DNA of 54,752 bases from a virus (IMGVR_UViG_3300042090_001160:1-54752), one strand, 5' to 3'; shown: positions 1 through 54,752, counted from the first letter of the stretch. Numbers and translations: made by a program. The notes: a model not told the origin generated them from the sequence alone.

Positions 1-346
1 TCAGACTGAAGTCGCCGAAGAATTTTTCGGCGAGTTCAATCTTGATCTCTGGCGATGGTCGGAAATCCTCGTCCGGCCGCATCAGCAGGTGATCCAGCCA
101 GATGTTGTGCAGCAGTAGCCAGTTCATAGTGATCTCGCGGAACTTCTCCGGTCGCGCTGTGCACCCGACCGCGAGCAACGGGACATAGCGCACCGCCCGG
201 ACGAACAAGGCGACGTCCTCCGCCACCTTGTCGTCGACCGAGGCGTTATGATACGCGTCCCATCCTCCTTCGCCCCCGATCATTGGGTCGCGCCAGGAGG
301 CGTCGGACAGGGTATGGTCGATGTCGATTAGCACCGCCTTCATCAT
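1..346 (-). CDS. HAD-family phosphatase, polynucleotide kinase 3'-phosphatase-like (partial)
   Basis: The protein starts at one of two adjacent ATG codons and runs off the left edge, so only 115 residues are visible. The N-terminus has the HAD nucleophile motif DIDHTL (DxDxT), followed by SDASWRD. Further on, CTARPEKFREIT resembles motif II of the PseT/PNKP phosphatase domain, and a segment with MRPDEDFRPS follows. In that family the domain removes 3'-phosphates from nucleic acid ends. It could instead be a nucleotidase such as a dNMP phosphatase, since the missing C-terminus prevents a firm call. It is the most distal visible gene of the leftward operon and overlaps the stop of the small ORF upstream of it. 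Confidence 0.72.
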   Translation of the reverse strand, partial: MMKAVLIDIDHTLSDASWRDPMIGGEGGWDAYHNASVDDKVAEDVALFVRAVRYVPLLAVGCTARPEKFREITMNWLLLHNIWLDHLLMRPDEDFRPSPEIKIELAEKFFGDFSL

Positions 347-522
347 CTGTCGTCCCCGCTGCCGCCGAGAACGCCGCGGGCTTTCCGGGCGCACCATGTA
401 ACAACGCGGGACAGCCAGCTTGGCGTAACCACTGGACGCGAAAGACGGCAATTACATTCCCCGGCTGTCCACCCTGCGCTTCTGGATGCGCAGGATTCGT
501 CGTGTGGATTGTTCGTATTCAT
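343..522 (-). CDS. Small hypothetical protein, 59 aa
   Basis: This short ORF lies between the 66-aa gene and the HAD gene. It begins MNTNNPHDESCASRSAGW and ends in GGSGDDR. Its ATG is three bases after the upstream stop, a GGAGG ribosome site sits about 8 bases before it, and its TGA overlaps the first ATG of the phosphatase gene. This is the same coupling seen elsewhere in the operon. The protein has no domain I recognise and its composition (Ser, Arg, Cys rich) is only moderately protein-like. Position and ribosome site are the main support. Confidence 0.42.
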   Translation of the reverse strand: MNTNNPHDESCASRSAGWTAGECNCRLSRPVVTPSWLSRVVTWCARKARGVLGGSGDDR

Positions 523-525
523 ATC

Positions 526-726
526 TCACGCCTCCGAGACGGAAATCGTGTCTCCGTCGCCTATTACCGTCCACTCGGACAAGAGTTTTTCGGCAATCTC
601 TTGCGCCAAGCTTTTGTCCCCAACCGCATAGGGACTAGTCTTGGTTTCGAAGTGGTCCAATTCTCCGCCCCGACCATTCAACGCCACTCTGTACGTAACC
701 TTGGCTTTACTCATGGCTTTACTCAT
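526..726 (-). CDS. Small hypothetical protein, 66 aa
   Basis: The N-terminus repeats MSKA twice (MSKAMSKAKVTYRVAL), encoded by a 12-bp direct repeat, so the second Met is an alternative start. AGGAG lies about 8 bases before the first ATG. The rest reads like a small beta-rich phage protein with a helical middle (LAQEIAEKLLSEW). No function is recognised. The 80 bases between it and thyX hold no further gene. Confidence 0.6.
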   Translation of the reverse strand: MSKAMSKAKVTYRVALNGRGGELDHFETKTSPYAVGDKSLAQEIAEKLLSEWTVIGDGDTISVSEA

Positions 727-806
727 GGCTTTGCTCCTTCGTTCGATGATTGGAGACTAGCATGAGTATGTGTGGGTGTCAACCGGATAAGCATGGTTCA
801 AAGTCT

Positions 807-1544
807 TCACAGCTGCCCCCGGCACAAATCGACCAGCTTAAGCATCCGAAGCCGCTTCGCGTTGTCATCGATGCCGTTGATCTCGTCGTCGAGGTCGTGC
901 ATCGCGGCGTCCGCGGTCCTATTCACGAACAGGTCGATCCAGGGGTGCACCTCTCGCACCGCAGTCTTCATCGCCTCCAGCACGTTGCGATATTCGCCCT
1001 GCGTTCGAGGCGAAGAGCGTTTGCGCACCAGCTCGACGAAGGTGCGCATGTTGCAGCCCATGACAATGTTGGTGAGGATGTTGGTGGGCAAGATGCCGCG
1101 GGCGTCTTCTATTGCAGCGCCGTTTTTGACGAGCAGGCTGTAACACGAAGCGATCATGTCCATTTCGTTTTGGTATAAGGAGGCGCGCTGCTCGTCACCG
1201 GCGATCGTCGGCCCAACAAGATAATCCCACCCCGGCCCCGAGCTCACGTCGAGTACGCGCATGGTCTGCTGCGCGAAGCTGGCGGTGCGGGTGCGCACGA
1301 GTTGGTGAGTGAAGGCACGCGTCACGCCTTCGATCAGGAAGGTGTAGTTCACGAACTCCCACGAGCTGGGAATGGTGTTGGCCATATATTCCAGCTCGTC
1401 GAGCTTCTTAGCTGCCGGCCAAGACGCGATGTCGTTGAGCATTCCAGGCGACATCTGCAGCCGGGTGTTCTTGGTGAAGATCAAAAGGTCTATCGCCCGT
1501 TCGGGGTCTGGGGAACCAGTATATTCCAACAACGTGCACTTCAT
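807..1544 (-). CDS. thyX: Flavin-dependent thymidylate synthase ThyX
   Basis: This 245-aa protein would convert dUMP to dTMP using FAD, NADPH and methylene-tetrahydrofolate, supplying thymidylate for phage replication. The ThyX signature is at residues 84-96, RTRTASFAQQTMR, aligning with RHRxxSxNExSxR. The His of RHR is Thr here, while the A-Q variant of N-E is known in the family. A second conserved block near residues 184-192 (SPRTQGEYR) matches the C-terminal Q-x-E-I-R region. Length is normal for ThyX. A ribosome site AGGAG lies 6 bases before the ATG. It follows the 68-aa gene at 1548 by three bases and is co-transcribed with it. Confidence 0.93.
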   Translation of the reverse strand: MKCTLLEYTGSPDPERAIDLLIFTKNTRLQMSPGMLNDIASWPAAKKLDELEYMANTIPSSWEFVNYTFLIEGVTRAFTHQLVRTRTASFAQQTMRVLDVSSGPGWDYLVGPTIAGDEQRASLYQNEMDMIASCYSLLVKNGAAIEDARGILPTNILTNIVMGCNMRTFVELVRKRSSPRTQGEYRNVLEAMKTAVREVHPWIDLFVNRTADAAMHDLDDEINGIDDNAKRLRMLKLVDLCRGQL

Positions 1545-1547
1545 CTG

Positions 1548-1754
1548 TCACTCCTGCGCTATGGTGAACTTCACTCGGTCGCCGACAGTGAACTCCGGCC
1601 GCGACCAGCCGACCCAAATCGAGAACTCTTTGTTGCAGACCAGCCACCAACCCTCGCTGCGGTCTTGGAATTCAGCTTCCTTGCCGATGCCACGAAGCCA
1701 GACTTTCTTGGTCCGCTCTTCGACGCCGGTGACTGTTGCGGAGAAGGAGATCAT
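1548..1754 (-). CDS. Small hypothetical protein, 68 aa
   Basis: I place the start at the third of three in-frame ATGs, because there ATGA overlaps the stop of the preceding gene. This gives a protein beginning MISFSATVTGVEERTKK. The sequence is beta-rich with several Trp residues (GWWLV, IWVGW) and ends with a GDRVKFTI strand typical of small SH3/OB-like barrels. No specific family is recognised. It sits directly upstream of thyX. Confidence 0.6.
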   Translation of the reverse strand: MISFSATVTGVEERTKKVWLRGIGKEAEFQDRSEGWWLVCNKEFSIWVGWSRPEFTVGDRVKFTIAQE

Positions 1755-1954
1755 GGCCATCTCCAATGCGTCGGCGCGGCGAACGTCGAGTGTGTAACAG
1801 TCGTCCTGCCGCTAGGCTTTTCAATCCATTCCGGCACGTCGCCGATGCACATAATTCGGCACATGCAAATGTTGACGCCTGACTCGCCATCCTTGCGCGT
1901 TTCAAGCCAAGCGTGCAGCGGTGTCCCTGCGCCGACGGGTTGCCAGTCACTCAT
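1751..1954 (-). CDS. Small hypothetical protein, 67 aa
   Basis: The protein begins MSDWQPVGAG. Its ATG overlaps the stop of the FAD oxidoreductase gene (ATGA) and its TGA overlaps the next ATG, so it fits the coupled operon exactly. A Cys pair (ICMCRIMC) is the only notable motif. The C-terminal third is low in hydrophobic residues. No function can be assigned. Confidence 0.55.
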   Translation of the reverse strand: MSDWQPVGAGTPLHAWLETRKDGESGVNICMCRIMCIGDVPEWIEKPSGRTTVTHSTFAAPTHWRWP

Positions 1955-2886
1955 CGCTTCCTCGCCACATCATAGTTGTTCCCGGACGAAATCCAGGAAT
2001 CAATCAGCCGAATGTCCTTGACCAAGTCGTCGGTGAGGAGGCCGGGTCTCCACGTCGCGAACCGCCCGAGCGAGAACACGTTGTGATTGATAGTCGCCCA
2101 GTGGATGAAGCTGCGCCGGGCATTCTCGTTGAGCGGCAGGATCTTGGAATATTTCTGCGGCTTGGCGACGATGGAGTCCACGTCGAGGTGGTCCTCGACG
2201 CCGAGCAGCTTAGCCGCTTCGACGGCGAGCCAGCGCGCCGTTTCGGGCGGCGCGAGGCCGTCTTCGGCCTGAGAGATTTCCGCGATCATTTCGTCCTCAG
2301 TGAGCGAGACGCGGGAGAACGGGTAATAAGGATCAGGCACGTAGAGCGAAGCGTACGCGCTGCACTGCCGGATGCGCGCAACGACGTTGAGTCCGTTGGA
2401 AAAGTAGAAGCCTTCACGGCGATCGGACTGGTAGTCGAGCAGCTTCATGAGCGTTGGCATGGGGATGGTGGAAATGAAAGTGGTGTTTTCCATATCATGA
2501 TCGCGAGAAAAGCTCATCTGAAATTCTATCAGAATATTCTTTGCCATCCTCGTAATCAAGTCCGGTGGCGCGATATAGCGCTCCACCGTCTCAAACCCGG
2601 AGGTCGTGATCGAACGATCACTCCGCATGATGCCCGTTGTCTTGAGGCTGTAAGCGAGTGCGTCCGCGACGGGATTGAGATGCGGAACCGCGGCCTTGAG
2701 CACACTGACGCGACGGAATGGGATGCCGAGTGTCTCCCCCACGATCGCAGAGCGGAATCTTAATACCGCACTGTGATTGTTGGGGAGCACTGCCTGAGCC
2801 TCGATCACCACCGGAGAGTGGTGCTTGAGCATATTGGCGGCGAGCAGGCCGGCGATCCCTGCGCCGACGATAACGAGTTGGGTCAC
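1951..2886 (-). CDS. FAD-dependent oxidoreductase, Rossmann fold
   Basis: The 311-aa protein opens with a dinucleotide-binding fingerprint, VIVGAGIAGLLAANML (GxGxxG), within the first 25 residues, and an acidic residue ends the second strand (VVIEAQ). I chose the GTG at 2886 because GGAGGG lies four bases before it; the longer TTG reading would place that ribosome site inside the gene. The C-terminal stretch SLGRFATWRPGLL resembles the FAD-contacting segment of UDP-galactopyranose mutase and amine-oxidase-like flavoproteins. The substrate is unknown. Proximity to thyX is notable because both would bind FAD, but a shared pathway is only inference. Confidence 0.78.
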   Translation of the reverse strand: MTQLVIVGAGIAGLLAANMLKHHSPVVIEAQAVLPNNHSAVLRFRSAIVGETLGIPFRRVSVLKAAVPHLNPVADALAYSLKTTGIMRSDRSITTSGFETVERYIAPPDLITRMAKNILIEFQMSFSRDHDMENTTFISTIPMPTLMKLLDYQSDRREGFYFSNGLNVVARIRQCSAYASLYVPDPYYPFSRVSLTEDEMIAEISQAEDGLAPPETARWLAVEAAKLLGVEDHLDVDSIVAKPQKYSKILPLNENARRSFIHWATINHNVFSLGRFATWRPGLLTDDLVKDIRLIDSWISSGNNYDVARKR

Positions 2887-2971
2887 GGTTCCCTCCGACA
2901 ATGCTTGTGGGTGCGCGAGCGCTCGAATGGCGCTAAGAATTTCAGCAGCATCAACAGCAATGGAAATGGAA

Positions 2972-3154
2972 TCATATCATCCTCGCAAGCTTGTCAATCC
3001 AGTCGAACACGTACACTTGAATGACGGTTGCGTGGCGTTCGGCGGCGATGGCTTCTTCTAGCTCGAACAACTGATGATCTATTGCTCGGCCTTGGCAAAG
3101 AGCCTCACGGATCTTGCGCATCTGGGCTGCGAGTGTTGAGCCTTTGGCGGTCAT
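2972..3154 (-). CDS. Small hypothetical protein, 60 aa
   Basis: The start at the ATG encoding MTAKGSTLAAQMRK is supported by an exact ATGA overlap with the gene upstream. A longer in-frame reading exists but would overlap that gene further. The protein looks all-helical and charged (IREALCQGRAIDHQLFELEEAIAAE). No domain is recognised. About 85 bases separate it from the oxidoreductase. Confidence 0.5.
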   Translation of the reverse strand: MTAKGSTLAAQMRKIREALCQGRAIDHQLFELEEAIAAERHATVIQVYVFDWIDKLARMI

Positions 3155-3396
3155 TTTGTTATCTTGTAGCCGGCTGCGGTGATCCAATCGACGATGTTGT
3201 GGCAGTCGGTCCAGCTCAGCCCAGATTTCGAGCAGAACGTCTGCACGACTTCACAGCGCTCTCTGTCTGGCATCCTCGTGGAGTCGTCGAGCTTGAGCAT
3301 GCCTAGAGCGACAAAGGCGTCGACCCAATTGTCCTTGTGAATGTCGCTGGAGCCAAACACGACTTTCAGCGTAGCTTTCGCCTCTTCCCTGGTCAT
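3151..3396 (-). CDS. Hypothetical protein, 81 aa
   Basis: The protein starts MTREEAKATLKVVFG from an ATG preceded by GAGGA about 11 bases away. An upstream in-frame TTG at 3438 would add 14 residues but falls inside an inverted repeat, so I prefer the ATG. The sequence is helical with Cys and Trp residues near the end (TFCSKSGLSWTDCHNIVDW). No family is recognised. It is the first gene after the untranslated stretch at 3397-3605. Confidence 0.55.
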   Translation of the reverse strand: MTREEAKATLKVVFGSSDIHKDNWVDAFVALGMLKLDDSTRMPDRERCEVVQTFCSKSGLSWTDCHNIVDWITAAGYKITK

Positions 3397-3420
3397 CTTT
3401 TGAAAATTCCTCGCTATCAC

Positions 3421-3438
3421 TTGTTTGTTTCCAAACAA
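3421..3438. repeat. Inverted repeat TTGTTTG/CAAACAA
   Basis: A 7-bp perfect inverted repeat with a 4-base spacer lies 25 bases upstream of the ATG at 3396. In position it could be an operator or an RNA hairpin in the leader of the 81-aa gene. No partner regulator is known. Confidence 0.45.
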
Positions 3439-3515
3439 CTATAGGCCCCCGCCGGGGTTACCCCACGCACTGTGCCGCACAGGAGCGCACCGGGATGAGC
3501 GGTGATCTTCTTGGT

Positions 3516-3533
3516 GGATCGCGGCGGCGATCC
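3516..3533. repeat. Hairpin GGATCGC/GCGATCC with 4-base loop
   Basis: A 7-bp GC-rich stem closes a GGCG loop in the 209-base gap between two minus-strand genes. On the minus strand it is downstream of the 288-aa gene and could slow polymerase, but no U-tract follows it, so it is not a standard intrinsic terminator. Confidence 0.45.
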
Positions 3534-3560
3534 TCCAGCCGTGAATGGACCATCTTGCTC

Positions 3561-3599
3561 GTTGAAGCGACAAGTGATGCCATCGCTTGTCGCTTCAAC
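3561..3599. repeat. Long palindrome after the 288-aa gene
   Basis: Arms of 14 bp (GTTGAAGCGACAAG and its complement) are continued by GATG/CATC around a single central base, giving an almost perfect 39-bp palindrome. It begins six bases downstream of a minus-strand stop codon. The adjacent run of A bases lies on the wrong side for a leftward U-tract terminator. It may act as an mRNA 3'-end stabiliser or a protein binding site. Confidence 0.6.
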
Positions 3600-3605
3600 A
3601 AAAAA

Positions 3606-4472
3606 CTAGAACCTTGACGGATCCTCCGAGGCCCCTGCCCCTGCCCCTGCCCCTTCGTCCACCGGCCCATCCCCGAGGTCGATCTTCTGCTCGCCGCTCT
3701 CCAGCGCCGCGTTGAGCGCCCGACCGCGCTCGTAGTCTTCGAGCGTTTGGATCCACATCGTTTCGTGCAGCCCGTTCACTTCCGGCCCCGCGTCGGAAAC
3801 GTCGAACACAAACCATGTGTTGGAGCCCTTGGAGCGCAACTTGGTCTTGAAGCGGTAAAGGACGCACCATGAGTCGACAATGCGCCCGCCATTGACCTTC
3901 TGGGTCATCAGGAACATCCATTGGCGTGAGACCGAGTGGCCGGTGGAGCTGAATGGAATGACGCAGGGCATTGGCGTCGCGCCGTCAGCGATGATGAAGC
4001 CAGCGTGGTAGCGCGTGTCGATGCAGACATTGCCGTTCGGTCGGGTCATCTGAAACCGCGAAGGGTCGAGCGGGTGCGGCGTGGAAACCGCATCGGTCGG
4101 CATCGTCTTGTGCAGCGCGACGAAGCCTTGTCCACCGCCGCCGCCCTTGTTGCGGTCGATCCATTCGACCACACCTTGCGTGAAGTGGCAGGGCTGAAAC
4201 AGAAACCCTTCGTCGCCATCCAGGATCTGCTTCGGCGCGTTCTTGATGAAGATCTTGCCGGCCTCCGCGCCAGGGACGTAATCCGCGCCCCGCCGCTCGA
4301 CCTGCGGCGAGTTTTTCTGGAGTATGCGCGCCATCGGAATGAGCACGTCTTTGGCGTCGGTCGAGACGCCCTTGCCGGACATCTCGACGCCGCCGAGGAA
4401 TGCCGGCATGGCGCCGGGCGCGGCCTGCGTGACGCTGCGCTCTTCACTCTTAACCATAGCAGCTTTACCCAT
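3606..4472 (-). CDS. Conserved phage protein, 288 aa, possible ssDNA-binding role
   Basis: I start the gene at MGKAAMVKSEERSVTQ because its ATG overlaps the upstream TGA; a longer ORF exists but overlaps another gene. The middle contains DVLIPMARILQKNSPQV and a segment with FLFQPCHFTQGVVEWIDR, a pattern I associate with a widespread phage protein encoded near replication genes. The tail is acidic and Gly/Ala rich, with GAGAGAGA encoded by short tandem CCCCTG repeats, then DPSRF. An acidic C-terminal tail is typical of phage single-stranded DNA-binding proteins, so that role is possible but unproven. Confidence 0.65.
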   Translation of the reverse strand: MGKAAMVKSEERSVTQAAPGAMPAFLGGVEMSGKGVSTDAKDVLIPMARILQKNSPQVERRGADYVPGAEAGKIFIKNAPKQILDGDEGFLFQPCHFTQGVVEWIDRNKGGGGGQGFVALHKTMPTDAVSTPHPLDPSRFQMTRPNGNVCIDTRYHAGFIIADGATPMPCVIPFSSTGHSVSRQWMFLMTQKVNGGRIVDSWCVLYRFKTKLRSKGSNTWFVFDVSDAGPEVNGLHETMWIQTLEDYERGRALNAALESGEQKIDLGDGPVDEGAGAGAGASEDPSRF

Positions 4473-4786
4473 CACACTTTCTCCTGTTGCTTTTGTGGTA
4501 CATACAAGGTGCGCGCAATGCGCTCCAGGGACTCGATTGAGGTTTTCTTGACGGGGCGGAAATAGTGCGCAATGAAGCCGGCCTCTCCAAATCCGCCGCA
4601 AGACGGGAGCGGATTGATGATCTCAACGAGGCGAATGTAGACCGCGCCGCAGGGAATATCGAACATGCTCCTGACGGTGTAGATGCAACCCTTCGTCGGA
4701 AGACTGATTGGAATGATTCCGATATTATTGTTCCACTCGCCATCGTAAATACACACCACCATGTCGCCGACGCTGTAGGGGATCAT
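4472..4786 (-). CDS. Small phage protein with SH3/KOW-like fold, 104 aa
   Basis: The start at MIPYSVGDMVVCIYDGEW gives an ATGA overlap with the upstream gene. The pattern GDMVVCIYD, then GCIYTVR, then a C-terminal FIAHYFRPVK is a small beta-barrel arrangement common in phage early proteins. It ends in VPQKQQEKV and its TGA shares one base with the next ATG. No enzymatic motif is visible. Confidence 0.62.
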   Translation of the reverse strand: MIPYSVGDMVVCIYDGEWNNNIGIIPISLPTKGCIYTVRSMFDIPCGAVYIRLVEIINPLPSCGGFGEAGFIAHYFRPVKKTSIESLERIARTLYVPQKQQEKV

Positions 4787-4992
4787 CTCGCGCTCCTTGG
4801 GCGAGAGAGCCCGACGTAATAATCTCCCTCGATCTGACCATCGAGGTAGTGGTTGCCTTCGCGGCACTCGAAATAGAACTCGTCCGAATTGTTGCCGCGG
4901 AGGATGCGGACCTTGGTCCCGGCCTTGATGCAAGCGAACCCCGCATCGACGACCAGCGTCATGCCGGCTTTGACTTCCTTGATTAGGATCAT
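4783..4992 (-). CDS. Small hypothetical protein, 69 aa
   Basis: The protein begins MILIKEVKAGMTLVVDAGFA from an ATG that overlaps the preceding stop. Repeated short strands (KVRILRG, EFYFECREG, DYYVGL) suggest a small beta barrel. No specific function is recognised. Both of its boundaries are ATGA overlaps, so it is translationally coupled on each side. Confidence 0.6.
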   Translation of the reverse strand: MILIKEVKAGMTLVVDAGFACIKAGTKVRILRGNNSDEFYFECREGNHYLDGQIEGDYYVGLSRPRSAR

Positions 4993-5582
4993 GATTTCCG
5001 CTCCGTAAGCTTCACAACCCGCCCCACGTCCGCGCCAAGCAAGTCGAGTGGCGGCATGAGCCCTCGCTTCTCGATCAGTTCCTTCACCAACTTGGTCAAT
5101 GTGTTCCACTGGACGCCGAGTTTTTCATTGAAGCTGATGCCCCAGTTCTCGAGATGGCCCTTGAGCTTCTCCGCGCGTTCGCGCTCGCCGCGGCCGAACT
5201 CGATCGTGATGATCGTCTTGACGACGTCACTGTGGCCGTTGTCGATGAGCCAATTGAAGCCGGCGGCTTGGCGCTCCAGCGGCCAGTCCGCCGCGATCGA
5301 GGCTTTGTAGTAAGGCTTCGCGGTCGCGTCGTACGCTGGCAGGTTGCCTTCGGCCTCGAGACCGACCTTGTCGACGCCTGCGTCGGCGAAGAGCGTCGGC
5401 AAAACCTCGCGCTCCAGCGCATTCAGCTTGAGCTTCTTGCCCTTGAGCGCGGCTTCGAGATCCTCGATCTCGAGCAAGGTGTCGCGCTGCTCGCGAATGG
5501 TGTCGCGCAATTGATCGAGCTTGTCGGCGCTCGGGGCGCGCTCGGCCATGGCGGCGGAGACTTCAGAAGGGAGTGGCATCAT
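4989..5582 (-). CDS. Phage early protein with N-terminal coiled coil, 197 aa
   Basis: This is the first gene of the leftward operon. Residues 15-60 form a heptad-like helix (LDQLRDTIREQRDTLLEIEDLEAALKG region), followed by EREVLPTLFADAGVDKV and an alpha/beta region. The pattern of a coiled coil followed by a short folded region is seen in many phage proteins of unknown function encoded beside primase-helicases. GGAG lies four bases before the first of two adjacent ATGs. Its long leader contains a nested hairpin (5598-5678). A DNA-metabolism role is inferred only from position. Confidence 0.68.
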   Translation of the reverse strand: MMPLPSEVSAAMAERAPSADKLDQLRDTIREQRDTLLEIEDLEAALKGKKLKLNALEREVLPTLFADAGVDKVGLEAEGNLPAYDATAKPYYKASIAADWPLERQAAGFNWLIDNGHSDVVKTIITIEFGRGERERAEKLKGHLENWGISFNEKLGVQWNTLTKLVKELIEKRGLMPPLDLLGADVGRVVKLTERKS

Positions 5583-5597
5583 AAGCTCCTGTGCGAG

Positions 5598-5678
5598 GAG
5601 AAAAGCTGCGCACCGACCTCGCGTGGTCCCTAACGCGAGCCCTGAGAAGCGACCCTCGGGGCCGGTGCGCGCTTTCTC
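5598..5678 (-). promoter_or_regulatory. Nested stem-loop in the leader of the leftward operon
   Basis: Outer arms at 5598-5615 and 5663-5678 pair over about 16 bp with small bulges (core GCGCACCG/CGGTGCGC). Inside is a perfect 7-bp hairpin, CTCGCGT (5618-5624) with ACGCGAG (5633-5639), and a loop of 8 bases. On the minus strand this would lie in the 5' untranslated region about 15 bases before the first ribosome site. It could be an mRNA stabiliser, a regulator-binding RNA or an attenuator. Confidence 0.5.
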
Positions 5679-5686
5679 CTATGCGC

Positions 5687-5813
5687 CCTTTTTTCTGAAA
5701 AGAAAAGCGGTTTTTTGGAGGAAGAACTAAATTTTCTTCCAGTTAAATCTCTAAATCCTTAAATTTCAACGTTTTTTGGTTCCAGAATTTTTATTTTCTT
5801 TTCAGAAAAAAGG
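5687..5813. repeat. 20-bp perfect inverted repeat flanking the divergent core
   Basis: CCTTTTTTCTGAAAAGAAAA at 5687-5706 is the exact complement of bases 5794-5813, 87 bases apart. The copies point the same sequence toward each divergent operon, 49 bases before the rightward ATG and 105 bases before the leftward ATG. The symmetry suggests a shared promoter or operator element. Confidence 0.7.
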
Positions 5814-5861
5814 AGCGATAGTCGTCGTCCGGCTCATGCGCTTGAAGGGGAAAGAGAAAAC

Positions 5862-8099
5862 ATGTTAGATCGATCTGTCATGCCGCTAGTTCTGATCGCC
5901 TACTTGGAGCGGGTGGGGGCCGAAGTTCTTAGCTTCCGGCGCGCAATGATCAAGGATCGCTTCGGAGCCTACTATCACGAACGCACGCTGATCAAGATCA
6001 ATAGCGATGGCACCATCTCATGCAGTCGCGAGGAGCACGCCCCGACGAAGGAAGAAGCGGAGAACATCCGCACGGCCGTATTGGCTTCTAATTTTCCAAA
6101 GTCGGTGAACGCAACACAAGCGCTAGTCGATCAGTTCCTCGTCGGCAAGGACAAGGAAGCATTCTTCGTCCTCACCGACCGCAGAGATAGCGGCGTCAGG
6201 ATGATTCAAGAGCGTGTGGAGCCGCACGATGGTCGGCCGAAGTATTATGTGCCTTGGACATTCTGGTCGGACGGTGAGTGGCGTCGGATGGAGCCGGATG
6301 GACATTTGCCGTTCTGGAAGCCCGCTCCGGTGCCGATGGAAGAACGACGTGGTCGGACTGAGGCGCGAATAATGATTCATGAGGGGTGCAAGGCTGCTCG
6401 TGCGGTGGATCGGATTTTACGAGCCGGGGCCGACCATCCTTGGGCGGAGGAGTTGAAGTTGTACGAGCATTGGGGGATGATTGGCGGCGCGCTCGCACCG
6501 CACCGCACCGATTACGCGGAGTTGACAAGAGAGTCTCCAGTCGAGGTGGTCTACGTTTGCGACAATGACATGATGGGCCTTAATGCACTCCAGAAGGTCA
6601 GTCAGTGTTATGGGAAAGCACTCAAAGGAATCACCTTTGACAAGAGCTTCCCGATAGGATGGGACATGGCAGACGCGATGCCAGCGACGCTATTTTCCAA
6701 GTCAGGACGCTATGTCGGACCAACACTGGCGAGGCTAATGCGTCCAGCGACCCGCGCGACCGAGCTAGAAGAGGGCAAGCGTGGGCGACCGGCCGCTTTG
6801 CTGCGAGAGGACTTCAAGAAGGAGTGGGTTCATGTCATCGCGCCAGAGGTTTACATCCACAAGGATTGGCCGGAGGTTATGTACACACCCGACGGTTTCA
6901 ATAATCTCATCAGACCATTTTCTGACATCGAGGAAACGACCAAGCTGGTGCGGAGAGAGTCTGCCACCAAAGCGATCTCGGTGAAATACGATCCTTCCAG
7001 GGCGCCGGGGATCTATGGAGAGGGGAAGCGCTACGTCAACACGCATGTCCCGAGTGATGTGAAAGCGGAAGACGGCGACGCCGGCCCTTGGATTGATTTC
7101 ATCGAGCGATTGATTCCAGACGAGGAGGACCGCAAGGAGCTGGTGCGTTGGTGCGCGACACTCGCTGGTCGGCCAGACATTAAGATGCACTACGGTGTGT
7201 TGCTGATCAGCGAAACGCAAGGGGTGGGCAAGGGAACGCTCGCCAAGATATTGGCCCCGTTGGTAGGAGAGGAAAACGTCAGCACTCCTTCTGAGCATGA
7301 AATCGTCGATAGTCCGTTCAATTATTGGATCGCGCACAAGCGGCTCGCCGTGGTCCATGAAATTTATGCCGGTCACTCTTCCAAGGCTTATGACAAACTC
7401 AAGTCGATAATCACCGACCCGGACATCTCTGTTAATCAGAAGAATCAACCGGTCTACAAGATTGACAATTGGGTGCACGTGTTCGCGTGCTCGAACTCGA
7501 TGCGAGCGCTCAAGCTCAGTGAGGACGATCGACGTTGGTTTGTTCCGAAGGTGACTGATCAGAAGTCAGACCCTCACTGGTGGGGAGAATTCAATGAATG
7601 GCTCAAGGACGGCGGGCTCGGGATCATCAAGTGGTGGATGCAGGAGTGGCTGAAAAATAATGATCCTGTTGCGCCGGGGGAGGACGCTCCTTGGTCCTCG
7701 ACCAAGCGAGAAATGATTGAGGAAGGCTATTCGGAAGGTCAGATGCTGGTCGCGAAGACGCTTGACCAGATAAAGGAGAAAATGAATGGGACAGGCGCGA
7801 TGGTCCTTGACACCGACCTCCAAAAGTTGATTAAGGACCAGCTCTACGAAGGCAGGCAGAACGACCGAATAGAAAAGCTCGCGACCATCCGACGAATCGC
7901 CCGGCAACGCGGTTGGTTCATCAACAAATTTCCTAATCATGCATTCAAGCCTTGGGGGATCTCGGCGTTCAAAGCCCAGCTAATTTGCTCGGAGGCGGTC
8001 CACGCCGGGATGCAATGGAAGGAACTTCGCGACCTCGGATTGAGCCCCACCAAGCCCGATCCTGGGCCGGGCGAGACCGGACCTAGGCCCAATTTTTAG
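5862..8099 (+). CDS. Primase-helicase with TOPRIM-like and SF3/DUF5906-type ATPase regions
   Basis: The 745-aa protein probably primes and unwinds phage DNA. Around residues 227-240 a hydrophobic strand ending in VYVCDNDMMG resembles a TOPRIM-type acidic motif. The helicase core has a Walker A-like motif SETQGVGKGTL near residues 449-459 and a Walker B-like strand LAVVHEIYAG near 490. Also present are a motif C-like VFACSNSMRAL near 545 and DDRRWFVPKV near 560, where the Arg may act as a finger. These features match phage and plasmid SF3 ATPases annotated as DUF5906. The C-terminus is Pro-rich and probably flexible. Upstream AGGGGAAAG serves as a ribosome site. No DNA polymerase accompanies it in this window. 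Confidence 0.85.
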   Translation: MLDRSVMPLVLIAYLERVGAEVLSFRRAMIKDRFGAYYHERTLIKINSDGTISCSREEHAPTKEEAENIRTAVLASNFPKSVNATQALVDQFLVGKDKEAFFVLTDRRDSGVRMIQERVEPHDGRPKYYVPWTFWSDGEWRRMEPDGHLPFWKPAPVPMEERRGRTEARIMIHEGCKAARAVDRILRAGADHPWAEELKLYEHWGMIGGALAPHRTDYAELTRESPVEVVYVCDNDMMGLNALQKVSQCYGKALKGITFDKSFPIGWDMADAMPATLFSKSGRYVGPTLARLMRPATRATELEEGKRGRPAALLREDFKKEWVHVIAPEVYIHKDWPEVMYTPDGFNNLIRPFSDIEETTKLVRRESATKAISVKYDPSRAPGIYGEGKRYVNTHVPSDVKAEDGDAGPWIDFIERLIPDEEDRKELVRWCATLAGRPDIKMHYGVLLISETQGVGKGTLAKILAPLVGEENVSTPSEHEIVDSPFNYWIAHKRLAVVHEIYAGHSSKAYDKLKSIITDPDISVNQKNQPVYKIDNWVHVFACSNSMRALKLSEDDRRWFVPKVTDQKSDPHWWGEFNEWLKDGGLGIIKWWMQEWLKNNDPVAPGEDAPWSSTKREMIEEGYSEGQMLVAKTLDQIKEKMNGTGAMVLDTDLQKLIKDQLYEGRQNDRIEKLATIRRIARQRGWFINKFPNHAFKPWGISAFKAQLICSEAVHAGMQWKELRDLGLSPTKPDPGPGETGPRPNF

Positions 8100-8362
8100 G
8101 TGAAAGGTGCGTAAACACCTCCACCGTAATCATTGGAGAAAAAGACGACCAGAACCAAATTTCGACCCCTTTCCTTACCCCCCACGGAATAAAGACGCAA
8201 GAGAAAGGGGAGCTTTATTCCTTAGGAGGTAGGGAATTGGTTCTTTTTTTGGTTCTGGTTCTGGGTCAGAACTTAGCGTGAATTCGAGGGGCTTTCCTTT
8301 TGGTCCATTCCGAGCGATAAGGGTCCCAGTCGATTCGCCCTGGGAGGGGAGTTTCCGCGCGC
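8100..8362 (+). promoter_or_regulatory. Structured leader upstream of the NusG-like gene, attenuator candidate
   Basis: The gap contains several complementary segments. CCCCTTTC (8166-8173) can pair with GAAAGGGG (8203-8210), and GGAATAAAG (8186-8194) with CTTTATTCC (8213-8221). The two stems interleave as an H-type pseudoknot. Segment 8149-8159 can pair with 8248-8258, or alternatively 8151-8158 with 8237-8244, which is followed by a run of T to 8250 as in an intrinsic terminator. A ribosome site AGGAGG (8224-8229) is also complementary to ACCTCC at 8117-8122. These alternatives suggest regulated readthrough into the NusG-like gene. This comes from pairing by eye, not energy calculation. Confidence 0.55.
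8237..8281 (+). CDS. Putative 14-residue leader peptide
   Basis: A TTG start placed 7 bases after AGGAGG opens a 14-codon frame reading MVLFLVLVLGQNLA and ending in TGA. TTG after AGGAGG is used by another gene in this phage (35406), which makes initiation credible. The peptide overlaps the T-run and the repeated GGTTCT units of the leader, so ribosome position on it could decide which RNA pairing forms. It is very short and could be fortuitous. Confidence 0.4.
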   Translation: MVLFLVLVLGQNLA

Positions 8363-8854
8363 ATGCCTTGGTTGGTCGCCCAGACAGCCCCTTCGAGCGA
8401 ACGGATCGCGCAGGACTATGCCACGCGCGGTGGCGCGACCTGCTACCTCCCCGCCATCAAAAGGGTTCGCGTCGTCGCCGGCCGCCGAGTGGTGCGCCGC
8501 GAGACGCTGTTCCCTGGCTACCTCCTGGCGGCCATGAGCGAGGAATGGCGTTCGCTCGCTCGGGTGCGCGGGGTGACCCGGCTGCTGATGGCCAACGAGC
8601 GCCCAGCGCTGGTGGCGGACGAGGCTATCGACGAGCTGCGTGCGATGCACGACGAAGACGGCTTCGTACGGTTGCCCCTCGCGCCCGATCGGTTCACGTG
8701 TGGCGACAAGGTGCGCGCCATCAATGGCGTGTTTCGGGAGTTCGAGGGAATCTATCAGGGCATGGGCGCGCACTCGCGTTGCCAGGTCTTGCTTGACATG
8801 CTGGGAGCCAAACGGCTCATCGCGATACCGGAAGAAGATCTCATCGCTGCTTAG
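8363..8854 (+). CDS. NusG/RfaH-family transcription elongation factor
   Basis: The 163-aa protein has the two-domain layout of NusG. The NGN domain covers roughly residues 1-100: it begins WLVAQTAPSSE, carries the signature LFPGYLLAAM near residues 49-58, and then VRGVTRLL. The KOW domain follows at about 110-163, with GDKVRAINGVFREFEG and a closing VLLDMLGAKRLIAI. Such factors bind the RNA polymerase clamp and suppress pausing or termination. Position just before terminase and a very long co-directional virion operon suggests a specialised antiterminator for late transcription. A host-type nusG acquired by the phage is the alternative. GGAGGGGAG lies about 11 bases before the ATG. Confidence 0.88.
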   Translation: MPWLVAQTAPSSERIAQDYATRGGATCYLPAIKRVRVVAGRRVVRRETLFPGYLLAAMSEEWRSLARVRGVTRLLMANERPALVADEAIDELRAMHDEDGFVRLPLAPDRFTCGDKVRAINGVFREFEGIYQGMGAHSRCQVLLDMLGAKRLIAIPEEDLIAA

Positions 8855-8961
8855 ATGGCGTAGCGCAGCGCCAGACGAAGAGAAATCGCTTTCGGGTTTT
8901 CTTTCAACTTACCATTCTCGCGCGGCGAGGGTGGGGCGCAGAGCGCTGAAAAGCAAGGATC

Positions 8962-9456
8962 ATGGCAGCACCGAAAGGTAATCAGTACGGCGTTGGTGGT
9001 CCTGGAAATCCAAATGCCGGGCAGACCAAGTACGATCCGAAGTACGTCGTGATTGCTCGGCAGGCCGCCGAGAACGGTATGACAAATTACGAGATCGCCG
9101 AGCTGCTGGAAGTGGGCGAACCGACCATCTACGTTTGGATGGTCAAACACAAAGCTTTTGCCGAAGCTCTAAAGGCCGGCCGTGAGCCCGCCGACGATCG
9201 CGTGGAGCGCAGCTTATACCACCGCGCCACAGGCTATACGCGCAAGCGCTACATCAAGGTCAAGGACAAAGAAACCGGCGTCATCACAGAAGAAGAAATC
9301 ATCGAGCACGTCCCGCCCGACGTCACCGCTTGCATCTTCTGGCTCAAAAATCGACGCAAGACAATCTGGCGCGATCGCCACGATGACGATGGCTCCGGCG
9401 GCGTGCTGCGAGTGCAAGTGACCGGCGGCTTCGTGAAGACGGAAGAGAACAAGTGA
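8962..9456 (+). CDS. Terminase small subunit
   Basis: The 164-aa protein starts MAAPKGNQYGVGGPGNPNAG, a basic Gly/Asn-rich opening common to this terminase type. Residues 28-60 form a helix-turn-helix (ARQAAENGMTNYEIAELLEV then EPTIYVWMVKH), which would recognise the packaging site. Helical assembly segments and an acidic DDDGSGG hinge follow. It overlaps the large subunit start (GTGA), the usual arrangement, and lies 107 bases downstream of the NusG-like gene. Confidence 0.88.
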   Translation: MAAPKGNQYGVGGPGNPNAGQTKYDPKYVVIARQAAENGMTNYEIAELLEVGEPTIYVWMVKHKAFAEALKAGREPADDRVERSLYHRATGYTRKRYIKVKDKETGVITEEEIIEHVPPDVTACIFWLKNRRKTIWRDRHDDDGSGGVLRVQVTGGFVKTEENK

Positions 9457-10787
9457 ACGTCGCCGTCGCAGAGCCGAAGTTCGACAAGCGCATCGCGTTG
9501 CCCGAACCGCATCCGGATCAGATCAATGCATTCAAGGTGATCGAGCGCAATCGTTTCACCGCGGTGCGTTGCGGCCGGCGCTGGGGCAAGACCGACTTGG
9601 CGAAGATCCTCGCTTCGCAGTCCGCGCTGCAAGGGTTTCCGGTTGGCTGGTTCGCGCCGGAATACAAGTTCGTCAGTGAAGCTTACAACGAACTTGCGTC
9701 CACGCTCGACCCGATGATTGTGCAGTCTTCCAAGATGGAAGGCGTGATGCGATTGTATGGCGGTGGCCGCATCGACTTCTGGTCGCTGGACAATGAGCGC
9801 GCCGGTCGGTCGCGTAAGTACAAGCTCGTCATCATTGACGAGGCGGCATTCGCCAAGCCTAATATGATCGACATTTGGCAGCGCTCGATCAAGCCGACAT
9901 TGCTGGACCTTGGCGGGACTTGCGTCGCGACCAGCAACACCGCAGGCATCTCCGACGACAATTTCTTCTACCGCATCTGCCCGCGAGAAGGCGAGACCAT
10001 CTCCGAGTTCGGCTTCGCGGAGTTCCACGCGCCGACCGCGAACAACCCCTATATGCCGCGCGAGGAAGTCGAGAAGCTTCAGCGTGACAATCACCCGCTC
10101 GTCTACCAGCAAGAATACCTTGCCGACTTCGTTGACTGGTCAGGCGCGGCGTTCTTTTCGCAAGACTCTCTTCTTGTCGGAAACGCGCCGGTGGCGGTGC
10201 CGCCGAATTGCGATACGGTGTTCGCCGTCATCGACTCCGCCGTCAAGACGGGGAAGGAAAATGATGGAACCGCTGTTATTTATTTTGCTTACTATCGTAA
10301 TCCCCGCGCTTCTGGCTGTCGACTCGTTCTTCTTGATTATGATGTTCTCCAAATAGAAGGCGCCGTGCTCGAGACCTGGCTGCCGAATGTCGTCGAGACG
10401 CTCAAGGCGCTGGCGAACGAGCACAAATGCATTCGCGGCCCGGCGGGAGTGTGGATCGAGGACAAGGCGTCCGGCATGATCCTGGTGCAGCAGGGTCAGA
10501 AGAAGTATGGCTCATTCATCAAGGCGATCGACTCCAAGCTCACGGCGGTCGGCAAGGACGAGCGCGCCATCTCGGTGAGCGGCTACGTATATCGAGGTCT
10601 GGTCAAGATCGGCGAGAAATGCTACGCTAAAACCGTGAACTATAAGGGCTCGACGCGCAATCACCTGATCAGCCAAGTCGTCGGCTTCCGCATCGGTGAC
10701 AAGGACGCGGCGAAGCGCGCGGATGATTTGTTGGATTGTTTCACGTACGGCATCGCGATGGGACTCGGCGATGCGGGAGGGTTTTGA
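9453..10787 (+). CDS. Terminase large subunit
   Basis: This 444-aa packaging motor starts at GTG overlapping the small-subunit stop. The ATPase domain shows Walker A CGRRWGKT near residues 42-49 and Walker B LVIIDEAAF near 126-134, where the final Glu is catalytic. The C-terminal nuclease has acidic positions in AVIDSAVKTG (about 258), VWIEDKASG (about 337) and DDLLDCFTYG (about 428), as expected for the RNase H-like fold. Length and motif spacing are normal. Confidence 0.95.
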   Translation: MNVAVAEPKFDKRIALPEPHPDQINAFKVIERNRFTAVRCGRRWGKTDLAKILASQSALQGFPVGWFAPEYKFVSEAYNELASTLDPMIVQSSKMEGVMRLYGGGRIDFWSLDNERAGRSRKYKLVIIDEAAFAKPNMIDIWQRSIKPTLLDLGGTCVATSNTAGISDDNFFYRICPREGETISEFGFAEFHAPTANNPYMPREEVEKLQRDNHPLVYQQEYLADFVDWSGAAFFSQDSLLVGNAPVAVPPNCDTVFAVIDSAVKTGKENDGTAVIYFAYYRNPRASGCRLVLLDYDVLQIEGAVLETWLPNVVETLKALANEHKCIRGPAGVWIEDKASGMILVQQGQKKYGSFIKAIDSKLTAVGKDERAISVSGYVYRGLVKIGEKCYAKTVNYKGSTRNHLISQVVGFRIGDKDAAKRADDLLDCFTYGIAMGLGDAGGF

Positions 10788-10788
10788 G

Positions 10789-11292
10789 ATGAACAGACGA
10801 TCATTCACAGCACTCGGCGCAGCCGCGGTCGTGGCACCGCTGGTTCCGGCGCTGGCGCAGGAAGCTGTCGTTGGACAGAGCCTGCCGATGGACTCTCATT
10901 TCACTTATGCGTTGGTGCTGCAATATCATGATGCGTCCATCAAAGATGCGACCGCGGAAGCCCTCATCATCCATCCGCGCGGCAAGGTAGACGTCGCGCC
11001 GGGATGGACAATCGAGCGTGCCATGACCGTTATCTGGCCTCAGGTCGGCAAGTGGTGGGGCGAGCCCAACACCATCGGCGAGTTCTTCGCGCTCATCTAT
11101 CGGGATGATCCGAACCCGCTCACCTATGTCGAAAAGGACGTGCCGGCGCCCACGCCGCGGGACGGCAATCTGGTGGCCGTTATCTCACGAGACGGCATCG
11201 TCGAGTTCGGCCCGCAGTTCGACGGCGATGAATCGGACCGCGCGGCATGGCGCGAGATGGGCCGCGTGTTCGTGAAGCTCGCCGCGCAATAA
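10789..11292 (+). CDS. Predicted Tat-exported protein of unknown function, 167 aa
   Basis: The ATG one base after the terminase stop gives MNRRSFTALGAAAVVAPLVPALA-QE. It has a twin-Arg motif (NRRSFTA), a hydrophobic stretch of about 15 residues and an ALA cleavage site, which is a good Tat or strong Sec signal. The mature part is a compact alpha/beta sequence (FTYALVLQYHDASI, TIERAMTVIWPQVGKWWGE, GVVEFG-like strands) with no family I recognise. An exported protein is unexpected between terminase and portal. It may act in the periplasm, for example in superinfection exclusion, but nothing shows this directly. Confidence 0.72.
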   Translation: MNRRSFTALGAAAVVAPLVPALAQEAVVGQSLPMDSHFTYALVLQYHDASIKDATAEALIIHPRGKVDVAPGWTIERAMTVIWPQVGKWWGEPNTIGEFFALIYRDDPNPLTYVEKDVPAPTPRDGNLVAVISRDGIVEFGPQFDGDESDRAAWREMGRVFVKLAAQ

Positions 11293-11295
11293 TGC

Positions 11296-11394
11296 TTGAC
11301 CGTGCAACGCCTCGAGATCTGGTATCTGCGGATCGCCTTCGCGATCCTCCTCGTCGAGGTCGTCCTCCTCGGTATGCGATCTATCGGTGGTTAG
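11296..11394 (+). CDS. Possible tiny membrane protein, 32 aa
   Basis: Starting at TTG 4 bases after the preceding stop (or GTG at 11302), the frame reads TVQRLEIWYLRIAFAILLVE and then VVLLGMRSIGG. That is one clear transmembrane helix with a charged N-terminal side. A competing frame from the ATG at 11292 is Arg/Pro rich and looks non-coding. No ribosome site is visible, so expression would depend on coupling. Confidence 0.35.
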   Translation: MTVQRLEIWYLRIAFAILLVEVVLLGMRSIGG

Positions 11395-11500
11395 ACAGAT
11401 GGTGCTCCGCTGGAGGACACGGGCAAACTAGAATCAAGAGGCAATGTTCTTTGTTTTACGGCCTCCCGACTCCGGCAATGCGCGCGTGGATCGATCGATA

Positions 11501-11737
11501 ATGAGCGGCAAGGTCGCGAACTATTCTGGTGCGCTTAACGTGGGTGACCGAGTGCGTCTCATCGCGGTCCCGGCCCACAGCGCCAATCGCGTCACGCTCG
11601 AAGGCTTGATCGGACGCGAAGGGATAGTTAAGAAGAAGATGCTCTCGGAGAGCTGCGTGCTCTGGTACTACGTTTCTTTTCAGTGCGGGCCGTTTGAGGC
11701 GCTGACGTTCGCTGTGAGCAGGGACATGATTCGATGA
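11501..11737 (+). CDS. Small phage protein with KOW/SH3-like region, 78 aa
   Basis: The likely start is the ATG of MSGKVANYSGALNVGDRVRL; an upstream ATG at 11444 would add 19 residues. The motif GDRVRLIAVPAHSAN followed by GLIGREGIVKKK resembles a small barrel with a KOW-like turn. Its TGA overlaps the portal ATG (ATGA). The function is unknown. Homologous small proteins often sit between terminase and portal. Confidence 0.6.
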   Translation: MSGKVANYSGALNVGDRVRLIAVPAHSANRVTLEGLIGREGIVKKKMLSESCVLWYYVSFQCGPFEALTFAVSRDMIR

Positions 11738-13320
11738 GCTGGTTCGGTGGCCCCACGATCTCCGGCCCGCTCGCCGAATTTCTCCAGGCGGGGCAGATCG
11801 TGCCCGGCGAGGAGCCCGGCTATCAGCTCTGCAAGACGATCTATACGTACCATCCGATCGGCGGCAAGATGGTCGACGCGCCGGTCAAGATGGCGATGAG
11901 CCAACCGCGCGAGATCAATATTGCCGTCCCCTCCGAGGAACGAATTCGCGAAGCGTTTCTCGAGCAGTGGGAAGCCGACAATATGGACACCTACATCGCG
12001 CAGCTCGCTGGTACTTCGCGCACATACGGCATTGCTTCGCTGGCAATGATCATCGACGGCATGAAGTCCGACGCGATGATGCCGCTCGATAAGCTCTACG
12101 AGAAGAACATTTCGTTCTCGATCTTTGATCCGCTGAACACGGCCGGGTCACTGGTTCTCAACCAGAACCCGAACGCCATCGACTTCATGAAGACCAACGA
12201 CATCGTGGTTCAGGGCGAGCGGTACTCCAAAGACCGTTGCGTCGTGTTCATGAACGAGCGCCCGATCTACATTCAATACACCACGTCCGCTTTCGGCTTC
12301 GTTGGTCGCAGCGTCTATCAGCGCGTCGTCTACCCGCTCCAAGCATTCCTGTGGTGCATGAAGACGGACATGATGGTCGCGCGCAAGGCGGGTCTGCTGG
12401 TCGCGAAGATGAAGCCGGCGGGATCGGTGATCGACGGCGCGATGCAAATCCTGTTCGGTCAGAAGCGCGCGCTGCTTCAGGAAGCTGTGGTCGACAACGT
12501 GCTCGGCATCACGCCCGAGGAAGATGCGCAGTCGCTCGACTTGACGAATCTTGAAGGCGCGTACTCTCTCGCGCGCAAGAACATTCTCGAGACCATCGCG
12601 GCCGGCGACGATATGCCGGCCAAGCTGCTCAATCAGGAGACGTTCGCGGAGGGCTTCGGCGAGGGCACCGAGGACAGCAAATACGTCGCCGGCTACATCG
12701 AGCGGCTGCAGAAATGGATGCGCCCGGCTTACGCTTATGCCGACAAGATTGTGCAGCATCGCGCGTGGAACCCCGATTTCTTCGATTCCATCAAGGCGCG
12801 CGACCCCGAGTATGCGCGGATGGATTACACGACCGCGCTGAAGAAGTGGCAGAACGCCTTCAAGGCGGCGCATCCTTCGCTGATCCGCGAGCCCGAGAGC
12901 GAGCTGATCAAGGTCGACGAGGTGAAACTCAAGTCGATCGTCGAGCTGGTAGAAATCCTCGCTCCGATCCTCGACCCCGCCAACCGCATTACTCTCATTC
13001 AGTGGGCATGCGACAATGTCAACGAGTTCCAGCACATCATCTCTGCCACGCTCGACCTCGACTACGACATCCTGGAGCAGTATGAGTTGGAGAAGGCTGA
13101 GAGCGGCGCTACGGAAGATGTTGGGGTTGCAGGTGAAGAGCCTAAACCACCGTCCCCTAATTCACGTGTCGACAGCGTCGTCAAGCTCATCCAGTCCCGA
13201 CGTAACGATCGTCTTGCCGACAACCTCAACAAAGGGCTACAGAGCCATACCGCTCGCATCGGTGATCTGGATCGGCGTGTGGACGCCATCCTGCGGAGCG
13301 TAGCCAGTGCTCGACGCTAA
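11734..13320 (+). CDS. Portal protein, DUF1073-like
   Basis: The 528-aa protein would form the dodecameric portal at the capsid vertex through which DNA is packaged. Its position between terminase and head morphogenesis genes and its length fit. Sequence features include an N-terminal segment with DAPVKMAMSQPREI, a long helical stem region with DMMVARKAGLLVAKMK, and LLNQETFAEGFGEGTEDSKYVAGYIERLQ, typical of the DUF1073 portal family. The C-terminal tail is charged and has a short coiled coil (IGDLDRRVDAILRSV). It ends inside the start of the 40-aa gene. Confidence 0.87.
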   Translation: MSWFGGPTISGPLAEFLQAGQIVPGEEPGYQLCKTIYTYHPIGGKMVDAPVKMAMSQPREINIAVPSEERIREAFLEQWEADNMDTYIAQLAGTSRTYGIASLAMIIDGMKSDAMMPLDKLYEKNISFSIFDPLNTAGSLVLNQNPNAIDFMKTNDIVVQGERYSKDRCVVFMNERPIYIQYTTSAFGFVGRSVYQRVVYPLQAFLWCMKTDMMVARKAGLLVAKMKPAGSVIDGAMQILFGQKRALLQEAVVDNVLGITPEEDAQSLDLTNLEGAYSLARKNILETIAAGDDMPAKLLNQETFAEGFGEGTEDSKYVAGYIERLQKWMRPAYAYADKIVQHRAWNPDFFDSIKARDPEYARMDYTTALKKWQNAFKAAHPSLIREPESELIKVDEVKLKSIVELVEILAPILDPANRITLIQWACDNVNEFQHIISATLDLDYDILEQYELEKAESGATEDVGVAGEEPKPPSPNSRVDSVVKLIQSRRNDRLADNLNKGLQSHTARIGDLDRRVDAILRSVASARR

Positions 13321-13429
13321 GAAAGGATTTTCTTGGTTGCGCGAGATCCCTCGCGTCAGAGAGTTCTTCTCGGCGCAGAGACACTTCATCGGCTGGGCTG
13401 CTTATTTCCCGTGGAATGTGCGCAAGTGA
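13307..13429 (+). CDS. Small conserved-looking protein, 40 aa
   Basis: A GTG start inside the portal 3' end opens a frame reading VLDAKKGFSWLREIPRVREF and ending in PWNVRK, with aromatic and basic residues. Its TGA overlaps the GTG of the next gene. The first codons (CTCGACGCTAAGAA) are repeated almost exactly at the start of the following gene, suggesting duplication of a translation start region. It may be a short head-associated peptide. No family is recognised. Confidence 0.45.
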   Translation: MLDAKKGFSWLREIPRVREFFSAQRHFIGWAAYFPWNVRK

Positions 13430-14271
13430 CACTCGACGCTAAGAAGATCGACGCAGCGGTGAGCGCCGTCGAGCGCTTCAAGTCGCGCGTGGATCGGTAT
13501 GCGGACGCCGCGGATTATGAGTCCAGCGAAGGCAATCGATGCAGCGACGCCGAGGAGCAGCAGGAATCTAAGTCCCGCTCCAAGGAGACGACGCACAACA
13601 AAGAGACCCGCCAGACCAAGGACGGTGAGAAGCACGTCGTCGAGACCAAGCAGACCTCCGAGCCGCAGGCCGAGGACAAGCCCGATCCCGCCGCGAAGGC
13701 GCAGTCCGGCGAATCCAAGGCCGCAGTCAACGCGCTGAAGACCAAGATCGCGCAGGACAAGAAGGAAGAGCGCTATGCCAAGAGGGACGACGCTATGAAG
13801 CCCGATCCGAACATGTCCGCCGAGAAGATGGACAAGATGGTCTCGACGACCGAGAAGCTGGTCAAGCGCATGGACGCGTACGAGGCGCGTTGTCGCTCCG
13901 ACGACTACGGCCATCCCATCGCGTCCGGCTTCCGCACCCAGGAGCAGGAGCGGCGGAGCGACGACACCGTTACGCAGGAAGAGATTCACCACACCATTGC
14001 CAAGCACCAGCGCGACGAGCGCGCGGAAGACGACGAGGAGTCCGACGCGAAGGGCGGCGACAATCCGCGGAAGGACGCGGAGAAGCGCGCTGATGCTGAC
14101 AAAGAGAACACCCCCGAATGGGAGCGTGAGTGGGCGCGGCTCGAAAGGCTTTATGACCAAGTCGAGGATTCGGGCGACAGCAAGAAGATCCTCGAAGTCG
14201 CCAAACAGATGAAGGCGCACATACGCAAGCAGCAGGCGACAGGCGGCAATAAGGTTTCGATGTTCGAATAA
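13426..14271 (+). CDS. Highly charged head-region protein, 281 aa, scaffold candidate
   Basis: The start is the GTG of VTLDAKKIDAAVSAVERF, which overlaps the preceding TGA. The protein is extremely rich in Lys, Glu, Asp and Arg, has long predicted helices (EKLVKRMDAYEAR, EWEREWARLERLYDQ) and almost no hydrophobic core. That resembles assembly scaffolds or intrinsically disordered head proteins. It lies between portal and head morphogenesis genes, which supports an assembly role. A longer ORF starting at 13333 looks non-coding at its N-terminus. Confidence 0.6.
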   Translation: MTLDAKKIDAAVSAVERFKSRVDRYADAADYESSEGNRCSDAEEQQESKSRSKETTHNKETRQTKDGEKHVVETKQTSEPQAEDKPDPAAKAQSGESKAAVNALKTKIAQDKKEERYAKRDDAMKPDPNMSAEKMDKMVSTTEKLVKRMDAYEARCRSDDYGHPIASGFRTQEQERRSDDTVTQEEIHHTIAKHQRDERAEDDEESDAKGGDNPRKDAEKRADADKENTPEWEREWARLERLYDQVEDSGDSKKILEVAKQMKAHIRKQQATGGNKVSMFE

Positions 14272-15215
14272 TGCCCGCTTCCGCTCGCCGTACCTTCGAC
14301 GAGATTCTCACCGCGGCCGTCGCGGACCTGACGGACCACGGCTTCGATAGCCCCGGCCGCGTCGAATACTGGACGAGAATGCTGCAAGAGGCGGCCGAGC
14401 GAGTCGCCGGCAGCTCACACATGCGCGAGGAGGCGTTGCGCCGTGGACTCGAGACCATTTATCGCCGCCTGGTGGAGCGCGGTGGCCTTGCAAAGCGACA
14501 TCGTGGCGTCGCTCGCTTCGTTCTGGAGCGGGTCAAGCCGAGCCTTCGCGCAGAGCTTGATCGTCGCATATACGCCGCCGCCGACCTCATCAAGCTCAAT
14601 AAGGAACGAGCCGTCGAGCAGACGCTCCAGCGACTCAAGGGGTGGGCTACTTCAGTTCCCGCGGGCGGATCTGTCGTCGTAGACAAGAGAGAAGTGAAAG
14701 AAAATGTCAAGAAAGCGCTCGGGTCTCTCGCGTTCGAAGAGCGACGCGTTGTCATCGACCAGGGACACAAGCTCGCGAGTTCACTCAGTGACATTCTCGC
14801 TAGGGAAGGGGGCGCTCTGGCGGGAATATGGCATTCGCATTGGCGCCAGTCTGGCTACAATTACCGCGAAGACCACAGAGAGCGAGATAGTGTGGTTTAC
14901 GCTGTCCGCGGAAACTGGGCGCTCCAACGCGGCCTGATGAAATCGCCGAACGGCTACACCGACGAGATCGAACAGCCTGGCGAGTTTGTCTATTGCCGCT
15001 GCTACTACCAGTGGATCTATTCGCTGCGCGACCTGCCGCGCGACATGCTCACCCAGAGGGGCATCGATGAACTCGCAAGAGTTAGACGCGAAATTAGTGG
15101 CCCCAATGGGCGCGCTGACGCGGCGGGAGTTGCGCCAAGTAGCGAAGGCGCGCATGCGGGGGCTGAAGATCGAAGCGAAGGAACACGCGAGAGTGCAGGT
15201 GCAGGCGTTTCTTAG
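14271..15215 (+). CDS. Phage head morphogenesis protein, Mu gpF / SPP1 gp7-like
   Basis: The 314-aa protein has a helical N-terminal half (RVEYWTRMLQEAAERV). Its C-terminal half contains GIWHSHWRQSGYNYREDHRERD and FVYCRCYYQWIYSLRDLP, the Cys-rich hallmark of the gpF/gp7 minicapsid family. These proteins bind the portal and are incorporated in small numbers during head assembly. The last 50 residues are Gly/Ala/Glu rich and overlap a better-looking ORF in another frame, so the true C-terminus may be variable. Confidence 0.85.
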   Translation: MPASARRTFDEILTAAVADLTDHGFDSPGRVEYWTRMLQEAAERVAGSSHMREEALRRGLETIYRRLVERGGLAKRHRGVARFVLERVKPSLRAELDRRIYAAADLIKLNKERAVEQTLQRLKGWATSVPAGGSVVVDKREVKENVKKALGSLAFEERRVVIDQGHKLASSLSDILAREGGALAGIWHSHWRQSGYNYREDHRERDSVVYAVRGNWALQRGLMKSPNGYTDEIEQPGEFVYCRCYYQWIYSLRDLPRDMLTQRGIDELARVRREISGPNGRADAAGVAPSSEGAHAGAEDRSEGTRESAGAGVS

Positions 15216-15267
15216 AAATCAAGAGGGGTTCGAGGGGTGGTTGCGTAGGAATATGAGTGAGGAGTGA
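15067..15267 (+). CDS. Small protein overlapping the end of the head morphogenesis gene, 66 aa
   Basis: The frame begins MNSQELDAKLVAPMGALTRR and continues as a basic amphipathic helical protein ending RRNMSEE. It overlaps the gpF-like gene by 149 bases in the +1 frame. In this overlap its composition is more protein-like than that of the longer gene. Its TGA overlaps a GTG of the endolysin ORF and GAGGAG in its last codons serves the endolysin ATG. It could also be reached by frameshifting from the gene it overlaps. Confidence 0.5.
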   Translation: MNSQELDAKLVAPMGALTRRELRQVAKARMRGLKIEAKEHARVQVQAFLRNQEGFEGWLRRNMSEE

Positions 15268-15272
15268 CCCCT

Positions 15273-16127
15273 ATGACCCGCTACATTTTCGACACCTGGC
15301 AGGACGTGACGCCGCACATCCCGGATCTGCTGCGCACATTCCCGCAGGGCGTGGACGTCATCCGCTACGTCTGCCGCGCGCCGACGGGGTCGTGGAAGAC
15401 GATCAAGACTGCCGAGGCGCGGGCCATCGCGGCGACCAACGGCAAGATCCGCCTCGGCATCGTCAGCGAGCTGGTGGCGCAGACTTTCGGCGCGGACGCG
15501 GGGCGTGCAGACGGGCAGTGGGCTGCGGAGCAATGTGAGCTCTTTGGGGCGCCGCAGAACTTCTTCCTGGCCTACGCGTCCGACGCCAACTACCCGCGCA
15601 ACCGGATCGGTGCGCACGGTGCCGCGTTCCAGGCGTTCTTCCTCGCCAACGCACATCTCAAGCCGCAGCGGTGGTGCTACGGCGCGGGCGACACCTGCGA
15701 CTACCTGGAGCGAATGGGCTTCATCGATTCCGACGGCACGTGGCTCACGCAGTCCAACGGCTTTTCCGGGACCACGCGAGCGCTCAACTCCGGCGACTGG
15801 GACATGCACCAGAAGCTGTCGGCCAAGCTATTCGGGATGAACATCGACCCGAACGTGTTGCGCGATCCCGCGCGCGACGCCGGGTTCTTCATCCCACGAG
15901 TTGCGCCTCCACCTCTACCAGACGCGGTGTTTCCTGCCACCGCGTCCACGCAGGATGTGGAGGCGCTTCAGCTCGCACTCAACTCGGTCGACAATGCCGG
16001 ATTGACTGTGGACGGCGTCTACGGCCGCGACACCATGCGCGCCGTGACCGAGTATCAGTCGTCGAAGGGTCTCGCGGCGGACGGCGTCGCAGGGCCGGAC
16101 ACCGTTAAGGCGATTAAGGCGACGTGA
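15273..16127 (+). CDS. Endolysin: DUF1906 glycoside-hydrolase-like domain plus peptidoglycan-binding domain
   Basis: The 284-aa protein starts MTRYIFDTWQDVTPHIPDLL. Residues 1-205 resemble the Rv2525c/DUF1906 TIM-barrel domain (a strand with VIRYVCRAP, GIVSELVAQTF, FFLAYASDANYP), predicted to cleave peptidoglycan. Residues about 225-284 form a peptidoglycan-binding type 1 domain: DVEALQLALN, LTVDGVYGRDTMRAVTEYQ and GVAGPDTVKAI. There is no signal peptide, so a holin should be needed. An in-frame GTG nine bases upstream is an alternative start, but AGGAG is better spaced for the ATG. Two membrane proteins follow immediately. Confidence 0.88.
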   Translation: MTRYIFDTWQDVTPHIPDLLRTFPQGVDVIRYVCRAPTGSWKTIKTAEARAIAATNGKIRLGIVSELVAQTFGADAGRADGQWAAEQCELFGAPQNFFLAYASDANYPRNRIGAHGAAFQAFFLANAHLKPQRWCYGAGDTCDYLERMGFIDSDGTWLTQSNGFSGTTRALNSGDWDMHQKLSAKLFGMNIDPNVLRDPARDAGFFIPRVAPPPLPDAVFPATASTQDVEALQLALNSVDNAGLTVDGVYGRDTMRAVTEYQSSKGLAADGVAGPDTVKAIKAT

Positions 16128-16252
16128 TGCGCGACCTGCCGCCATCTCGCGAATTCGCGAATGCTCTCGCCTGGGCGTTCGTTTCCATCTTGTTTGCAAT
16201 CGTCGGAACGTGCGTCATCGGGGTCATCCTGATGATCAAGGAGCTTTTCTGA
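16127..16252 (+). CDS. Single-span membrane protein, 41 aa, lysis candidate
   Basis: The ATG shares a base with the endolysin stop. The sequence begins MRDLPPSREFANALAWAF and has one 22-residue hydrophobic helix (FVSILFAIVGTCVIGVILMI) ending KELF. Size and position fit a small pinholin-like, antiholin or spanin-accessory protein. No lipobox is present, so it is not an outer-membrane spanin. Confidence 0.58.
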   Translation: MRDLPPSREFANALAWAFVSILFAIVGTCVIGVILMIKELF

Positions 16253-16290
16253 AAGGCGGGGGAGGGACCACCACCTGAAGGAGAACTGCT

Positions 16291-16530
16291 ATGGCTTGTG
16301 TAACCAATCCGCAATTCTGGATTTACCTGATTGTGGTGATCGGGGCGATTACTATCATTCGCATCTTGATTCCATGGTTCATCTCGTTCTTCGGATTCCC
16401 TGCCCCGATGCCGCAGGTGATGATGGTTGTGATGTGGGTCTTGATTGCGTGTTTCGGCGTTTACTTGCTGTTCATGCTGATCGGGTGTGTCGGCCCGTTG
16501 CCGTCGCTATCGCCTCCGTTGCACAGATGA
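16291..16530 (+). CDS. Putative holin, two transmembrane helices, 79 aa
   Basis: AAGGAG lies eight bases before the ATG. The protein has hydrophobic helices at about residues 9-36 (FWIYLIVVIGAITIIRILIP) and 42-66 (VMMVVMWVLIACFGVYLLFM), then a short polar tail. With the endolysin and the 41-aa membrane protein just upstream, a holin role is the simplest reading. A second two-span holin candidate lies at 54232. Its end overlaps the next gene (ATGA). Confidence 0.65.
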   Translation: MACVTNPQFWIYLIVVIGAITIIRILIPWFISFFGFPAPMPQVMMVVMWVLIACFGVYLLFMLIGCVGPLPSLSPPLHR

Positions 16531-16724
16531 ACGCGACCATCGAGCGCGAACCATTGCTGGGTGCCGACGTCACGGATGGCACTCAATTCGGCGTCATTGA
16601 CGTGGTCGTTCGTCACGAGTCCGGCAATCAAGTTCGCGTCAAGTTCGACGACGGTCGCTGGGAAACCTACGACTGGGGCGAAATCTCCTGGGACCGCGGT
16701 CTCTGGCACGTCAAAGGGGAATAG
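16527..16724 (+). CDS. Small hypothetical protein, 65 aa
   Basis: The frame begins MNATIEREPLLGADVTDGTQ and contains a beta pattern QVRVKFDDGRWETYDWGEI, reminiscent of small SH3-like barrels. Its ATG overlaps the holin stop and it ends just before the next start. It is a cytoplasmic, acidic protein with no recognised family. Confidence 0.58.
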   Translation: MNATIEREPLLGADVTDGTQFGVIDVVVRHESGNQVRVKFDDGRWETYDWGEISWDRGLWHVKGE

Positions 16725-16726
16725 GG

Positions 16727-17071
16727 ATGCCGCTCACCGCCAAGGGTTCAGAGGTCATGGCCAAACTCAAGAAGGAGTATGGCCCCGAAAGCGGTGAGCG
16801 CGTGTTCTACGCGATGAAGAACAAAGGGACGTTGACGGGAGTGGATCGCTCCGACGCCGCCGAACCAGGCACCCCCGAGGACCAGACGCCCATTCCCGCA
16901 GACTACGGCACCAAGCTCGACAAGGCTGTTGCTGACGCCGAGCGTCTGATGACCCGCGTGGGATGCTACATGGACCGCAACGACGGGCAGATGTGCAATA
17001 TCGCGGATTCCGACACCGGGGCTGAACGCGCGGGCATCGAGATCCACGGAAAGCGGGAGATGGTGCGGTGA
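16727..17071 (+). CDS. Conserved phage protein, 114 aa
   Basis: The N-terminus (MPLTAKGSEVMAKLKKEYG, then GERVFYAMKNKGTLTGVD) is a recurrent module in phage head regions, where it often precedes a prohead protease. The middle (YGTKLDKAVADAERLMTRV) is helical. The function of the module is unknown. It ends GKREMVR and its stop overlaps the next GTG. Confidence 0.65.
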   Translation: MPLTAKGSEVMAKLKKEYGPESGERVFYAMKNKGTLTGVDRSDAAEPGTPEDQTPIPADYGTKLDKAVADAERLMTRVGCYMDRNDGQMCNIADSDTGAERAGIEIHGKREMVR

Positions 17072-17313
17072 TCTGGACTCCGATCATCGCCGGGATGTGT
17101 GCCTTCATGTTCCACGCGCACGGCGGCGATTACGTCACCATTGGCACTGTGGTCGACGAGGCGTGCGATCCGTTCCTGACTGTGTCTGACGGAACGTCGT
17201 TGCCGCCGTTTCCGGATTTCGATCACGCGGTGCATGTTGAGATCGGCAAGGATGGTGCGCGATTGACCATCGACGACAAGAACTTCTTCGTTCCGCGGAG
17301 TGACGGCGCGTGA
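17068..17313 (+). CDS. Small hypothetical protein, 81 aa
   Basis: A GTG start overlapping the upstream TGA gives a short hydrophobic opening (IWTPIIAGMCAFMF) followed by a beta-rich domain (YVTIGTVVDEACDPFLTV, GARLTIDDKNFFV). The hydrophobic part is short for a membrane helix. No function is recognised. Its stop overlaps the GTG of the NUDIX-protease gene. Confidence 0.55.
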   Translation: MIWTPIIAGMCAFMFHAHGGDYVTIGTVVDEACDPFLTVSDGTSLPPFPDFDHAVHVEIGKDGARLTIDDKNFFVPRSDGA

Positions 17314-18524
17314 TCAACGCCGCCGGCATACTGTTCCTGGCGCCTGGACGCCGCGCGCTGTTCCTCAAGCGCAGCGGGCAGGGCGACCATGCGAACGAGT
17401 GGTGTTTTCCTGGTGGATGCGCCGAGGACGACGAGACACCGGAAATGACGGCGCGGCGCGAGGCGCGTGAGGAGATCGGCAAGCACCCGAACCTCAAGCT
17501 GCGGCTCCATACGCGGTCGATCTCGAATCAATCTACTTTGGCTGCTGCGGCGGGGGTCCCTCTCGTGGCCGCGGCGGAGGCCGGGGCGAGCGCGGCAAAC
17601 CTCCCGGTGGACGCCGCCCCGGCTGCCGCCTTCGATCCCACCGCCGCTCCACCAGACAGCTTGGTCGACTTCACCACGTTCGTCATGGAAGTCGAGCGTC
17701 CGTTCATGCCGGACGAGAGCCTGTTCGGCGCCGACAAGGAGCACGTCGCCTGGGCCTGGGCGCCGATCGATTCGCCCCCTACTCCGCTGCATCCGGGGGG
17801 CGAGATCGCGCTCGCCCGGTTCGACATGGACGAACTTGGCGTGGCGCGGGCGATGGCGGAGGGTCGTCTCACGTCGCCACAACAGTACGAGAACATGACG
17901 CTGTTCGACATCCGGATCACCGGGACCGACACGGCGTATCGCAAAGCGTTGGACGAGTTCGTGTTTCGTCGGCCTGAGAACTACCTCACGCCTGAGTTTC
18001 TAGCGAGATGCAACGGACTGCCCGTGATTATGGAGCACCCCAAGGGTGCGGTGCTGAACTCGAAGGAGTTTAACGACCGTATCGTCGGGACGGTGTTCCT
18101 GCCCTACCTCGGTAACGACACGCACCACGCGGCCGACGAGGTGTGGGCGATTGCGAAGGTCTACGACGTAGACGCGATACGGGTTCTTTCCGATCGCAAG
18201 ATGTCGACGTCTCCGTCTGTCGTATTTCGCTACCCCGAGGTCAACCAGAAGGTTGAACTCGAAGACGGATCGACCCTCTTGATCGAGGGCAAACCAAGTC
18301 TCCTGGACCACATCGCCATCTGCGAAGTGGGGGTGTGGGATAAGGGGGGTCCACCAGAAGGCGTTGAATCGGTTGAAGTGAAGGTTGACGCGGAATTGGC
18401 GAGAGCGGATTCGATTCCATCCCCGAGACTGGATCCAGGCAAGCTGGATGAAATTGAAAAGCGAACCTTGGCTTTGGTGGATCGCTTGGATAGTTTTAGC
18501 AAGAGAAACGCATCCCGTGGGTGA
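17310..18524 (+). CDS. NUDIX hydrolase fused to a DUF2213-like prohead protease domain
   Basis: Residues 1-170 hold a NUDIX domain with a complete NUDIX box, G-x5-E-x7-REAREEIGK near residues 35-58. It is interrupted by an Ala/Pro-rich insertion of about 45 residues. NUDIX enzymes hydrolyse nucleoside diphosphates linked to another moiety. From about residue 200 the sequence changes to a DUF2213-type head protein: FRRPENYLTPEFLARCNGLP, then IMEHPKGAVLNSKEF, then IVGTVFLPYLG and MSTSPSVVFRY. DUF2213 proteins occupy the prohead protease position. A short coiled coil ends the chain. The gene starts at GTG and its stop is overlapped by a GIY-YIG endonuclease gene. Confidence 0.8.
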   Translation: MINAAGILFLAPGRRALFLKRSGQGDHANEWCFPGGCAEDDETPEMTARREAREEIGKHPNLKLRLHTRSISNQSTLAAAAGVPLVAAAEAGASAANLPVDAAPAAAFDPTAAPPDSLVDFTTFVMEVERPFMPDESLFGADKEHVAWAWAPIDSPPTPLHPGGEIALARFDMDELGVARAMAEGRLTSPQQYENMTLFDIRITGTDTAYRKALDEFVFRRPENYLTPEFLARCNGLPVIMEHPKGAVLNSKEFNDRIVGTVFLPYLGNDTHHAADEVWAIAKVYDVDAIRVLSDRKMSTSPSVVFRYPEVNQKVELEDGSTLLIEGKPSLLDHIAICEVGVWDKGGPPEGVESVEVKVDAELARADSIPSPRLDPGKLDEIEKRTLALVDRLDSFSKRNASRG

Positions 18525-19215
18525 GTTTTACGTTTACGCGCTGCACCGAGATGAAGGATGCACCGACCCTTTTTACGTTGGGAAGGGAAAACGCGACCGG
18601 ATGAAATTTCATGAAAGCGAAGCCGTAAAAGGCGCATCAAAGAATCGCAGGAAAGCGGCGGCGATCAAAAAACGCCTTAACGAACTAGGCTTTGTTCCAA
18701 AGCAGATTTTGGCGGCAAATTTATCCTCGGAAGAAGCTTTCGCGGTGGAAAAATCTTTGATCAGCCAATACGGCCGCATCGATCTCGGAACAGGACGCTT
18801 GACAAATTTGTCCGATGGGGGAGAAGGAATCGGATCGAGGGTTTCAGAGGAAACTCGCCAAAGAATGCGCGATCGCGCGCTGGCGAATGGCAGCCGCCCA
18901 CCATCCCGTCTGGGCGCTAAAGATTCGGAAGAAACTCGACGAAAGAAGCGAGAGAAAAGCATCAAAAATGGTAATCGGCCGCCTTTGAGAAAGGGTCCTT
19001 TTTCGGCTGAGCATAGAGCAAATCTTAGCAAAGCGATGAAAGGAAAGCCCGGCAGGAAGGGCATCCCTTGGTCAGAAAGCAGGCGTGCCGCGTTTGAGTT
19101 GAATCGCAGTTCCAGGCCAACATCTCCCCCGCTGGAGTTGGCGCAAAGGAGGGTTATTCGCGGGACAAACCTAGGAGATGTAAAATGCCAGAGACCGAAG
19201 AGAAAAAGGCTTTGA
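18517..19215 (+). CDS. GIY-YIG homing endonuclease with NUMOD repeats
   Basis: The start is probably the GTG giving VGEFYVYALHRDEG. GIY-YIG motifs read FYVYAL and FYVGKGKRDR within the first 30 residues, followed by the catalytic Glu region (FAVEKSLISQYG) and NLSDGGEG. The C-terminus carries repeated nuclease-associated modules with SEETRQRMRDRAL, SEETRRKKREK and SAEHRANLSKAMKGKPG, used for DNA binding. The coding region is visibly more AT-rich than its neighbours, a sign of recent transfer. It lies between the protease and the next head gene and overlaps both, as a free-standing selfish gene. Confidence 0.87.
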   Translation: MGEFYVYALHRDEGCTDPFYVGKGKRDRMKFHESEAVKGASKNRRKAAAIKKRLNELGFVPKQILAANLSSEEAFAVEKSLISQYGRIDLGTGRLTNLSDGGEGIGSRVSEETRQRMRDRALANGSRPPSRLGAKDSEETRRKKREKSIKNGNRPPLRKGPFSAEHRANLSKAMKGKPGRKGIPWSESRRAAFELNRSSRPTSPPLELAQRRVIRGTNLGDVKCQRPKRKRL

Positions 19216-20105
19216 CTGAGGAGAAGAAGGAAGGCGAAAAGGCCACCGACTCCACTTCCAAGGCCGACGCGGATGCGGGCACCAAGCTCGACCGCGTGTT
19301 GTCGTGTCTTGACTCGTTGTCCTCGCGCATGGATTCCATCGAGGAGATGGAAAAGAAGCGCGGCGACTCGGCCAAGAAGGCCGACGACGACGATGACGAG
19401 GACGATGAGAAAGCGAAGGAACTCGCCGCAGACAAGGCCAAGAAAGATTCCAAGCGCAAGGACGGAGAGATGCCGGAGCAGTTCAAAAAGGACAAGCGCA
19501 AGGACTCCAAGAAGGCCGACGAGCACGACGAGAAGATCGCCGCCGACAAGAAGCGCGGCGACGATGACGATGACGATGACGACGATGACGATGACGACAG
19601 CAAGAAGAAGGACAGCCGGAAGGCGGACTCTCGCGCTGACTCGCTCGCCCGTCGTCTCGACAGCATCGAGCGTCTCGTTGCGCCGCGCTCCGACGCCGAC
19701 GAAGCGGCCCTCGCCGACGCGCAGTCGCGCGCCGACAGCGCCTACATGATGATGGGCGATTCCGCTCCGCGTCCGATGGACGGGGAATCGGTCGTCTCCT
19801 ATCGCATTCGGTTGCTCAAGAAGCACCAGGCGAAGTCCGGCGCGTGGAAAGACGTGGACCTCGGCAAGCTCGCCAAGGCCGACAGCGCAGCGCTCGAGAT
19901 CGCAGAGAAGCAGATCTACGCCGATTCGATCGCGGCCAACACGTCGCCGGCTTCGGTCGCGGAGGGACACCTCCGCATGATCCGCAAGTCGGACGAGACC
20001 GGTCGCACGCACATTTCGTGGGTCGGCCAGCCGCGTGCCTGGATGCAGCAGTTCGCTCCTCCGACGCGTCGGGTCGCGTTCTTCGAGACGCGGTCGCAGA
20101 ACTAA
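19185..20105 (+). CDS. Acidic/lysine-rich head protein, scaffold candidate, 306 aa
   Basis: The N-terminal 150 residues are almost only Lys, Asp, Glu, Ser and Ala, with heptad segments (LDRVLSCLDSLSSRMDSIEEM, repeated later as LARRLDSIERLV) and a run of 13 Asp. The C-terminal third (SYRIRLLKKHQAKSGAWKDV and beyond) is folded. Position between the protease and the capsid gene suggests an assembly scaffold that the protease could process. The GAC/GAT repeat coding the Asp run may be length-variable. GGAG lies 7 bases before the ATG. Confidence 0.66.
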   Translation: MPETEEKKALTEEKKEGEKATDSTSKADADAGTKLDRVLSCLDSLSSRMDSIEEMEKKRGDSAKKADDDDDEDDEKAKELAADKAKKDSKRKDGEMPEQFKKDKRKDSKKADEHDEKIAADKKRGDDDDDDDDDDDDDSKKKDSRKADSRADSLARRLDSIERLVAPRSDADEAALADAQSRADSAYMMMGDSAPRPMDGESVVSYRIRLLKKHQAKSGAWKDVDLGKLAKADSAALEIAEKQIYADSIAANTSPASVAEGHLRMIRKSDETGRTHISWVGQPRAWMQQFAPPTRRVAFFETRSQN

Positions 20106-20112
20106 CCTTTAT

Positions 20113-20208
20113 GCCGAGCGATGGGGGACAGGTGAACCCACTCCAATAAGCGCGCGACTCTGATGATATGGACAGTCGCATGCCCGGATCGTTACCGGGT
20201 CGCTCGGC
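20113..20208 (+). promoter_or_regulatory. Structured intergenic element before the first capsid-region gene
   Basis: GCCGAGCGA (20113-20121) pairs perfectly with TCGCTCGGC (20200-20208). Inside, CCCGG (20183-20187) pairs with CCGGG (20195-20199) around a 7-base loop. No U-tract follows. The element lies 30 bases before the ATG of the 302-aa structural gene and could stabilise or separate its mRNA. Confidence 0.5.
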
Positions 20209-20238
20209 GCCCACTCTAACTTCAAGGAACTTCACACC

Positions 20239-21147
20239 ATGGTCTTCCCCATCACCAATCCGCTGCCGACTTCGAATGCGGCGGGCACTTTCATCACCTC
20301 CACTGCGGGGTATATTCAGGGCACCGCGCTCAATGATCCGGCGGTGCGCTTCGCGCTGGCCGGTGGCATTCTCGGTCCCAACGAGACGCTCCCGATGTGG
20401 GGTGGCGTCGGCATCGCGGAGGCTGTCACCCCGATCTCGGCGACCAAGCCGTTCCCGGTTCCGAACCTCGGCGGTTACGTCACTCGCGCGACCACCTTGT
20501 CGCTGAACAACGCCGGCACCCTCACGGGCTTCAGCGTGTTCGACCAGGACCACGCGATGATCAACTCGCCGCAGAGCCCGGTTCCGACTTCGGCTCCCGG
20601 CATGACGGTCAACTTCTACCGGCTCGGCTCCGGCGCGCGCATCGCAGTTCGCATCGACCCGACCTACGCCGCCGGCCTGCTCGGCGGGACGATCACGCAG
20701 CAGTCGTCTTGGGACTTCAACGACCAGCTGTTGCAGCAGTATGACGCTTCCACTGCGACGTACTCGATCACGTCGCAGACATGGTCTTCGACCAACGGCG
20801 GTCAGGTCGCGGTCGTGATGGCGACGCCTTCGCCGACCACAGGCATCGGCGACGTGATCAACGTCTCCGGCACCACCAACACCGGCACTGGCAGCGTCTC
20901 GTTGATCAACACCGAGCATACGATCAACACCTGGACCGACGCGTCGCACTTCACCTACCTCCTGCCGGGCACCTCGACTCTGTGGGGAACGTTCGCGGGC
21001 ACCCAGGTCCTCAATTACGGCACCGGCCTGCTGAACGTCAAGATCCTCGACGTCCAGCTCGGCAACTCGATGACGGTCGTCTACAACCCCGTCACCGGCA
21101 ACTGCACCTGGCAGTACGCAGGCAACACGGCGATCATCCTCATCTGA
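20239..21147 (+). CDS. Putative capsid decoration / head structural protein, 302 aa
   Basis: The protein begins MVFPITNPLPTSNAAGTFI and is Gly/Thr/Ser/Asn rich with few charges, as expected of a virion surface protein. A segment near residues 195-235 (TGIGDVINVSGTTNTGTG and DASHFTYLLPGT) resembles the HGY beta modules in the tail proteins of this phage. It lies directly before the capsid gene, the usual place for a decoration or cement protein. A minor capsid role is also possible. Confidence 0.62.
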   Translation: MVFPITNPLPTSNAAGTFITSTAGYIQGTALNDPAVRFALAGGILGPNETLPMWGGVGIAEAVTPISATKPFPVPNLGGYVTRATTLSLNNAGTLTGFSVFDQDHAMINSPQSPVPTSAPGMTVNFYRLGSGARIAVRIDPTYAAGLLGGTITQQSSWDFNDQLLQQYDASTATYSITSQTWSSTNGGQVAVVMATPSPTTGIGDVINVSGTTNTGTGSVSLINTEHTINTWTDASHFTYLLPGTSTLWGTFAGTQVLNYGTGLLNVKILDVQLGNSMTVVYNPVTGNCTWQYAGNTAIILI

Positions 21148-21172
21148 GGCGCCATAGGAAGGAGAAAGCGTT

Positions 21173-22192
21173 ATGGCGAATATCGCCCCGTCATTCCAAA
21201 TCGTCAGCCCGAGCTTCATCGAGCCGGGCATCATCCTGCCGTACGTGCAGGCGTCCGGCGCATTCGAGACGCTTTACGACGGCCAGCCGCAGATGAAGCT
21301 CTCTGACGGCGACTTGTACGTCTACATGAAGCGGATCGACCTGCGCTCGCGGGTCGCGGCTGGTCAGTCGGCGTACAATCAGCTGCCCTCCGTCTCGACC
21401 ACGCTGTCGATGATTTCGACTCCTTCGTACCTGATCCGGGTGCGCGGCGAGTATGATCATCACGACACCGCGGCGATGGGTCGCTGGGGCGTCAGCATCC
21501 AGGAGGCTCAGCGCCTCGGGATGCGGCAGGGCCACTTCCAGTTCGCACGCACTGCATTGCTCTACGGGCTGAACCCGTCGAACGGCGAAGGTCTCGTCAA
21601 CGCGAATGGCGCGACTTCGGTCAATCTGCCGCCGGATTCCAACGGCGACACCACCGTCGTCACCTACGACAACGGTCAGATGGGTCTGTTCCTGGTTCAG
21701 CAGATCCAGCAGATCAAGACGCGCACCAACCAGCTCGGCATCGGGAAGAAGTTCACGATCCTCGGGCCGCAGCGCGTGCTCGGAACCTTCGAGTACAACG
21801 TCGTCCAGCTGGTGCAGTACCAGCGCGGCGGCGCCGGTACGTCGTCCACCGCGGGTCTCGTCAAGGATGTTCTCGCGATGAACGGCGACGAGATTCTGTG
21901 GTGCTACGACGACACCCTGATCGGTCAGGGCGCGGGCGGCAACGATCTCGTGGTCATCACCATGCCGGAAGTCACCAAGCCGGCGGGCGACAAGATCAAC
22001 ACCAACGAGTTCGCCAAGCTCGCTCCGGGCATCGACGCATGCACCCTCATGTATTGCGACATGGCGGCGCCGCGTGAGATTCCGACGCCACTCGCGGGCG
22101 GCGCGATCGACGTACTGCAGGAATGGCGCATCACTTCCGGGTGGGGCATCCGTCCGGAAGCGATTACGCTGATCTCGATGCAGTATCAGTAA
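21173..22192 (+). CDS. Major capsid protein, DUF2184-like
   Basis: The 339-aa protein contains SPSFIEPGIILPYVQ at the N-terminus and a central YLIRVRGEYDHHDTAAMGRW followed by EAQRLGMRQGHFQFARTALLYG. It has the C-terminal WRITSGWGIRPEAITLISMQY. This is the pattern of DUF2184 capsid proteins in myoviruses. The preceding AGGAGA lies 7 bases before the ATG. It should have an HK97-like fold. A structured intergenic element follows the stop. Confidence 0.82.
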   Translation: MANIAPSFQIVSPSFIEPGIILPYVQASGAFETLYDGQPQMKLSDGDLYVYMKRIDLRSRVAAGQSAYNQLPSVSTTLSMISTPSYLIRVRGEYDHHDTAAMGRWGVSIQEAQRLGMRQGHFQFARTALLYGLNPSNGEGLVNANGATSVNLPPDSNGDTTVVTYDNGQMGLFLVQQIQQIKTRTNQLGIGKKFTILGPQRVLGTFEYNVVQLVQYQRGGAGTSSTAGLVKDVLAMNGDEILWCYDDTLIGQGAGGNDLVVITMPEVTKPAGDKINTNEFAKLAPGIDACTLMYCDMAAPREIPTPLAGGAIDVLQEWRITSGWGIRPEAITLISMQYQ

Positions 22193-22198
22193 CACTAA

Positions 22199-22307
22199 TC
22201 CCGCGGCAGTAGAACTCTGCTAGGCCAGCAGAGCCGTTGATGCGGAAGATGTCCTGGTCTCTGGCGCCAACGCCGAGAGATTGTCGGTATGAGGACGACC
22301 CGCGGGA
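22199..22307 (+). promoter_or_regulatory. Three-way-junction-like RNA element after the capsid gene
   Basis: TCCCGCGG (22199-22206) pairs with CCGCGGGA (22300-22307). Two hairpins lie within: CTCTGC/GCAGAG (22215-22220 with 22228-22233), and a bulged 9-bp stem TCTCTGGCG (22258-22266) with 22271-22280. It occupies most of the 138-base gap and ends 23 bases before the next ATG. It may protect or differentially process capsid mRNA. Confidence 0.55.
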
Positions 22308-22330
22308 CTTTTAACGAGAGGGAGAGTGTC

Positions 22331-22873
22331 ATGCGTCTCTACATCGCCAACTGCACTCAACAGGTGCAGACCTTCATGTACCGCACGCCGGAAGAGTCGG
22401 GCGCAATGTCCGGCGGAATGCGGGTGCAGCAGATCGAGATCGGGTCGCAAATCCCGATCACCGGCGACCTGAACCAGATTCAGATCGACTCGATCGTCGG
22501 TCAGCACCGCAAGTATGGTCTCATTTCGGTCCACGAGGTGGACCGTAACAAGGCGTTCGCAGGTCTGTGCTACTCGATCGACAAGCCGGTGCCGATCTCC
22601 AAGCTGCTTTATGTCATGCAGAACAACAAGAAGTTGATGGACGAGCGCGGGCGCAAGACCAGGCTGGAGGCGGCCATCGCCGTCAACCAGCAGGTCGAAA
22701 ACAACATGGCCGACCAACTCAAGAAGCTCGAGATCGAGGTCAAGGAAGAAAAGACGGGCAGCGGTCCCGAGCACGAGCCGGTCGAGGAGCGGCTGCGGGT
22801 GACGCGGTCGGAAGATCCGACGCCGGTCAAGGAAATGACCCGGTCGCAGCGCAGGGGGCGGCGAGATGGCTAA
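22331..22873 (+). CDS. Head-region protein, 180 aa
   Basis: The start MRLYIANCTQQVQTFMYR is supported by GAGAGGGAGAG just upstream. The N-terminal half is beta-rich and ends in a helical, strongly charged C-terminal half (DQLKKLEIEVKEEK) with RSQRRGRR at the end. The first 90 residues (VQQIEIGSQIPITGDLNQIQ, SIVGQHRKYGLISV) resemble proteins found after the capsid gene in Bcep-like myoviruses. I infer a virion or assembly role. Confidence 0.6.
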   Translation: MRLYIANCTQQVQTFMYRTPEESGAMSGGMRVQQIEIGSQIPITGDLNQIQIDSIVGQHRKYGLISVHEVDRNKAFAGLCYSIDKPVPISKLLYVMQNNKKLMDERGRKTRLEAAIAVNQQVENNMADQLKKLEIEVKEEKTGSGPEHEPVEERLRVTRSEDPTPVKEMTRSQRRGRRDG

Positions 22874-23060
22874 CTGCGCAGGCGTCCCGCCGGGCAACGA
22901 CGACGTGCAGCTGTTCACTCGCGCAGGAGAATACGTGACGACTGTCACTATTCCAGCTTACTTGCCGGGTGTCATCCTGTGGGGGAGCCGCTTCTTTCAT
23001 AACGAAGGCGGGCGCTACATCGAGACGATGGCCTTCACCTCGATCGAGGCGCCGCGCTAA
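22866..23060 (+). CDS. Small head-region protein, 64 aa
   Basis: The protein begins MANCAGVPPGNDDVQLFT and contains AYLPGVILWGSRFFH. It overlaps the previous gene by eight bases and ends directly before the GTG of the connector-like gene. The composition suits a small structural protein. No family is recognised. Confidence 0.58.
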   Translation: MANCAGVPPGNDDVQLFTRAGEYVTTVTIPAYLPGVILWGSRFFHNEGGRYIETMAFTSIEAPR

Positions 23061-23570
23061 GTGGCTCAGACGCCTAACCTTGCCGGCTTTCAGTGGTTCT
23101 TGGCGAATGTCGTCGCCATCGACACGAACAATCTCGATCCCAACGCGCCAGTGGTGAACTTCGCCTTCAACGTCGCGCTGGGGATCGTCAATCCTCTGCT
23201 GGCGACGGTGTGCATCCCGAACCAGCAGAATTCGCCCTACACTCGATCGCAATATGATCTCGCCGTCTACAATCTCGCCGCGGACCTCGTGATTAACTGG
23301 GCCGTCGACCCGCCGGGAGCGCCGACCGCACAGTTGCCGGACGGAACGCAACTGGCGTTCTTCGAGAGGTTACGATACCGCTGGGGCATCGGCAACGCGC
23401 ACTTCGGCGTCGTCGCGTCGATCTCTGACGTGAGTACTTCGACTTCCATCGAGGTCATCGAGGCGGCCAAGACGTTTACGCTTGGCAACCTTCAGAACCT
23501 CAAGACGCCCTATGGGCGTCAATATCTCGCCATTGCACAGTCCTACGGGACGCTGTGGGGTCTCACATGA
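23061..23570 (+). CDS. Putative head-tail connector protein, 169 aa
   Basis: The gene starts at GTG immediately after the previous stop. The protein is mainly helical, with QYDLAVYNLAADLVINWAVD and TPYGRQYLAIAQSYGTLWG, resembling head-completion adaptors of the DUF4054 kind in position and length. It would plug the portal after packaging. The assignment rests on context plus weak similarity. Confidence 0.55.
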   Translation: MAQTPNLAGFQWFLANVVAIDTNNLDPNAPVVNFAFNVALGIVNPLLATVCIPNQQNSPYTRSQYDLAVYNLAADLVINWAVDPPGAPTAQLPDGTQLAFFERLRYRWGIGNAHFGVVASISDVSTSTSIEVIEAAKTFTLGNLQNLKTPYGRQYLAIAQSYGTLWGLT

Positions 23571-24169
23571 AGAAACTTCTGCTGCTCCTGTTGCTGTGGT
23601 CGCTGCCTGCGGCTGCTCAAGCGCCGTTCCAGACCTCACTCGGCTTCTGCAATCTCGGCTCGGTGGCGTCAGCTGTCGGAATCACCTCAACCAACTGCGT
23701 GTTCGCATCGTTCACCGGTGTCATTGCAGGCAATCAGCTTACAACCAGCTCCGTCACCGGTAGCGTCTTGCCGGGGCAACCAATCGTCGGCACTGGCGTG
23801 CCATCTGGCACTTATGTGCTGCGGACAGTCTCCGGCGGAGGCGCAAACGCGGCGGGCGTCTACCTGCTCTCGACGACCTCGACCGTCAGTTCGGAGTCGA
23901 TGACCGCTGCTGGCATTCCGCCATTCGCTAAATACGTTCTGCTGTGTGCTTCGACGCAGAACGTCAACTGGCGTGACGACGGCGTGGCGCCGACTGCATC
24001 AGCGAGTGGCGGCCAACCGATCCCCGCCAGTTCCACCAATGGTCCGAACTGCATCGGATACAATGCGACGCTGCAGGCGAGCACGACGCTTCCTGGCGGC
24101 AGCATCTCCAATCTTCAGTTCATTCAGCAGGCAGCTACCGCCGCTCTCAACGCATCGTTCTACCAATGA
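23567..24169 (+). CDS. Secreted Ser/Thr/Gly-rich protein, 200 aa
   Basis: The ATG overlaps the connector stop (ATGA). The start MKKLLLLLLLWSLPAAAQA is a classic Sec signal peptide with an AQA cleavage site. The mature chain is low in charge, with a repetitive beta pattern (VLPGQPIVGTGVPSGTYV, AGVYLLSTTSTVSSES) as in phage fibre or decoration proteins. It has four Cys, suggesting disulphides formed outside the cytoplasm. It is the first of six consecutive exported proteins. Confidence 0.7.
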   Translation: MKKLLLLLLLWSLPAAAQAPFQTSLGFCNLGSVASAVGITSTNCVFASFTGVIAGNQLTTSSVTGSVLPGQPIVGTGVPSGTYVLRTVSGGGANAAGVYLLSTTSTVSSESMTAAGIPPFAKYVLLCASTQNVNWRDDGVAPTASASGGQPIPASSTNGPNCIGYNATLQASTTLPGGSISNLQFIQQAATAALNASFYQ

Positions 24170-24402
24170 CGCGCGCGATCGCCGCCTTCGCCGTGTTGCT
24201 CTCGTTGATGGCGCTCGCGTCGTCTGCGCCGTCGCCGATGGTCCCGTTCAATGCGACCGAGTTCGGCGCAGCGATGGTTCCTGGACAAGGACCGATGTCG
24301 CCAAGCAGATCGCGCTCAGGCGGTGGGGGACCGCCTCCGACGTGTTCGAATGAGATGGACTTTTCGCAAGCGTGCAACAGCCAGTACATAGGAGCGTTCT
24401 GA
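24166..24402 (+). CDS. Small secreted protein, 78 aa
   Basis: The N-terminus MTRAIAAFAVLLSLMALASSA is a Sec signal. The mature part is short, Pro/Gly/Ser rich, with a GGGGPPP linker and two Cys (TCSNEM, QACNSQ). It is coupled on both sides by overlaps. It might be a periplasmic peptide or a linker-like virion component. No family is known to me. Confidence 0.6.
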   Translation: MTRAIAAFAVLLSLMALASSAPSPMVPFNATEFGAAMVPGQGPMSPSRSRSGGGGPPPTCSNEMDFSQACNSQYIGAF

Positions 24403-24746
24403 TGCGTGTATCTTTCGTTGCTTTTGGGTTGACTGCGCTCGGAGTCAGCTTTGCGGGAGTTGCTTTCGCTCAGCAACAGGACCCCGTCGTCGGCGTCCAG
24501 CTCAAGAGCACGCAGTGGGAATACATCCGCCAGGTGCTCGGCAAGCGCCCGCACGAGGAAGTCGCGCCGCTCATGGACGATATCGGTGGGCAACTCACGC
24601 GCCAGTACCAGGGTCTCGTGAAGAATCAGACCGATGCGCTCGAGAAGGCCGTTCGCGACAAGATCGCGAAGGAAGCGAAAGAAAAGGCTGACGCTGACGC
24701 GAAGGCCAACGCCGCGGCGCCGCCGCCGGATCAGCCTAAGGAGTAA
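24402..24746 (+). CDS. Secreted coiled-coil protein, 114 aa
   Basis: The ATG shares a base with the preceding TGA. The signal is MRVSFVAFGLTALGVSFAG ending VAFA-QQ. The mature protein has a helical region (LKSTQWEYIRQVLGKRPHEE) and a long Lys/Ala-rich helix (ALEKAVRDKIAKEAKEKADA), then a Pro-rich end. An exported all-helical periplasmic protein such as a spanin-like or inhibitor protein is possible. No lipobox is visible. Confidence 0.65.
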   Translation: MRVSFVAFGLTALGVSFAGVAFAQQQDPVVGVQLKSTQWEYIRQVLGKRPHEEVAPLMDDIGGQLTRQYQGLVKNQTDALEKAVRDKIAKEAKEKADADAKANAAAPPPDQPKE

Positions 24747-24752
24747 TTCCCG

Positions 24753-26420
24753 ATGAAGTGGCGCAACCTTCTACGCGTCCTGGTTTGCGGTCTCGCGCTC
24801 GACGCCAGCGCGCTGCCAACCTACGCCAATTGGCTCTACACGCCGGGCGCTGGACCGAGCGCGTTCGTTTCATTCAATTCGACGACGACACCGGCTGGTA
24901 CGGGACTGTGTGCAGCGGCGAACACAGACTGCACCGCTACAGTGCCGATCAATACGGCCGGCGCCCAGCTTTTCAATTCAACAACACCCGGCGTCGTCTC
25001 GCTCAACACGACGCCTTCGCTCGCCAATGGCAGCGGTGTCGTTCCGACGCAAGGCGGGTCGGTCCTAGCAGCGAACAACCCGCTTCCCGCGCAGTTGTCG
25101 CAGGCGGGTGCCGCACTCAGCGCGACCAATCCGCTGTTCACAAACATCTCGGTTGGCAGCGCGGCCATCGGCGCGACCAATGGTCTCTACACGAATATCT
25201 TGCAGGGCAACGCTGTTCTCGCGGCGGGCAATCCGATCTTTGTGTCTCCGGGAACAGGCGCGACGTGGGGACTCGCCGCCGGCACAAACATCATCGGCAA
25301 GGTCGGCATCGACCAGACGACGCCCGGCACGACGAACGGCGTCCAAGTGAATGCGGCGCTTCCGGCTGGCACCAACCTCATGGGCAAGGTTGGTATCGAC
25401 CAGACCACGGTCGGCACCACGAACGGCGTCTCACTGGCGCAGATCGGCGCGACGACGGTTGCGACAGGAAACGGCGTCTCTGGTGCCGGCTCGCAGCGCG
25501 TCAACATCGCGTCAGACAACACGGCCTTCGCGGTCAATGCGACACTCCAGGCGAGCGCCACCACGGCGATCGGCAAGGTCGATCCGAACACTATCGGAAA
25601 TTGGGGTCTTCAGGTCAGCACGCAGAACTCGGCCACGCCGACGAATGGCGCCCTCGTGCTCGGCCAGTTCAATACCTCGCCGACGACCATCACTAGCGGC
25701 AACGTCTCGCCGCTCCAGATGGATGCCAACGGCAACCTGCTGGTCAACATCAAGGCCGGAGCTGGTTCTGGCGGAACGGCGCTCGCAGATGGCGCGACTT
25801 TCACCATCGGAACCACGAGCGAGACACCCGCCGCCTGCACCTACGTGAGCGGAGGAATCACCGTCACCTCGGGCAAGTCGTCGGTGCTGTCCTGCACGTC
25901 GACGGCATCGCTGCATACGACCGTCGACAATGCCGCGACCTATGTGACCAGCGCCGCTGATGCACAGGCGACCTCGTCCTCTGCCGGCGCTCCCGTGGTG
26001 AACTTCGGCTACGTCTACAACGGATCGACTTGGGATCGGATGCGTTCCACCGGATCGGATGGCGGGCTCGTCGTTGGCGGCAGCGCGAAGGGCGGTCTCG
26101 CAGTCGTCAACGGAGGCAGCTTCTACGAGGCCGTGGCGGCGAGCCAGACCGCGACAGTGTTGCAATCCTCGACCGGAGCCGCGGGGGATTATCTCTCCCA
26201 TTGCGTAATCTACCCGGCATCAACATCGCCCGGAGTGGTGACGGTCTTCGACAGCACGAACACGGCAGCAAATTCAGCCATCTTGTTCGCGGGCGGATCA
26301 ACGAGCCTATCGAACCTCGCGCCGATTCCGATCCCAGTGGGCGCAGTGAGCGTGAACGGCGCATGGAAGGTAACCACGGGACCGAACGTGTCCGTGGTCT
26401 GCTATGGGAAGTTCAGTTAA
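24753..26420 (+). CDS. Secreted repetitive fibre-like protein, 555 aa
   Basis: A signal peptide (about 26 residues, ending TYA-N) precedes a long low-charge chain. A 63-base unit coding GTN(I/L)xGKVGIDQTTxGTTNGV occurs twice, at 25281-25343 and 25368-25430, 29 codons apart. The C-terminal 150 residues look folded (VVNGGSFYEAVAASQTATVL, AAGDYLSHCVIYPASTSPG). The GKVGIDQTT motif is familiar from phage structural proteins. It may be an appendage or head fibre, with export puzzling for a virion component. Confidence 0.66.
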   Translation: MKWRNLLRVLVCGLALDASALPTYANWLYTPGAGPSAFVSFNSTTTPAGTGLCAAANTDCTATVPINTAGAQLFNSTTPGVVSLNTTPSLANGSGVVPTQGGSVLAANNPLPAQLSQAGAALSATNPLFTNISVGSAAIGATNGLYTNILQGNAVLAAGNPIFVSPGTGATWGLAAGTNIIGKVGIDQTTPGTTNGVQVNAALPAGTNLMGKVGIDQTTVGTTNGVSLAQIGATTVATGNGVSGAGSQRVNIASDNTAFAVNATLQASATTAIGKVDPNTIGNWGLQVSTQNSATPTNGALVLGQFNTSPTTITSGNVSPLQMDANGNLLVNIKAGAGSGGTALADGATFTIGTTSETPAACTYVSGGITVTSGKSSVLSCTSTASLHTTVDNAATYVTSAADAQATSSSAGAPVVNFGYVYNGSTWDRMRSTGSDGGLVVGGSAKGGLAVVNGGSFYEAVAASQTATVLQSSTGAAGDYLSHCVIYPASTSPGVVTVFDSTNTAANSAILFAGGSTSLSNLAPIPIPVGAVSVNGAWKVTTGPNVSVVCYGKFS

Positions 26421-27391
26421 TGTTGCGGGCATGGTTCGCTGTCCTTGCACTGGCGTATTCGCTCGTCCCGGCGATAGCGCAGTACCAAAGCTTCCCGCCG
26501 GGCGTATTCGGTGGGCCGGCGGCGTATGCTCCGAGCAGCGGAGGCGGGGGCTACAGCGGCCCTGGTGACGCCATCAGCGGAGCAAAAGCATTCTACTCCT
26601 GTGCGCGGGCGTACAATGCCGCCTATGCCGCTGCTACGGGAAATTTATGCGATATCGTTGATACTTCGACAGGAGGCTTTTCTTGTACCATGAAGGCAGC
26701 AACGAATGGTTTTGCTGACCTAACTTCTTTGCTTTGTACTGGAGGAACACTGAGCGTCACAACATTCTGTACCGTCACGCACGCGGCAGGATGCTCGGTT
26801 ACCCAAATGTATGACCAGAGTGGAGCTAATTCTTGCACTTCGGGCGCGGCGCCATGCCCTGTGTCGCAGGCTACTCTCGCGACGATGCCGACATTGACAC
26901 TTAACGCGCTAAACAGCCTTCCGTGCGTTACTTTCGCCGGTTCTCAAGCACTTGTCAGTGGTGTGTCATTGACGCTTGCGCAGCCAATAAGCTTTGGCGC
27001 TGCGTCGAAAAGAACCGGAAACTTTACCACCAATGCGAATATTATTGGCGATAGTGGCGGAAACGTTACGCCATTTTACGCGAACGCGACGAATAGCGTT
27101 AAGCTTTGGGCCGGAAGCAACAGCGCCAGCGTAACCGTGTCAGACAGCGTTTTCCACGGGCTTCAATTCCTTGCTAGCAGCACATCGTCGATCATCAACG
27201 TCGATGGAACCGATACTTCTGTTAGCACTTCAACCAACGGGTTTTCAGCGGCGAGCGTTGAGTTCGGTTATACCTCCCTCATCGCCACGATGTGCGAAGG
27301 ATGGTTTTACGGAACGGCGCTGACTTCAGGCAACCGAACGTCGCTGTTCAACAACATGAATGGCTCAAGCGGTTACAATGGTGGCTTGTGA
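26420..27391 (+). CDS. Secreted protein with arabinofuranosidase-B-like concanavalin fold, 323 aa
   Basis: The signal peptide MLRAWFAVLALAYSLVPAIA is followed by a Gly-rich linker. The region AKAFYSCARAYNAAYAAATG, then CDIVD, FADLTSLL, TQMYDQSGAN and PCVTFAGSQAL matches the phage tail module related to the AbfB catalytic domain. That module is usually written ayS.rrl...Y.g..irvr with a later WYDQSGN. In tails it is thought to bind or cut surface polysaccharide. At least eight Cys residues fit an exported, disulphide-bonded protein. The DNA after 26600 is more AT-rich than its surroundings. Confidence 0.72.
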   Translation: MLRAWFAVLALAYSLVPAIAQYQSFPPGVFGGPAAYAPSSGGGGYSGPGDAISGAKAFYSCARAYNAAYAAATGNLCDIVDTSTGGFSCTMKAATNGFADLTSLLCTGGTLSVTTFCTVTHAAGCSVTQMYDQSGANSCTSGAAPCPVSQATLATMPTLTLNALNSLPCVTFAGSQALVSGVSLTLAQPISFGAASKRTGNFTTNANIIGDSGGNVTPFYANATNSVKLWAGSNSASVTVSDSVFHGLQFLASSTSSIINVDGTDTSVSTSTNGFSAASVEFGYTSLIATMCEGWFYGTALTSGNRTSLFNNMNGSSGYNGGL

Positions 27392-30111
27392 GAGCACTCC
27401 GTACACTCATTGCTCTGCTGTTGATCGTTGAGCCTGCGTGGCCGCAGAGCTTCAACATATTCGACACGACAACGACGAATCCGATCATTCCGGCAAGTCG
27501 TCTTCTCGGCACGGCTTCTGGAAATTGGCAACCTGGGGTTACTTATAACGGCGGCATACCGACTCGAAACACTATCTGCACGACGCTGACGGCGAATGGG
27601 ACGGACGACACAACGCAGATCAACAGCGCCTATTCGACGTGTTGCACGTCGGCGACCTCGGAACTCAACGCTCAAGTCATCAAGCTGAATGCCGGAGAGT
27701 TCAAAGTCAGCGGGAACGGGATCGACATTCCGCTCGGGTGCTCATATGTATCGCTGCGCGGTTCTGGGCTCCCTGCGGCAATGGCGACCGGCGGAAACTT
27801 ATCCAATGATAGCGCGAGTTCGCTTAACTATGTCTCGGGAACCGCGATTATCAAGTCCGACCGGAACACAAACCACAACTACGGCATTCTTCACGTTGGG
27901 CGCGTACCGAACTGGACCGCAGTTACGCCGGGGTATTCCGGAGGGAACGGCACATCGACCAACCTGACTGCCGATGGGACGAAGGGAAATACTACCGTTA
28001 CCGTTACCAGCACCTCCGGTTTGAGCATCGGGCAGGTGGTCCTTATCGATCATGTAGCAGACAGTGACCCGAACGTCTTCTATGGCAATCGGAACGATCT
28101 TTCGGGGTATTTTACCGGGTCGCTGAGTGGCACTTCGTTGACATTCACCTCAGCGCAGAACGGCCCCACCGGCGTCGACGGCTCGGCCAACGTGTCGTTT
28201 TCCGGCACAAGTATGACGATCAATTCAGCGCCAGCCACAGGCTACGTATCGCAACTGAACATCGGCGGTGTGCAAGTCGTCGGCGTGACCGTATTCGATA
28301 CGTCGAACAACTATTACGGCTACATTACTGCGGGAACCTATCCCGGCCCCTTTACGATGAGCCAGTCAAACAGCGGTAGCAACGTCAACATCAATCTTGG
28401 CGGCGTCATCCCGCAAGTAGGCTACCCGATCTTCGACAGCACGTTCTCGACCTCTTACGGGTTCATCACAGGTGGCACGTTTCCGAACTTTACGATGGGG
28501 CAATCCAACCCGACGCGGACTGGCGTCACGCTGACGGCTGGCGGTGGCTCGCGCAGGTTCTTCTCCCGGCAGGATCGCTCCGTCAGTCAGTTGATGAAAA
28601 TTACCAATATCAGCGGCAGTACGATCACATTTGAGACGCCGTTCTATTACACTTTCCAGGTCGCACTTGGCGCGCAACTGTCGACGTTCGACGCCAGCAA
28701 TTACCCCATCAGCACCGCGCTTGCCGTGGAGGAATTGTTGCTGTTCGGTGGCGAAGGGGGCGACGGCGAGGGCAATATGCCGATCGGCTATTGTGCGAGC
28801 TGCTGGGTCAAGCACGTCGAAAGCTACTGGTCGATCGGCACCGGCATCGGCCTCTATGGGTGCTATCGGTGCGAGGTACGCGACAGCTTCATGCACGAGA
28901 CGCCTAGCCCGAATCCGGGGGGCGGCGGTTATCTCAGCGGCATGAACACTTGGACAAGCGACAGCTTGTTCGAGAATGACATCATGTGGCAGGGCAACAA
29001 GGAAGTGGTCGTCCGCAATGGTGGCGGTGGCAACGTCATCGGCTACAACTACATGGACGATGCCTTCGGTGGAACGTACCCCGAGAGCCCGGAGGCCGGC
29101 GTCAACGCAGCGCACAATACGACGACGCTGCTGGCCCTTATGGAGGGAAACTACTCTCAGAATTTCGAAGGCGACGCGTTCTGGGGAAATTCATACGAGA
29201 ACACTGTTCACCGCAACTGGCTTTCCGGTATCCGCAGCGCGTCTCCTACCGGGATGTGCCCGAACATCACACCTTGCACGAACCTACGGGCCTACACTGC
29301 GTCCGGTTCGCCCGCTTATCCTTACGCCGATCTCTTGGGCCGTCGTATGGCCGATATTCAGGCCAACTCATATAATCACAATTTCACCGGCAATGTGCTC
29401 GGATTCAATGGCGAGACTTTGTTGAGTGCGTCGATCAGCGGCTTTTCCTGCACACAAACAACATGGGTTTACGAGGAGTTGGATTCGCTTATTTCCAACT
29501 GTCCAAACGTCATCCTTTGGAACATTGGAGCACAGCAAGACCCCAGCGGATTCCAGTGGGTCGGGAACACGTACACGACGCAGTTACGGAGTGGGAACTG
29601 GGACTGGAATTCGCAGAGCCAGCAGTGGCATGGCATCGGCGGGTCGAACGAATATGGCGGTAACCTGTCGCCTCCGTATCCGAGCGTCCCGAACTCGTAC
29701 TATCTGCCCGGCGGTGCGGGCGCGACCATCCCGAGCTTCTTCTCCGGATCGAGCTACACCACGACAACGTGGCCTTGGGTCAACCCAGCGACCGGATACG
29801 TGGCTGGAGGTGCCATCACGTCTGGCACCTACAACAGCACCACGGGCGCAGTGGTGCTCACGGTGCCGTCCGGGCTAGCTCCCTCGGTTGGGACTCAGGT
29901 TTTCGTGACGGGCCTCTTGGGCACCGGAACAAACCTTGCCAGTTTGAACGGCTTGGTGACCACGACTTCGGGAACGGGCGGCACTACGATCAACTACACC
30001 GCGGCAACAGGGCAGGGCTCGATCACCATTACTGGCGGCTTTGTTAATGTCGTTGGTGGTGGACTCCCAGCGATGCGCCGCTTCCTTAACAACACGCCGA
30101 ATACGCTCTGA
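27388..30111 (+). CDS. Secreted beta-helix spike/depolymerase candidate, 907 aa
   Basis: The start is a GTG overlapping the upstream stop. It gives MRALRTLIALLLIVEPAWPQ, a Sec signal. The body looks like a right-handed parallel beta helix: an N-terminal pectate-lyase-like opening (NGTDDTTQINSAY), a central VKHVESYWSIGTGIGLYGCY, EVRDSFMHE, NKEVVVRNGGGGNVIGYNYM and NTVHRNWLSGIRS. A Gly/Thr-rich beta module with SGTYNSTTGAVVLTVPSG sits near the C-terminus. Such proteins bind and cleave capsular or lipopolysaccharide glycans. Catalytic residues cannot be assigned by eye. Confidence 0.72.
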   Translation: MRALRTLIALLLIVEPAWPQSFNIFDTTTTNPIIPASRLLGTASGNWQPGVTYNGGIPTRNTICTTLTANGTDDTTQINSAYSTCCTSATSELNAQVIKLNAGEFKVSGNGIDIPLGCSYVSLRGSGLPAAMATGGNLSNDSASSLNYVSGTAIIKSDRNTNHNYGILHVGRVPNWTAVTPGYSGGNGTSTNLTADGTKGNTTVTVTSTSGLSIGQVVLIDHVADSDPNVFYGNRNDLSGYFTGSLSGTSLTFTSAQNGPTGVDGSANVSFSGTSMTINSAPATGYVSQLNIGGVQVVGVTVFDTSNNYYGYITAGTYPGPFTMSQSNSGSNVNINLGGVIPQVGYPIFDSTFSTSYGFITGGTFPNFTMGQSNPTRTGVTLTAGGGSRRFFSRQDRSVSQLMKITNISGSTITFETPFYYTFQVALGAQLSTFDASNYPISTALAVEELLLFGGEGGDGEGNMPIGYCASCWVKHVESYWSIGTGIGLYGCYRCEVRDSFMHETPSPNPGGGGYLSGMNTWTSDSLFENDIMWQGNKEVVVRNGGGGNVIGYNYMDDAFGGTYPESPEAGVNAAHNTTTLLALMEGNYSQNFEGDAFWGNSYENTVHRNWLSGIRSASPTGMCPNITPCTNLRAYTASGSPAYPYADLLGRRMADIQANSYNHNFTGNVLGFNGETLLSASISGFSCTQTTWVYEELDSLISNCPNVILWNIGAQQDPSGFQWVGNTYTTQLRSGNWDWNSQSQQWHGIGGSNEYGGNLSPPYPSVPNSYYLPGGAGATIPSFFSGSSYTTTTWPWVNPATGYVAGGAITSGTYNSTTGAVVLTVPSGLAPSVGTQVFVTGLLGTGTNLASLNGLVTTTSGTGGTTINYTAATGQGSITITGGFVNVVGGGLPAMRRFLNNTPNTL

Positions 30112-30536
30112 TGCCCGTCCTCCACTTAGGCGTCATCGATCAGCCCTACCAGACCGGCCGCGAGTCGACTGGAGATGTCGCCGAGATTCTCGAGGCGAAG
30201 TACGAAGTGATGGGCCACTTCGTGAAGAAGCACGAGCAAGACATCGCTAACGACCTGGAAAATTCGCTCGAAGGCGCGCTCGAGAATGTGCTACTAGGTG
30301 GACCGCCTCCGTCCGATCCGTTCGCCGCTGCGACCAGCGCGATAGACAATAGATTCAAGAAGTTTCTCAGTAGCAAGGAGATGGACAGCCTAGGAGTACC
30401 GGGCGTCCCGACGCAAGCCTCGCTCGCTGGCACCAGCAAGCGGTTCAAACAGAAACAGAAGAAGGGCCGCGGTCCGCGCCCTTCGTTCATCGACACGGGG
30501 CTTTATCAAGCTTCGTTCAAGTCCTGGGTCGACTAG
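30111..30536 (+). CDS. Tail completion / neck protein candidate, 141 aa
   Basis: The protein starts MPVLHLGVIDQPYQTGREST, has a helical N-terminal half (VMGHFVKKHEQDIANDLENS) and ends FIDTGLYQASFKSWVD. The D-T-G-L-Y-x-A/S-S-F motif at the C-terminus is typical of tail-completion proteins (HK97 gp10-like and analogues). The context, after the exported gene island and before tail genes, fits. It shares one base with the spike stop. Confidence 0.58.
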   Translation: MPVLHLGVIDQPYQTGRESTGDVAEILEAKYEVMGHFVKKHEQDIANDLENSLEGALENVLLGGPPPSDPFAAATSAIDNRFKKFLSSKEMDSLGVPGVPTQASLAGTSKRFKQKQKKGRGPRPSFIDTGLYQASFKSWVD

Positions 30537-30548
30537 AGGAGACAAAAG

Positions 30549-31667
30549 ATGTCCGTCACGCCAAACCAAGTGATCATTTACGGATCGGCCGACATGCCGG
30601 AGGTCGACGGCTCGACTGTCGGTGGCGCGATCAACTTCGCCAACCGCGTCGCGTTCTACGATCTTCCGTCCGCAATGGCGCTCGACGTGGTATCATCGTC
30701 CGCGTCGGACACCGCGACCAAGATCCAGGTATCCGGACGCGACTCGACTGGCACGGTGCAGACGCCTGCTGCTGTGACGCTCACCGGCACCACCGTCATC
30801 ACCAGCACCTTTGGCGGGCAGTCGTTCCAGCGTCTCCTCGCGGGAGTCATCTCCGGCGGTGCGATCGGCTCCTTGACCAACCCCGGCGGCACGTCTGCGG
30901 TCGGCGATGTCGCCGCGATGGGACACACTCGCCTCATTGCCGGTCACACGGCGCAGGCCGGCTCTTCGAACACGTCCGGCACCACGCCACCGCTGTTCAA
31001 GCTGCAGTCCGGCGATGGCGCGACCATCGGAGCGACGACTTACGCCGGCCTCAACCTCATCATCCGCATCACTGGCGGTACTGGCGCCGGTCAGCTGCGC
31101 ATGATCTCGGCGCAGTACGCGTCTGGCACCTATGGCGCGGACACCGTCGCGGTCAATCGTGACTGGGGCACCGTTCCCGACAACACTTCGACCTACGACA
31201 TCGCTTACGGCTTCCTGTTCGACATCCTGCCGAATCCCGTCACCGGCATCACTCGCGTCTTCACCGGTGCGCAGTCTGACGTTCCCGGCGGCTCTACTCG
31301 CGTGTTCTACGAGAAGATTTTCTGGTCGAATACCAACACTACGACCGCATTGCTCGGCGCTGCGATGCAAGTGCTATCCGAATCCGGGTCGCTGCCTGTT
31401 GGCGCTTCGCTCGACCTCGCACTGACCACGGCGCTCAACGACAACGCGACCTCGACCAACCGGCAGACCCTGCCGACCAATCAGGGCGGCGGCGCGCTGA
31501 GTTTCGTGGTGCAGCCGAGCGCGATTCCGGTGCAGTCGCCCGGTACGCTGCCCAACGGCAATGCGGCTTCCGGCGCGCAGGCGGGGTGGCTGCGCTTGAC
31601 GCTCGCTGCTGGAACGACCGTTTACCAAGGCGCGGCCGACCTGCGCTGCACTGGATCGACGACCTGA
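30549..31667 (+). CDS. Virion structural protein, 372 aa
   Basis: AGGAGAC precedes the ATG of MSVTPNQVIIYGSADMPEVD. The chain is Thr/Gly/Ser rich with regular beta strands and repeated small motifs (TVSTSS-like, ITGGTGAGQLRMISAQY). It resembles Gly/Thr-rich phage structural proteins placed at the start of tail modules in Bcep-like phages. No signal peptide is present, unlike the genes just upstream. The exact location in the virion is unknown. Confidence 0.6.
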   Translation: MSVTPNQVIIYGSADMPEVDGSTVGGAINFANRVAFYDLPSAMALDVVSSSASDTATKIQVSGRDSTGTVQTPAAVTLTGTTVITSTFGGQSFQRLLAGVISGGAIGSLTNPGGTSAVGDVAAMGHTRLIAGHTAQAGSSNTSGTTPPLFKLQSGDGATIGATTYAGLNLIIRITGGTGAGQLRMISAQYASGTYGADTVAVNRDWGTVPDNTSTYDIAYGFLFDILPNPVTGITRVFTGAQSDVPGGSTRVFYEKIFWSNTNTTTALLGAAMQVLSESGSLPVGASLDLALTTALNDNATSTNRQTLPTNQGGGALSFVVQPSAIPVQSPGTLPNGNAASGAQAGWLRLTLAAGTTVYQGAADLRCTGSTT

Positions 31668-31698
31668 CTTCGGGGGAGCGGAGTCAGGAGGAGAAACG

Positions 31699-34600
31699 AT
31701 GGCGATAGTCTTTGCAGATCTCGTAAGGCAAGCCGTATCTGGTGCGCCCGGCACGGCGAGCACCATCTCGCTGGCAGGCGCGCAAACCGGTTGGTTGACG
31801 TTCGCCCTCGCGGGCGTTGCCAACGGCGCTACCGTGCGCTACGCCATCAACGATAACGGCGCCAGCGAGATCGGCACCGCGACTTACAATTCCTCCGGAC
31901 CTTCGCTCACCGGGCGCACTCCGACGAAGTCGACCAACTCCAACGCGGCGATCAATGCGTCGGCGCAAGCGATCGTCATCGGGTGTCTGGCGGCGGAAGA
32001 CACTATTATTACATTGGGCAGCACTACGGCCAGTTTGAATGGATCAGCAGTAGGAACAACAGCTAATCCTTTATCGGCATTGGTGTGGACTAATAGTACC
32101 GGTCCTCAGTTTCTCAATGGCAGCGGTTCACTTTCCGGGGGTGTTAACGGAGCTGAAATATTCAAATACAGCGACAACAACTTTTATTTGGACAATTATG
32201 ACGCTGGTAGTTTCGTATTTCGCGGAAACTCATTCGCTCAATTGATGACAATAACGGGCGCAGGCAAAGTCGGCATCGGAACATTCCAAACGCCCGACAG
32301 CCTGCTGACCGTGAACGCCAACACTGCGGCCGGCTCCTCGCCGCCGTCCGGCACCGTCGCGCACATCGTTGGCGCGGCGGGTTCGTCCACGAACATTCTG
32401 TCGGATACCTATGGCGGCCGAACAGCGTGGGCGTCGCGCCGCGCGGACGGGACCATAGGCTCACCAAGCGCCGTCCAAAGCGGCGACAACATCTTCGCAT
32501 TCACCGGGTTCGGCTACGGGGCGACGGGATACTCATCCGCCGCTCGCGTGCTGATTAATGCTCTTGCCGCGCAAAACTGGAGTGATACAGCACAGGGCAC
32601 GCAGCTCGTCTTTCAGACGACCGCGCTCAACACGACGACCACTGCGACGGCGATGAGCATCTTCGCGTCCGGCGCGGTTGGTATTGGAACGGGGACGGAC
32701 CCCGGCGTCGGCGGTCTCAACGTGCTCTCGACGCAGGGAGCGAGCGTCGTCCCCGTCGTCATGGGCAGCACGGCGTCTTGGCTGTCGATGATTACCGCTT
32801 ATGGGGGGCCATACGCGCTGTTCGTTTCTCCGCTCGGCAACACGGCACTGCGGGCAGCGTCGCGCACGTCGGACTATGTCGGTGGGACCTCGCCGGTTCA
32901 AGACATCATCGGCATGGACCTCTACGCCTATCACGACGCCACCACGAACACGGGGACGCCGCCGTACAACGGCGCGTGGGCGACTTATTGGTTAGTCGAG
33001 CGAGCTTTCGGAGCCTACGCCGCAATCAACCTGTTTGGTTGCGAGTGTTCTATGGTTAACTTGGGTGCTGGGGTGCAAGCGGATCCATTCAACGCCAGCA
33101 GCGCCGGCATGAACACCATTTTTCGCCTCGATAGCGGGTCTGGCACGTCCACCATTGGTGGGCACCCGGTCAATCCGCTCACGACGGGGGTGGAGGTATC
33201 CAACGACGGGGGGGCCTTCTACAACGCGTTCCGAGTCAACTGCAACGCGCTGGTCGCGCTCGGATCGACGCCGAACTATCAGGCCATCCAACTGGCCTCG
33301 ATACCGACCGGGAGCGCGGGCGACGGTCATTCCATCGCGTGGTACAGCGCCGCCAACACCGTTAGCGGCTGGATAGACGTCGACACCCTTAGCGAGATGA
33401 GGTTTCATAGCGTCGGCGTCTATAAGATGGGCGACGCGGCCACGCCGGTTGCCAGTCTGGGGCTGACCGGCAGCGCCTCCGGGGCGACGGGCGGGGCGTT
33501 CTTCGCTATCGCGAACACCTCGACGGTCGTCTTTTCGCTCGGGAACTACAGCGCTGCCTGGGGACACAGCCACACTGGCGCACCCAGTTACGACGCGTTG
33601 GGAACTTGCGTCGCGACCACTGACCTGGTCATTCAGCCGACAAATTGGCTGTATGTTTCCGGAATGCATGAATCGGGTCCTGGCGGTTTCAACTCGGGGG
33701 GGACAACCCCGATTCAGCCCAGCGGTCTAGCGTTCGGTTGGAACCAATCTGGCGGTGGCGGAGAGGCCAACATCGTCAACAATATCGACACCGGCGCTGG
33801 CACCACCGGTCCGTGGGACTTCATCTTCCAGGATTGGAACGGGACGACGCTGAGCAATCTCGCCTACATCAACAAGGGCGGCGGCATCTACATCCCGAAC
33901 ACGTTGATGCAGACGACGGTCGGCGGTGGCTACGGCACCGGCACTACGGGCACGCTCCCGACTCCCGGCGTGGCTGGCACCGCGGATACATTTTTCGCGG
34001 ACGGGTTCTTCAGCTCGGACAGCACCGCCAGGACGGTCCCGTACAATTCGTCTGGAGTGTGGATCGGCGACGCATTGCAGTCGACGCTCTTCATCGGCAA
34101 CACCAGCGCCGGCACCACCGACCCTACTCCGCAGGGGTCGACGCAGACTTGCACATTTAGCACCGTCAAGACTAACGCTGCGGCCGGGTCCAGCGTCTAT
34201 GGGCAAACAGGCAGCCAACTCATTCATGTAGTCGGCGGTTGGGCCGGGTCGGCATGCACGTTCACGCAGAGCGTCACGCTCGTGAACGGGGTTAAGACCT
34301 ACAATTTGAGCGCGGCGCCAACGAATCATGCTTATGTGCCCGGCATGCCCGTGGTGTCATCGGGCAGCCCCGGCGTCCTGCCGGCGAGCACCGTCATCGT
34401 CAGCGTGAGCGGCAACACCATCACACTCAACAACGCCCCGACGACGCCCGGCGCGTGCACCCTCACGTTCTGGGCCGGCAGGCCGGTGACCGCGCCGATC
34501 ACCACCACGCCGACCGTCCCGACCGTGGGTTATAACCCCTACGCAGGAACTCCCGGAGACACTTTCGCGGTCAATGGCATGGTCAGCTTTTACGACAACG

Positions 34601-35226
34601 GCCTCGGGATCGGCGAATGGCTGGAATGTTCCGTCGCGCAATTTACGCCGGGGTCCAGCACCGCAAACTATCAATGCAAATTAACACAAGCCATCGTCAC
34701 TGCCGGCAACCTCACGCTATTTGGTTCTGGGGGATCGCTAACTTCAGCGCATCAAATTGGCTGCAGTATCCAGTTCCTCGTCGGAGGAGGAGGCTATGGC
34801 GTGTTTGTTGCTTCGCCGGGCGGTGCCGGTTTTAACTTTGCAGGAACGGGCACCGGCCACATCATGGACTCGTCATTCTCAGTGTCGACGCCGAGCGAAC
34901 CGACCATCAAGCGCGACATTGAGAAGTTGCCGTCCATGATCGATGCAGTCATGGCCATCGACCCGGTGACGTTTTGGTACACAGACGAGTGGCGTGAACA
35001 AGACCACAGGATCGGATTTCTCGCGCGCGACTTCGGCGGATTTGGCGGCGCCAAGGAGCGGCTGCCCGCCGCCGTTCGAGACATCATCGTCACGGATGAG
35101 ACTGGCGTGACGGGTTTGCGGCAGGGAGGCATGCTTCCCGGGCTTTGGCGCGCGACGCAAGAGGTAATAGACAGGCTCAACGGCATCGAGGCCCGCGTCG
35201 AAGCCCTCGAAGGGAGGCCGCATTGA
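31699..35226 (+). CDS. Tail fibre with C-terminal S74 intramolecular chaperone, 1175 aa
   Basis: The N-terminus (MAIVFADLVRQAVSGAPGTA, then TGWLTFALAGVANGATVRYA) is a typical virion-attachment module of phage fibres. The long middle is mosaic beta-rich repeats, with a local AT-rich patch around 32000-32260 that suggests module exchange. From about residue 1059 a peptidase S74 domain is seen: TPSEPTIKRDIEKLPSMIDA, then IDPVTFWYTDEWREQDHRIGF. In S74 proteins a Ser-Lys pair cleaves the chaperone off after trimerisation; Ser of PSEP and Lys of IKRD are candidates. A final coiled coil (LNGIEARVEALEG) ends the protein. Confidence 0.85.
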   Translation: MAIVFADLVRQAVSGAPGTASTISLAGAQTGWLTFALAGVANGATVRYAINDNGASEIGTATYNSSGPSLTGRTPTKSTNSNAAINASAQAIVIGCLAAEDTIITLGSTTASLNGSAVGTTANPLSALVWTNSTGPQFLNGSGSLSGGVNGAEIFKYSDNNFYLDNYDAGSFVFRGNSFAQLMTITGAGKVGIGTFQTPDSLLTVNANTAAGSSPPSGTVAHIVGAAGSSTNILSDTYGGRTAWASRRADGTIGSPSAVQSGDNIFAFTGFGYGATGYSSAARVLINALAAQNWSDTAQGTQLVFQTTALNTTTTATAMSIFASGAVGIGTGTDPGVGGLNVLSTQGASVVPVVMGSTASWLSMITAYGGPYALFVSPLGNTALRAASRTSDYVGGTSPVQDIIGMDLYAYHDATTNTGTPPYNGAWATYWLVERAFGAYAAINLFGCECSMVNLGAGVQADPFNASSAGMNTIFRLDSGSGTSTIGGHPVNPLTTGVEVSNDGGAFYNAFRVNCNALVALGSTPNYQAIQLASIPTGSAGDGHSIAWYSAANTVSGWIDVDTLSEMRFHSVGVYKMGDAATPVASLGLTGSASGATGGAFFAIANTSTVVFSLGNYSAAWGHSHTGAPSYDALGTCVATTDLVIQPTNWLYVSGMHESGPGGFNSGGTTPIQPSGLAFGWNQSGGGGEANIVNNIDTGAGTTGPWDFIFQDWNGTTLSNLAYINKGGGIYIPNTLMQTTVGGGYGTGTTGTLPTPGVAGTADTFFADGFFSSDSTARTVPYNSSGVWIGDALQSTLFIGNTSAGTTDPTPQGSTQTCTFSTVKTNAAAGSSVYGQTGSQLIHVVGGWAGSACTFTQSVTLVNGVKTYNLSAAPTNHAYVPGMPVVSSGSPGVLPASTVIVSVSGNTITLNNAPTTPGACTLTFWAGRPVTAPITTTPTVPTVGYNPYAGTPGDTFAVNGMVSFYDNGLGIGEWLECSVAQFTPGSSTANYQCKLTQAIVTAGNLTLFGSGGSLTSAHQIGCSIQFLVGGGGYGVFVASPGGAGFNFAGTGTGHIMDSSFSVSTPSEPTIKRDIEKLPSMIDAVMAIDPVTFWYTDEWREQDHRIGFLARDFGGFGGAKERLPAAVRDIIVTDETGVTGLRQGGMLPGLWRATQEVIDRLNGIEARVEALEGRPH

Positions 35227-35396
35227 GCCACACTCCTGAACGACATCATCCATGGTGCAATTTCGGACAGCATTCCGGGCCGCCGGACAAGTGCTGCCAA
35301 TGCATCGATTTCTACAAACGCTTCCCCTTAAGAAAGGGCGAAAACGGCAGAGACATGACGCTACGCTATTTCCCCGGCGTAGAAGTCATCGAATAG
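35223..35396 (+). CDS. Small Cys/His-rich protein, 57 aa
   Basis: A TTG start overlapping the fibre stop (TTGA) opens LSHTPERHHPWCNFGQHSGP followed by DKCCQC. The spacing of Cys and His could bind one zinc ion. The rest (FYKRFPLRKGENGRD) is basic. It precedes a gene with a strong AGGAGG. A structural or RNA-binding role would be guesswork. Confidence 0.52.
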   Translation: MSHTPERHHPWCNFGQHSGPPDKCCQCIDFYKRFPLRKGENGRDMTLRYFPGVEVIE

Positions 35397-35405
35397 GAGG
35401 CCACA

Positions 35406-35846
35406 TTGAGGATTACTCGGCTCAAAGCCATCGAATGGTTCAACGCGCTCTCCATGCTGGAGCAGTCGCCCGTCACGGGGGCGAACGGCAAGCCCGTGCC
35501 CTACGACCTACCGGCCGAGCAGTTCGTCCTTGTCTGGCAGATGCTCAACGCGCTGCGCCCACACGTTGAGGCGTTCCAGAAGGCGCGCGAGGCGCGGATG
35601 AAGGTGCTGGCCGATCGGCCCGAGGAGGAGCGCGCCGAGGAACTCAAGCAGGAAGTCGAGCGACTGCAGGAGACGTTCTCCGTGCGCATGCCCAAGAAGC
35701 GGCTGGATCTCGACATCGGCCGGACCAAGGTCATGCCGTCACTGCTCATCGCGCTCGAAGGGCTGTGGAACAAGCCTGAGGTCGAGCTGGAGGACGAGGA
35801 AGAACAGTTGTCCGAGGCATTCAAGATTTTGCAGGCCGCAGAATAA
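35406..35846 (+). CDS. Hypothetical coiled-coil protein, 146 aa
   Basis: The start is TTG with AGGAGG five bases upstream, a clear case of strong ribosome site plus weak codon. The protein is helical with heptads (HVEAFQKAREARMKVLADRP, EELKQEVERLQETFSVRM) and an acidic C-terminus (VELEDEEEQLSEAFKILQ). It may be a tail assembly or scaffold-like factor. No family is recognised. Confidence 0.62.
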   Translation: MRITRLKAIEWFNALSMLEQSPVTGANGKPVPYDLPAEQFVLVWQMLNALRPHVEAFQKAREARMKVLADRPEEERAEELKQEVERLQETFSVRMPKKRLDLDIGRTKVMPSLLIALEGLWNKPEVELEDEEEQLSEAFKILQAAE

Positions 35847-35849
35847 CGC

Positions 35850-36911
35850 ATGTTCGGTCTCGGCGCACTCGGCCAGTTAGCTCTTGGTCAGGCGGGGCTG
35901 TTCACGGTGACCGTGGACTCCGCCGCGCCGACCGAGTACGCCGGCCAATTCGTGCGTGATGGCGTGTCGCTTGATGAAGTACTATTCAGCGTTTCGAAAG
36001 ACGCTCAATCGCTGCTCGAAGTGCTGGCAACAAGCGATCGCTCGGATTCCTCGATCAGCCTGGAGGCTTTTCAACCCGTTCGCAGGGACACTACTCTTCC
36101 GACCGAATACCAGGATGTGGTCCGATCGGATTGGCGACCTTCCGTCGAGTTCGTCGAGTCGATCAGTTCTGACGCTGATTCCGGCGTCGGCCTCGAAATT
36201 TTCGGAAGCGTTCGAGCCGAGTCGGCGCCTCGCATTGAAGCCACTCCTTCTGCCGCGTCCGACACTCGCCTTCCAGTCGAACTTCTTTCCGGGTCTCCGA
36301 CCGTTACGACCGACGCCGGTGCTCCGATAGAGATAACATCTGGCGTCGCCGCGGATCGACAGACGCCAACAGAGATTTATGCTGCACTGCCGTCGATCGA
36401 TGCCACTTCGCAAGCAGAGACGACGCCTTCAGTTCGATCGGAGACTGGTGTTCCGGCGGAGTCTTCATCCCCGGTCTTCGTCACCGACAGCGCCGTTCGA
36501 TCTGAGTCTCTGTCCAGTGTCGTCGTTGATCGAATGACGCAAGATGAAATCACGCTGACATTGTCGCCGAAAGACGCATCGCTGCCCTTGGAACTGACTG
36601 AACCAACCGTGTCCGCGAATTGGTCCGCGCCGGTCGAGCTGCTTGGCAACGTGGCCGTCATTGGCGATGCGAATACGCAGATTGAGACCGTTGGAAGCAC
36701 GTCGCAAGACTGGATCACCTGGATCGACACGCTCGGTCAGGTTTCGATGGTGACGGGCGATGGGGCGATCCAACTCGAATTCGTTCAGTCGGTGCAGTAT
36801 TCAGACTCCGACCTGGTGCTCGAAATCCTGCAGTGGGCGCGACTGCGACCGAACCGCAACGAGCTGTGGTCGGAAGAGTGGTCCGGGCTCGACACGATCG
36901 GAGGTTTCTGA
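35850..36911 (+). CDS. Protein of about 21 short tandem repeats, 353 aa
   Basis: After a Gly/Leu-rich opening (MFGLGALGQLALGQAGLF) the chain is made of degenerate units of 14-16 residues with the pattern V-x-D-x-x-x-P-x-E-h (h hydrophobic), such as TVDSAAPTEYAGQF, VRRDTTLPTEYQDV and SAPVELLGN. I count about 21 copies before a C-terminal LRPNRNELWSEEWSGLD. The pattern of one acidic and one Pro-x-Glu per turn suggests a solenoid or extended fibre. The start and end segments resemble phage virion proteins. No known repeat family name comes to mind. Confidence 0.65.
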   Translation: MFGLGALGQLALGQAGLFTVTVDSAAPTEYAGQFVRDGVSLDEVLFSVSKDAQSLLEVLATSDRSDSSISLEAFQPVRRDTTLPTEYQDVVRSDWRPSVEFVESISSDADSGVGLEIFGSVRAESAPRIEATPSAASDTRLPVELLSGSPTVTTDAGAPIEITSGVAADRQTPTEIYAALPSIDATSQAETTPSVRSETGVPAESSSPVFVTDSAVRSESLSSVVVDRMTQDEITLTLSPKDASLPLELTEPTVSANWSAPVELLGNVAVIGDANTQIETVGSTSQDWITWIDTLGQVSMVTGDGAIQLEFVQSVQYSDSDLVLEILQWARLRPNRNELWSEEWSGLDTIGGF

Positions 36912-37159
36912 TGGAGACGGCACGCGATTGGTTGTTCGTGGCGTCTCATCAAAAGAGGTATCAGGGGCCCAGGCTCACAGAAAGACAAAAAGATGAAATT
37001 GCGGAAAGAATGCGACGATACGAAAAAAGATCGTCGGTAGCGAAGCAATTCGGAATTCCGGAAAGTACTGTTTGGTATATAGCGCGACAACGTGGCGTAG
37101 AGCCACGACCGACTGGTCGCCCCGGTCCACGCGGACCGCGCAAGCCGAGACAGCCGTAA
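36911..37159 (+). CDS. Small helix-turn-helix protein with basic Pro/Gly/Arg tail, 82 aa
   Basis: The ATG shares a base with the previous stop. Residues about 22-65 read LTERQKDEIAERMRRYEKRS then VAKQFGIPESTVWYIARQRG. This is a resolvase/sigma-region-4-like HTH with recognition helix around ESTVWYIAR. The tail (RPTGRPGPRGPRKPRQP) resembles AT-hook-like DNA-contacting segments. The coding DNA is AT-rich and unlike neighbours. It could be a regulator or a mobile-element-derived HTH gene. Confidence 0.7.
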   Translation: METARDWLFVASHQKRYQGPRLTERQKDEIAERMRRYEKRSSVAKQFGIPESTVWYIARQRGVEPRPTGRPGPRGPRKPRQP

Positions 37160-37160
37160 A

Positions 37161-38144
37161 ATGGTCACCGCGACAGAACCGACCAAGCAGGAATACGTCT
37201 TCACGCGGTACACGCGCCTCGTGTTGCCGGTGGACGGCTACATATTCTGGCTGCGGTCGAACCTCGTGTCGCCGTCCGCGCAGTTCAACGCGATGGGCTT
37301 CAACACGATCGCGATCGACGGTTACGGTCCTGTGCTTCCGCCGGTCACGGCGCGTGTCAAGGGGACGGTGCACTACTCGACGACGCAGCACCAGGACGCC
37401 GACAAGGTTTACACGTCCAACACCGTGCACTTCAACACGATGGAAACGGTGCAGTTCCTCAACGCGATCGACCCGAGCACGATGTGGATCTGCTCGTTCG
37501 ACGGCATCCGGTTCGCGTTCTCCCACCGCGACAATTACTTCGCTCCGGTCGGCGAGAAGCATTACGTCGGACAGGCGATCTACTCGTCGATGGAAAGTCA
37601 GATCATCGACTCGGTCGACAAGCTGCAGCAGACCCAGGTGGTTTCGAATTCGCTGCCGTTCTGGCTGTCGATGAACGGTTACTCGATCTTCTACGGCATC
37701 CAGCAGTGTCCCGTCACGCTCTACCCGTCGTCCAGCCAGCTACTCGACAACTTGTCGCCGCCGTTCGGCGTGGTGCACATCGAGCCAAACCAGACGACAG
37801 CCTTCTCGGCGGCACCGGTGCTCGACGCGACGCTCGATCACGCGCAACTGGCACGCGACCTCGTGCGCGTCACGCTTTACGGCCTCAACAACGATTCCGC
37901 GATCGACTTCCAGGATTTCGTGCTGCAGTTTATGGTCGACAATCCGCAGGCGCTCGGACTGATGAACATGCCGATCCTGCGCGACGAGAAGGAGACGCAA
38001 GCCGAGCTGCTTATTCTCGCCAAGAAGAAGTCGATCGAATTCGAGGTCTCGTACTATCAGACGCGGGCGCGAGACATCGCGGTGAAGTACATTCTGCAAG
38101 CGGTTCCGACGTTCATCGTCGGCGACCTGGCGGCAGCGGCCTGA
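37161..38144 (+). CDS. Virion structural protein, 327 aa
   Basis: The protein begins MVTATEPTKQEYVFTRYTRL. It includes VDGYIFWLRSNLV, FNTIAIDGYGPVLPP, TVHYSTTQHQDADKVYTSNT and a C-terminal helical part (DEKETQAELLILAKKKSIEF). These segments resemble a conserved structural protein located before the sheath gene in small myoviruses of the Bcep/Pam3 kind. The precise role (tail terminator or neck) is not clear. Confidence 0.6.
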   Translation: MVTATEPTKQEYVFTRYTRLVLPVDGYIFWLRSNLVSPSAQFNAMGFNTIAIDGYGPVLPPVTARVKGTVHYSTTQHQDADKVYTSNTVHFNTMETVQFLNAIDPSTMWICSFDGIRFAFSHRDNYFAPVGEKHYVGQAIYSSMESQIIDSVDKLQQTQVVSNSLPFWLSMNGYSIFYGIQQCPVTLYPSSSQLLDNLSPPFGVVHIEPNQTTAFSAAPVLDATLDHAQLARDLVRVTLYGLNNDSAIDFQDFVLQFMVDNPQALGLMNMPILRDEKETQAELLILAKKKSIEFEVSYYQTRARDIAVKYILQAVPTFIVGDLAAAA

Positions 38145-38187
38145 CGCTGCGCACGAGTAGAGACGCGTATCAACACGGAGACAAGTC

Positions 38188-38844
38188 ATGCCTCAGAGCA
38201 ACCTTTGGTGGCCCTTCATCACTTTCAACAACGCCCAGGCCGGCGCACGTCTCGGTCAGCAGAAAGACGCCTGGTATTCCAAGCGCCACGGCGATCTGTA
38301 CCAGGGCGTCTACGGCACGCCGACTCTCGGCAGCGTCGCGTCGCTGTCCGGCTCAGTTTTCAGCGGCGGCAATGCGTCGGCCGCGACGCTTACAGTCGGT
38401 CTCGCGACGACCTACACCGGCTGCTGCCTCAACAATCCGATCGCGAACACGCTTAACCTCGTTGTTCGCAAGGTTGGAATTGCAGTCAGCGCGACGTCCG
38501 CGGCCAACGCCTTCGGTCTTGCGACTGGGTGGTCCTCGGCCGGCATCGTGACGCACACCACGCCGATCACCGGCATCCTGAACAACTACATCGGTGGCGC
38601 AACGTCGTCCGGCTCCATTGTGTCTCCGGCGTCGGTCGCCAAGCTCGATGCGGCCTGCACCCTGGTCGGCACGCCGCTTTATTCGAAGTTCCTCGGGGCA
38701 GCGGCGACCTCGTCGGTGTTCGGTGGCATCTTCAATCTCGACGATGAGTTCATCGTTCCTCCCGGCGGTTGGATCGCTATCGTCGGTTCCGGCGGCACCA
38801 CCGGCTTCTGGGGCTCATTCACTTGGGAAGAACTCGCTCCTTAA
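38188..38844 (+). CDS. Virion structural protein, 218 aa
   Basis: The protein begins MPQSNLWWPFITFNNAQAGA and is rich in Gly, Ala, Ser and Thr with many beta-like segments and few charges. The end (EFIVPPGGWIAIVGSGGTTG then WGSFTWEELAP) resembles C-termini of phage surface proteins. It lies just upstream of the sheath gene. A surface or tail-associated role is inferred from composition and place only. Confidence 0.55.
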   Translation: MPQSNLWWPFITFNNAQAGARLGQQKDAWYSKRHGDLYQGVYGTPTLGSVASLSGSVFSGGNASAATLTVGLATTYTGCCLNNPIANTLNLVVRKVGIAVSATSAANAFGLATGWSSAGIVTHTTPITGILNNYIGGATSSGSIVSPASVAKLDAACTLVGTPLYSKFLGAAATSSVFGGIFNLDDEFIVPPGGWIAIVGSGGTTGFWGSFTWEELAP

Positions 38845-38877
38845 TAGGAAGGGGATTCACCCGATAAGGAGCAACCA

Positions 38878-40257
38878 ATGACGTCCATTGTTCTTGTCAA
38901 TGTAAGCCAAGTCCAGCCTCCGGCGCCTTCAACGCTGCAGCGGACCGGGGCGTTCATCTCGCAGGGAGCGACGACGACGGCGCAGGGCACGTTGACCTTG
39001 CTCACGTCGGTCTCGTCGCTCACTTCGATCCTCAAAGGCGCGGGGAATATTACCTCGATCACCTGGGCGGGCAGCGTCGCAACGGTCACGACCTCTGCGC
39101 CGCATGGCTACACCATCAGCGACACTCTCGAACTGACAATCGCTGGAGCCGCGCCGACCGGGTACAACGGGACGTTCCTGTGCACCATCACCGGCGCGAG
39201 TACGTTCACCTACCCGCTGGCGTCGAACCCCGGCTCGTCGTCTTCCTCCGGCTCGTACATTCCCGAGGATGTCAACGAACTGAACCAGATGAATACCACG
39301 TTCTGGTCTCAGGGCAACGGGCTGAGCGTCTACGTGCTTGAACTCGGCGCTGGCAATCCGACGGATGGCGCGACCTACCTCACTTCGTGGCTCACTGCCA
39401 ATCCCGGCGTCGTCTACGCATTTCTGCCGCCGCGCACGTGGGATTCCGTCACCGGTGTGCTCACGCTCTACGGCAGTTTGACTTCGACCACGTCGAAGAT
39501 CTACTTCCATCAGACGACCACCACGTCGAACTACGTCAACTACCCGTCGTCGATGAAGTCGGTGTTGTTGACTGTGGAAGCCCCGACTGGACTGCCCTCG
39601 ACTGAGTTCAGCGCCGCGGCGGACTTCTGGGTGACGCTCAACCAGAACCCCAGCTCCGCCAGCCGTGCGACGCCGAATGCGTATTCGTTCCTCCAAAATG
39701 TCACGCCGTTCCCCACGCAGGGCAATTCGGCAATCCTCGCGACGCTCGCCACGGCAAACGTCAACGTGGTCGGCACAGCGCAGGAAGGCGGTCTCAGCAA
39801 CTTCATCGAGCTTTACGGCACGACGAAGGACGGTAACGACTTCCTCTACTGGTACGCGGTCGATTGGGTGCAGCTCAATATTGACTTAAACGTCGCCAAC
39901 GCGATCATCAACGGGTCGAATAATAACGTCAACCCGCTGATCTACAACCAGCAGGGCATCAATGCTTTGCAGCGGGTCGCCGCAACCACGATGGGCAACG
40001 GCGTGACCTACGGCCTTGTTAATGGGCAGGTGGTCCAAACTCAGCTCAACGCCGCTGACTTCATCGCGGCCTACGACGCCGGCACCTATTCCGGTCTCAC
40101 CTGGATCAATGCGCAGCCGTTCGTTCCCTATGGTCAGGCGAACCCGAGCGACTACGCGGCCGGCATCTACAAAGGCTTCACGATCGTCTTCGTCCCGGCG
40201 CGGGGCTTCCGACAGGTCGTGTTCAATGTCGTCGTCACCAACTTCATCGCGCCGTAA
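38878..40257 (+). CDS. Tail sheath protein, DUF3383-like
   Basis: The 459-aa protein begins MTSIVLVNVSQVQPPAPSTL and has the core of DUF3383-type sheaths: NTTFWSQGNGLSVYVLELG, YLTSWLTANPGVVYAFLPPR, NVVGTAQEGGLSNFIELYG and the terminal FRQVVFNVVVTNFIAP. It should polymerise around the tube and contract. Residues about 58-125 form an inserted HGY beta module (VATVTTSAPHGYTISD, PTGYNGTF, TFTYPLAS) that is also found in two baseplate proteins of this phage. The tube gene follows after AAGGAGG. Confidence 0.82.
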   Translation: MTSIVLVNVSQVQPPAPSTLQRTGAFISQGATTTAQGTLTLLTSVSSLTSILKGAGNITSITWAGSVATVTTSAPHGYTISDTLELTIAGAAPTGYNGTFLCTITGASTFTYPLASNPGSSSSSGSYIPEDVNELNQMNTTFWSQGNGLSVYVLELGAGNPTDGATYLTSWLTANPGVVYAFLPPRTWDSVTGVLTLYGSLTSTTSKIYFHQTTTTSNYVNYPSSMKSVLLTVEAPTGLPSTEFSAAADFWVTLNQNPSSASRATPNAYSFLQNVTPFPTQGNSAILATLATANVNVVGTAQEGGLSNFIELYGTTKDGNDFLYWYAVDWVQLNIDLNVANAIINGSNNNVNPLIYNQQGINALQRVAATTMGNGVTYGLVNGQVVQTQLNAADFIAAYDAGTYSGLTWINAQPFVPYGQANPSDYAAGIYKGFTIVFVPARGFRQVVFNVVVTNFIAP

Positions 40258-40268
40258 GGAGGGTCGAC

Positions 40269-40712
40269 GTGGCATCCAATCCGCTCATCGACCAGGGCAC
40301 ATTAAACCGTCTCATTGCCAGTGTGGTGTGGGACAACAACCCTGGACTGAACGTCACCGCTCCTTATCTCGGCAAGGAGGGCATCCGCCTTGCGCTCGAA
40401 GGCGAGACGACGACGTTCATCAACACTATGACCGGCGCGGTCACCTCGCCGGAACCCTACCAGACGACCTCGCTGACGATCAATTTGCTCAAGACGCAGA
40501 ACCTCGCCGCAGTCTACAAGGCTCAGATGGAGTTGTTGGCGACCATCGGCCAGTGCACCATCTACCCCGACGCAACGACGTTGCCGACTTATTCGCTCAT
40601 CAATTGCGCGATTCAGTCGGTGCGCGAGCTGAACTTCTCGGGCGAGGACGCTGGCTGGGTGGTCAACATCAAGGGCTATTATTTGTGTAACAGCGCCCTT
40701 TGGGGAGGCTAG
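40269..40712 (+). CDS. Tail tube protein
   Basis: The gene starts at GTG with AAGGAGG six bases upstream. The 147-aa product (MASNPLIDQGTLNRLIASVV, LEGETTTFINTMTGAVTSPE, LNFSGEDAGWVVNIKGYYL) has the length and beta pattern of myovirus tube proteins. It lies directly after the sheath gene, the standard order. The stop is followed by a structured gap and a GIY-YIG gene. Confidence 0.8.
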   Translation: MASNPLIDQGTLNRLIASVVWDNNPGLNVTAPYLGKEGIRLALEGETTTFINTMTGAVTSPEPYQTTSLTINLLKTQNLAAVYKAQMELLATIGQCTIYPDATTLPTYSLINCAIQSVRELNFSGEDAGWVVNIKGYYLCNSALWGG

Positions 40713-40754
40713 TTCCGCTTTGCCTTCCGGAAGAACTGGCGCATAATGCCGGAA

Positions 40755-40803
40755 GCGCGGCTAGGGTAGCTCCCGAACACCGGCCATCCACCGGCTGCCG
40801 CGC
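40755..40803 (+). promoter_or_regulatory. Compact three-way-junction-like element before the second endonuclease
   Basis: GCGCGGC (40755-40761) pairs with GCCGCGC (40797-40803). Inside are GGG/CCC (40764-40766 with 40772-40774) and CCGG/CCGG (40780-40783 with 40791-40794). It sits between the tube stop and the endonuclease ATG. It could be a transcription pause, an RNA-processing site or part of the endonuclease insertion. Confidence 0.45.
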
Positions 40804-40835
40804 CCAACTTTTTGGATGACTGAGGGGACTCAGAG

Positions 40836-41816
40836 ATGAACGACTTCTATGTCTACGTTTATTTTCGCCACGACGACGGGACGCCTTGCTATGTTGGTAA
40901 AGGCAAGGGCGAGCGCTGGCGACAGTTTAAGAGCAGGAATAATCCTCGCCTTCGATCGCTAATAAGAAAAGCTGGCGGCGAGCTTCCTTGTGTAATAGTC
41001 CGTTCCGGGCTGACAGAGGCGCAGGCTTTTGAGTTTGAAAAAGCTTTCATCGTTGCGATCGGTAAAGGGAAAGCTGGCCCTCTTGTTAATTTTACTGATG
41101 GCGGCGAAGGCCCATCAAATCCTGCGCCATCAACTAGGCTAAAAATGAGAGCAGCGAAGCTTAACAGACCACAGTCTGTGGAGCACCGAGCCGCTATCGG
41201 GGCCGCTCATTTAGGGAGAAAGCGGCCGGCGTCTGTGGGAGAGAAAATCCGGGCCAGAAAAATTGGCAAAAAGCGCAGCGAGTCCGATCGCGAAGCGATG
41301 CGAAAAGGCAATAGGTCAAGAGACCCAGAGGTGCGCGCCAAGATTTCAAAAGCTACCAAGCTTGCAATGGCGGATCCGTCTCTCAGAAAAATGTTGAGTG
41401 AGGATAAGCTCGGAACAGCTTTCAGTGAATCACACAAGTTGGCCCATAAAGAGGCTGTGAACCGGTTAGGAACTAGGAAGAAAATGAGCGACGCCAAAAA
41501 GGGCAAGCCCTGGAGCGCCAAGCGCCGCGCCGCATTCGAAGCGAGAGAAAACAAAATCCCCAGCGATGAGACCAGAAGAAAACAAAGCGCCGCCTTGAAG
41601 GATAAACCCTGGAGCGCCGCTCGTCGTGCCGCTTACGAGGTTAGAAAAGTTCGGTCATCGGCACCGGCGTTCCCCCAGAACTTGGACCGGACCGATGCAA
41701 CCTCCGCCGCGACTGTTTGGCCCAAACAGCTCCGGTGCCCCCATTACCGTAGAGTGCCAGCGGATTTGAGCCCGTTGGCTGCGGCGGAGGTTCCTATTCG
41801 ATGTCTTCTTGGTTGA
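40836..41816 (+). CDS. GIY-YIG homing endonuclease with NUMOD repeats (second copy)
   Basis: The 326-aa protein opens MNDFYVYVYFRHDDG and has CYVGKGKGERW within 30 residues, the GIY-YIG core, followed by FEFEKAFIVAIG and NFTDGGEGPS. C-terminal modules repeat PASVGEKIRARKIGKK, KPWSAKRRAAFE and KPWSAARRAAYE. The second half is related to the endonuclease at 18517. Coding DNA is AT-rich compared with flanking tail genes. The last 55 residues look like read-through of flanking sequence and overlap the next gene. It is inserted between the tube gene and the chaperone region. Confidence 0.87.
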   Translation: MNDFYVYVYFRHDDGTPCYVGKGKGERWRQFKSRNNPRLRSLIRKAGGELPCVIVRSGLTEAQAFEFEKAFIVAIGKGKAGPLVNFTDGGEGPSNPAPSTRLKMRAAKLNRPQSVEHRAAIGAAHLGRKRPASVGEKIRARKIGKKRSESDREAMRKGNRSRDPEVRAKISKATKLAMADPSLRKMLSEDKLGTAFSESHKLAHKEAVNRLGTRKKMSDAKKGKPWSAKRRAAFEARENKIPSDETRRKQSAALKDKPWSAARRAAYEVRKVRSSAPAFPQNLDRTDATSAATVWPKQLRCPHYRRVPADLSPLAAAEVPIRCLLG

Positions 41817-42259
41817 TGATCGTCGCGACGTGGATCGGCCTCAGCACCCCCGGCGGCGCTCCGATGTCGTTCCACCAGTTCGCGTCGCAAAAGACTTGTG
41901 AGTTGTCGCGCGACGACATCATGCACTTTTTTCGCGGTTGGGTCGAGAAGGGTTATCTGTTCGTGATCTGCGTGAGTAGAGAGGGAAAAGATGAAAATCG
42001 ACAAGAAGCTCAATCTGGTCATCCCGATCTACGGGGAGGATGGCGACGCCCCGACGGCGTGGGTGCATTCGACCCCGATCCGCCGGGAGACGTTCGAGCG
42101 GTATCACATGGTGATCGCGAAGACGTTCGCGTCCATTTATACCGAGGGGCTGGATTTCAGGGTCGGCCCGCGCGTCGCTATGTTGCGGTTGCGCGAGATC
42201 TCGGAAGGCATGAGCCGGTGGGAAGGCCCCACGGGGGTGGAGGCCGGTCTCGTCGCTGA
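41801..42259 (+). CDS. Small exported-type protein ORF, 152 aa as open frame, about 65 aa credible
   Basis: GGAGG lies 10 bases before the ATG of MSSWLMIVATWIGLSTPGG. The first 65 residues (APMSFHQFASQKTCELSRDD, VEKGYLFVICVSREG) resemble small phage proteins with two conserved Cys. After that the frame runs without a stop for 269 bases inside the tail chaperone gene, where its Arg/Gly-rich composition looks like a shadow. A lost stop, a recent indel or a true long overlap are all possible. Confidence 0.5.
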   Translation: MSSWLMIVATWIGLSTPGGAPMSFHQFASQKTCELSRDDIMHFFRGWVEKGYLFVICVSREGKDENRQEAQSGHPDLRGGWRRPDGVGAFDPDPPGDVRAVSHGDREDVRVHLYRGAGFQGRPARRYVAVARDLGRHEPVGRPHGGGGRSRR

Positions 42260-42566
42260 GATGCGACGTCTGACGAACTTGATTATGCCCGGTCTGGAGG
42301 GACCGTTGCCGTGGCAGGTCGCGATCGACAAGGGGATGATCGATCCTGACGACAAGTCGGAGGTCGAGAACGCCGTCGCTTTTTTTACAGTCGTCTCGCA
42401 CATGCATCGCCATCACGAACTGAAGGCGATCTTGGAGGGAGTGGCTGTGATCTGGAGCGCGCAAGTCACATCCTTGAACTGTACGGAATACTCGGCTTCC
42501 TTGAAGACCTCGACCGCGGTCGAGAATTCTGGCGCGATGGCGATTCCATCGTCCATACCTTCCTAG
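41991..42566 (+). CDS. Tail assembly chaperone, 191 aa, with -1 frameshift extension
   Basis: The protein begins MKIDKKLNLVIPIYGEDGDA and ends IWSAQVTSLNCTEYSASLKT then SIPS, the usual tail chaperone pattern next to the tape measure gene. At 42380-42386 the codons GCT TTT TTT ACA contain a T TTT TTT slippery heptamer. A -1 shift there gives a second frame that stays open to the TAG at 42692-42694, yielding a 234-aa product. That frame has no ATG, GTG or TTG in its first half, so frameshifting is its likely source. This parallels the lambda G/GT arrangement, which loads the tape measure protein. Confidence 0.8.
   Translation: MKIDKKLNLVIPIYGEDGDAPTAWVHSTPIRRETFERYHMVIAKTFASIYTEGLDFRVGPRVAMLRLREISEGMSRWEGPTGVEAGLVAEMRRLTNLIMPGLEGPLPWQVAIDKGMIDPDDKSEVENAVAFFTVVSHMHRHHELKAILEGVAVIWSAQVTSLNCTEYSASLKTSTAVENSGAMAIPSSIPS
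42380..42386 (+). promoter_or_regulatory. Slippery heptamer T TTT TTT for -1 frameshifting
   Basis: Seven consecutive T bases are in the correct phase for tandem -1 slippage of two Phe tRNAs in the chaperone frame. The downstream -1 frame ends with the protein-like segment GREFWRDGDSIVHTFLEWAA and FPALSREMGWPFGSAQEF. Confidence 0.68.
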
Positions 42567-42694
42567 AGTGGGCAGCGACCGAGGGGTTCCCTGCGCTGTC
42601 GCGTGAGATGGGCTGGCCATTCGGCTCGGCCCAAGAATTCAGACACAGACATCTGCTGAGGGTTTTAGGCGCTTGGCCGTCAGAAGTATCATAG
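42387..42694 (+). CDS. Tail chaperone -1 frame extension (GT-like)
   Basis: Read in the -1 frame after the slippery site, this region adds about 102 residues to the chaperone N-terminus. Its second half (ERASHILELYGILGFLEDLD, HTFLEWAATEGFPALSREMG, RHRHLLRVLGAW) is a convincing helical domain. It continues past the main chaperone stop and overlaps the tape measure start by 22 bases. It is not an independent gene, as it lacks an initiation codon. Confidence 0.65.
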
Positions 42695-44100
42695 ACGTCG
42701 TCGTCAACACCGGAGCGTTCCAGCGCTTCGCGGCGATGTATCAGCGCTATCACCAGACGCTGCCAGCGAACGCATTGGCGTGGCAGCAGATCAACTCACG
42801 GGTGAATAGCGCGCAGAATTCGATGCGGTCGTTTCAGGCATCGTCTGCAGCTTCGTCTTCTTACTGGCGCACGATCGCGGCTCACACCGCCAGCGTCGCC
42901 AGTTCGCTCAAGTCCGCGACAGACTCACTATTGAGATGGGCGTCGATTTCATCGATCATCGGCGGTCTGCTAGGCGTCGGCAGCCTATTCGGCCTTGAAC
43001 ACCTTGCTGCCAACGTAGGTCGTGGTCGGCGTGAATCCGAGGGCGTCGGCACCTCCTACGGCCAGCAGCGCGCATTCGAACTGACATACGGCCGGTTCGT
43101 CGACTCCGGTTTCCTTAACAGGATCGGCGAGTCGACCAGCGACCCAACGCGCAGTTGGGTTCTTCGCCGGCTCGGCGCAACACAAGGTGCCTTGTCCGGA
43201 GGCAACTCGGTCGACATCGCGCGGCAGATCTTGCCAGCGCTGCAGCAGTTCGCCAAGAATACGCCGGTCAGTCAGCTGGGCCTGCTCGCCAAGGCGTTCC
43301 ACTATACGGACGTCATCTCGCTTGAAGAACTGAAGCGCCTGCGGGCCGCGCAGCCTGGTGAGTTTGGTCAGCTTGGTCAAGAATTTGGTGGTCGCGTGCA
43401 GCGCTTCGCTCGTGATCCGCAGCTCGAGAAGGCTTATCAGGATTTTGACAATACCTTAAAGGATGCAGGCGAGTCGATCGAGAACGCTTTCGTCAAGGGC
43501 GTCGCTCCGCTGATACCGAGTTTCACGGAATTGTCGAAGGTGCTGTCGGACATCGTTCTTCGGTTCTTTAAGGAGATTAAACCGGAGGACGTTTCTAAGC
43601 TAGGAACGAAGATCAAGGAGTTCGCCGACTATCTCGGCAGCGACGAGTTCAAGCAAAAACTCGAATTCTTCATCGGCAAGGTAGAAGAACTCGGCGGCAT
43701 CCTTGTCAAGCTGATCGAAAAACTTGGCTTCTTTGTTTCGCCAGAAACGTCCCCGGCTGCCCCTGTCGGCAAACACAAGATGAGTCTTAAGGAGAGCTTA
43801 CAGAAACCTGGCGGCGGAGGCTTCTGGGACTACATCGGTGGAACAGAAGTCGACGACGCCAATACGACTGTCCCGCTGCCGCGTCCTCGTCCCAGCGTAT
43901 TCGGCAACGTCGCCAAGCCAGATACCAACCCGCGCATCGGCGCGGGCGCTAACAACATGGGCGAGAATTTCAATAACTACTGGAACGCCTCGGTGCCGCA
44001 AATCAAGAACCAGTCTTCGCAGGAGGTCACAGTGACAGTGCAATCGCCGGCCGGCGCTTCGGTGCCGCGTGCGGCCTCGCAGATCGGAACGGCGCCGTAA
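42673..44100 (+). CDS. Tape measure protein, 475 aa
   Basis: The start is TTG within the chaperone extension (MAVRSIIDVVVNTGAFQRFA). The protein is Gln/Ser/Ala rich and helical, with one or two membrane-like segments (WASISSIIGGLLGVGSLFGL near residues 90-108), then amphipathic helices (FKQKLEFFIGKVEELGGIL) and a Pro-rich disordered end. Position after the chaperone and before baseplate genes is diagnostic. At about 0.15 nm per residue it predicts a tail of roughly 70 nm, short but normal for small myoviruses. Confidence 0.82.
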   Translation: MAVRSIIDVVVNTGAFQRFAAMYQRYHQTLPANALAWQQINSRVNSAQNSMRSFQASSAASSSYWRTIAAHTASVASSLKSATDSLLRWASISSIIGGLLGVGSLFGLEHLAANVGRGRRESEGVGTSYGQQRAFELTYGRFVDSGFLNRIGESTSDPTRSWVLRRLGATQGALSGGNSVDIARQILPALQQFAKNTPVSQLGLLAKAFHYTDVISLEELKRLRAAQPGEFGQLGQEFGGRVQRFARDPQLEKAYQDFDNTLKDAGESIENAFVKGVAPLIPSFTELSKVLSDIVLRFFKEIKPEDVSKLGTKIKEFADYLGSDEFKQKLEFFIGKVEELGGILVKLIEKLGFFVSPETSPAAPVGKHKMSLKESLQKPGGGGFWDYIGGTEVDDANTTVPLPRPRPSVFGNVAKPDTNPRIGAGANNMGENFNNYWNASVPQIKNQSSQEVTVTVQSPAGASVPRAASQIGTAP

Positions 44101-44101
44101 C

Positions 44102-44836
44102 ATGGGCTCTTCCTACCCCGCCGGTCTCGCGGCATTCAAACTCGCATGTCAGTTGAGTCCCATCATCTTGACCAACGGGCTGGCGCAGTTTTTCCCATTC
44201 AACATGCTGCCGATCATCGTGTTCACGCAGGCGGCGGACTTCACGCTCGGCATCTTGTCTGGCCAGTCGCCGGTCGATCTCGACAGTTACTTCGCCAACT
44301 TCCAGCCGCTCTCCGGCGCGACGCTGATCGACAACCAGTACGGCACCTATCCGCTCGGCAGTCAGCAGGTCGCCGCCAACGCGGTGATCGTACAGCCGCT
44401 GCGGGTGTCGCTCTCGATGTTGATCCCGGTGCAGGAGCCGTTGGGGTACGCTGCGAAAGCACTGACGATGTACGCGCTGCAGGCGGCGATTTCGTCGCAC
44501 GTCTCGCAAGGCGGCACCTTTACCGTCGTGACGCCGAGCTACATTTACACGAACTGTCTGCTGCTGAGCCTGCGCGACATTTCCGGTGGCGCGACCAAGC
44601 AGAGCCAGTATGAATGGGCGTGGGACTTCTTTCAGCCGCTCCTCACCGCGAACCAGATCCAGCAGTCACAGTCGTCGTTGATGCAACAGATCACGAACGC
44701 GGCGACTGGTTCAGCGAACCCGAGCTACTCCGGGCTGAGCACGGCGACGCCGCTGGCTGGCTCTGGTGCGGGATTGCTGCCCGCTTCGACCAGCCTCACC
44801 GGCTCTAGCGCCGGGCAGTCGATACCGAATTCATGA
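44102..44836 (+). CDS. Tail/baseplate protein, 244 aa
   Basis: The ATG follows the tape measure stop by one base. The sequence has beta/alpha segments (FPFNMLPIIVFTQAADFTLG, LSMLIPVQEPLGYAAKALTM, FTVVTPSYIYTNCLLLSLRD) and a Ser/Gly/Thr-rich tail. Its place directly after the tape measure gene and its length match the baseplate or tail-tip adaptor of Bcep-like phages. It ends in an ATGA overlap. Confidence 0.6.
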   Translation: MGSSYPAGLAAFKLACQLSPIILTNGLAQFFPFNMLPIIVFTQAADFTLGILSGQSPVDLDSYFANFQPLSGATLIDNQYGTYPLGSQQVAANAVIVQPLRVSLSMLIPVQEPLGYAAKALTMYALQAAISSHVSQGGTFTVVTPSYIYTNCLLLSLRDISGGATKQSQYEWAWDFFQPLLTANQIQQSQSSLMQQITNAATGSANPSYSGLSTATPLAGSGAGLLPASTSLTGSSAGQSIPNS

Positions 44837-45342
44837 CCACGACCTACGCCTTCCAGCCCTCGTCTCAGGCGCCGTTCCAATTCCAGCCGACGCTCGATGG
44901 CGAGGTCTACAACTGCACCGTGACGTGGAATCTGTTCCGCGGCGGGCAAGGGTCGACTTCGCCTTACTACCTGAACATCTACGCGCTCGACGGAACGTTG
45001 ATCGTTTCTCGCGCGCTGGTGGCGTCGCCAGTCGGCATCACGCTGCAGAACCTGTTCTGGGCGAACGGACGCGCTTACGTCACGACTTCGTCGCCGCATG
45101 GCTACCCTGTGGGCACCATCGTCGACCTGTCGCTGACTGGCAACCTGCCATCTGCCTACAGCGGCATCTTCGAGTGCCTAATCACCGGACCGAGCACGTT
45201 CTGGTTCGAGGTAATGCCGAACCCCGGCCCGTTCACGCAGCTCGGCGTCGTCACCTACGACATCAACCTCGCTGAACAATATTTTCAGACCTCAACGCTG
45301 GTGTTCCGCGATGGGGTGAATAACTTCGAGGTGAATCCATGA
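44833..45342 (+). CDS. Baseplate plug-like protein (Pam3 gp18-like) with inserted HGY module, 169 aa
   Basis: The flanks match the cyanophage Pam3 baseplate plug gp18 pattern: F-x-P-T-L-D-G-E-V-Y-N-C-T-V-T-W-N at the start and YFQTSTLVFRDGVNNFEVNP at the end. Residues about 69-132 are an insertion (GRAYVTTSSPHGYPVGTIVD, SAYSGIFECLITGPSTFWFE) homologous to the module in the sheath and J-like proteins. An inserted domain in a small plug protein is unusual. It would sit at the distal tube end. Confidence 0.62.
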   Translation: MTTTYAFQPSSQAPFQFQPTLDGEVYNCTVTWNLFRGGQGSTSPYYLNIYALDGTLIVSRALVASPVGITLQNLFWANGRAYVTTSSPHGYPVGTIVDLSLTGNLPSAYSGIFECLITGPSTFWFEVMPNPGPFTQLGVVTYDINLAEQYFQTSTLVFRDGVNNFEVNP

Positions 45343-45488
45343 ACGCCAAAGAGAGAATTATTCAGTGGGCGAAGGATCACTGGGGCTTCATCCTAGAAGA
45401 TGACGACGATACATCCATCGAAGATTTGTTGGAACAACTCGTATCAGCTGTTCGCGAATACGATTTGCAGCAGCTCGGTGGCGAATGA
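45339..45488 (+). CDS. Small acidic protein, 49 aa
   Basis: This gene is supported by ATGA overlaps on both sides. It reads MNAKERIIQWAKDHWGFILE then DDDDTSIEDLLEQLVSAVRE and ends QQLGGE. It is helical, acidic at its centre and has two Trp. It may be an assembly factor for the baseplate hub. No family is recognised. Confidence 0.62.
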   Translation: MNAKERIIQWAKDHWGFILEDDDDTSIEDLLEQLVSAVREYDLQQLGGE

Positions 45489-46483
45489 GGTTCTACTCCA
45501 TCACTATAACCGATCCCAACAGCGGCAAGGTTGTTGTGCCGAGCGCGTTCGCGTCGCTGAACCTCGGTGGCGCGAGCTATACGTCGTTCGCGAACAACCA
45601 GACCTACACTGCGGCGCTGGACGTGGAGATCGACGCCTTCGTGGCCGACTTCGACACGCCGTCGTCCGACGCTGGCGCTTACGTGCGCATCTGGGGCGTG
45701 TCGCTGCAGGAGATTCAGCAGTCGGCGAACCTGAACAACTTCAACATCTCAGTGTCGGGGGGGTTTCAGAAAGGCTTGCCGCTTGCCAATCCGTCGCAGA
45801 GCGGAGTGCTATTCACCGGCTTCATCCAGCAGTGCATCGGCAACTGGATCGGCACCGCGATGACGCTCGACCTGATTGTGCTGCCCGGCAACAATCCGCA
45901 AGCGTCGCAGCCGATGAACATCTCGTTCAATTGGCCACAGGGGACGCCGTTCTCGGATGCCATCAAGCAGTGCCTCAACACCGCATTCCCCGGTTACACC
46001 ATCAACGTCAACGTGTCGTCGAACCTCGTCAACCCGCAGGGCGACCAGCACGACGTCAAAAGCGATATGCAGAGCTTCTGCAACTACATCAACGGATTGA
46101 CACAGCCGATCATCGGCGGCAAATACGCTGGGGTGAAGATTTCGCAATCGGGCAAGACGATCAACGTGACCGACCTCACGCAATCGTCCGGCACACCGAC
46201 CACGGTGCTGTTCCAAGACCTCATCGGCCAGCCGACCTGGATCGACGTGGCGACGATTCAGTTCAAATGTCCGATGCGCGCGGACATCAAGTGGGGCAGC
46301 CAGATTAAGATGGACCCGAAGGGCGTCATCGCTACGACGACGCCGGTGTCGCAATCACAAACGCGCGACAAATCGGTGTTTCAGGGCAACTTCACCGTCA
46401 TCCAGATGAGGCACGTCGGGCACTTTCGCTCGCCGTCTCCTGATGCCTGGGTGACGGTGTTCGACGCGGTGCAGTCGTCCTGA
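45485..46483 (+). CDS. Baseplate hub protein, 332 aa
   Basis: The protein begins MRFYSITITDPNSGKVVVPS and shows alternating beta strands with FNWPQGTPFSDAIKQCLNTA near the middle and a C-terminal FQGNFTVIQMRHVGHFRSPS. This arrangement, directly before a gp138/gpV-like spike gene, is that of the gp27/gpD-type hub which trimerises under the tube. Similarity is by pattern and order rather than a single motif. Confidence 0.65.
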   Translation: MRFYSITITDPNSGKVVVPSAFASLNLGGASYTSFANNQTYTAALDVEIDAFVADFDTPSSDAGAYVRIWGVSLQEIQQSANLNNFNISVSGGFQKGLPLANPSQSGVLFTGFIQQCIGNWIGTAMTLDLIVLPGNNPQASQPMNISFNWPQGTPFSDAIKQCLNTAFPGYTINVNVSSNLVNPQGDQHDVKSDMQSFCNYINGLTQPIIGGKYAGVKISQSGKTINVTDLTQSSGTPTTVLFQDLIGQPTWIDVATIQFKCPMRADIKWGSQIKMDPKGVIATTTPVSQSQTRDKSVFQGNFTVIQMRHVGHFRSPSPDAWVTVFDAVQSS

Positions 46484-46539
46484 CCGACAACGCCCAGAAA
46501 ACGCCGACCGCGCAATACCTCTCGCAGTTCGCGCAGAAG

Positions 46540-47205
46540 GTGGTGCAGCGTTTCTTGCAGCAACTCGGCTTGTCGCTACCGGGGCAGGTGACGGCCGTCG
46601 CCGGCTCGATCGTCACGGCACAGTTCAACGTCACGTCGCAGCAGAACCTGCCAACGCGCAAAATGCCGATGGCAGGGCCGGAGTGGATTCGTTACCCCAC
46701 GCAGGTCGGAGATCTCGGCGTTGCGGTGGCGGTCAGCGCGTCGCTCGGTCCAGCGTCCGGGCTCGGAAGTGGAATGCCGAGCCTGCAACAAAAGCAGGGC
46801 AACCTAGCCAACCTATTCTGGATGCCGATCTCGAGCGCGAACTGGTCGCCGACCGACGACGCGACCAAGGTCGTCGTCTACGGACCCACTGGTGTCGTCA
46901 TCCGCACCAAGGACAGCACAGTCAAGATCGTCGTGGACGAGACAGCCGGCGTAACTGTGACGCTGCCGGGCGGCGTTCCGATGACCGTCAACGGGAACCT
47001 CATCGTCAACGGCAACATTGAGCTGAGCGGCACGATAGAAGGAACAGGCGGCGGCACCTACGCCGGCAACATCCAGACGTCCGGCGACGTCATCGCCGGC
47101 TACGGCGGCGCGGACCAGGTCGGACTGCAGACGCACACTCATGACTACACGAAGCCGGCGACGGGAACGACGACGCCGACCGGTTCACCGAACGCGGGGA
47201 CATGA
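46540..47205 (+). CDS. Baseplate spike, Gp138/GpV-like
   Basis: I use the GTG at 46540, giving MVQRFLQQLGLSLPGQVTAV; a CTG at 46480 in CTGA overlap would add 20 plausible residues. The N-terminal OB-like region (AVAGSIVTAQFNVTSQQNLP) leads to a triple beta-helix (TGVVIRTKDSTVKIVVDETA, VNGNLIVNGNIELSGT) and a tip with LQTHTHDY. The H-x-H at the tip resembles the iron-binding apex of P2 gpV and phi92 gp138, which sharpens the membrane-piercing needle. Confidence 0.78.
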   Translation: MVQRFLQQLGLSLPGQVTAVAGSIVTAQFNVTSQQNLPTRKMPMAGPEWIRYPTQVGDLGVAVAVSASLGPASGLGSGMPSLQQKQGNLANLFWMPISSANWSPTDDATKVVVYGPTGVVIRTKDSTVKIVVDETAGVTVTLPGGVPMTVNGNLIVNGNIELSGTIEGTGGGTYAGNIQTSGDVIAGYGGADQVGLQTHTHDYTKPATGTTTPTGSPNAGT

Positions 47206-47600
47206 TGCGCACCTGGGGCCGCGTAGGTCAAGTCAACGGCGTCGGCGGTACGTGGACGGAGATCATCACTGATCCCGTCACCGGCGACAACAGCTACGTG
47301 TGGCTCACCACGCTCATTCAGGTGCTCAAGCTCGGACGCAATGAGTCGCCGTTCTACGCCAACTACGGAATTCCGGCGCAGCAGTCCGTGGTGCAGCAGA
47401 TCTTCCCGGACCTGTTCGTCGCGCTGACGCAGCAGCAGTTCGCGCAGTATTTCGCCTCGCTCGTCATCTCTAAGCAGCCGGCCTACACCGTACAGGGCGT
47501 CGCCTACCCGAACTATCAGGTCAACGTGACGCTCCTCAACGGCACGCCGATCAATCCCTTCACCGTCACCGCCCCGGCCACAACGCAGATTCCGACATGA
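47202..47600 (+). CDS. Baseplate wedge protein, gp25/W-like analogue, 132 aa
   Basis: The protein begins MMRTWGRVGQVNGVGGTWTE, with YVWLTTLIQVLKLGRNESPF, GIPAQQSVVQQIFPDLFVAL and a beta-rich end (VQGVAYPNYQVNVTLLNG). Length and position just before the J-like gene correspond to the gp25/W wedge. The lysozyme-like fold of gp25 is not evident by eye, so it may be a functional analogue as in Bcep-type phages. Confidence 0.62.
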   Translation: MMRTWGRVGQVNGVGGTWTEIITDPVTGDNSYVWLTTLIQVLKLGRNESPFYANYGIPAQQSVVQQIFPDLFVALTQQQFAQYFASLVISKQPAYTVQGVAYPNYQVNVTLLNGTPINPFTVTAPATTQIPT

Positions 47601-47716
47601 CCAAAGACCAGTTCAAGGCAATCTTGATCGGCTTGCTCGAATCGCGCGACAAGAAAGCGCTCAGCGCCTTGGCCGAGGTTGTCGCGGGCGAAGTAAATAA
47701 GTCGAGGAAGCGATGA
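47597..47716 (+). CDS. Small helical protein, 39 aa
   Basis: Coupled by ATGA on both sides, the gene reads MTKDQFKAILIGLLESRDKK and ends VNKSRKR. It looks like one or two amphipathic helices with a basic tail. It lies between the wedge and J-like genes. No known counterpart is evident to me. Confidence 0.58.
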   Translation: MTKDQFKAILIGLLESRDKKALSALAEVVAGEVNKSRKR

Positions 47717-49140
47717 CAATCACCCTCGTCGATGACGTTCCTGTGGTAGTGTCGAGCGCCGGAGCGGTGCCGACGCCGCCCGCGACGATCCAGGCGAACC
47801 TGATCGCCGACGTGTCCGCGATTAACCCCGGTTATACGGCAGACCTGCCCGGCAGCCTGATCGAGGACATTGCAGACACGCAGGTCGCCGGCCTCGCGCA
47901 ATGCGATCAAGCAGTCGTCGACACCATCAACTCGCTCACCCCGCTCGGCGCCAACGATTTCCTATTGCTCCAGCTCGGCTCGATCTACGGCACCACGCCG
48001 GGCACGCCGACCAACACCTCGGTCCTCGTCGTGTTCTCGGGCGCCGCCGGACAGGCGATCAACCAGGGCATCATCCTGAGCGACGGCACTTATCAGTACG
48101 TCACGCAGGAAGGCACGACGATCGGCACCGGCGGAACTTCGCCCTCGGTGCTGGCCATCGCAATCATGACCGGCTCCTGGGTGGTCTCGCCGGGCACCGT
48201 GACGACGATCGTGACCTCGATTACGCCGGCCGTGACCGTCACCAACCCCCTCGCCGGCACACCAGGCGTGGCCACCGGTGAGACTTCGACCTCCTACCGC
48301 GCCCGAACCATCCAGGCCGGCCAGGCCGTCGCTACGGGCTCGCCGCAGCTCCTGAAGACCACGCTCTACAACGTCCCGAACGTCCAAGTCCGGCTGGTCA
48401 CGGTTCGGCAGGCCAACGGCGGTTGGGAGGTGATCTGCGGCGGGGGCGACCCTTATGCGATCGGGAACGCCATCTACCGGTCCGGCGTCGACATCTCGTT
48501 GCTGGTCGGGTCAGTCCTCGCGGTGACGAACATCACTCAGGCCAACCCCGGCGTCGTCACGACGAACCTGAACCATGGCTACGCTAATGGACAGGTGATC
48601 AACATCGCGGGCGTCCTCGGCATGACCGCGGTGAACAACGTCCCGCTGACGATCACCGTGCTCACGCCGACTACGTTTTCGATCGGCGTTAATACGTCCG
48701 GCTACGGCGCCTACATCTCTGGCGGTGTCGTGACGCCGAACCTGCGCAACCAGCAGGTCGCGATCACCGACTTCCCCGACACCTACGAGCTGACCTACGT
48801 GGTTCCGCCGCTGCAGGCGGTCGCCGGGACGGTGACGTGGAACACGACACTGACCAGCTTCATTTCGCCGGCCACGGTTCAGAGCCTCGCCAATCCAGCG
48901 CTAGTGAGCTACGTCAATAGCCTCTACGTCGGTCAGCCGCTCAACCTTGACGTGATGGCAGCGACGTTCGGCGCGGCGGTGGCGTCTTCGATCCCGCCGG
49001 AGTTCGTCACACGGCTGGTATTCAATCTCTCCGTCAACGGCGTCTCGATGTCGCCGACCGCCGGGACCGTCATCATTCCCGGAGACCCCGAGAGCTATTT
49101 CAACGCTGTCAGCAACGCCTTCATCATCGTGCAGGGATGA
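47713..49140 (+). CDS. Baseplate J-like protein with inserted HGY module, 475 aa
   Basis: The N-terminus has the J-like opening (PATIQANLIADVSAINPGYT, LPGSLIEDIADTQVAGLAQC). Then come GANDFLLLQLGSIYGTTPGT and ETSTSYRARTIQAGQAVATG, which match the gp6/J wedge family. Residues about 273-345 (VTNITQANPGVVTTNLNHGY, TPTTFSIGVNT) form the HGY module, inserted before VAITDFPDTYELTYVVPPLQ. The protein joins wedges into the baseplate ring. Its length is normal if the insertion is removed. Confidence 0.8.
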   Translation: MTITLVDDVPVVVSSAGAVPTPPATIQANLIADVSAINPGYTADLPGSLIEDIADTQVAGLAQCDQAVVDTINSLTPLGANDFLLLQLGSIYGTTPGTPTNTSVLVVFSGAAGQAINQGIILSDGTYQYVTQEGTTIGTGGTSPSVLAIAIMTGSWVVSPGTVTTIVTSITPAVTVTNPLAGTPGVATGETSTSYRARTIQAGQAVATGSPQLLKTTLYNVPNVQVRLVTVRQANGGWEVICGGGDPYAIGNAIYRSGVDISLLVGSVLAVTNITQANPGVVTTNLNHGYANGQVINIAGVLGMTAVNNVPLTITVLTPTTFSIGVNTSGYGAYISGGVVTPNLRNQQVAITDFPDTYELTYVVPPLQAVAGTVTWNTTLTSFISPATVQSLANPALVSYVNSLYVGQPLNLDVMAATFGAAVASSIPPEFVTRLVFNLSVNGVSMSPTAGTVIIPGDPESYFNAVSNAFIIVQG

Positions 49141-50357
49141 ACATGAAGAAGATTGCACTAGCTCTGGCGTTCCTCGCGTCGCTGTTGGCTCCGGCCGCGG
49201 CGCAGATCAGCCAAGGAACGGTCGCGACGGACATTCAAACGATCATCCCGGACAATGTCACCGGGCAGGTGACACCGGCCAGCGTGCGATCGATCTTGAA
49301 TGTGCTGAGTCAGGCGATCTATCAGATACAAAATTCAGCGGGCGGAAACGTCTTCATAAATACGACAGGTTTGACGACTGCGAACGGCCCAGGGACTCCG
49401 GTTTTTGTTTGGACGAATCTGAGCAATAACGCGGCCGGGCAAAACATGGGCTGTCGTTATTGGGTCGGTTCCAATCCGACGACCACACCCGGCGTTGGGG
49501 ACAGCGTCGTCTGTACAATGTACATCGACAACCTCAACGGGCGAACTGCCATCTGGGCATACAACCCTGTGTGTCTTCAGGCCACGACCGGATCTGGCGG
49601 CGGCAACGGTATCAACCATTGCGTTGAGATAGACGTTAATCAGAGCATTGCGGCGGCAACTCCAACCAGCGCCTACACGACGGGTGCGGTGAGCCACGCG
49701 GCCGAAGCTGTTAGCAGCGCGAATACCGGCGGTGGAGCGCAGCCCCCGCAAGTCGCATTTTGGGTGACGAGTGCCGGGGACAGTTCGGGGACGCAACCCT
49801 GGTGGAATTTTGCCTTCTCATGTGCGCGAACGAATACAGCATGCCTTGTTGGAGAAACAATATCCGGCGATACCGGCTCGGCCTTTGGGACGGCGTTCCT
49901 GTGGGATAAAACGGCGTCGCCAACGAGCCTCCTCGTGGCTGGGACGCACACCAACGCGCTAGATGTGTCTGGCGCTACGCTGACTGAGTTGGTGAACTGT
50001 GGGACGCACTTTTGCGGTTTGGCCGGCAGTGGCGGTTACGGCACGACGCAAGGATATCTTAGCGCGACTGGTGGTGGTGCGTCATATCCGACTGTGACGA
50101 ATTCCATGGCCGCGTCTTGGAACTTCACAGCCGGGGGTGGCGAGGTGGATTTCTGGAACACATTCCAGCCTTCGTCGCAGGCGGCGGGGTTCAATTTCTA
50201 TCAGCAGACCGGCTCGTCGGCCGGAACGCTCCTCATGACGCTGAACAAGACTGGTGGCGTCACTACGCCTGGGCTTCCTACATCGGCCGGCGGCGGTGGC
50301 CTCTATATTTGCGTCGACACTTCCGGCGTACAGTATAAAAAGTCGAGCTGTCCCTGA
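49137..50357 (+). CDS. Secreted fibre-like protein, 406 aa
   Basis: MNMKKIALALAFLASLLAPA then AAQ is a Sec signal overlapping the J-like stop. The next region (VTPASVRSILNVLSQAIYQI) resembles fibre N-terminal attachment helices. The remainder is a low-charge beta-rich fibre with GGGEVDFWNTFQPSSQAAGF near the end. Six or more Cys fit oxidising conditions. It sits between two baseplate genes, so a tail fibre role is likely although export is unexplained. Confidence 0.66.
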   Translation: MNMKKIALALAFLASLLAPAAAQISQGTVATDIQTIIPDNVTGQVTPASVRSILNVLSQAIYQIQNSAGGNVFINTTGLTTANGPGTPVFVWTNLSNNAAGQNMGCRYWVGSNPTTTPGVGDSVVCTMYIDNLNGRTAIWAYNPVCLQATTGSGGGNGINHCVEIDVNQSIAAATPTSAYTTGAVSHAAEAVSSANTGGGAQPPQVAFWVTSAGDSSGTQPWWNFAFSCARTNTACLVGETISGDTGSAFGTAFLWDKTASPTSLLVAGTHTNALDVSGATLTELVNCGTHFCGLAGSGGYGTTQGYLSATGGGASYPTVTNSMAASWNFTAGGGEVDFWNTFQPSSQAAGFNFYQQTGSSAGTLLMTLNKTGGVTTPGLPTSAGGGGLYICVDTSGVQYKKSSCP

Positions 50358-51136
50358 TGCCCGGCGGCTTCTCCTCAGGTTTCAGTTCAGGCTTCGGCCC
50401 CACGGGGTCGAGCGTCAACCCATTCCCGCCTTCCGGGCCGACGACGCTCACGGCGATCATTCCGTCGTATCTCTATCAGCAGTACGCCGACGACGCGTCG
50501 CTGCAGGCGTTCGTCCAGGCTTGGAACGCTTACGCGCAGACCTACCTGACATGGTTCGCCGAAGGCCAGATGGCGAACTACACGGTCCAGGTCGGGCCGA
50601 TGCTCGACTGGGTCGGCACCTACCTCTACGGCGTCCCGCGGCCGTTTCTGTCGTCGCAGGTGACGCTCGACGAAGGACCATTCAACACCTACGCCATCAA
50701 CGGGCTCGTCATCAACGGATGGAAGGTGCTGCCGCCGCAGAACATCACCGCGGTCAGCGACGACATCTACAAGCGCGTCATCACCTGGAACTTCTACAAG
50801 GGCGACGGCAATGTATTCTCGATCCCGTGGCTCAAACGCCGCGTCGTGCAGTTTCTCGAAGGTGTGGACGGCGTCCCGATCAGCACTGCGGACACGCAGC
50901 AGGTGTCGGTCGTCATCGCCGGGAGCACTTGGACGATCACGCTGCTCACCGGCTTCCGCACAATTGAAACCGGACCATTCAACACCGCCGCCATCAACAC
51001 GATGGCGATCAACGGCGACACCTCCGTTTTCACGCCGCTCACGCCGATCCCGGATGGCGAGCTGCTGGCGGAGGCCGTGAGCGCCGGAATACTTGTTCTG
51101 CCGTTCGAGTACGACTTCGTCGTCAACGTAGGATAA
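50357..51136 (+). CDS. Baseplate protein, gpI / DUF2612-like, 259 aa
   Basis: After a Gly/Ser-rich opening the sequence LTAIIPSYLYQQYADDASLQAFVQ then YLTWFAEGQ and MLDWVGTYLYGVPRP matches the tail-protein I / DUF2612 pattern, in which a fibre-binding wedge component begins with such a helical region. The C-terminal part (IETGPFNTAAINTMAINGDT) duplicates an earlier segment (DEGPFNTYAINGLVINGWKV), an internal repeat. It follows J as gpI does in P2-like phages. Confidence 0.68.
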   Translation: MPGGFSSGFSSGFGPTGSSVNPFPPSGPTTLTAIIPSYLYQQYADDASLQAFVQAWNAYAQTYLTWFAEGQMANYTVQVGPMLDWVGTYLYGVPRPFLSSQVTLDEGPFNTYAINGLVINGWKVLPPQNITAVSDDIYKRVITWNFYKGDGNVFSIPWLKRRVVQFLEGVDGVPISTADTQQVSVVIAGSTWTITLLTGFRTIETGPFNTAAINTMAINGDTSVFTPLTPIPDGELLAEAVSAGILVLPFEYDFVVNVG

Positions 51137-51143
51137 CGCAACC

Positions 51144-51773
51144 ATGTCCACCATCCTCTTCGCTAACAACGCGGCGTCCACGCTGGCGAGCAACATCACG
51201 TCCGGCGCAACATCGCTGACACTCGCCGCCGGCACTGGCACGCTGTTCCCGAACCCGAGCGCCGGGCAATACTTCCTCATCACCATGATCCCCGCGTCGA
51301 CCGGCGTCCCCGGCGAGATCATGCAGGTGACCGCGCGCTCCGGCGACACGCTCACCGTCGTCCGCGCTCAGGAAAGCACCACGGCGACTGCTTACAGCGC
51401 GGGCGACGCCGTCTCGAATCAGCTCACCGCGGGAAGCCTGAATAACTTCATTCAAACAGGCGTATCGTCTCCGAACCGCATTGTGACGACCTCGGGCGCG
51501 TTCACGCTGCTCTCGACCGACAACAATGGGTCTGTGGGTTTGAACCGTACCACCTCGGTCGCCACCTCCAGCGCGACACTGCCGAGCGGCGTCACTGCGC
51601 CGTTCAAGGTTACTGTCGTCGACCTCGCATCGAATTTCAACGCCTACCCGGTGACGATCAGCTACCCCGGTGGGCAGGTCGGCCCCAACGGCGCGACGAC
51701 CGCGACGCTGAACATCAACAAGTCGCGGACGACGTTCGAGTACTTTGGAAGCAACCAGTGGTCCGGGCCTTGA
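51144..51773 (+). CDS. Tail fibre protein, 209 aa
   Basis: The protein starts MSTILFANNAASTLASNITS then SLTLAAGTGTLFPNPSAGQY, the well-known phage fibre or collar module with GEIMQVTARSGDTLTVVRAQ. It continues with AGSLNNFIQTG and a beta-rich end (FKVTVVDLASNFNAYPVTIS). This places it as a short fibre or fibre connector attached to the gpI-like protein. Its last 59 bases are overlapped by an antisense gene. Confidence 0.78.
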   Translation: MSTILFANNAASTLASNITSGATSLTLAAGTGTLFPNPSAGQYFLITMIPASTGVPGEIMQVTARSGDTLTVVRAQESTTATAYSAGDAVSNQLTAGSLNNFIQTGVSSPNRIVTTSGAFTLLSTDNNGSVGLNRTTSVATSSATLPSGVTAPFKVTVVDLASNFNAYPVTISYPGGQVGPNGATTATLNINKSRTTFEYFGSNQWSGP

Positions 51774-51897
51774 ACTTTTCTAATAGGTCAAAATCGACGA
51801 TCCAAAATCCAGAACGGTCGATGTATTCGTCGAACACCCATTCTGCGTCCGCCCAAAAGTGACCGCAACCATGATATTCTCTATACGGTCGTTGCAT
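51715..51897 (-). CDS. Antisense moron-like gene, 60 aa
   Basis: This is the only credible minus-strand gene right of 5582. AGGAGGG lies five bases before the ATG and a promoter is visible at 51921-51950. The protein begins MQRPYREYHGCGHFWADAEW and continues VFDEYIDRSGFWIVDFDLLE; it is acidic and Trp-rich and looks like a real folded peptide until about residue 47. The C-terminal end overlaps the fibre gene and may be a read-through. Own promoter, opposite strand and AT-rich DNA fit a moron or anti-defence gene. The function is unknown. Confidence 0.62.
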   Translation of the reverse strand: MQRPYREYHGCGHFWADAEWVFDEYIDRSGFWIVDFDLLEKFKARTTGCFQSTRTSSATC

Positions 51898-51920
51898 TGG
51901 TCCCTCCTTCGTCCGCCCCT

Positions 51921-51950
51921 AGTATACCACACTCGGAGCATGTAGAACAA
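51921..51950 (-). promoter_or_regulatory. Extended -10 sigma70-type promoter for the antisense gene
   Basis: On the minus strand TATACT (51921-51926) is preceded by TGG (extended -10, TGn). TTGTTC (51945-51950) lies 18 bases further upstream as a weak -35. Transcription would begin near 51914, about 17 bases before the ATG. Confidence 0.55.
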
Positions 51951-52849
51951 TGATCCGCTTCTTCGCGTTCTTCCTCCTCATCTTCGCCTTTCTCTCCGCA
52001 GAGGGCAAGGCCCAGTTCGCCAGCCAGCAGGAGTACGTCGTCGGCGCCGGCACGGCGAACGCGCAAACCGCGTCGTTCCCCAACGCGACGACCATTGCCG
52101 ACATCCTTGGCGTGCCGCTGCGCATTCAGGCCGGCGCGACCAACACGGCTGGCGCGACGCTGACGGTCAACAGCTTCTCCCCAGGAAACATCTTGAAGAT
52201 GACGAATGGCGGCCTCGGCTCGTTGGCGCCGGGGAACATCGTCAGCGGGCAGATTTTCACGGTCATCTGGGACGGGACTCAATTCGAGCTGATCAACCCC
52301 ATTAACGTCCCTCAAACCCGCCAAGTCCTGACGTCCGGAACCAGCTATTCGACTCCGACCGGGGTCGTGCGACTGCACGTGCGAATGAGTGCTGGTGGCG
52401 GTGGCGGTGGCGGTGGCGGTGGCGGAGGAAACTCTTCCTTCAACTCTGTGACCACGGTCGGCGGCTCCACGAGCTCCGGTCAGAATGGCGGCGCAGGCGG
52501 GACTGGCGGCACCGGAAGCCCGACCAATATTCTTCGGGTTTCAGGCGGCCCCGGCCTCGGAGCGACGGGCATCTCGATCACTGGCAGCGTCGAGCCGTCC
52601 CCGGCGCCCGGCGGCACGAACCCATTCGGATCTGGCGGGCCAGGTGCGGGCGGCGCGGGTTCCTTTCAGACTCTATCATCCACCGCGAATTCGACGGGTG
52701 GCGGCGGCGCAGGTGAGTGGGCGGAGTTCGACATCAACAATCCGACGACCACTTACACCTACGCGATAGGTGCTGCCGGAACTGCCGGAGCTAACGCGGC
52801 CACGGCGGGTAAGGCCGGCATTGTCGTCGTCGACGAGTTCTATCAATGA
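51950..52849 (+). CDS. Secreted Gly-rich tail fibre protein, 299 aa
   Basis: MIRFFAFFLLIFAFLSAEGK then AQ is a signal-peptide-like start. The middle (VLTSGTSYSTPTGVVRLHVR) leads to a long Gly-rich region with a run of 12 Gly and the repeated GG-x-GG pattern. It ends TYTYAIGAAGTAG then AGIVVVDEFYQ, exactly as in phage fibre Gly-rich host-binding domains. The start region overlaps the antisense promoter. It is probably a receptor-binding fibre tip. Confidence 0.76.
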   Translation: MIRFFAFFLLIFAFLSAEGKAQFASQQEYVVGAGTANAQTASFPNATTIADILGVPLRIQAGATNTAGATLTVNSFSPGNILKMTNGGLGSLAPGNIVSGQIFTVIWDGTQFELINPINVPQTRQVLTSGTSYSTPTGVVRLHVRMSAGGGGGGGGGGGGNSSFNSVTTVGGSTSSGQNGGAGGTGGTGSPTNILRVSGGPGLGATGISITGSVEPSPAPGGTNPFGSGGPGAGGAGSFQTLSSTANSTGGGGAGEWAEFDINNPTTTYTYAIGAAGTAGANAATAGKAGIVVVDEFYQ

Positions 52850-53337
52850 AAACGTATTGCGCGTTCTTCCGCGGCCAGTTCGGCGAGCTGTTCTCGACCG
52901 GCGTCGACGTTCTCGCGGCAGCATCCCGCGCGCAGGGCGTCATCGCCGACGTGTTCAACTATCAGGACTGGGCGACAGGAGCGTCGCGCGTCGACCACTG
53001 GCGCGGGGTGGGGTGCAAGGTCGCGTTATTCGGGTATTCGCTCGGCTGCAGCTCGGCGACGTACATTCAGACGGCGCGGCCGATCGACCTATTGTTGTGT
53101 TGCGCTGAATCTTCGCTGGCGCAGAACTACCCGGTCAGCGAGTATACCAAGCGATCAGTCCTGTGGATCGGGCAGGACTTTCTTTCCGACGCCAACAGCG
53201 GAGGGTTCACGGTCGTGACGCCGGTCCAGATCACGCCGTTCACGTTCCCCATTCTGGACCATCTGGCGATGGACTGGTCGTCCATCGTGACCCGCGGCGC
53301 GCTCGAAGAGCTTGCCAAGCTACGAGAGGAGAGTTAG
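52846..53337 (+). CDS. Alpha/beta hydrolase-like protein, 163 aa
   Basis: VALFGYSLGCSSATYI near residues 59-74 is a nucleophile elbow (G-x-S-x-G, Ser65). A strand with ARPIDLLLCCAES and a late FPILDHLAMDW (His139) could complete a Ser-Asp-His set. At 163 residues it is short for the family, so a minimal lipase/esterase or cutinase-like enzyme is suggested. It overlaps the fibre stop and could modify cell-envelope lipids during adsorption or lysis. Confidence 0.66.
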   Translation: MKTYCAFFRGQFGELFSTGVDVLAAASRAQGVIADVFNYQDWATGASRVDHWRGVGCKVALFGYSLGCSSATYIQTARPIDLLLCCAESSLAQNYPVSEYTKRSVLWIGQDFLSDANSGGFTVVTPVQITPFTFPILDHLAMDWSSIVTRGALEELAKLREES

Positions 53338-53339
53338 TC

Positions 53340-53792
53340 ATGACCTCACAGTGGATTACGGACCTCGAAAACTTCTTCACGCACTTCAGTCAAGCGAATT
53401 TCGACGCGTTGGTCGCCGACATTCAGCAAGGCATTCAGGTCGCCGAGTCCGACCTGGCGCGAGCTGCGGCCTATATCGTCGCCAACGGGCCGACATTCGT
53501 GGCCGACGCACAAAGCGTCATCTCCGTGCTCGGTGCATTGACGGGGCAGCTGACGATCCCGACCGGGGTCATCTCGGCGCTCGAAGTCGCCGTCACCGAC
53601 ATCAACCAATTCATCGGAGCGGTCGGCAAGGTGTCCTCAGTGACGACCGCCGGCTTCATGTCGACGCTCGCGGCTCTCCCTGACAGCAATGAAGCGCCGG
53701 GAACGCTGGTGAGTGGCTACAAGATGCACCAGGCGCTCATCGCGGCGACGGCCGCCGGTCGTCTCGCGCTCGGGACTGCGACCAGGCATTGA
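53340..53792 (+). CDS. Hypothetical helical protein, 150 aa
   Basis: AGAGGAGAG precedes the ATG. The chain is Ala/Val-rich with amphipathic helices (NFDALVADIQQGIQVAESDL, TFVADAQSVISVLGALTG) and ends ATAAGRLALGTATRH. It is weakly hydrophobic but has no clear membrane helix. It lies in the putative second lysis module. No family is recognised. Confidence 0.6.
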   Translation: MTSQWITDLENFFTHFSQANFDALVADIQQGIQVAESDLARAAAYIVANGPTFVADAQSVISVLGALTGQLTIPTGVISALEVAVTDINQFIGAVGKVSSVTTAGFMSTLAALPDSNEAPGTLVSGYKMHQALIAATAAGRLALGTATRH

Positions 53793-54235
53793 TCCGCCGC
53801 ATGCCGCCCTTCCCGCTCCGCTTCACCGGGCTCGTGTCGACCTTCGGTGGTCCGCGCGACCCCGGCATGCGGAGCGATGAAGGGCTGGCACTGATTCACT
53901 ACGTGCGCGAGTGCCCCGACGTGTTTTTGCCGGGGCACAATCTCAATGCCGTCGCGCTCGGTCACTGGCTCGACCCGCGCAAGTTCTACATCGCGATGCG
54001 ATGGCCGAAGGGGTTTTCCTACGACACCATTCGAGCCAAGTGGGCGGTGATGGTCGCCTACCGCGACGCTCAGTTCCGTGCTCAACCGGTCGATTGGGGA
54101 CCGGGCATCGGTCACCGCATCGCCGACATCAGTCCTGGACTCGCCGACGCGCTCGACGTAGACACCGACAAGCAGCAGGTCGTGATCACCATCTACGATT
54201 CTGTCAAAGCCGTAACTTCAGGAGGAGTAGCATGA
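53789..54235 (+). CDS. Double-psi beta-barrel-like protein, 148 aa
   Basis: The start is TTG overlapping the preceding stop (an ATG four codons later is possible). STFGGPRDPGMRSDEGLALI, KFYIAMRWPKG, VDWGPGIGHRIADISPGLAD and VVITIYDS match the small beta-barrel family with a conserved DWGP and D-L/I-S-P-G motif, related to RlpA. RlpA-type barrels bind or cleave peptidoglycan. Placed next to a holin, it may assist lysis or penetration. Key catalytic residues cannot be confirmed. Confidence 0.6.
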   Translation: MIRRMPPFPLRFTGLVSTFGGPRDPGMRSDEGLALIHYVRECPDVFLPGHNLNAVALGHWLDPRKFYIAMRWPKGFSYDTIRAKWAVMVAYRDAQFRAQPVDWGPGIGHRIADISPGLADALDVDTDKQQVVITIYDSVKAVTSGGVA

Positions 54236-54639
54236 CACTGGACCCTAATGCCCCGCCACTCAGCCCGGTTACGACGCTGCAGAATCAAGTAGCCGCGGGC
54301 GTTCGTCATCTCGTCACGGCGGGGGGCACTGCATTCACCATTCTTGGGGCACTTGCATTCCTTCCGCCAGACAAGGCGCAGATGGCTGTCGAGAAACTCC
54401 AGATGATCGGCAGTGACATCAATAAGTTGACTGGCGACCTTTCCGCGTTATGGATCATCATTGGTCCCGCGGTGATGCTGTGGATGGGGAAGATCGCGGT
54501 CGGTTCTGCCAGTCTCAAGAGTCAATTGAAGTCAATTGCCCGCAATCCAGCGGTGCAGATCCCGCCGGAGAGCAAGATCATCGTCCCACCGCCGGTCGCC
54601 GCTGCGGTGCCGATCCCGCAGGTGGTGCCGCCGCAATGA
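54232..54639 (+). CDS. Putative holin, Pam3-gp28-like, 135 aa
   Basis: The ATG overlaps the preceding TGA, and AGGAGGAG is well placed. Two hydrophobic helices (LVTAGGTAFTILGALAFL near 26-46 and LWIIIGPAVMLWMGKIAVG near 73-92) flank a polar linker, followed by a Pro-rich tail. The size and pattern match holins next to spanin-like genes in small myoviruses. With the 16291 gene it makes two holin candidates in one genome. Confidence 0.68.
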   Translation: MTLDPNAPPLSPVTTLQNQVAAGVRHLVTAGGTAFTILGALAFLPPDKAQMAVEKLQMIGSDINKLTGDLSALWIIIGPAVMLWMGKIAVGSASLKSQLKSIARNPAVQIPPESKIIVPPPVAAAVPIPQVVPPQ

Positions 54640-54752
54640 GCCAAATTCTCGATCTCGTCGGCATCGCCTACCGCGCTTACCAGCGCAAGGAACGCATTGA
54701 AGCGCTCGTCGCGCGTTGGAAAACGCTGGTCACGGTGGCGATGGCACTCTAC
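54636..54752 (+). CDS. Hypothetical protein, N-terminal part only
   Basis: The ATG overlaps the holin stop and the frame runs off the right edge after 39 residues (MSQILDLVGIAYRAYQRKER, then ALVARWKTLVTVAMALY). The visible part is an amphipathic helix followed by a hydrophobic start, compatible with a membrane-anchored lysis protein such as an i-spanin. Confidence 0.5.
   Translation, partial: MSQILDLVGIAYRAYQRKERIEALVARWKTLVTVAMALY

Follow-up and report, generated by a model that had tools for sequence, protein, structure and literature searches.

A run of leader-bearing genes in the late operon of a contractile-tail phage, probably an exported accessory cassette

Six consecutive genes in the late operon of a small contractile-tail phage (A to F, Table 1) open with hydrophobic leaders, and we consider it fairly likely that they form an acquired, mobile accessory cassette whose lectin-, spike- and decoration-like products would be made late, fold in the periplasm with disulfides and be released at lysis. 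The genes lie in a virus contig of 54,752 bases from IMG/VR (hereafter the window, meaning this whole stretch), the late genes of which match those of a lineage of small phages with contractile tails; they encode terminase, portal, a Nudix-DUF2213 fusion, capsid, sheath, tape measure, hub and baseplate J. Cultured relatives, with 61-44% identity in the major capsid protein, are Pantoea phage PdC23 and Klebsiella phages RothD and Chronis and, in the same range, five Yersinia phages, Shewanella phage QDWS, Escherichia phage Rac-SA53 and Actinobacillus phage pPE4; contig L002 (3300014658_000138) represents virtually the same virus as the window. A search for the sheath with PF04984 gave zero matches, even in phages that have a sheath by PHROG and BLAST, and was discarded because it is blind to sheaths found by those two methods.

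Other parts of the window also stand out. A single frame (17310-18524) joins the Nudix domain to DUF2213 (head protease type), and a Nudix-type gene is found in PdC23 as well. Between tail genes 40269 and 41991 lies a probable GIY-YIG homing endonuclease (40836-41816, motif recognised by eye), a relative of which sits at a different place in L002 (7345-7953). On the minus strand, a ThyX-type thymidylate synthase and genes similar to Pam3 gp34 and gp33 (807-1544, 3606-4601, 4989-5582) link the early region of the window to the cyanophage Pam3.

Leaders and the genes that carry them

Leaders were scored with a rule-based Sec scorer of our own, which considers n-region charge, the hydrophobic core and small residues at -3/-1; on this scale the 12 known E. 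coli leaders used as reference reach 9.8-13.6, and shuffled N-termini reach 8 in 2.9% of cases. The initial annotation had credited all six genes with a clear signal peptide and an alanine cleavage site. Its six starts are correct and all six frames real, and its description suits genes A-E, all of which have a cleavage site with small residues at -3/-1; for gene F it applies to the hydrophobic core only (LIALLLIV), a good one, the low score being due to the absence of a small-residue cleavage site (the alanine site is missing from ..EPAWPQSF..). As shuffled N-termini so rarely reach 8, six leaders in a row are far above chance. The leaders suspected on genes 10789, 49137 (G) and 51950 (H) are likewise borne out by the scorer. 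All remaining genes of the window score at most 8.6, and most yield no leader candidate. Gene 10789 has the features of a Tat substrate, namely an RR-x-F type motif ahead of a hydrophobic core, MNRRSFTALGAAAVVAPLVPALAQ as read from the sequence; two RR leaders like this one are also carried by phage contig G001 (5085-5645 and 17276-18316), one of them within its own block of leader genes.

Table 1. Leader-bearing genes of the window and the core genes that flank the block; leader scores are from the rule-based Sec scorer.
Feature	Coordinates	Strand	Leader score	Mature Cys	Description
10789 gene, 167 aa	10789..11292	+	12.0	0	twin-arginine-type leader MNRRSFTALG; between terminase and portal
Left flanking core gene	23061..23570	+			phrog_6356 (5.5e-30), head-tail region; adjoins 30111 homologue in relatives
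Leader gene A, 200 aa	23567..24169	+	12.4	4	Sec leader, repeat region, C-terminal 'RDDG' domain
Leader gene B, 78 aa	24166..24402	+	12.3	2	Sec leader, low-complexity chain with PPPTC
Leader gene C, 114 aa	24402..24746	+	10.8	0	Sec leader, charged chain, probably helical
Leader gene D, 555 aa	24753..26420	+	11.8	6	Sec leader, GKVGIDQTTPGTTNGV repeats, C-terminal jelly-roll domain
Leader gene E, 323 aa	26420..27391	+	11.0	10	Sec leader, Cys-rich, probable lectin-like beta-sandwich
Leader gene F, 907 aa	27388..30111	+	7.6	12	hydrophobic leader without canonical site, spike-like chain
Right flanking core gene	30111..30536	+			phrog_6560 (2.6e-47), head-tail region; adjoins 23061 homologue in relatives
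Leader gene G, 406 aa	49137..50357	+	13.4	10	between baseplate J and 50357 gene
Leader gene H, 299 aa	51950..52849	+	12.1	0	tail-fibre end of late region

Each of the six genes overlaps or abuts its predecessor and their frames continue the late operon, to which they are coupled translationally. As to their proposed richness in cysteine, the description fits E and B (3.3% each), G (2.6%) and A (2.2%), and fails for C, which has none, and for the much larger F (1.35%). By eye, gene E resembles a lectin or glycosidase sandwich and gene F a beta-helix spike. Searches of Pfam, PHROGs and the PDB with D, E and F returned nothing convincing: E, for which a concanavalin-type lectin or GH54-like fold was asked about, has no match in any of the three (its structure model has a pLDDT of 28), and F, tested for a beta-helix or lyase domain, has a best Pfam match of 0.044, below the cut-off, and no PDB sequence match. 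PDB sequence searches with E, with F and with profiles of the flanking genes were equally unconvincing, two weak annexin matches being judged chance.

Relatives of the block genes are unevenly distributed. Gene D has 24 related loci, and gene B a short match in contig L031. Searched against viral contigs, C, E and F found the same virus alone, and G and H found no relatives; tblastn of the phage collection with D, E, F and H gave no match. A profile built from two E sequences added a single homologue from the viral contigs, in L030, which has a leader and 12 cysteines and adjoins a homologue of D. The C-terminal domain of F is shared with virion genes of relatives, residues 794-896 matching within the 20239 homologue of L005 (9547-9852) and residues 808-887 within the sheath gene of L009 (15717-17294).

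Cysteine parity and the folding compartment

Even cysteine numbers are favoured in exported proteins of Gram-negative bacteria (PMC7678975). Parity was examined in 11 phage contigs, the window included; four of the window's genes (A, B, C and F), which overlapping frames or the score cut-off conceal from the automatic caller, were read manually. The count is even in 32 of the 33 leader proteins that contain cysteine, as opposed to 149 of 329 non-leader proteins (45%; Fisher p about 1e-9), in a pool where the leader proteins are partly homologous (D, E and B types) and so not fully independent. The lone odd leader protein is a lipoprotein, and owes its odd number to the lipobox cysteine. The bias persists when proteins with fewer than two cysteines are dropped and when the leader threshold is altered (p between 3e-5 and 7e-7). 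With the same minimum of two cysteines, the number is even in all 28 leader proteins of the six phages that carry leader blocks and in 53 of their 89 other proteins. In the window itself all leader proteins with cysteine are even, while the leaderless neighbours of the block, 30549 and 31699, have 1 and 11 cysteines. On C and H, which lack cysteine, the redox test is silent.

In two domain families the cysteines go together with the leader. The last 100 residues of D constitute a domain that occurs in many phages, modelled as a seven-strand jelly roll with a pLDDT near 80 over residues 41-139. The model is weakly similar to phage cement proteins; it has no PDB match below E 0.001, and its BFVD matches are phage proteins of unknown function. 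A cysteine pair is present in the leader copies of this domain (window and L031), which are closely related to each other, and in a truncated close copy (L030), whereas both positions lack cysteine in nine of nine aligned leaderless copies. One leaderless copy, in L018, is flanked by core genes in a relative of the window phage. The C-terminal domain of A, in turn, is related to small leaderless proteins: four homologues were found, all free of cysteine, and the second cysteine of A's pair falls in an insertion unique to the leader copy. In L004 and L011 the leaderless homologue is the single gene at the exact site between the 23061 and 30111 homologues.

The initial annotation had named loss of the leaders in close relatives as evidence against export, and taken literally this is what is seen for A, the sole gene with positional homologues (L004 and L011). 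However, those copies are devoid of any cysteine, so that leader and cysteines were apparently gained jointly, which favours a change of compartment over a spurious leader. The ancestor of A was probably a resident accessory protein to which a leader and cysteines were added, the cassette then growing around it, although this order of events is inferred. Export of a whole block, the initial proposal, thereby acquires an independent signature, made up of even cysteine numbers and of pairs that leader copies have and leaderless homologues lack, for those members that contain cysteine. These statistics strongly support the view that the leaders work and that the mature proteins fold with paired cysteines in an oxidising compartment, the periplasm.

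The block as an insertion, and its occurrence elsewhere

Homologues of the two flanking genes are neighbours in PdC23, RothD, YenM_30.14, Rac-SA53 and QDWS, and in metagenomic relatives with both genes the gap between them is 0 to about 0.4 kb. Among the relatives compared, the 6.5 kb insert is confined to the window and its twin L002. Since the flanks adjoin or nearly so in all relatives that keep both, the six genes are an accessory insertion and not core virion genes. They do lie in the virion region, as first described, but the accompanying premise that they are virion assembly genes is not supported by synteny; a place among the core virion genes of the lineage was rejected, as the gene order is not conserved and the genes are absent between the flanks in relatives.

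Other leader genes of the window are inserted too: G separates baseplate J from the 50357 gene, the homologues of which lie side by side in PdC23, and 10789 separates terminase from portal, which adjoin there as well. In another insertion (30549-36911) the genes are fibre-like but leaderless; one of them encodes a spike of 1175 residues (31699-35226) with a weak match to an S74 chaperone. Elsewhere in the lineage, an insertion hot spot of about 2-3.5 kb is found between the 37161 homologue and the sheath in L009, L015, L017 and L019, with no leader genes detected there by scan.

Runs of leader genes recur in other phages. Relatives of D led to five such phage contigs, G001 (L030), G002 (L031), G003 (L032), G004 (L051) and G005 (L052), of which G003 and G004 are T7-like podoviruses by their tail tubular proteins. 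In G003 an 847-residue tail protein at the usual tail-fibre position opens with a leader and matches phrog_1640 at residues 34-132; in G004 leaders are found on a phrog_32740 tail fibre and on Ig-domain tail proteins. G001 has D and E in the order of the window and G002 has D and a fragment of B, from which the set appears to have been swapped between unrelated phages. The similar leader runs in unrelated phages suggest that in some phages part of the apparatus for binding or cutting sugars is made outside the compartment of virion assembly.

Fate of the exported proteins

The initial annotation had offered secreted depolymerases, remodelling of the host surface or an external assembly route as outcomes, and the sequence is compatible with all three. 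In the accessory cassette that we favour, the proteins would be made late alongside the virion, A-F being carried across the membrane by the host Sec machinery and 10789 by Tat. Host Dsb-type enzymes would oxidise their cysteines, and the products would stay in the periplasm until lysis sets large amounts of them free around the burst cell, where they would serve as lectins, spike-like enzymes and proteins of decoration type. Their targets may be surface polysaccharide, debris or matrix, to be bound or cut; alternatively, they may cap free receptors and so let progeny escape. After lysis, some may become attached to virions. The domains themselves would be phage decoration or fibre stock, re-addressed by an added leader and cysteines.

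The reducing cytoplasm is regarded as the place where structural proteins of tailed phages fold and assemble. A different, rather unlikely outcome is that the block encodes virion proteins completed outside the cytoplasm, exported fibres being oxidised in the periplasm and joined to tails or heads only after lysis. Domains homologous to those of the block occur without leader or cysteine pair in L018, L033, L036, L004 and L011, and in L018, L004 and L011 these leaderless copies of the A and D C-terminal domains sit in the virion operons of relatives. The cement-like jelly roll of D and the leader on the podovirus fibre-position protein of G003 (phrog_1640) point the same way, as does gp51 of the Burkholderia myophage Bcep1 (Naesvirus), a tail-fibre gene that follows baseplate genes, has a Sec leader (12.4) and 4 mature cysteines, and is annotated with a 'possible signal peptide domain'; unlike the block, it is a lone gene, and no sequence relation to the six is apparent. 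QDWS (vB_Sb_QDWS) shares the lineage of the window (capsid 52%) and has a fibre-like gene (L026 31836-33899) with a leader of 12.0 and 8 mature cysteines, but this too is a single gene and not a block, and the QDWS site between the 23061 and 30111 homologues is empty. Provided that the longer frame is the true gene, the annotated start of the QDWS gene (32643), which lies downstream, removes the leader and 269 residues, so that the leader has been missed. Against such assembly, exported fibres are perhaps unneeded in a phage that has the leaderless spike at 31699-35226. In general form, that in some tailed phages of various tail types Sec-exported, disulfide-bonded fibres or decorations snap onto virions at or after lysis, the idea is equally tentative.

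Less likely still is surface remodelling of the Lom kind, before lysis or in lysogeny, in which the proteins would be displayed on the infected cell and block superinfection or alter adhesion. Lysogenic conversion genes with leaders are known in tail regions: lambda Lom lies between tail genes, has a signal peptide and is an exported host-surface protein (PMC12309495). Lom-type genes encode an outer-membrane barrel expressed in lysogeny, whereas the window encodes soluble-looking chains of fibre type in a late operon, to which the six genes are coupled, and no beta-barrel or lipobox features were noticed in the six. No integrase match was found in the window (a record that may be incomplete), and D is hardly present in prophages, as 84,980 bacterial and archaeal species genomes gave one weak match, in a Sulfurovaceae MAG. 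Together, the missing integrase and the near-absence of D from prokaryote genomes would speak against a lysogenic role. The idea that the N-termini are hydrophobic by chance, or serve to anchor proteins in the virion, and are never exported is scarcely credible: gene F does lack a cleavage site and virion proteins usually assemble in the cytoplasm, but the succession of full n-h-c leaders, the coupling of cysteines to leaders within the A and D families and the recurrence of leader runs in unrelated phages oppose it, and it was rejected on the even-cysteine statistics.

Late phage proteins sent out by Sec are known in the form of exported endolysins (fOg44 type, SAR; PMC6116005), which are lysis enzymes; no lysis domain was found in the window block. 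What is already known therefore comprises exported endolysins, Lom and single fibres with a noted leader. We found no description of leader-gene blocks in phage structural regions in the open literature searched by full text, nor, in that literature, of a multi-gene, disulfide-signed cassette of fibre type that recurs across tail types.

The recurrence of a leader-bearing, fully cysteine-paired class of fibre-like proteins implies that host-interaction proteins can fold in the periplasm instead of the cytoplasm. Such proteins would be expected to misfold if produced in the cytoplasm, be it for typing phages, for work on depolymerases or for structural studies, and annotation blind to leaders misplaces their starts, as it probably has in QDWS. 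The parity test offers a cheap means of finding exported phage proteins in bulk, and the question of two compartments is directly testable in the cultured phages Bcep1 and QDWS.
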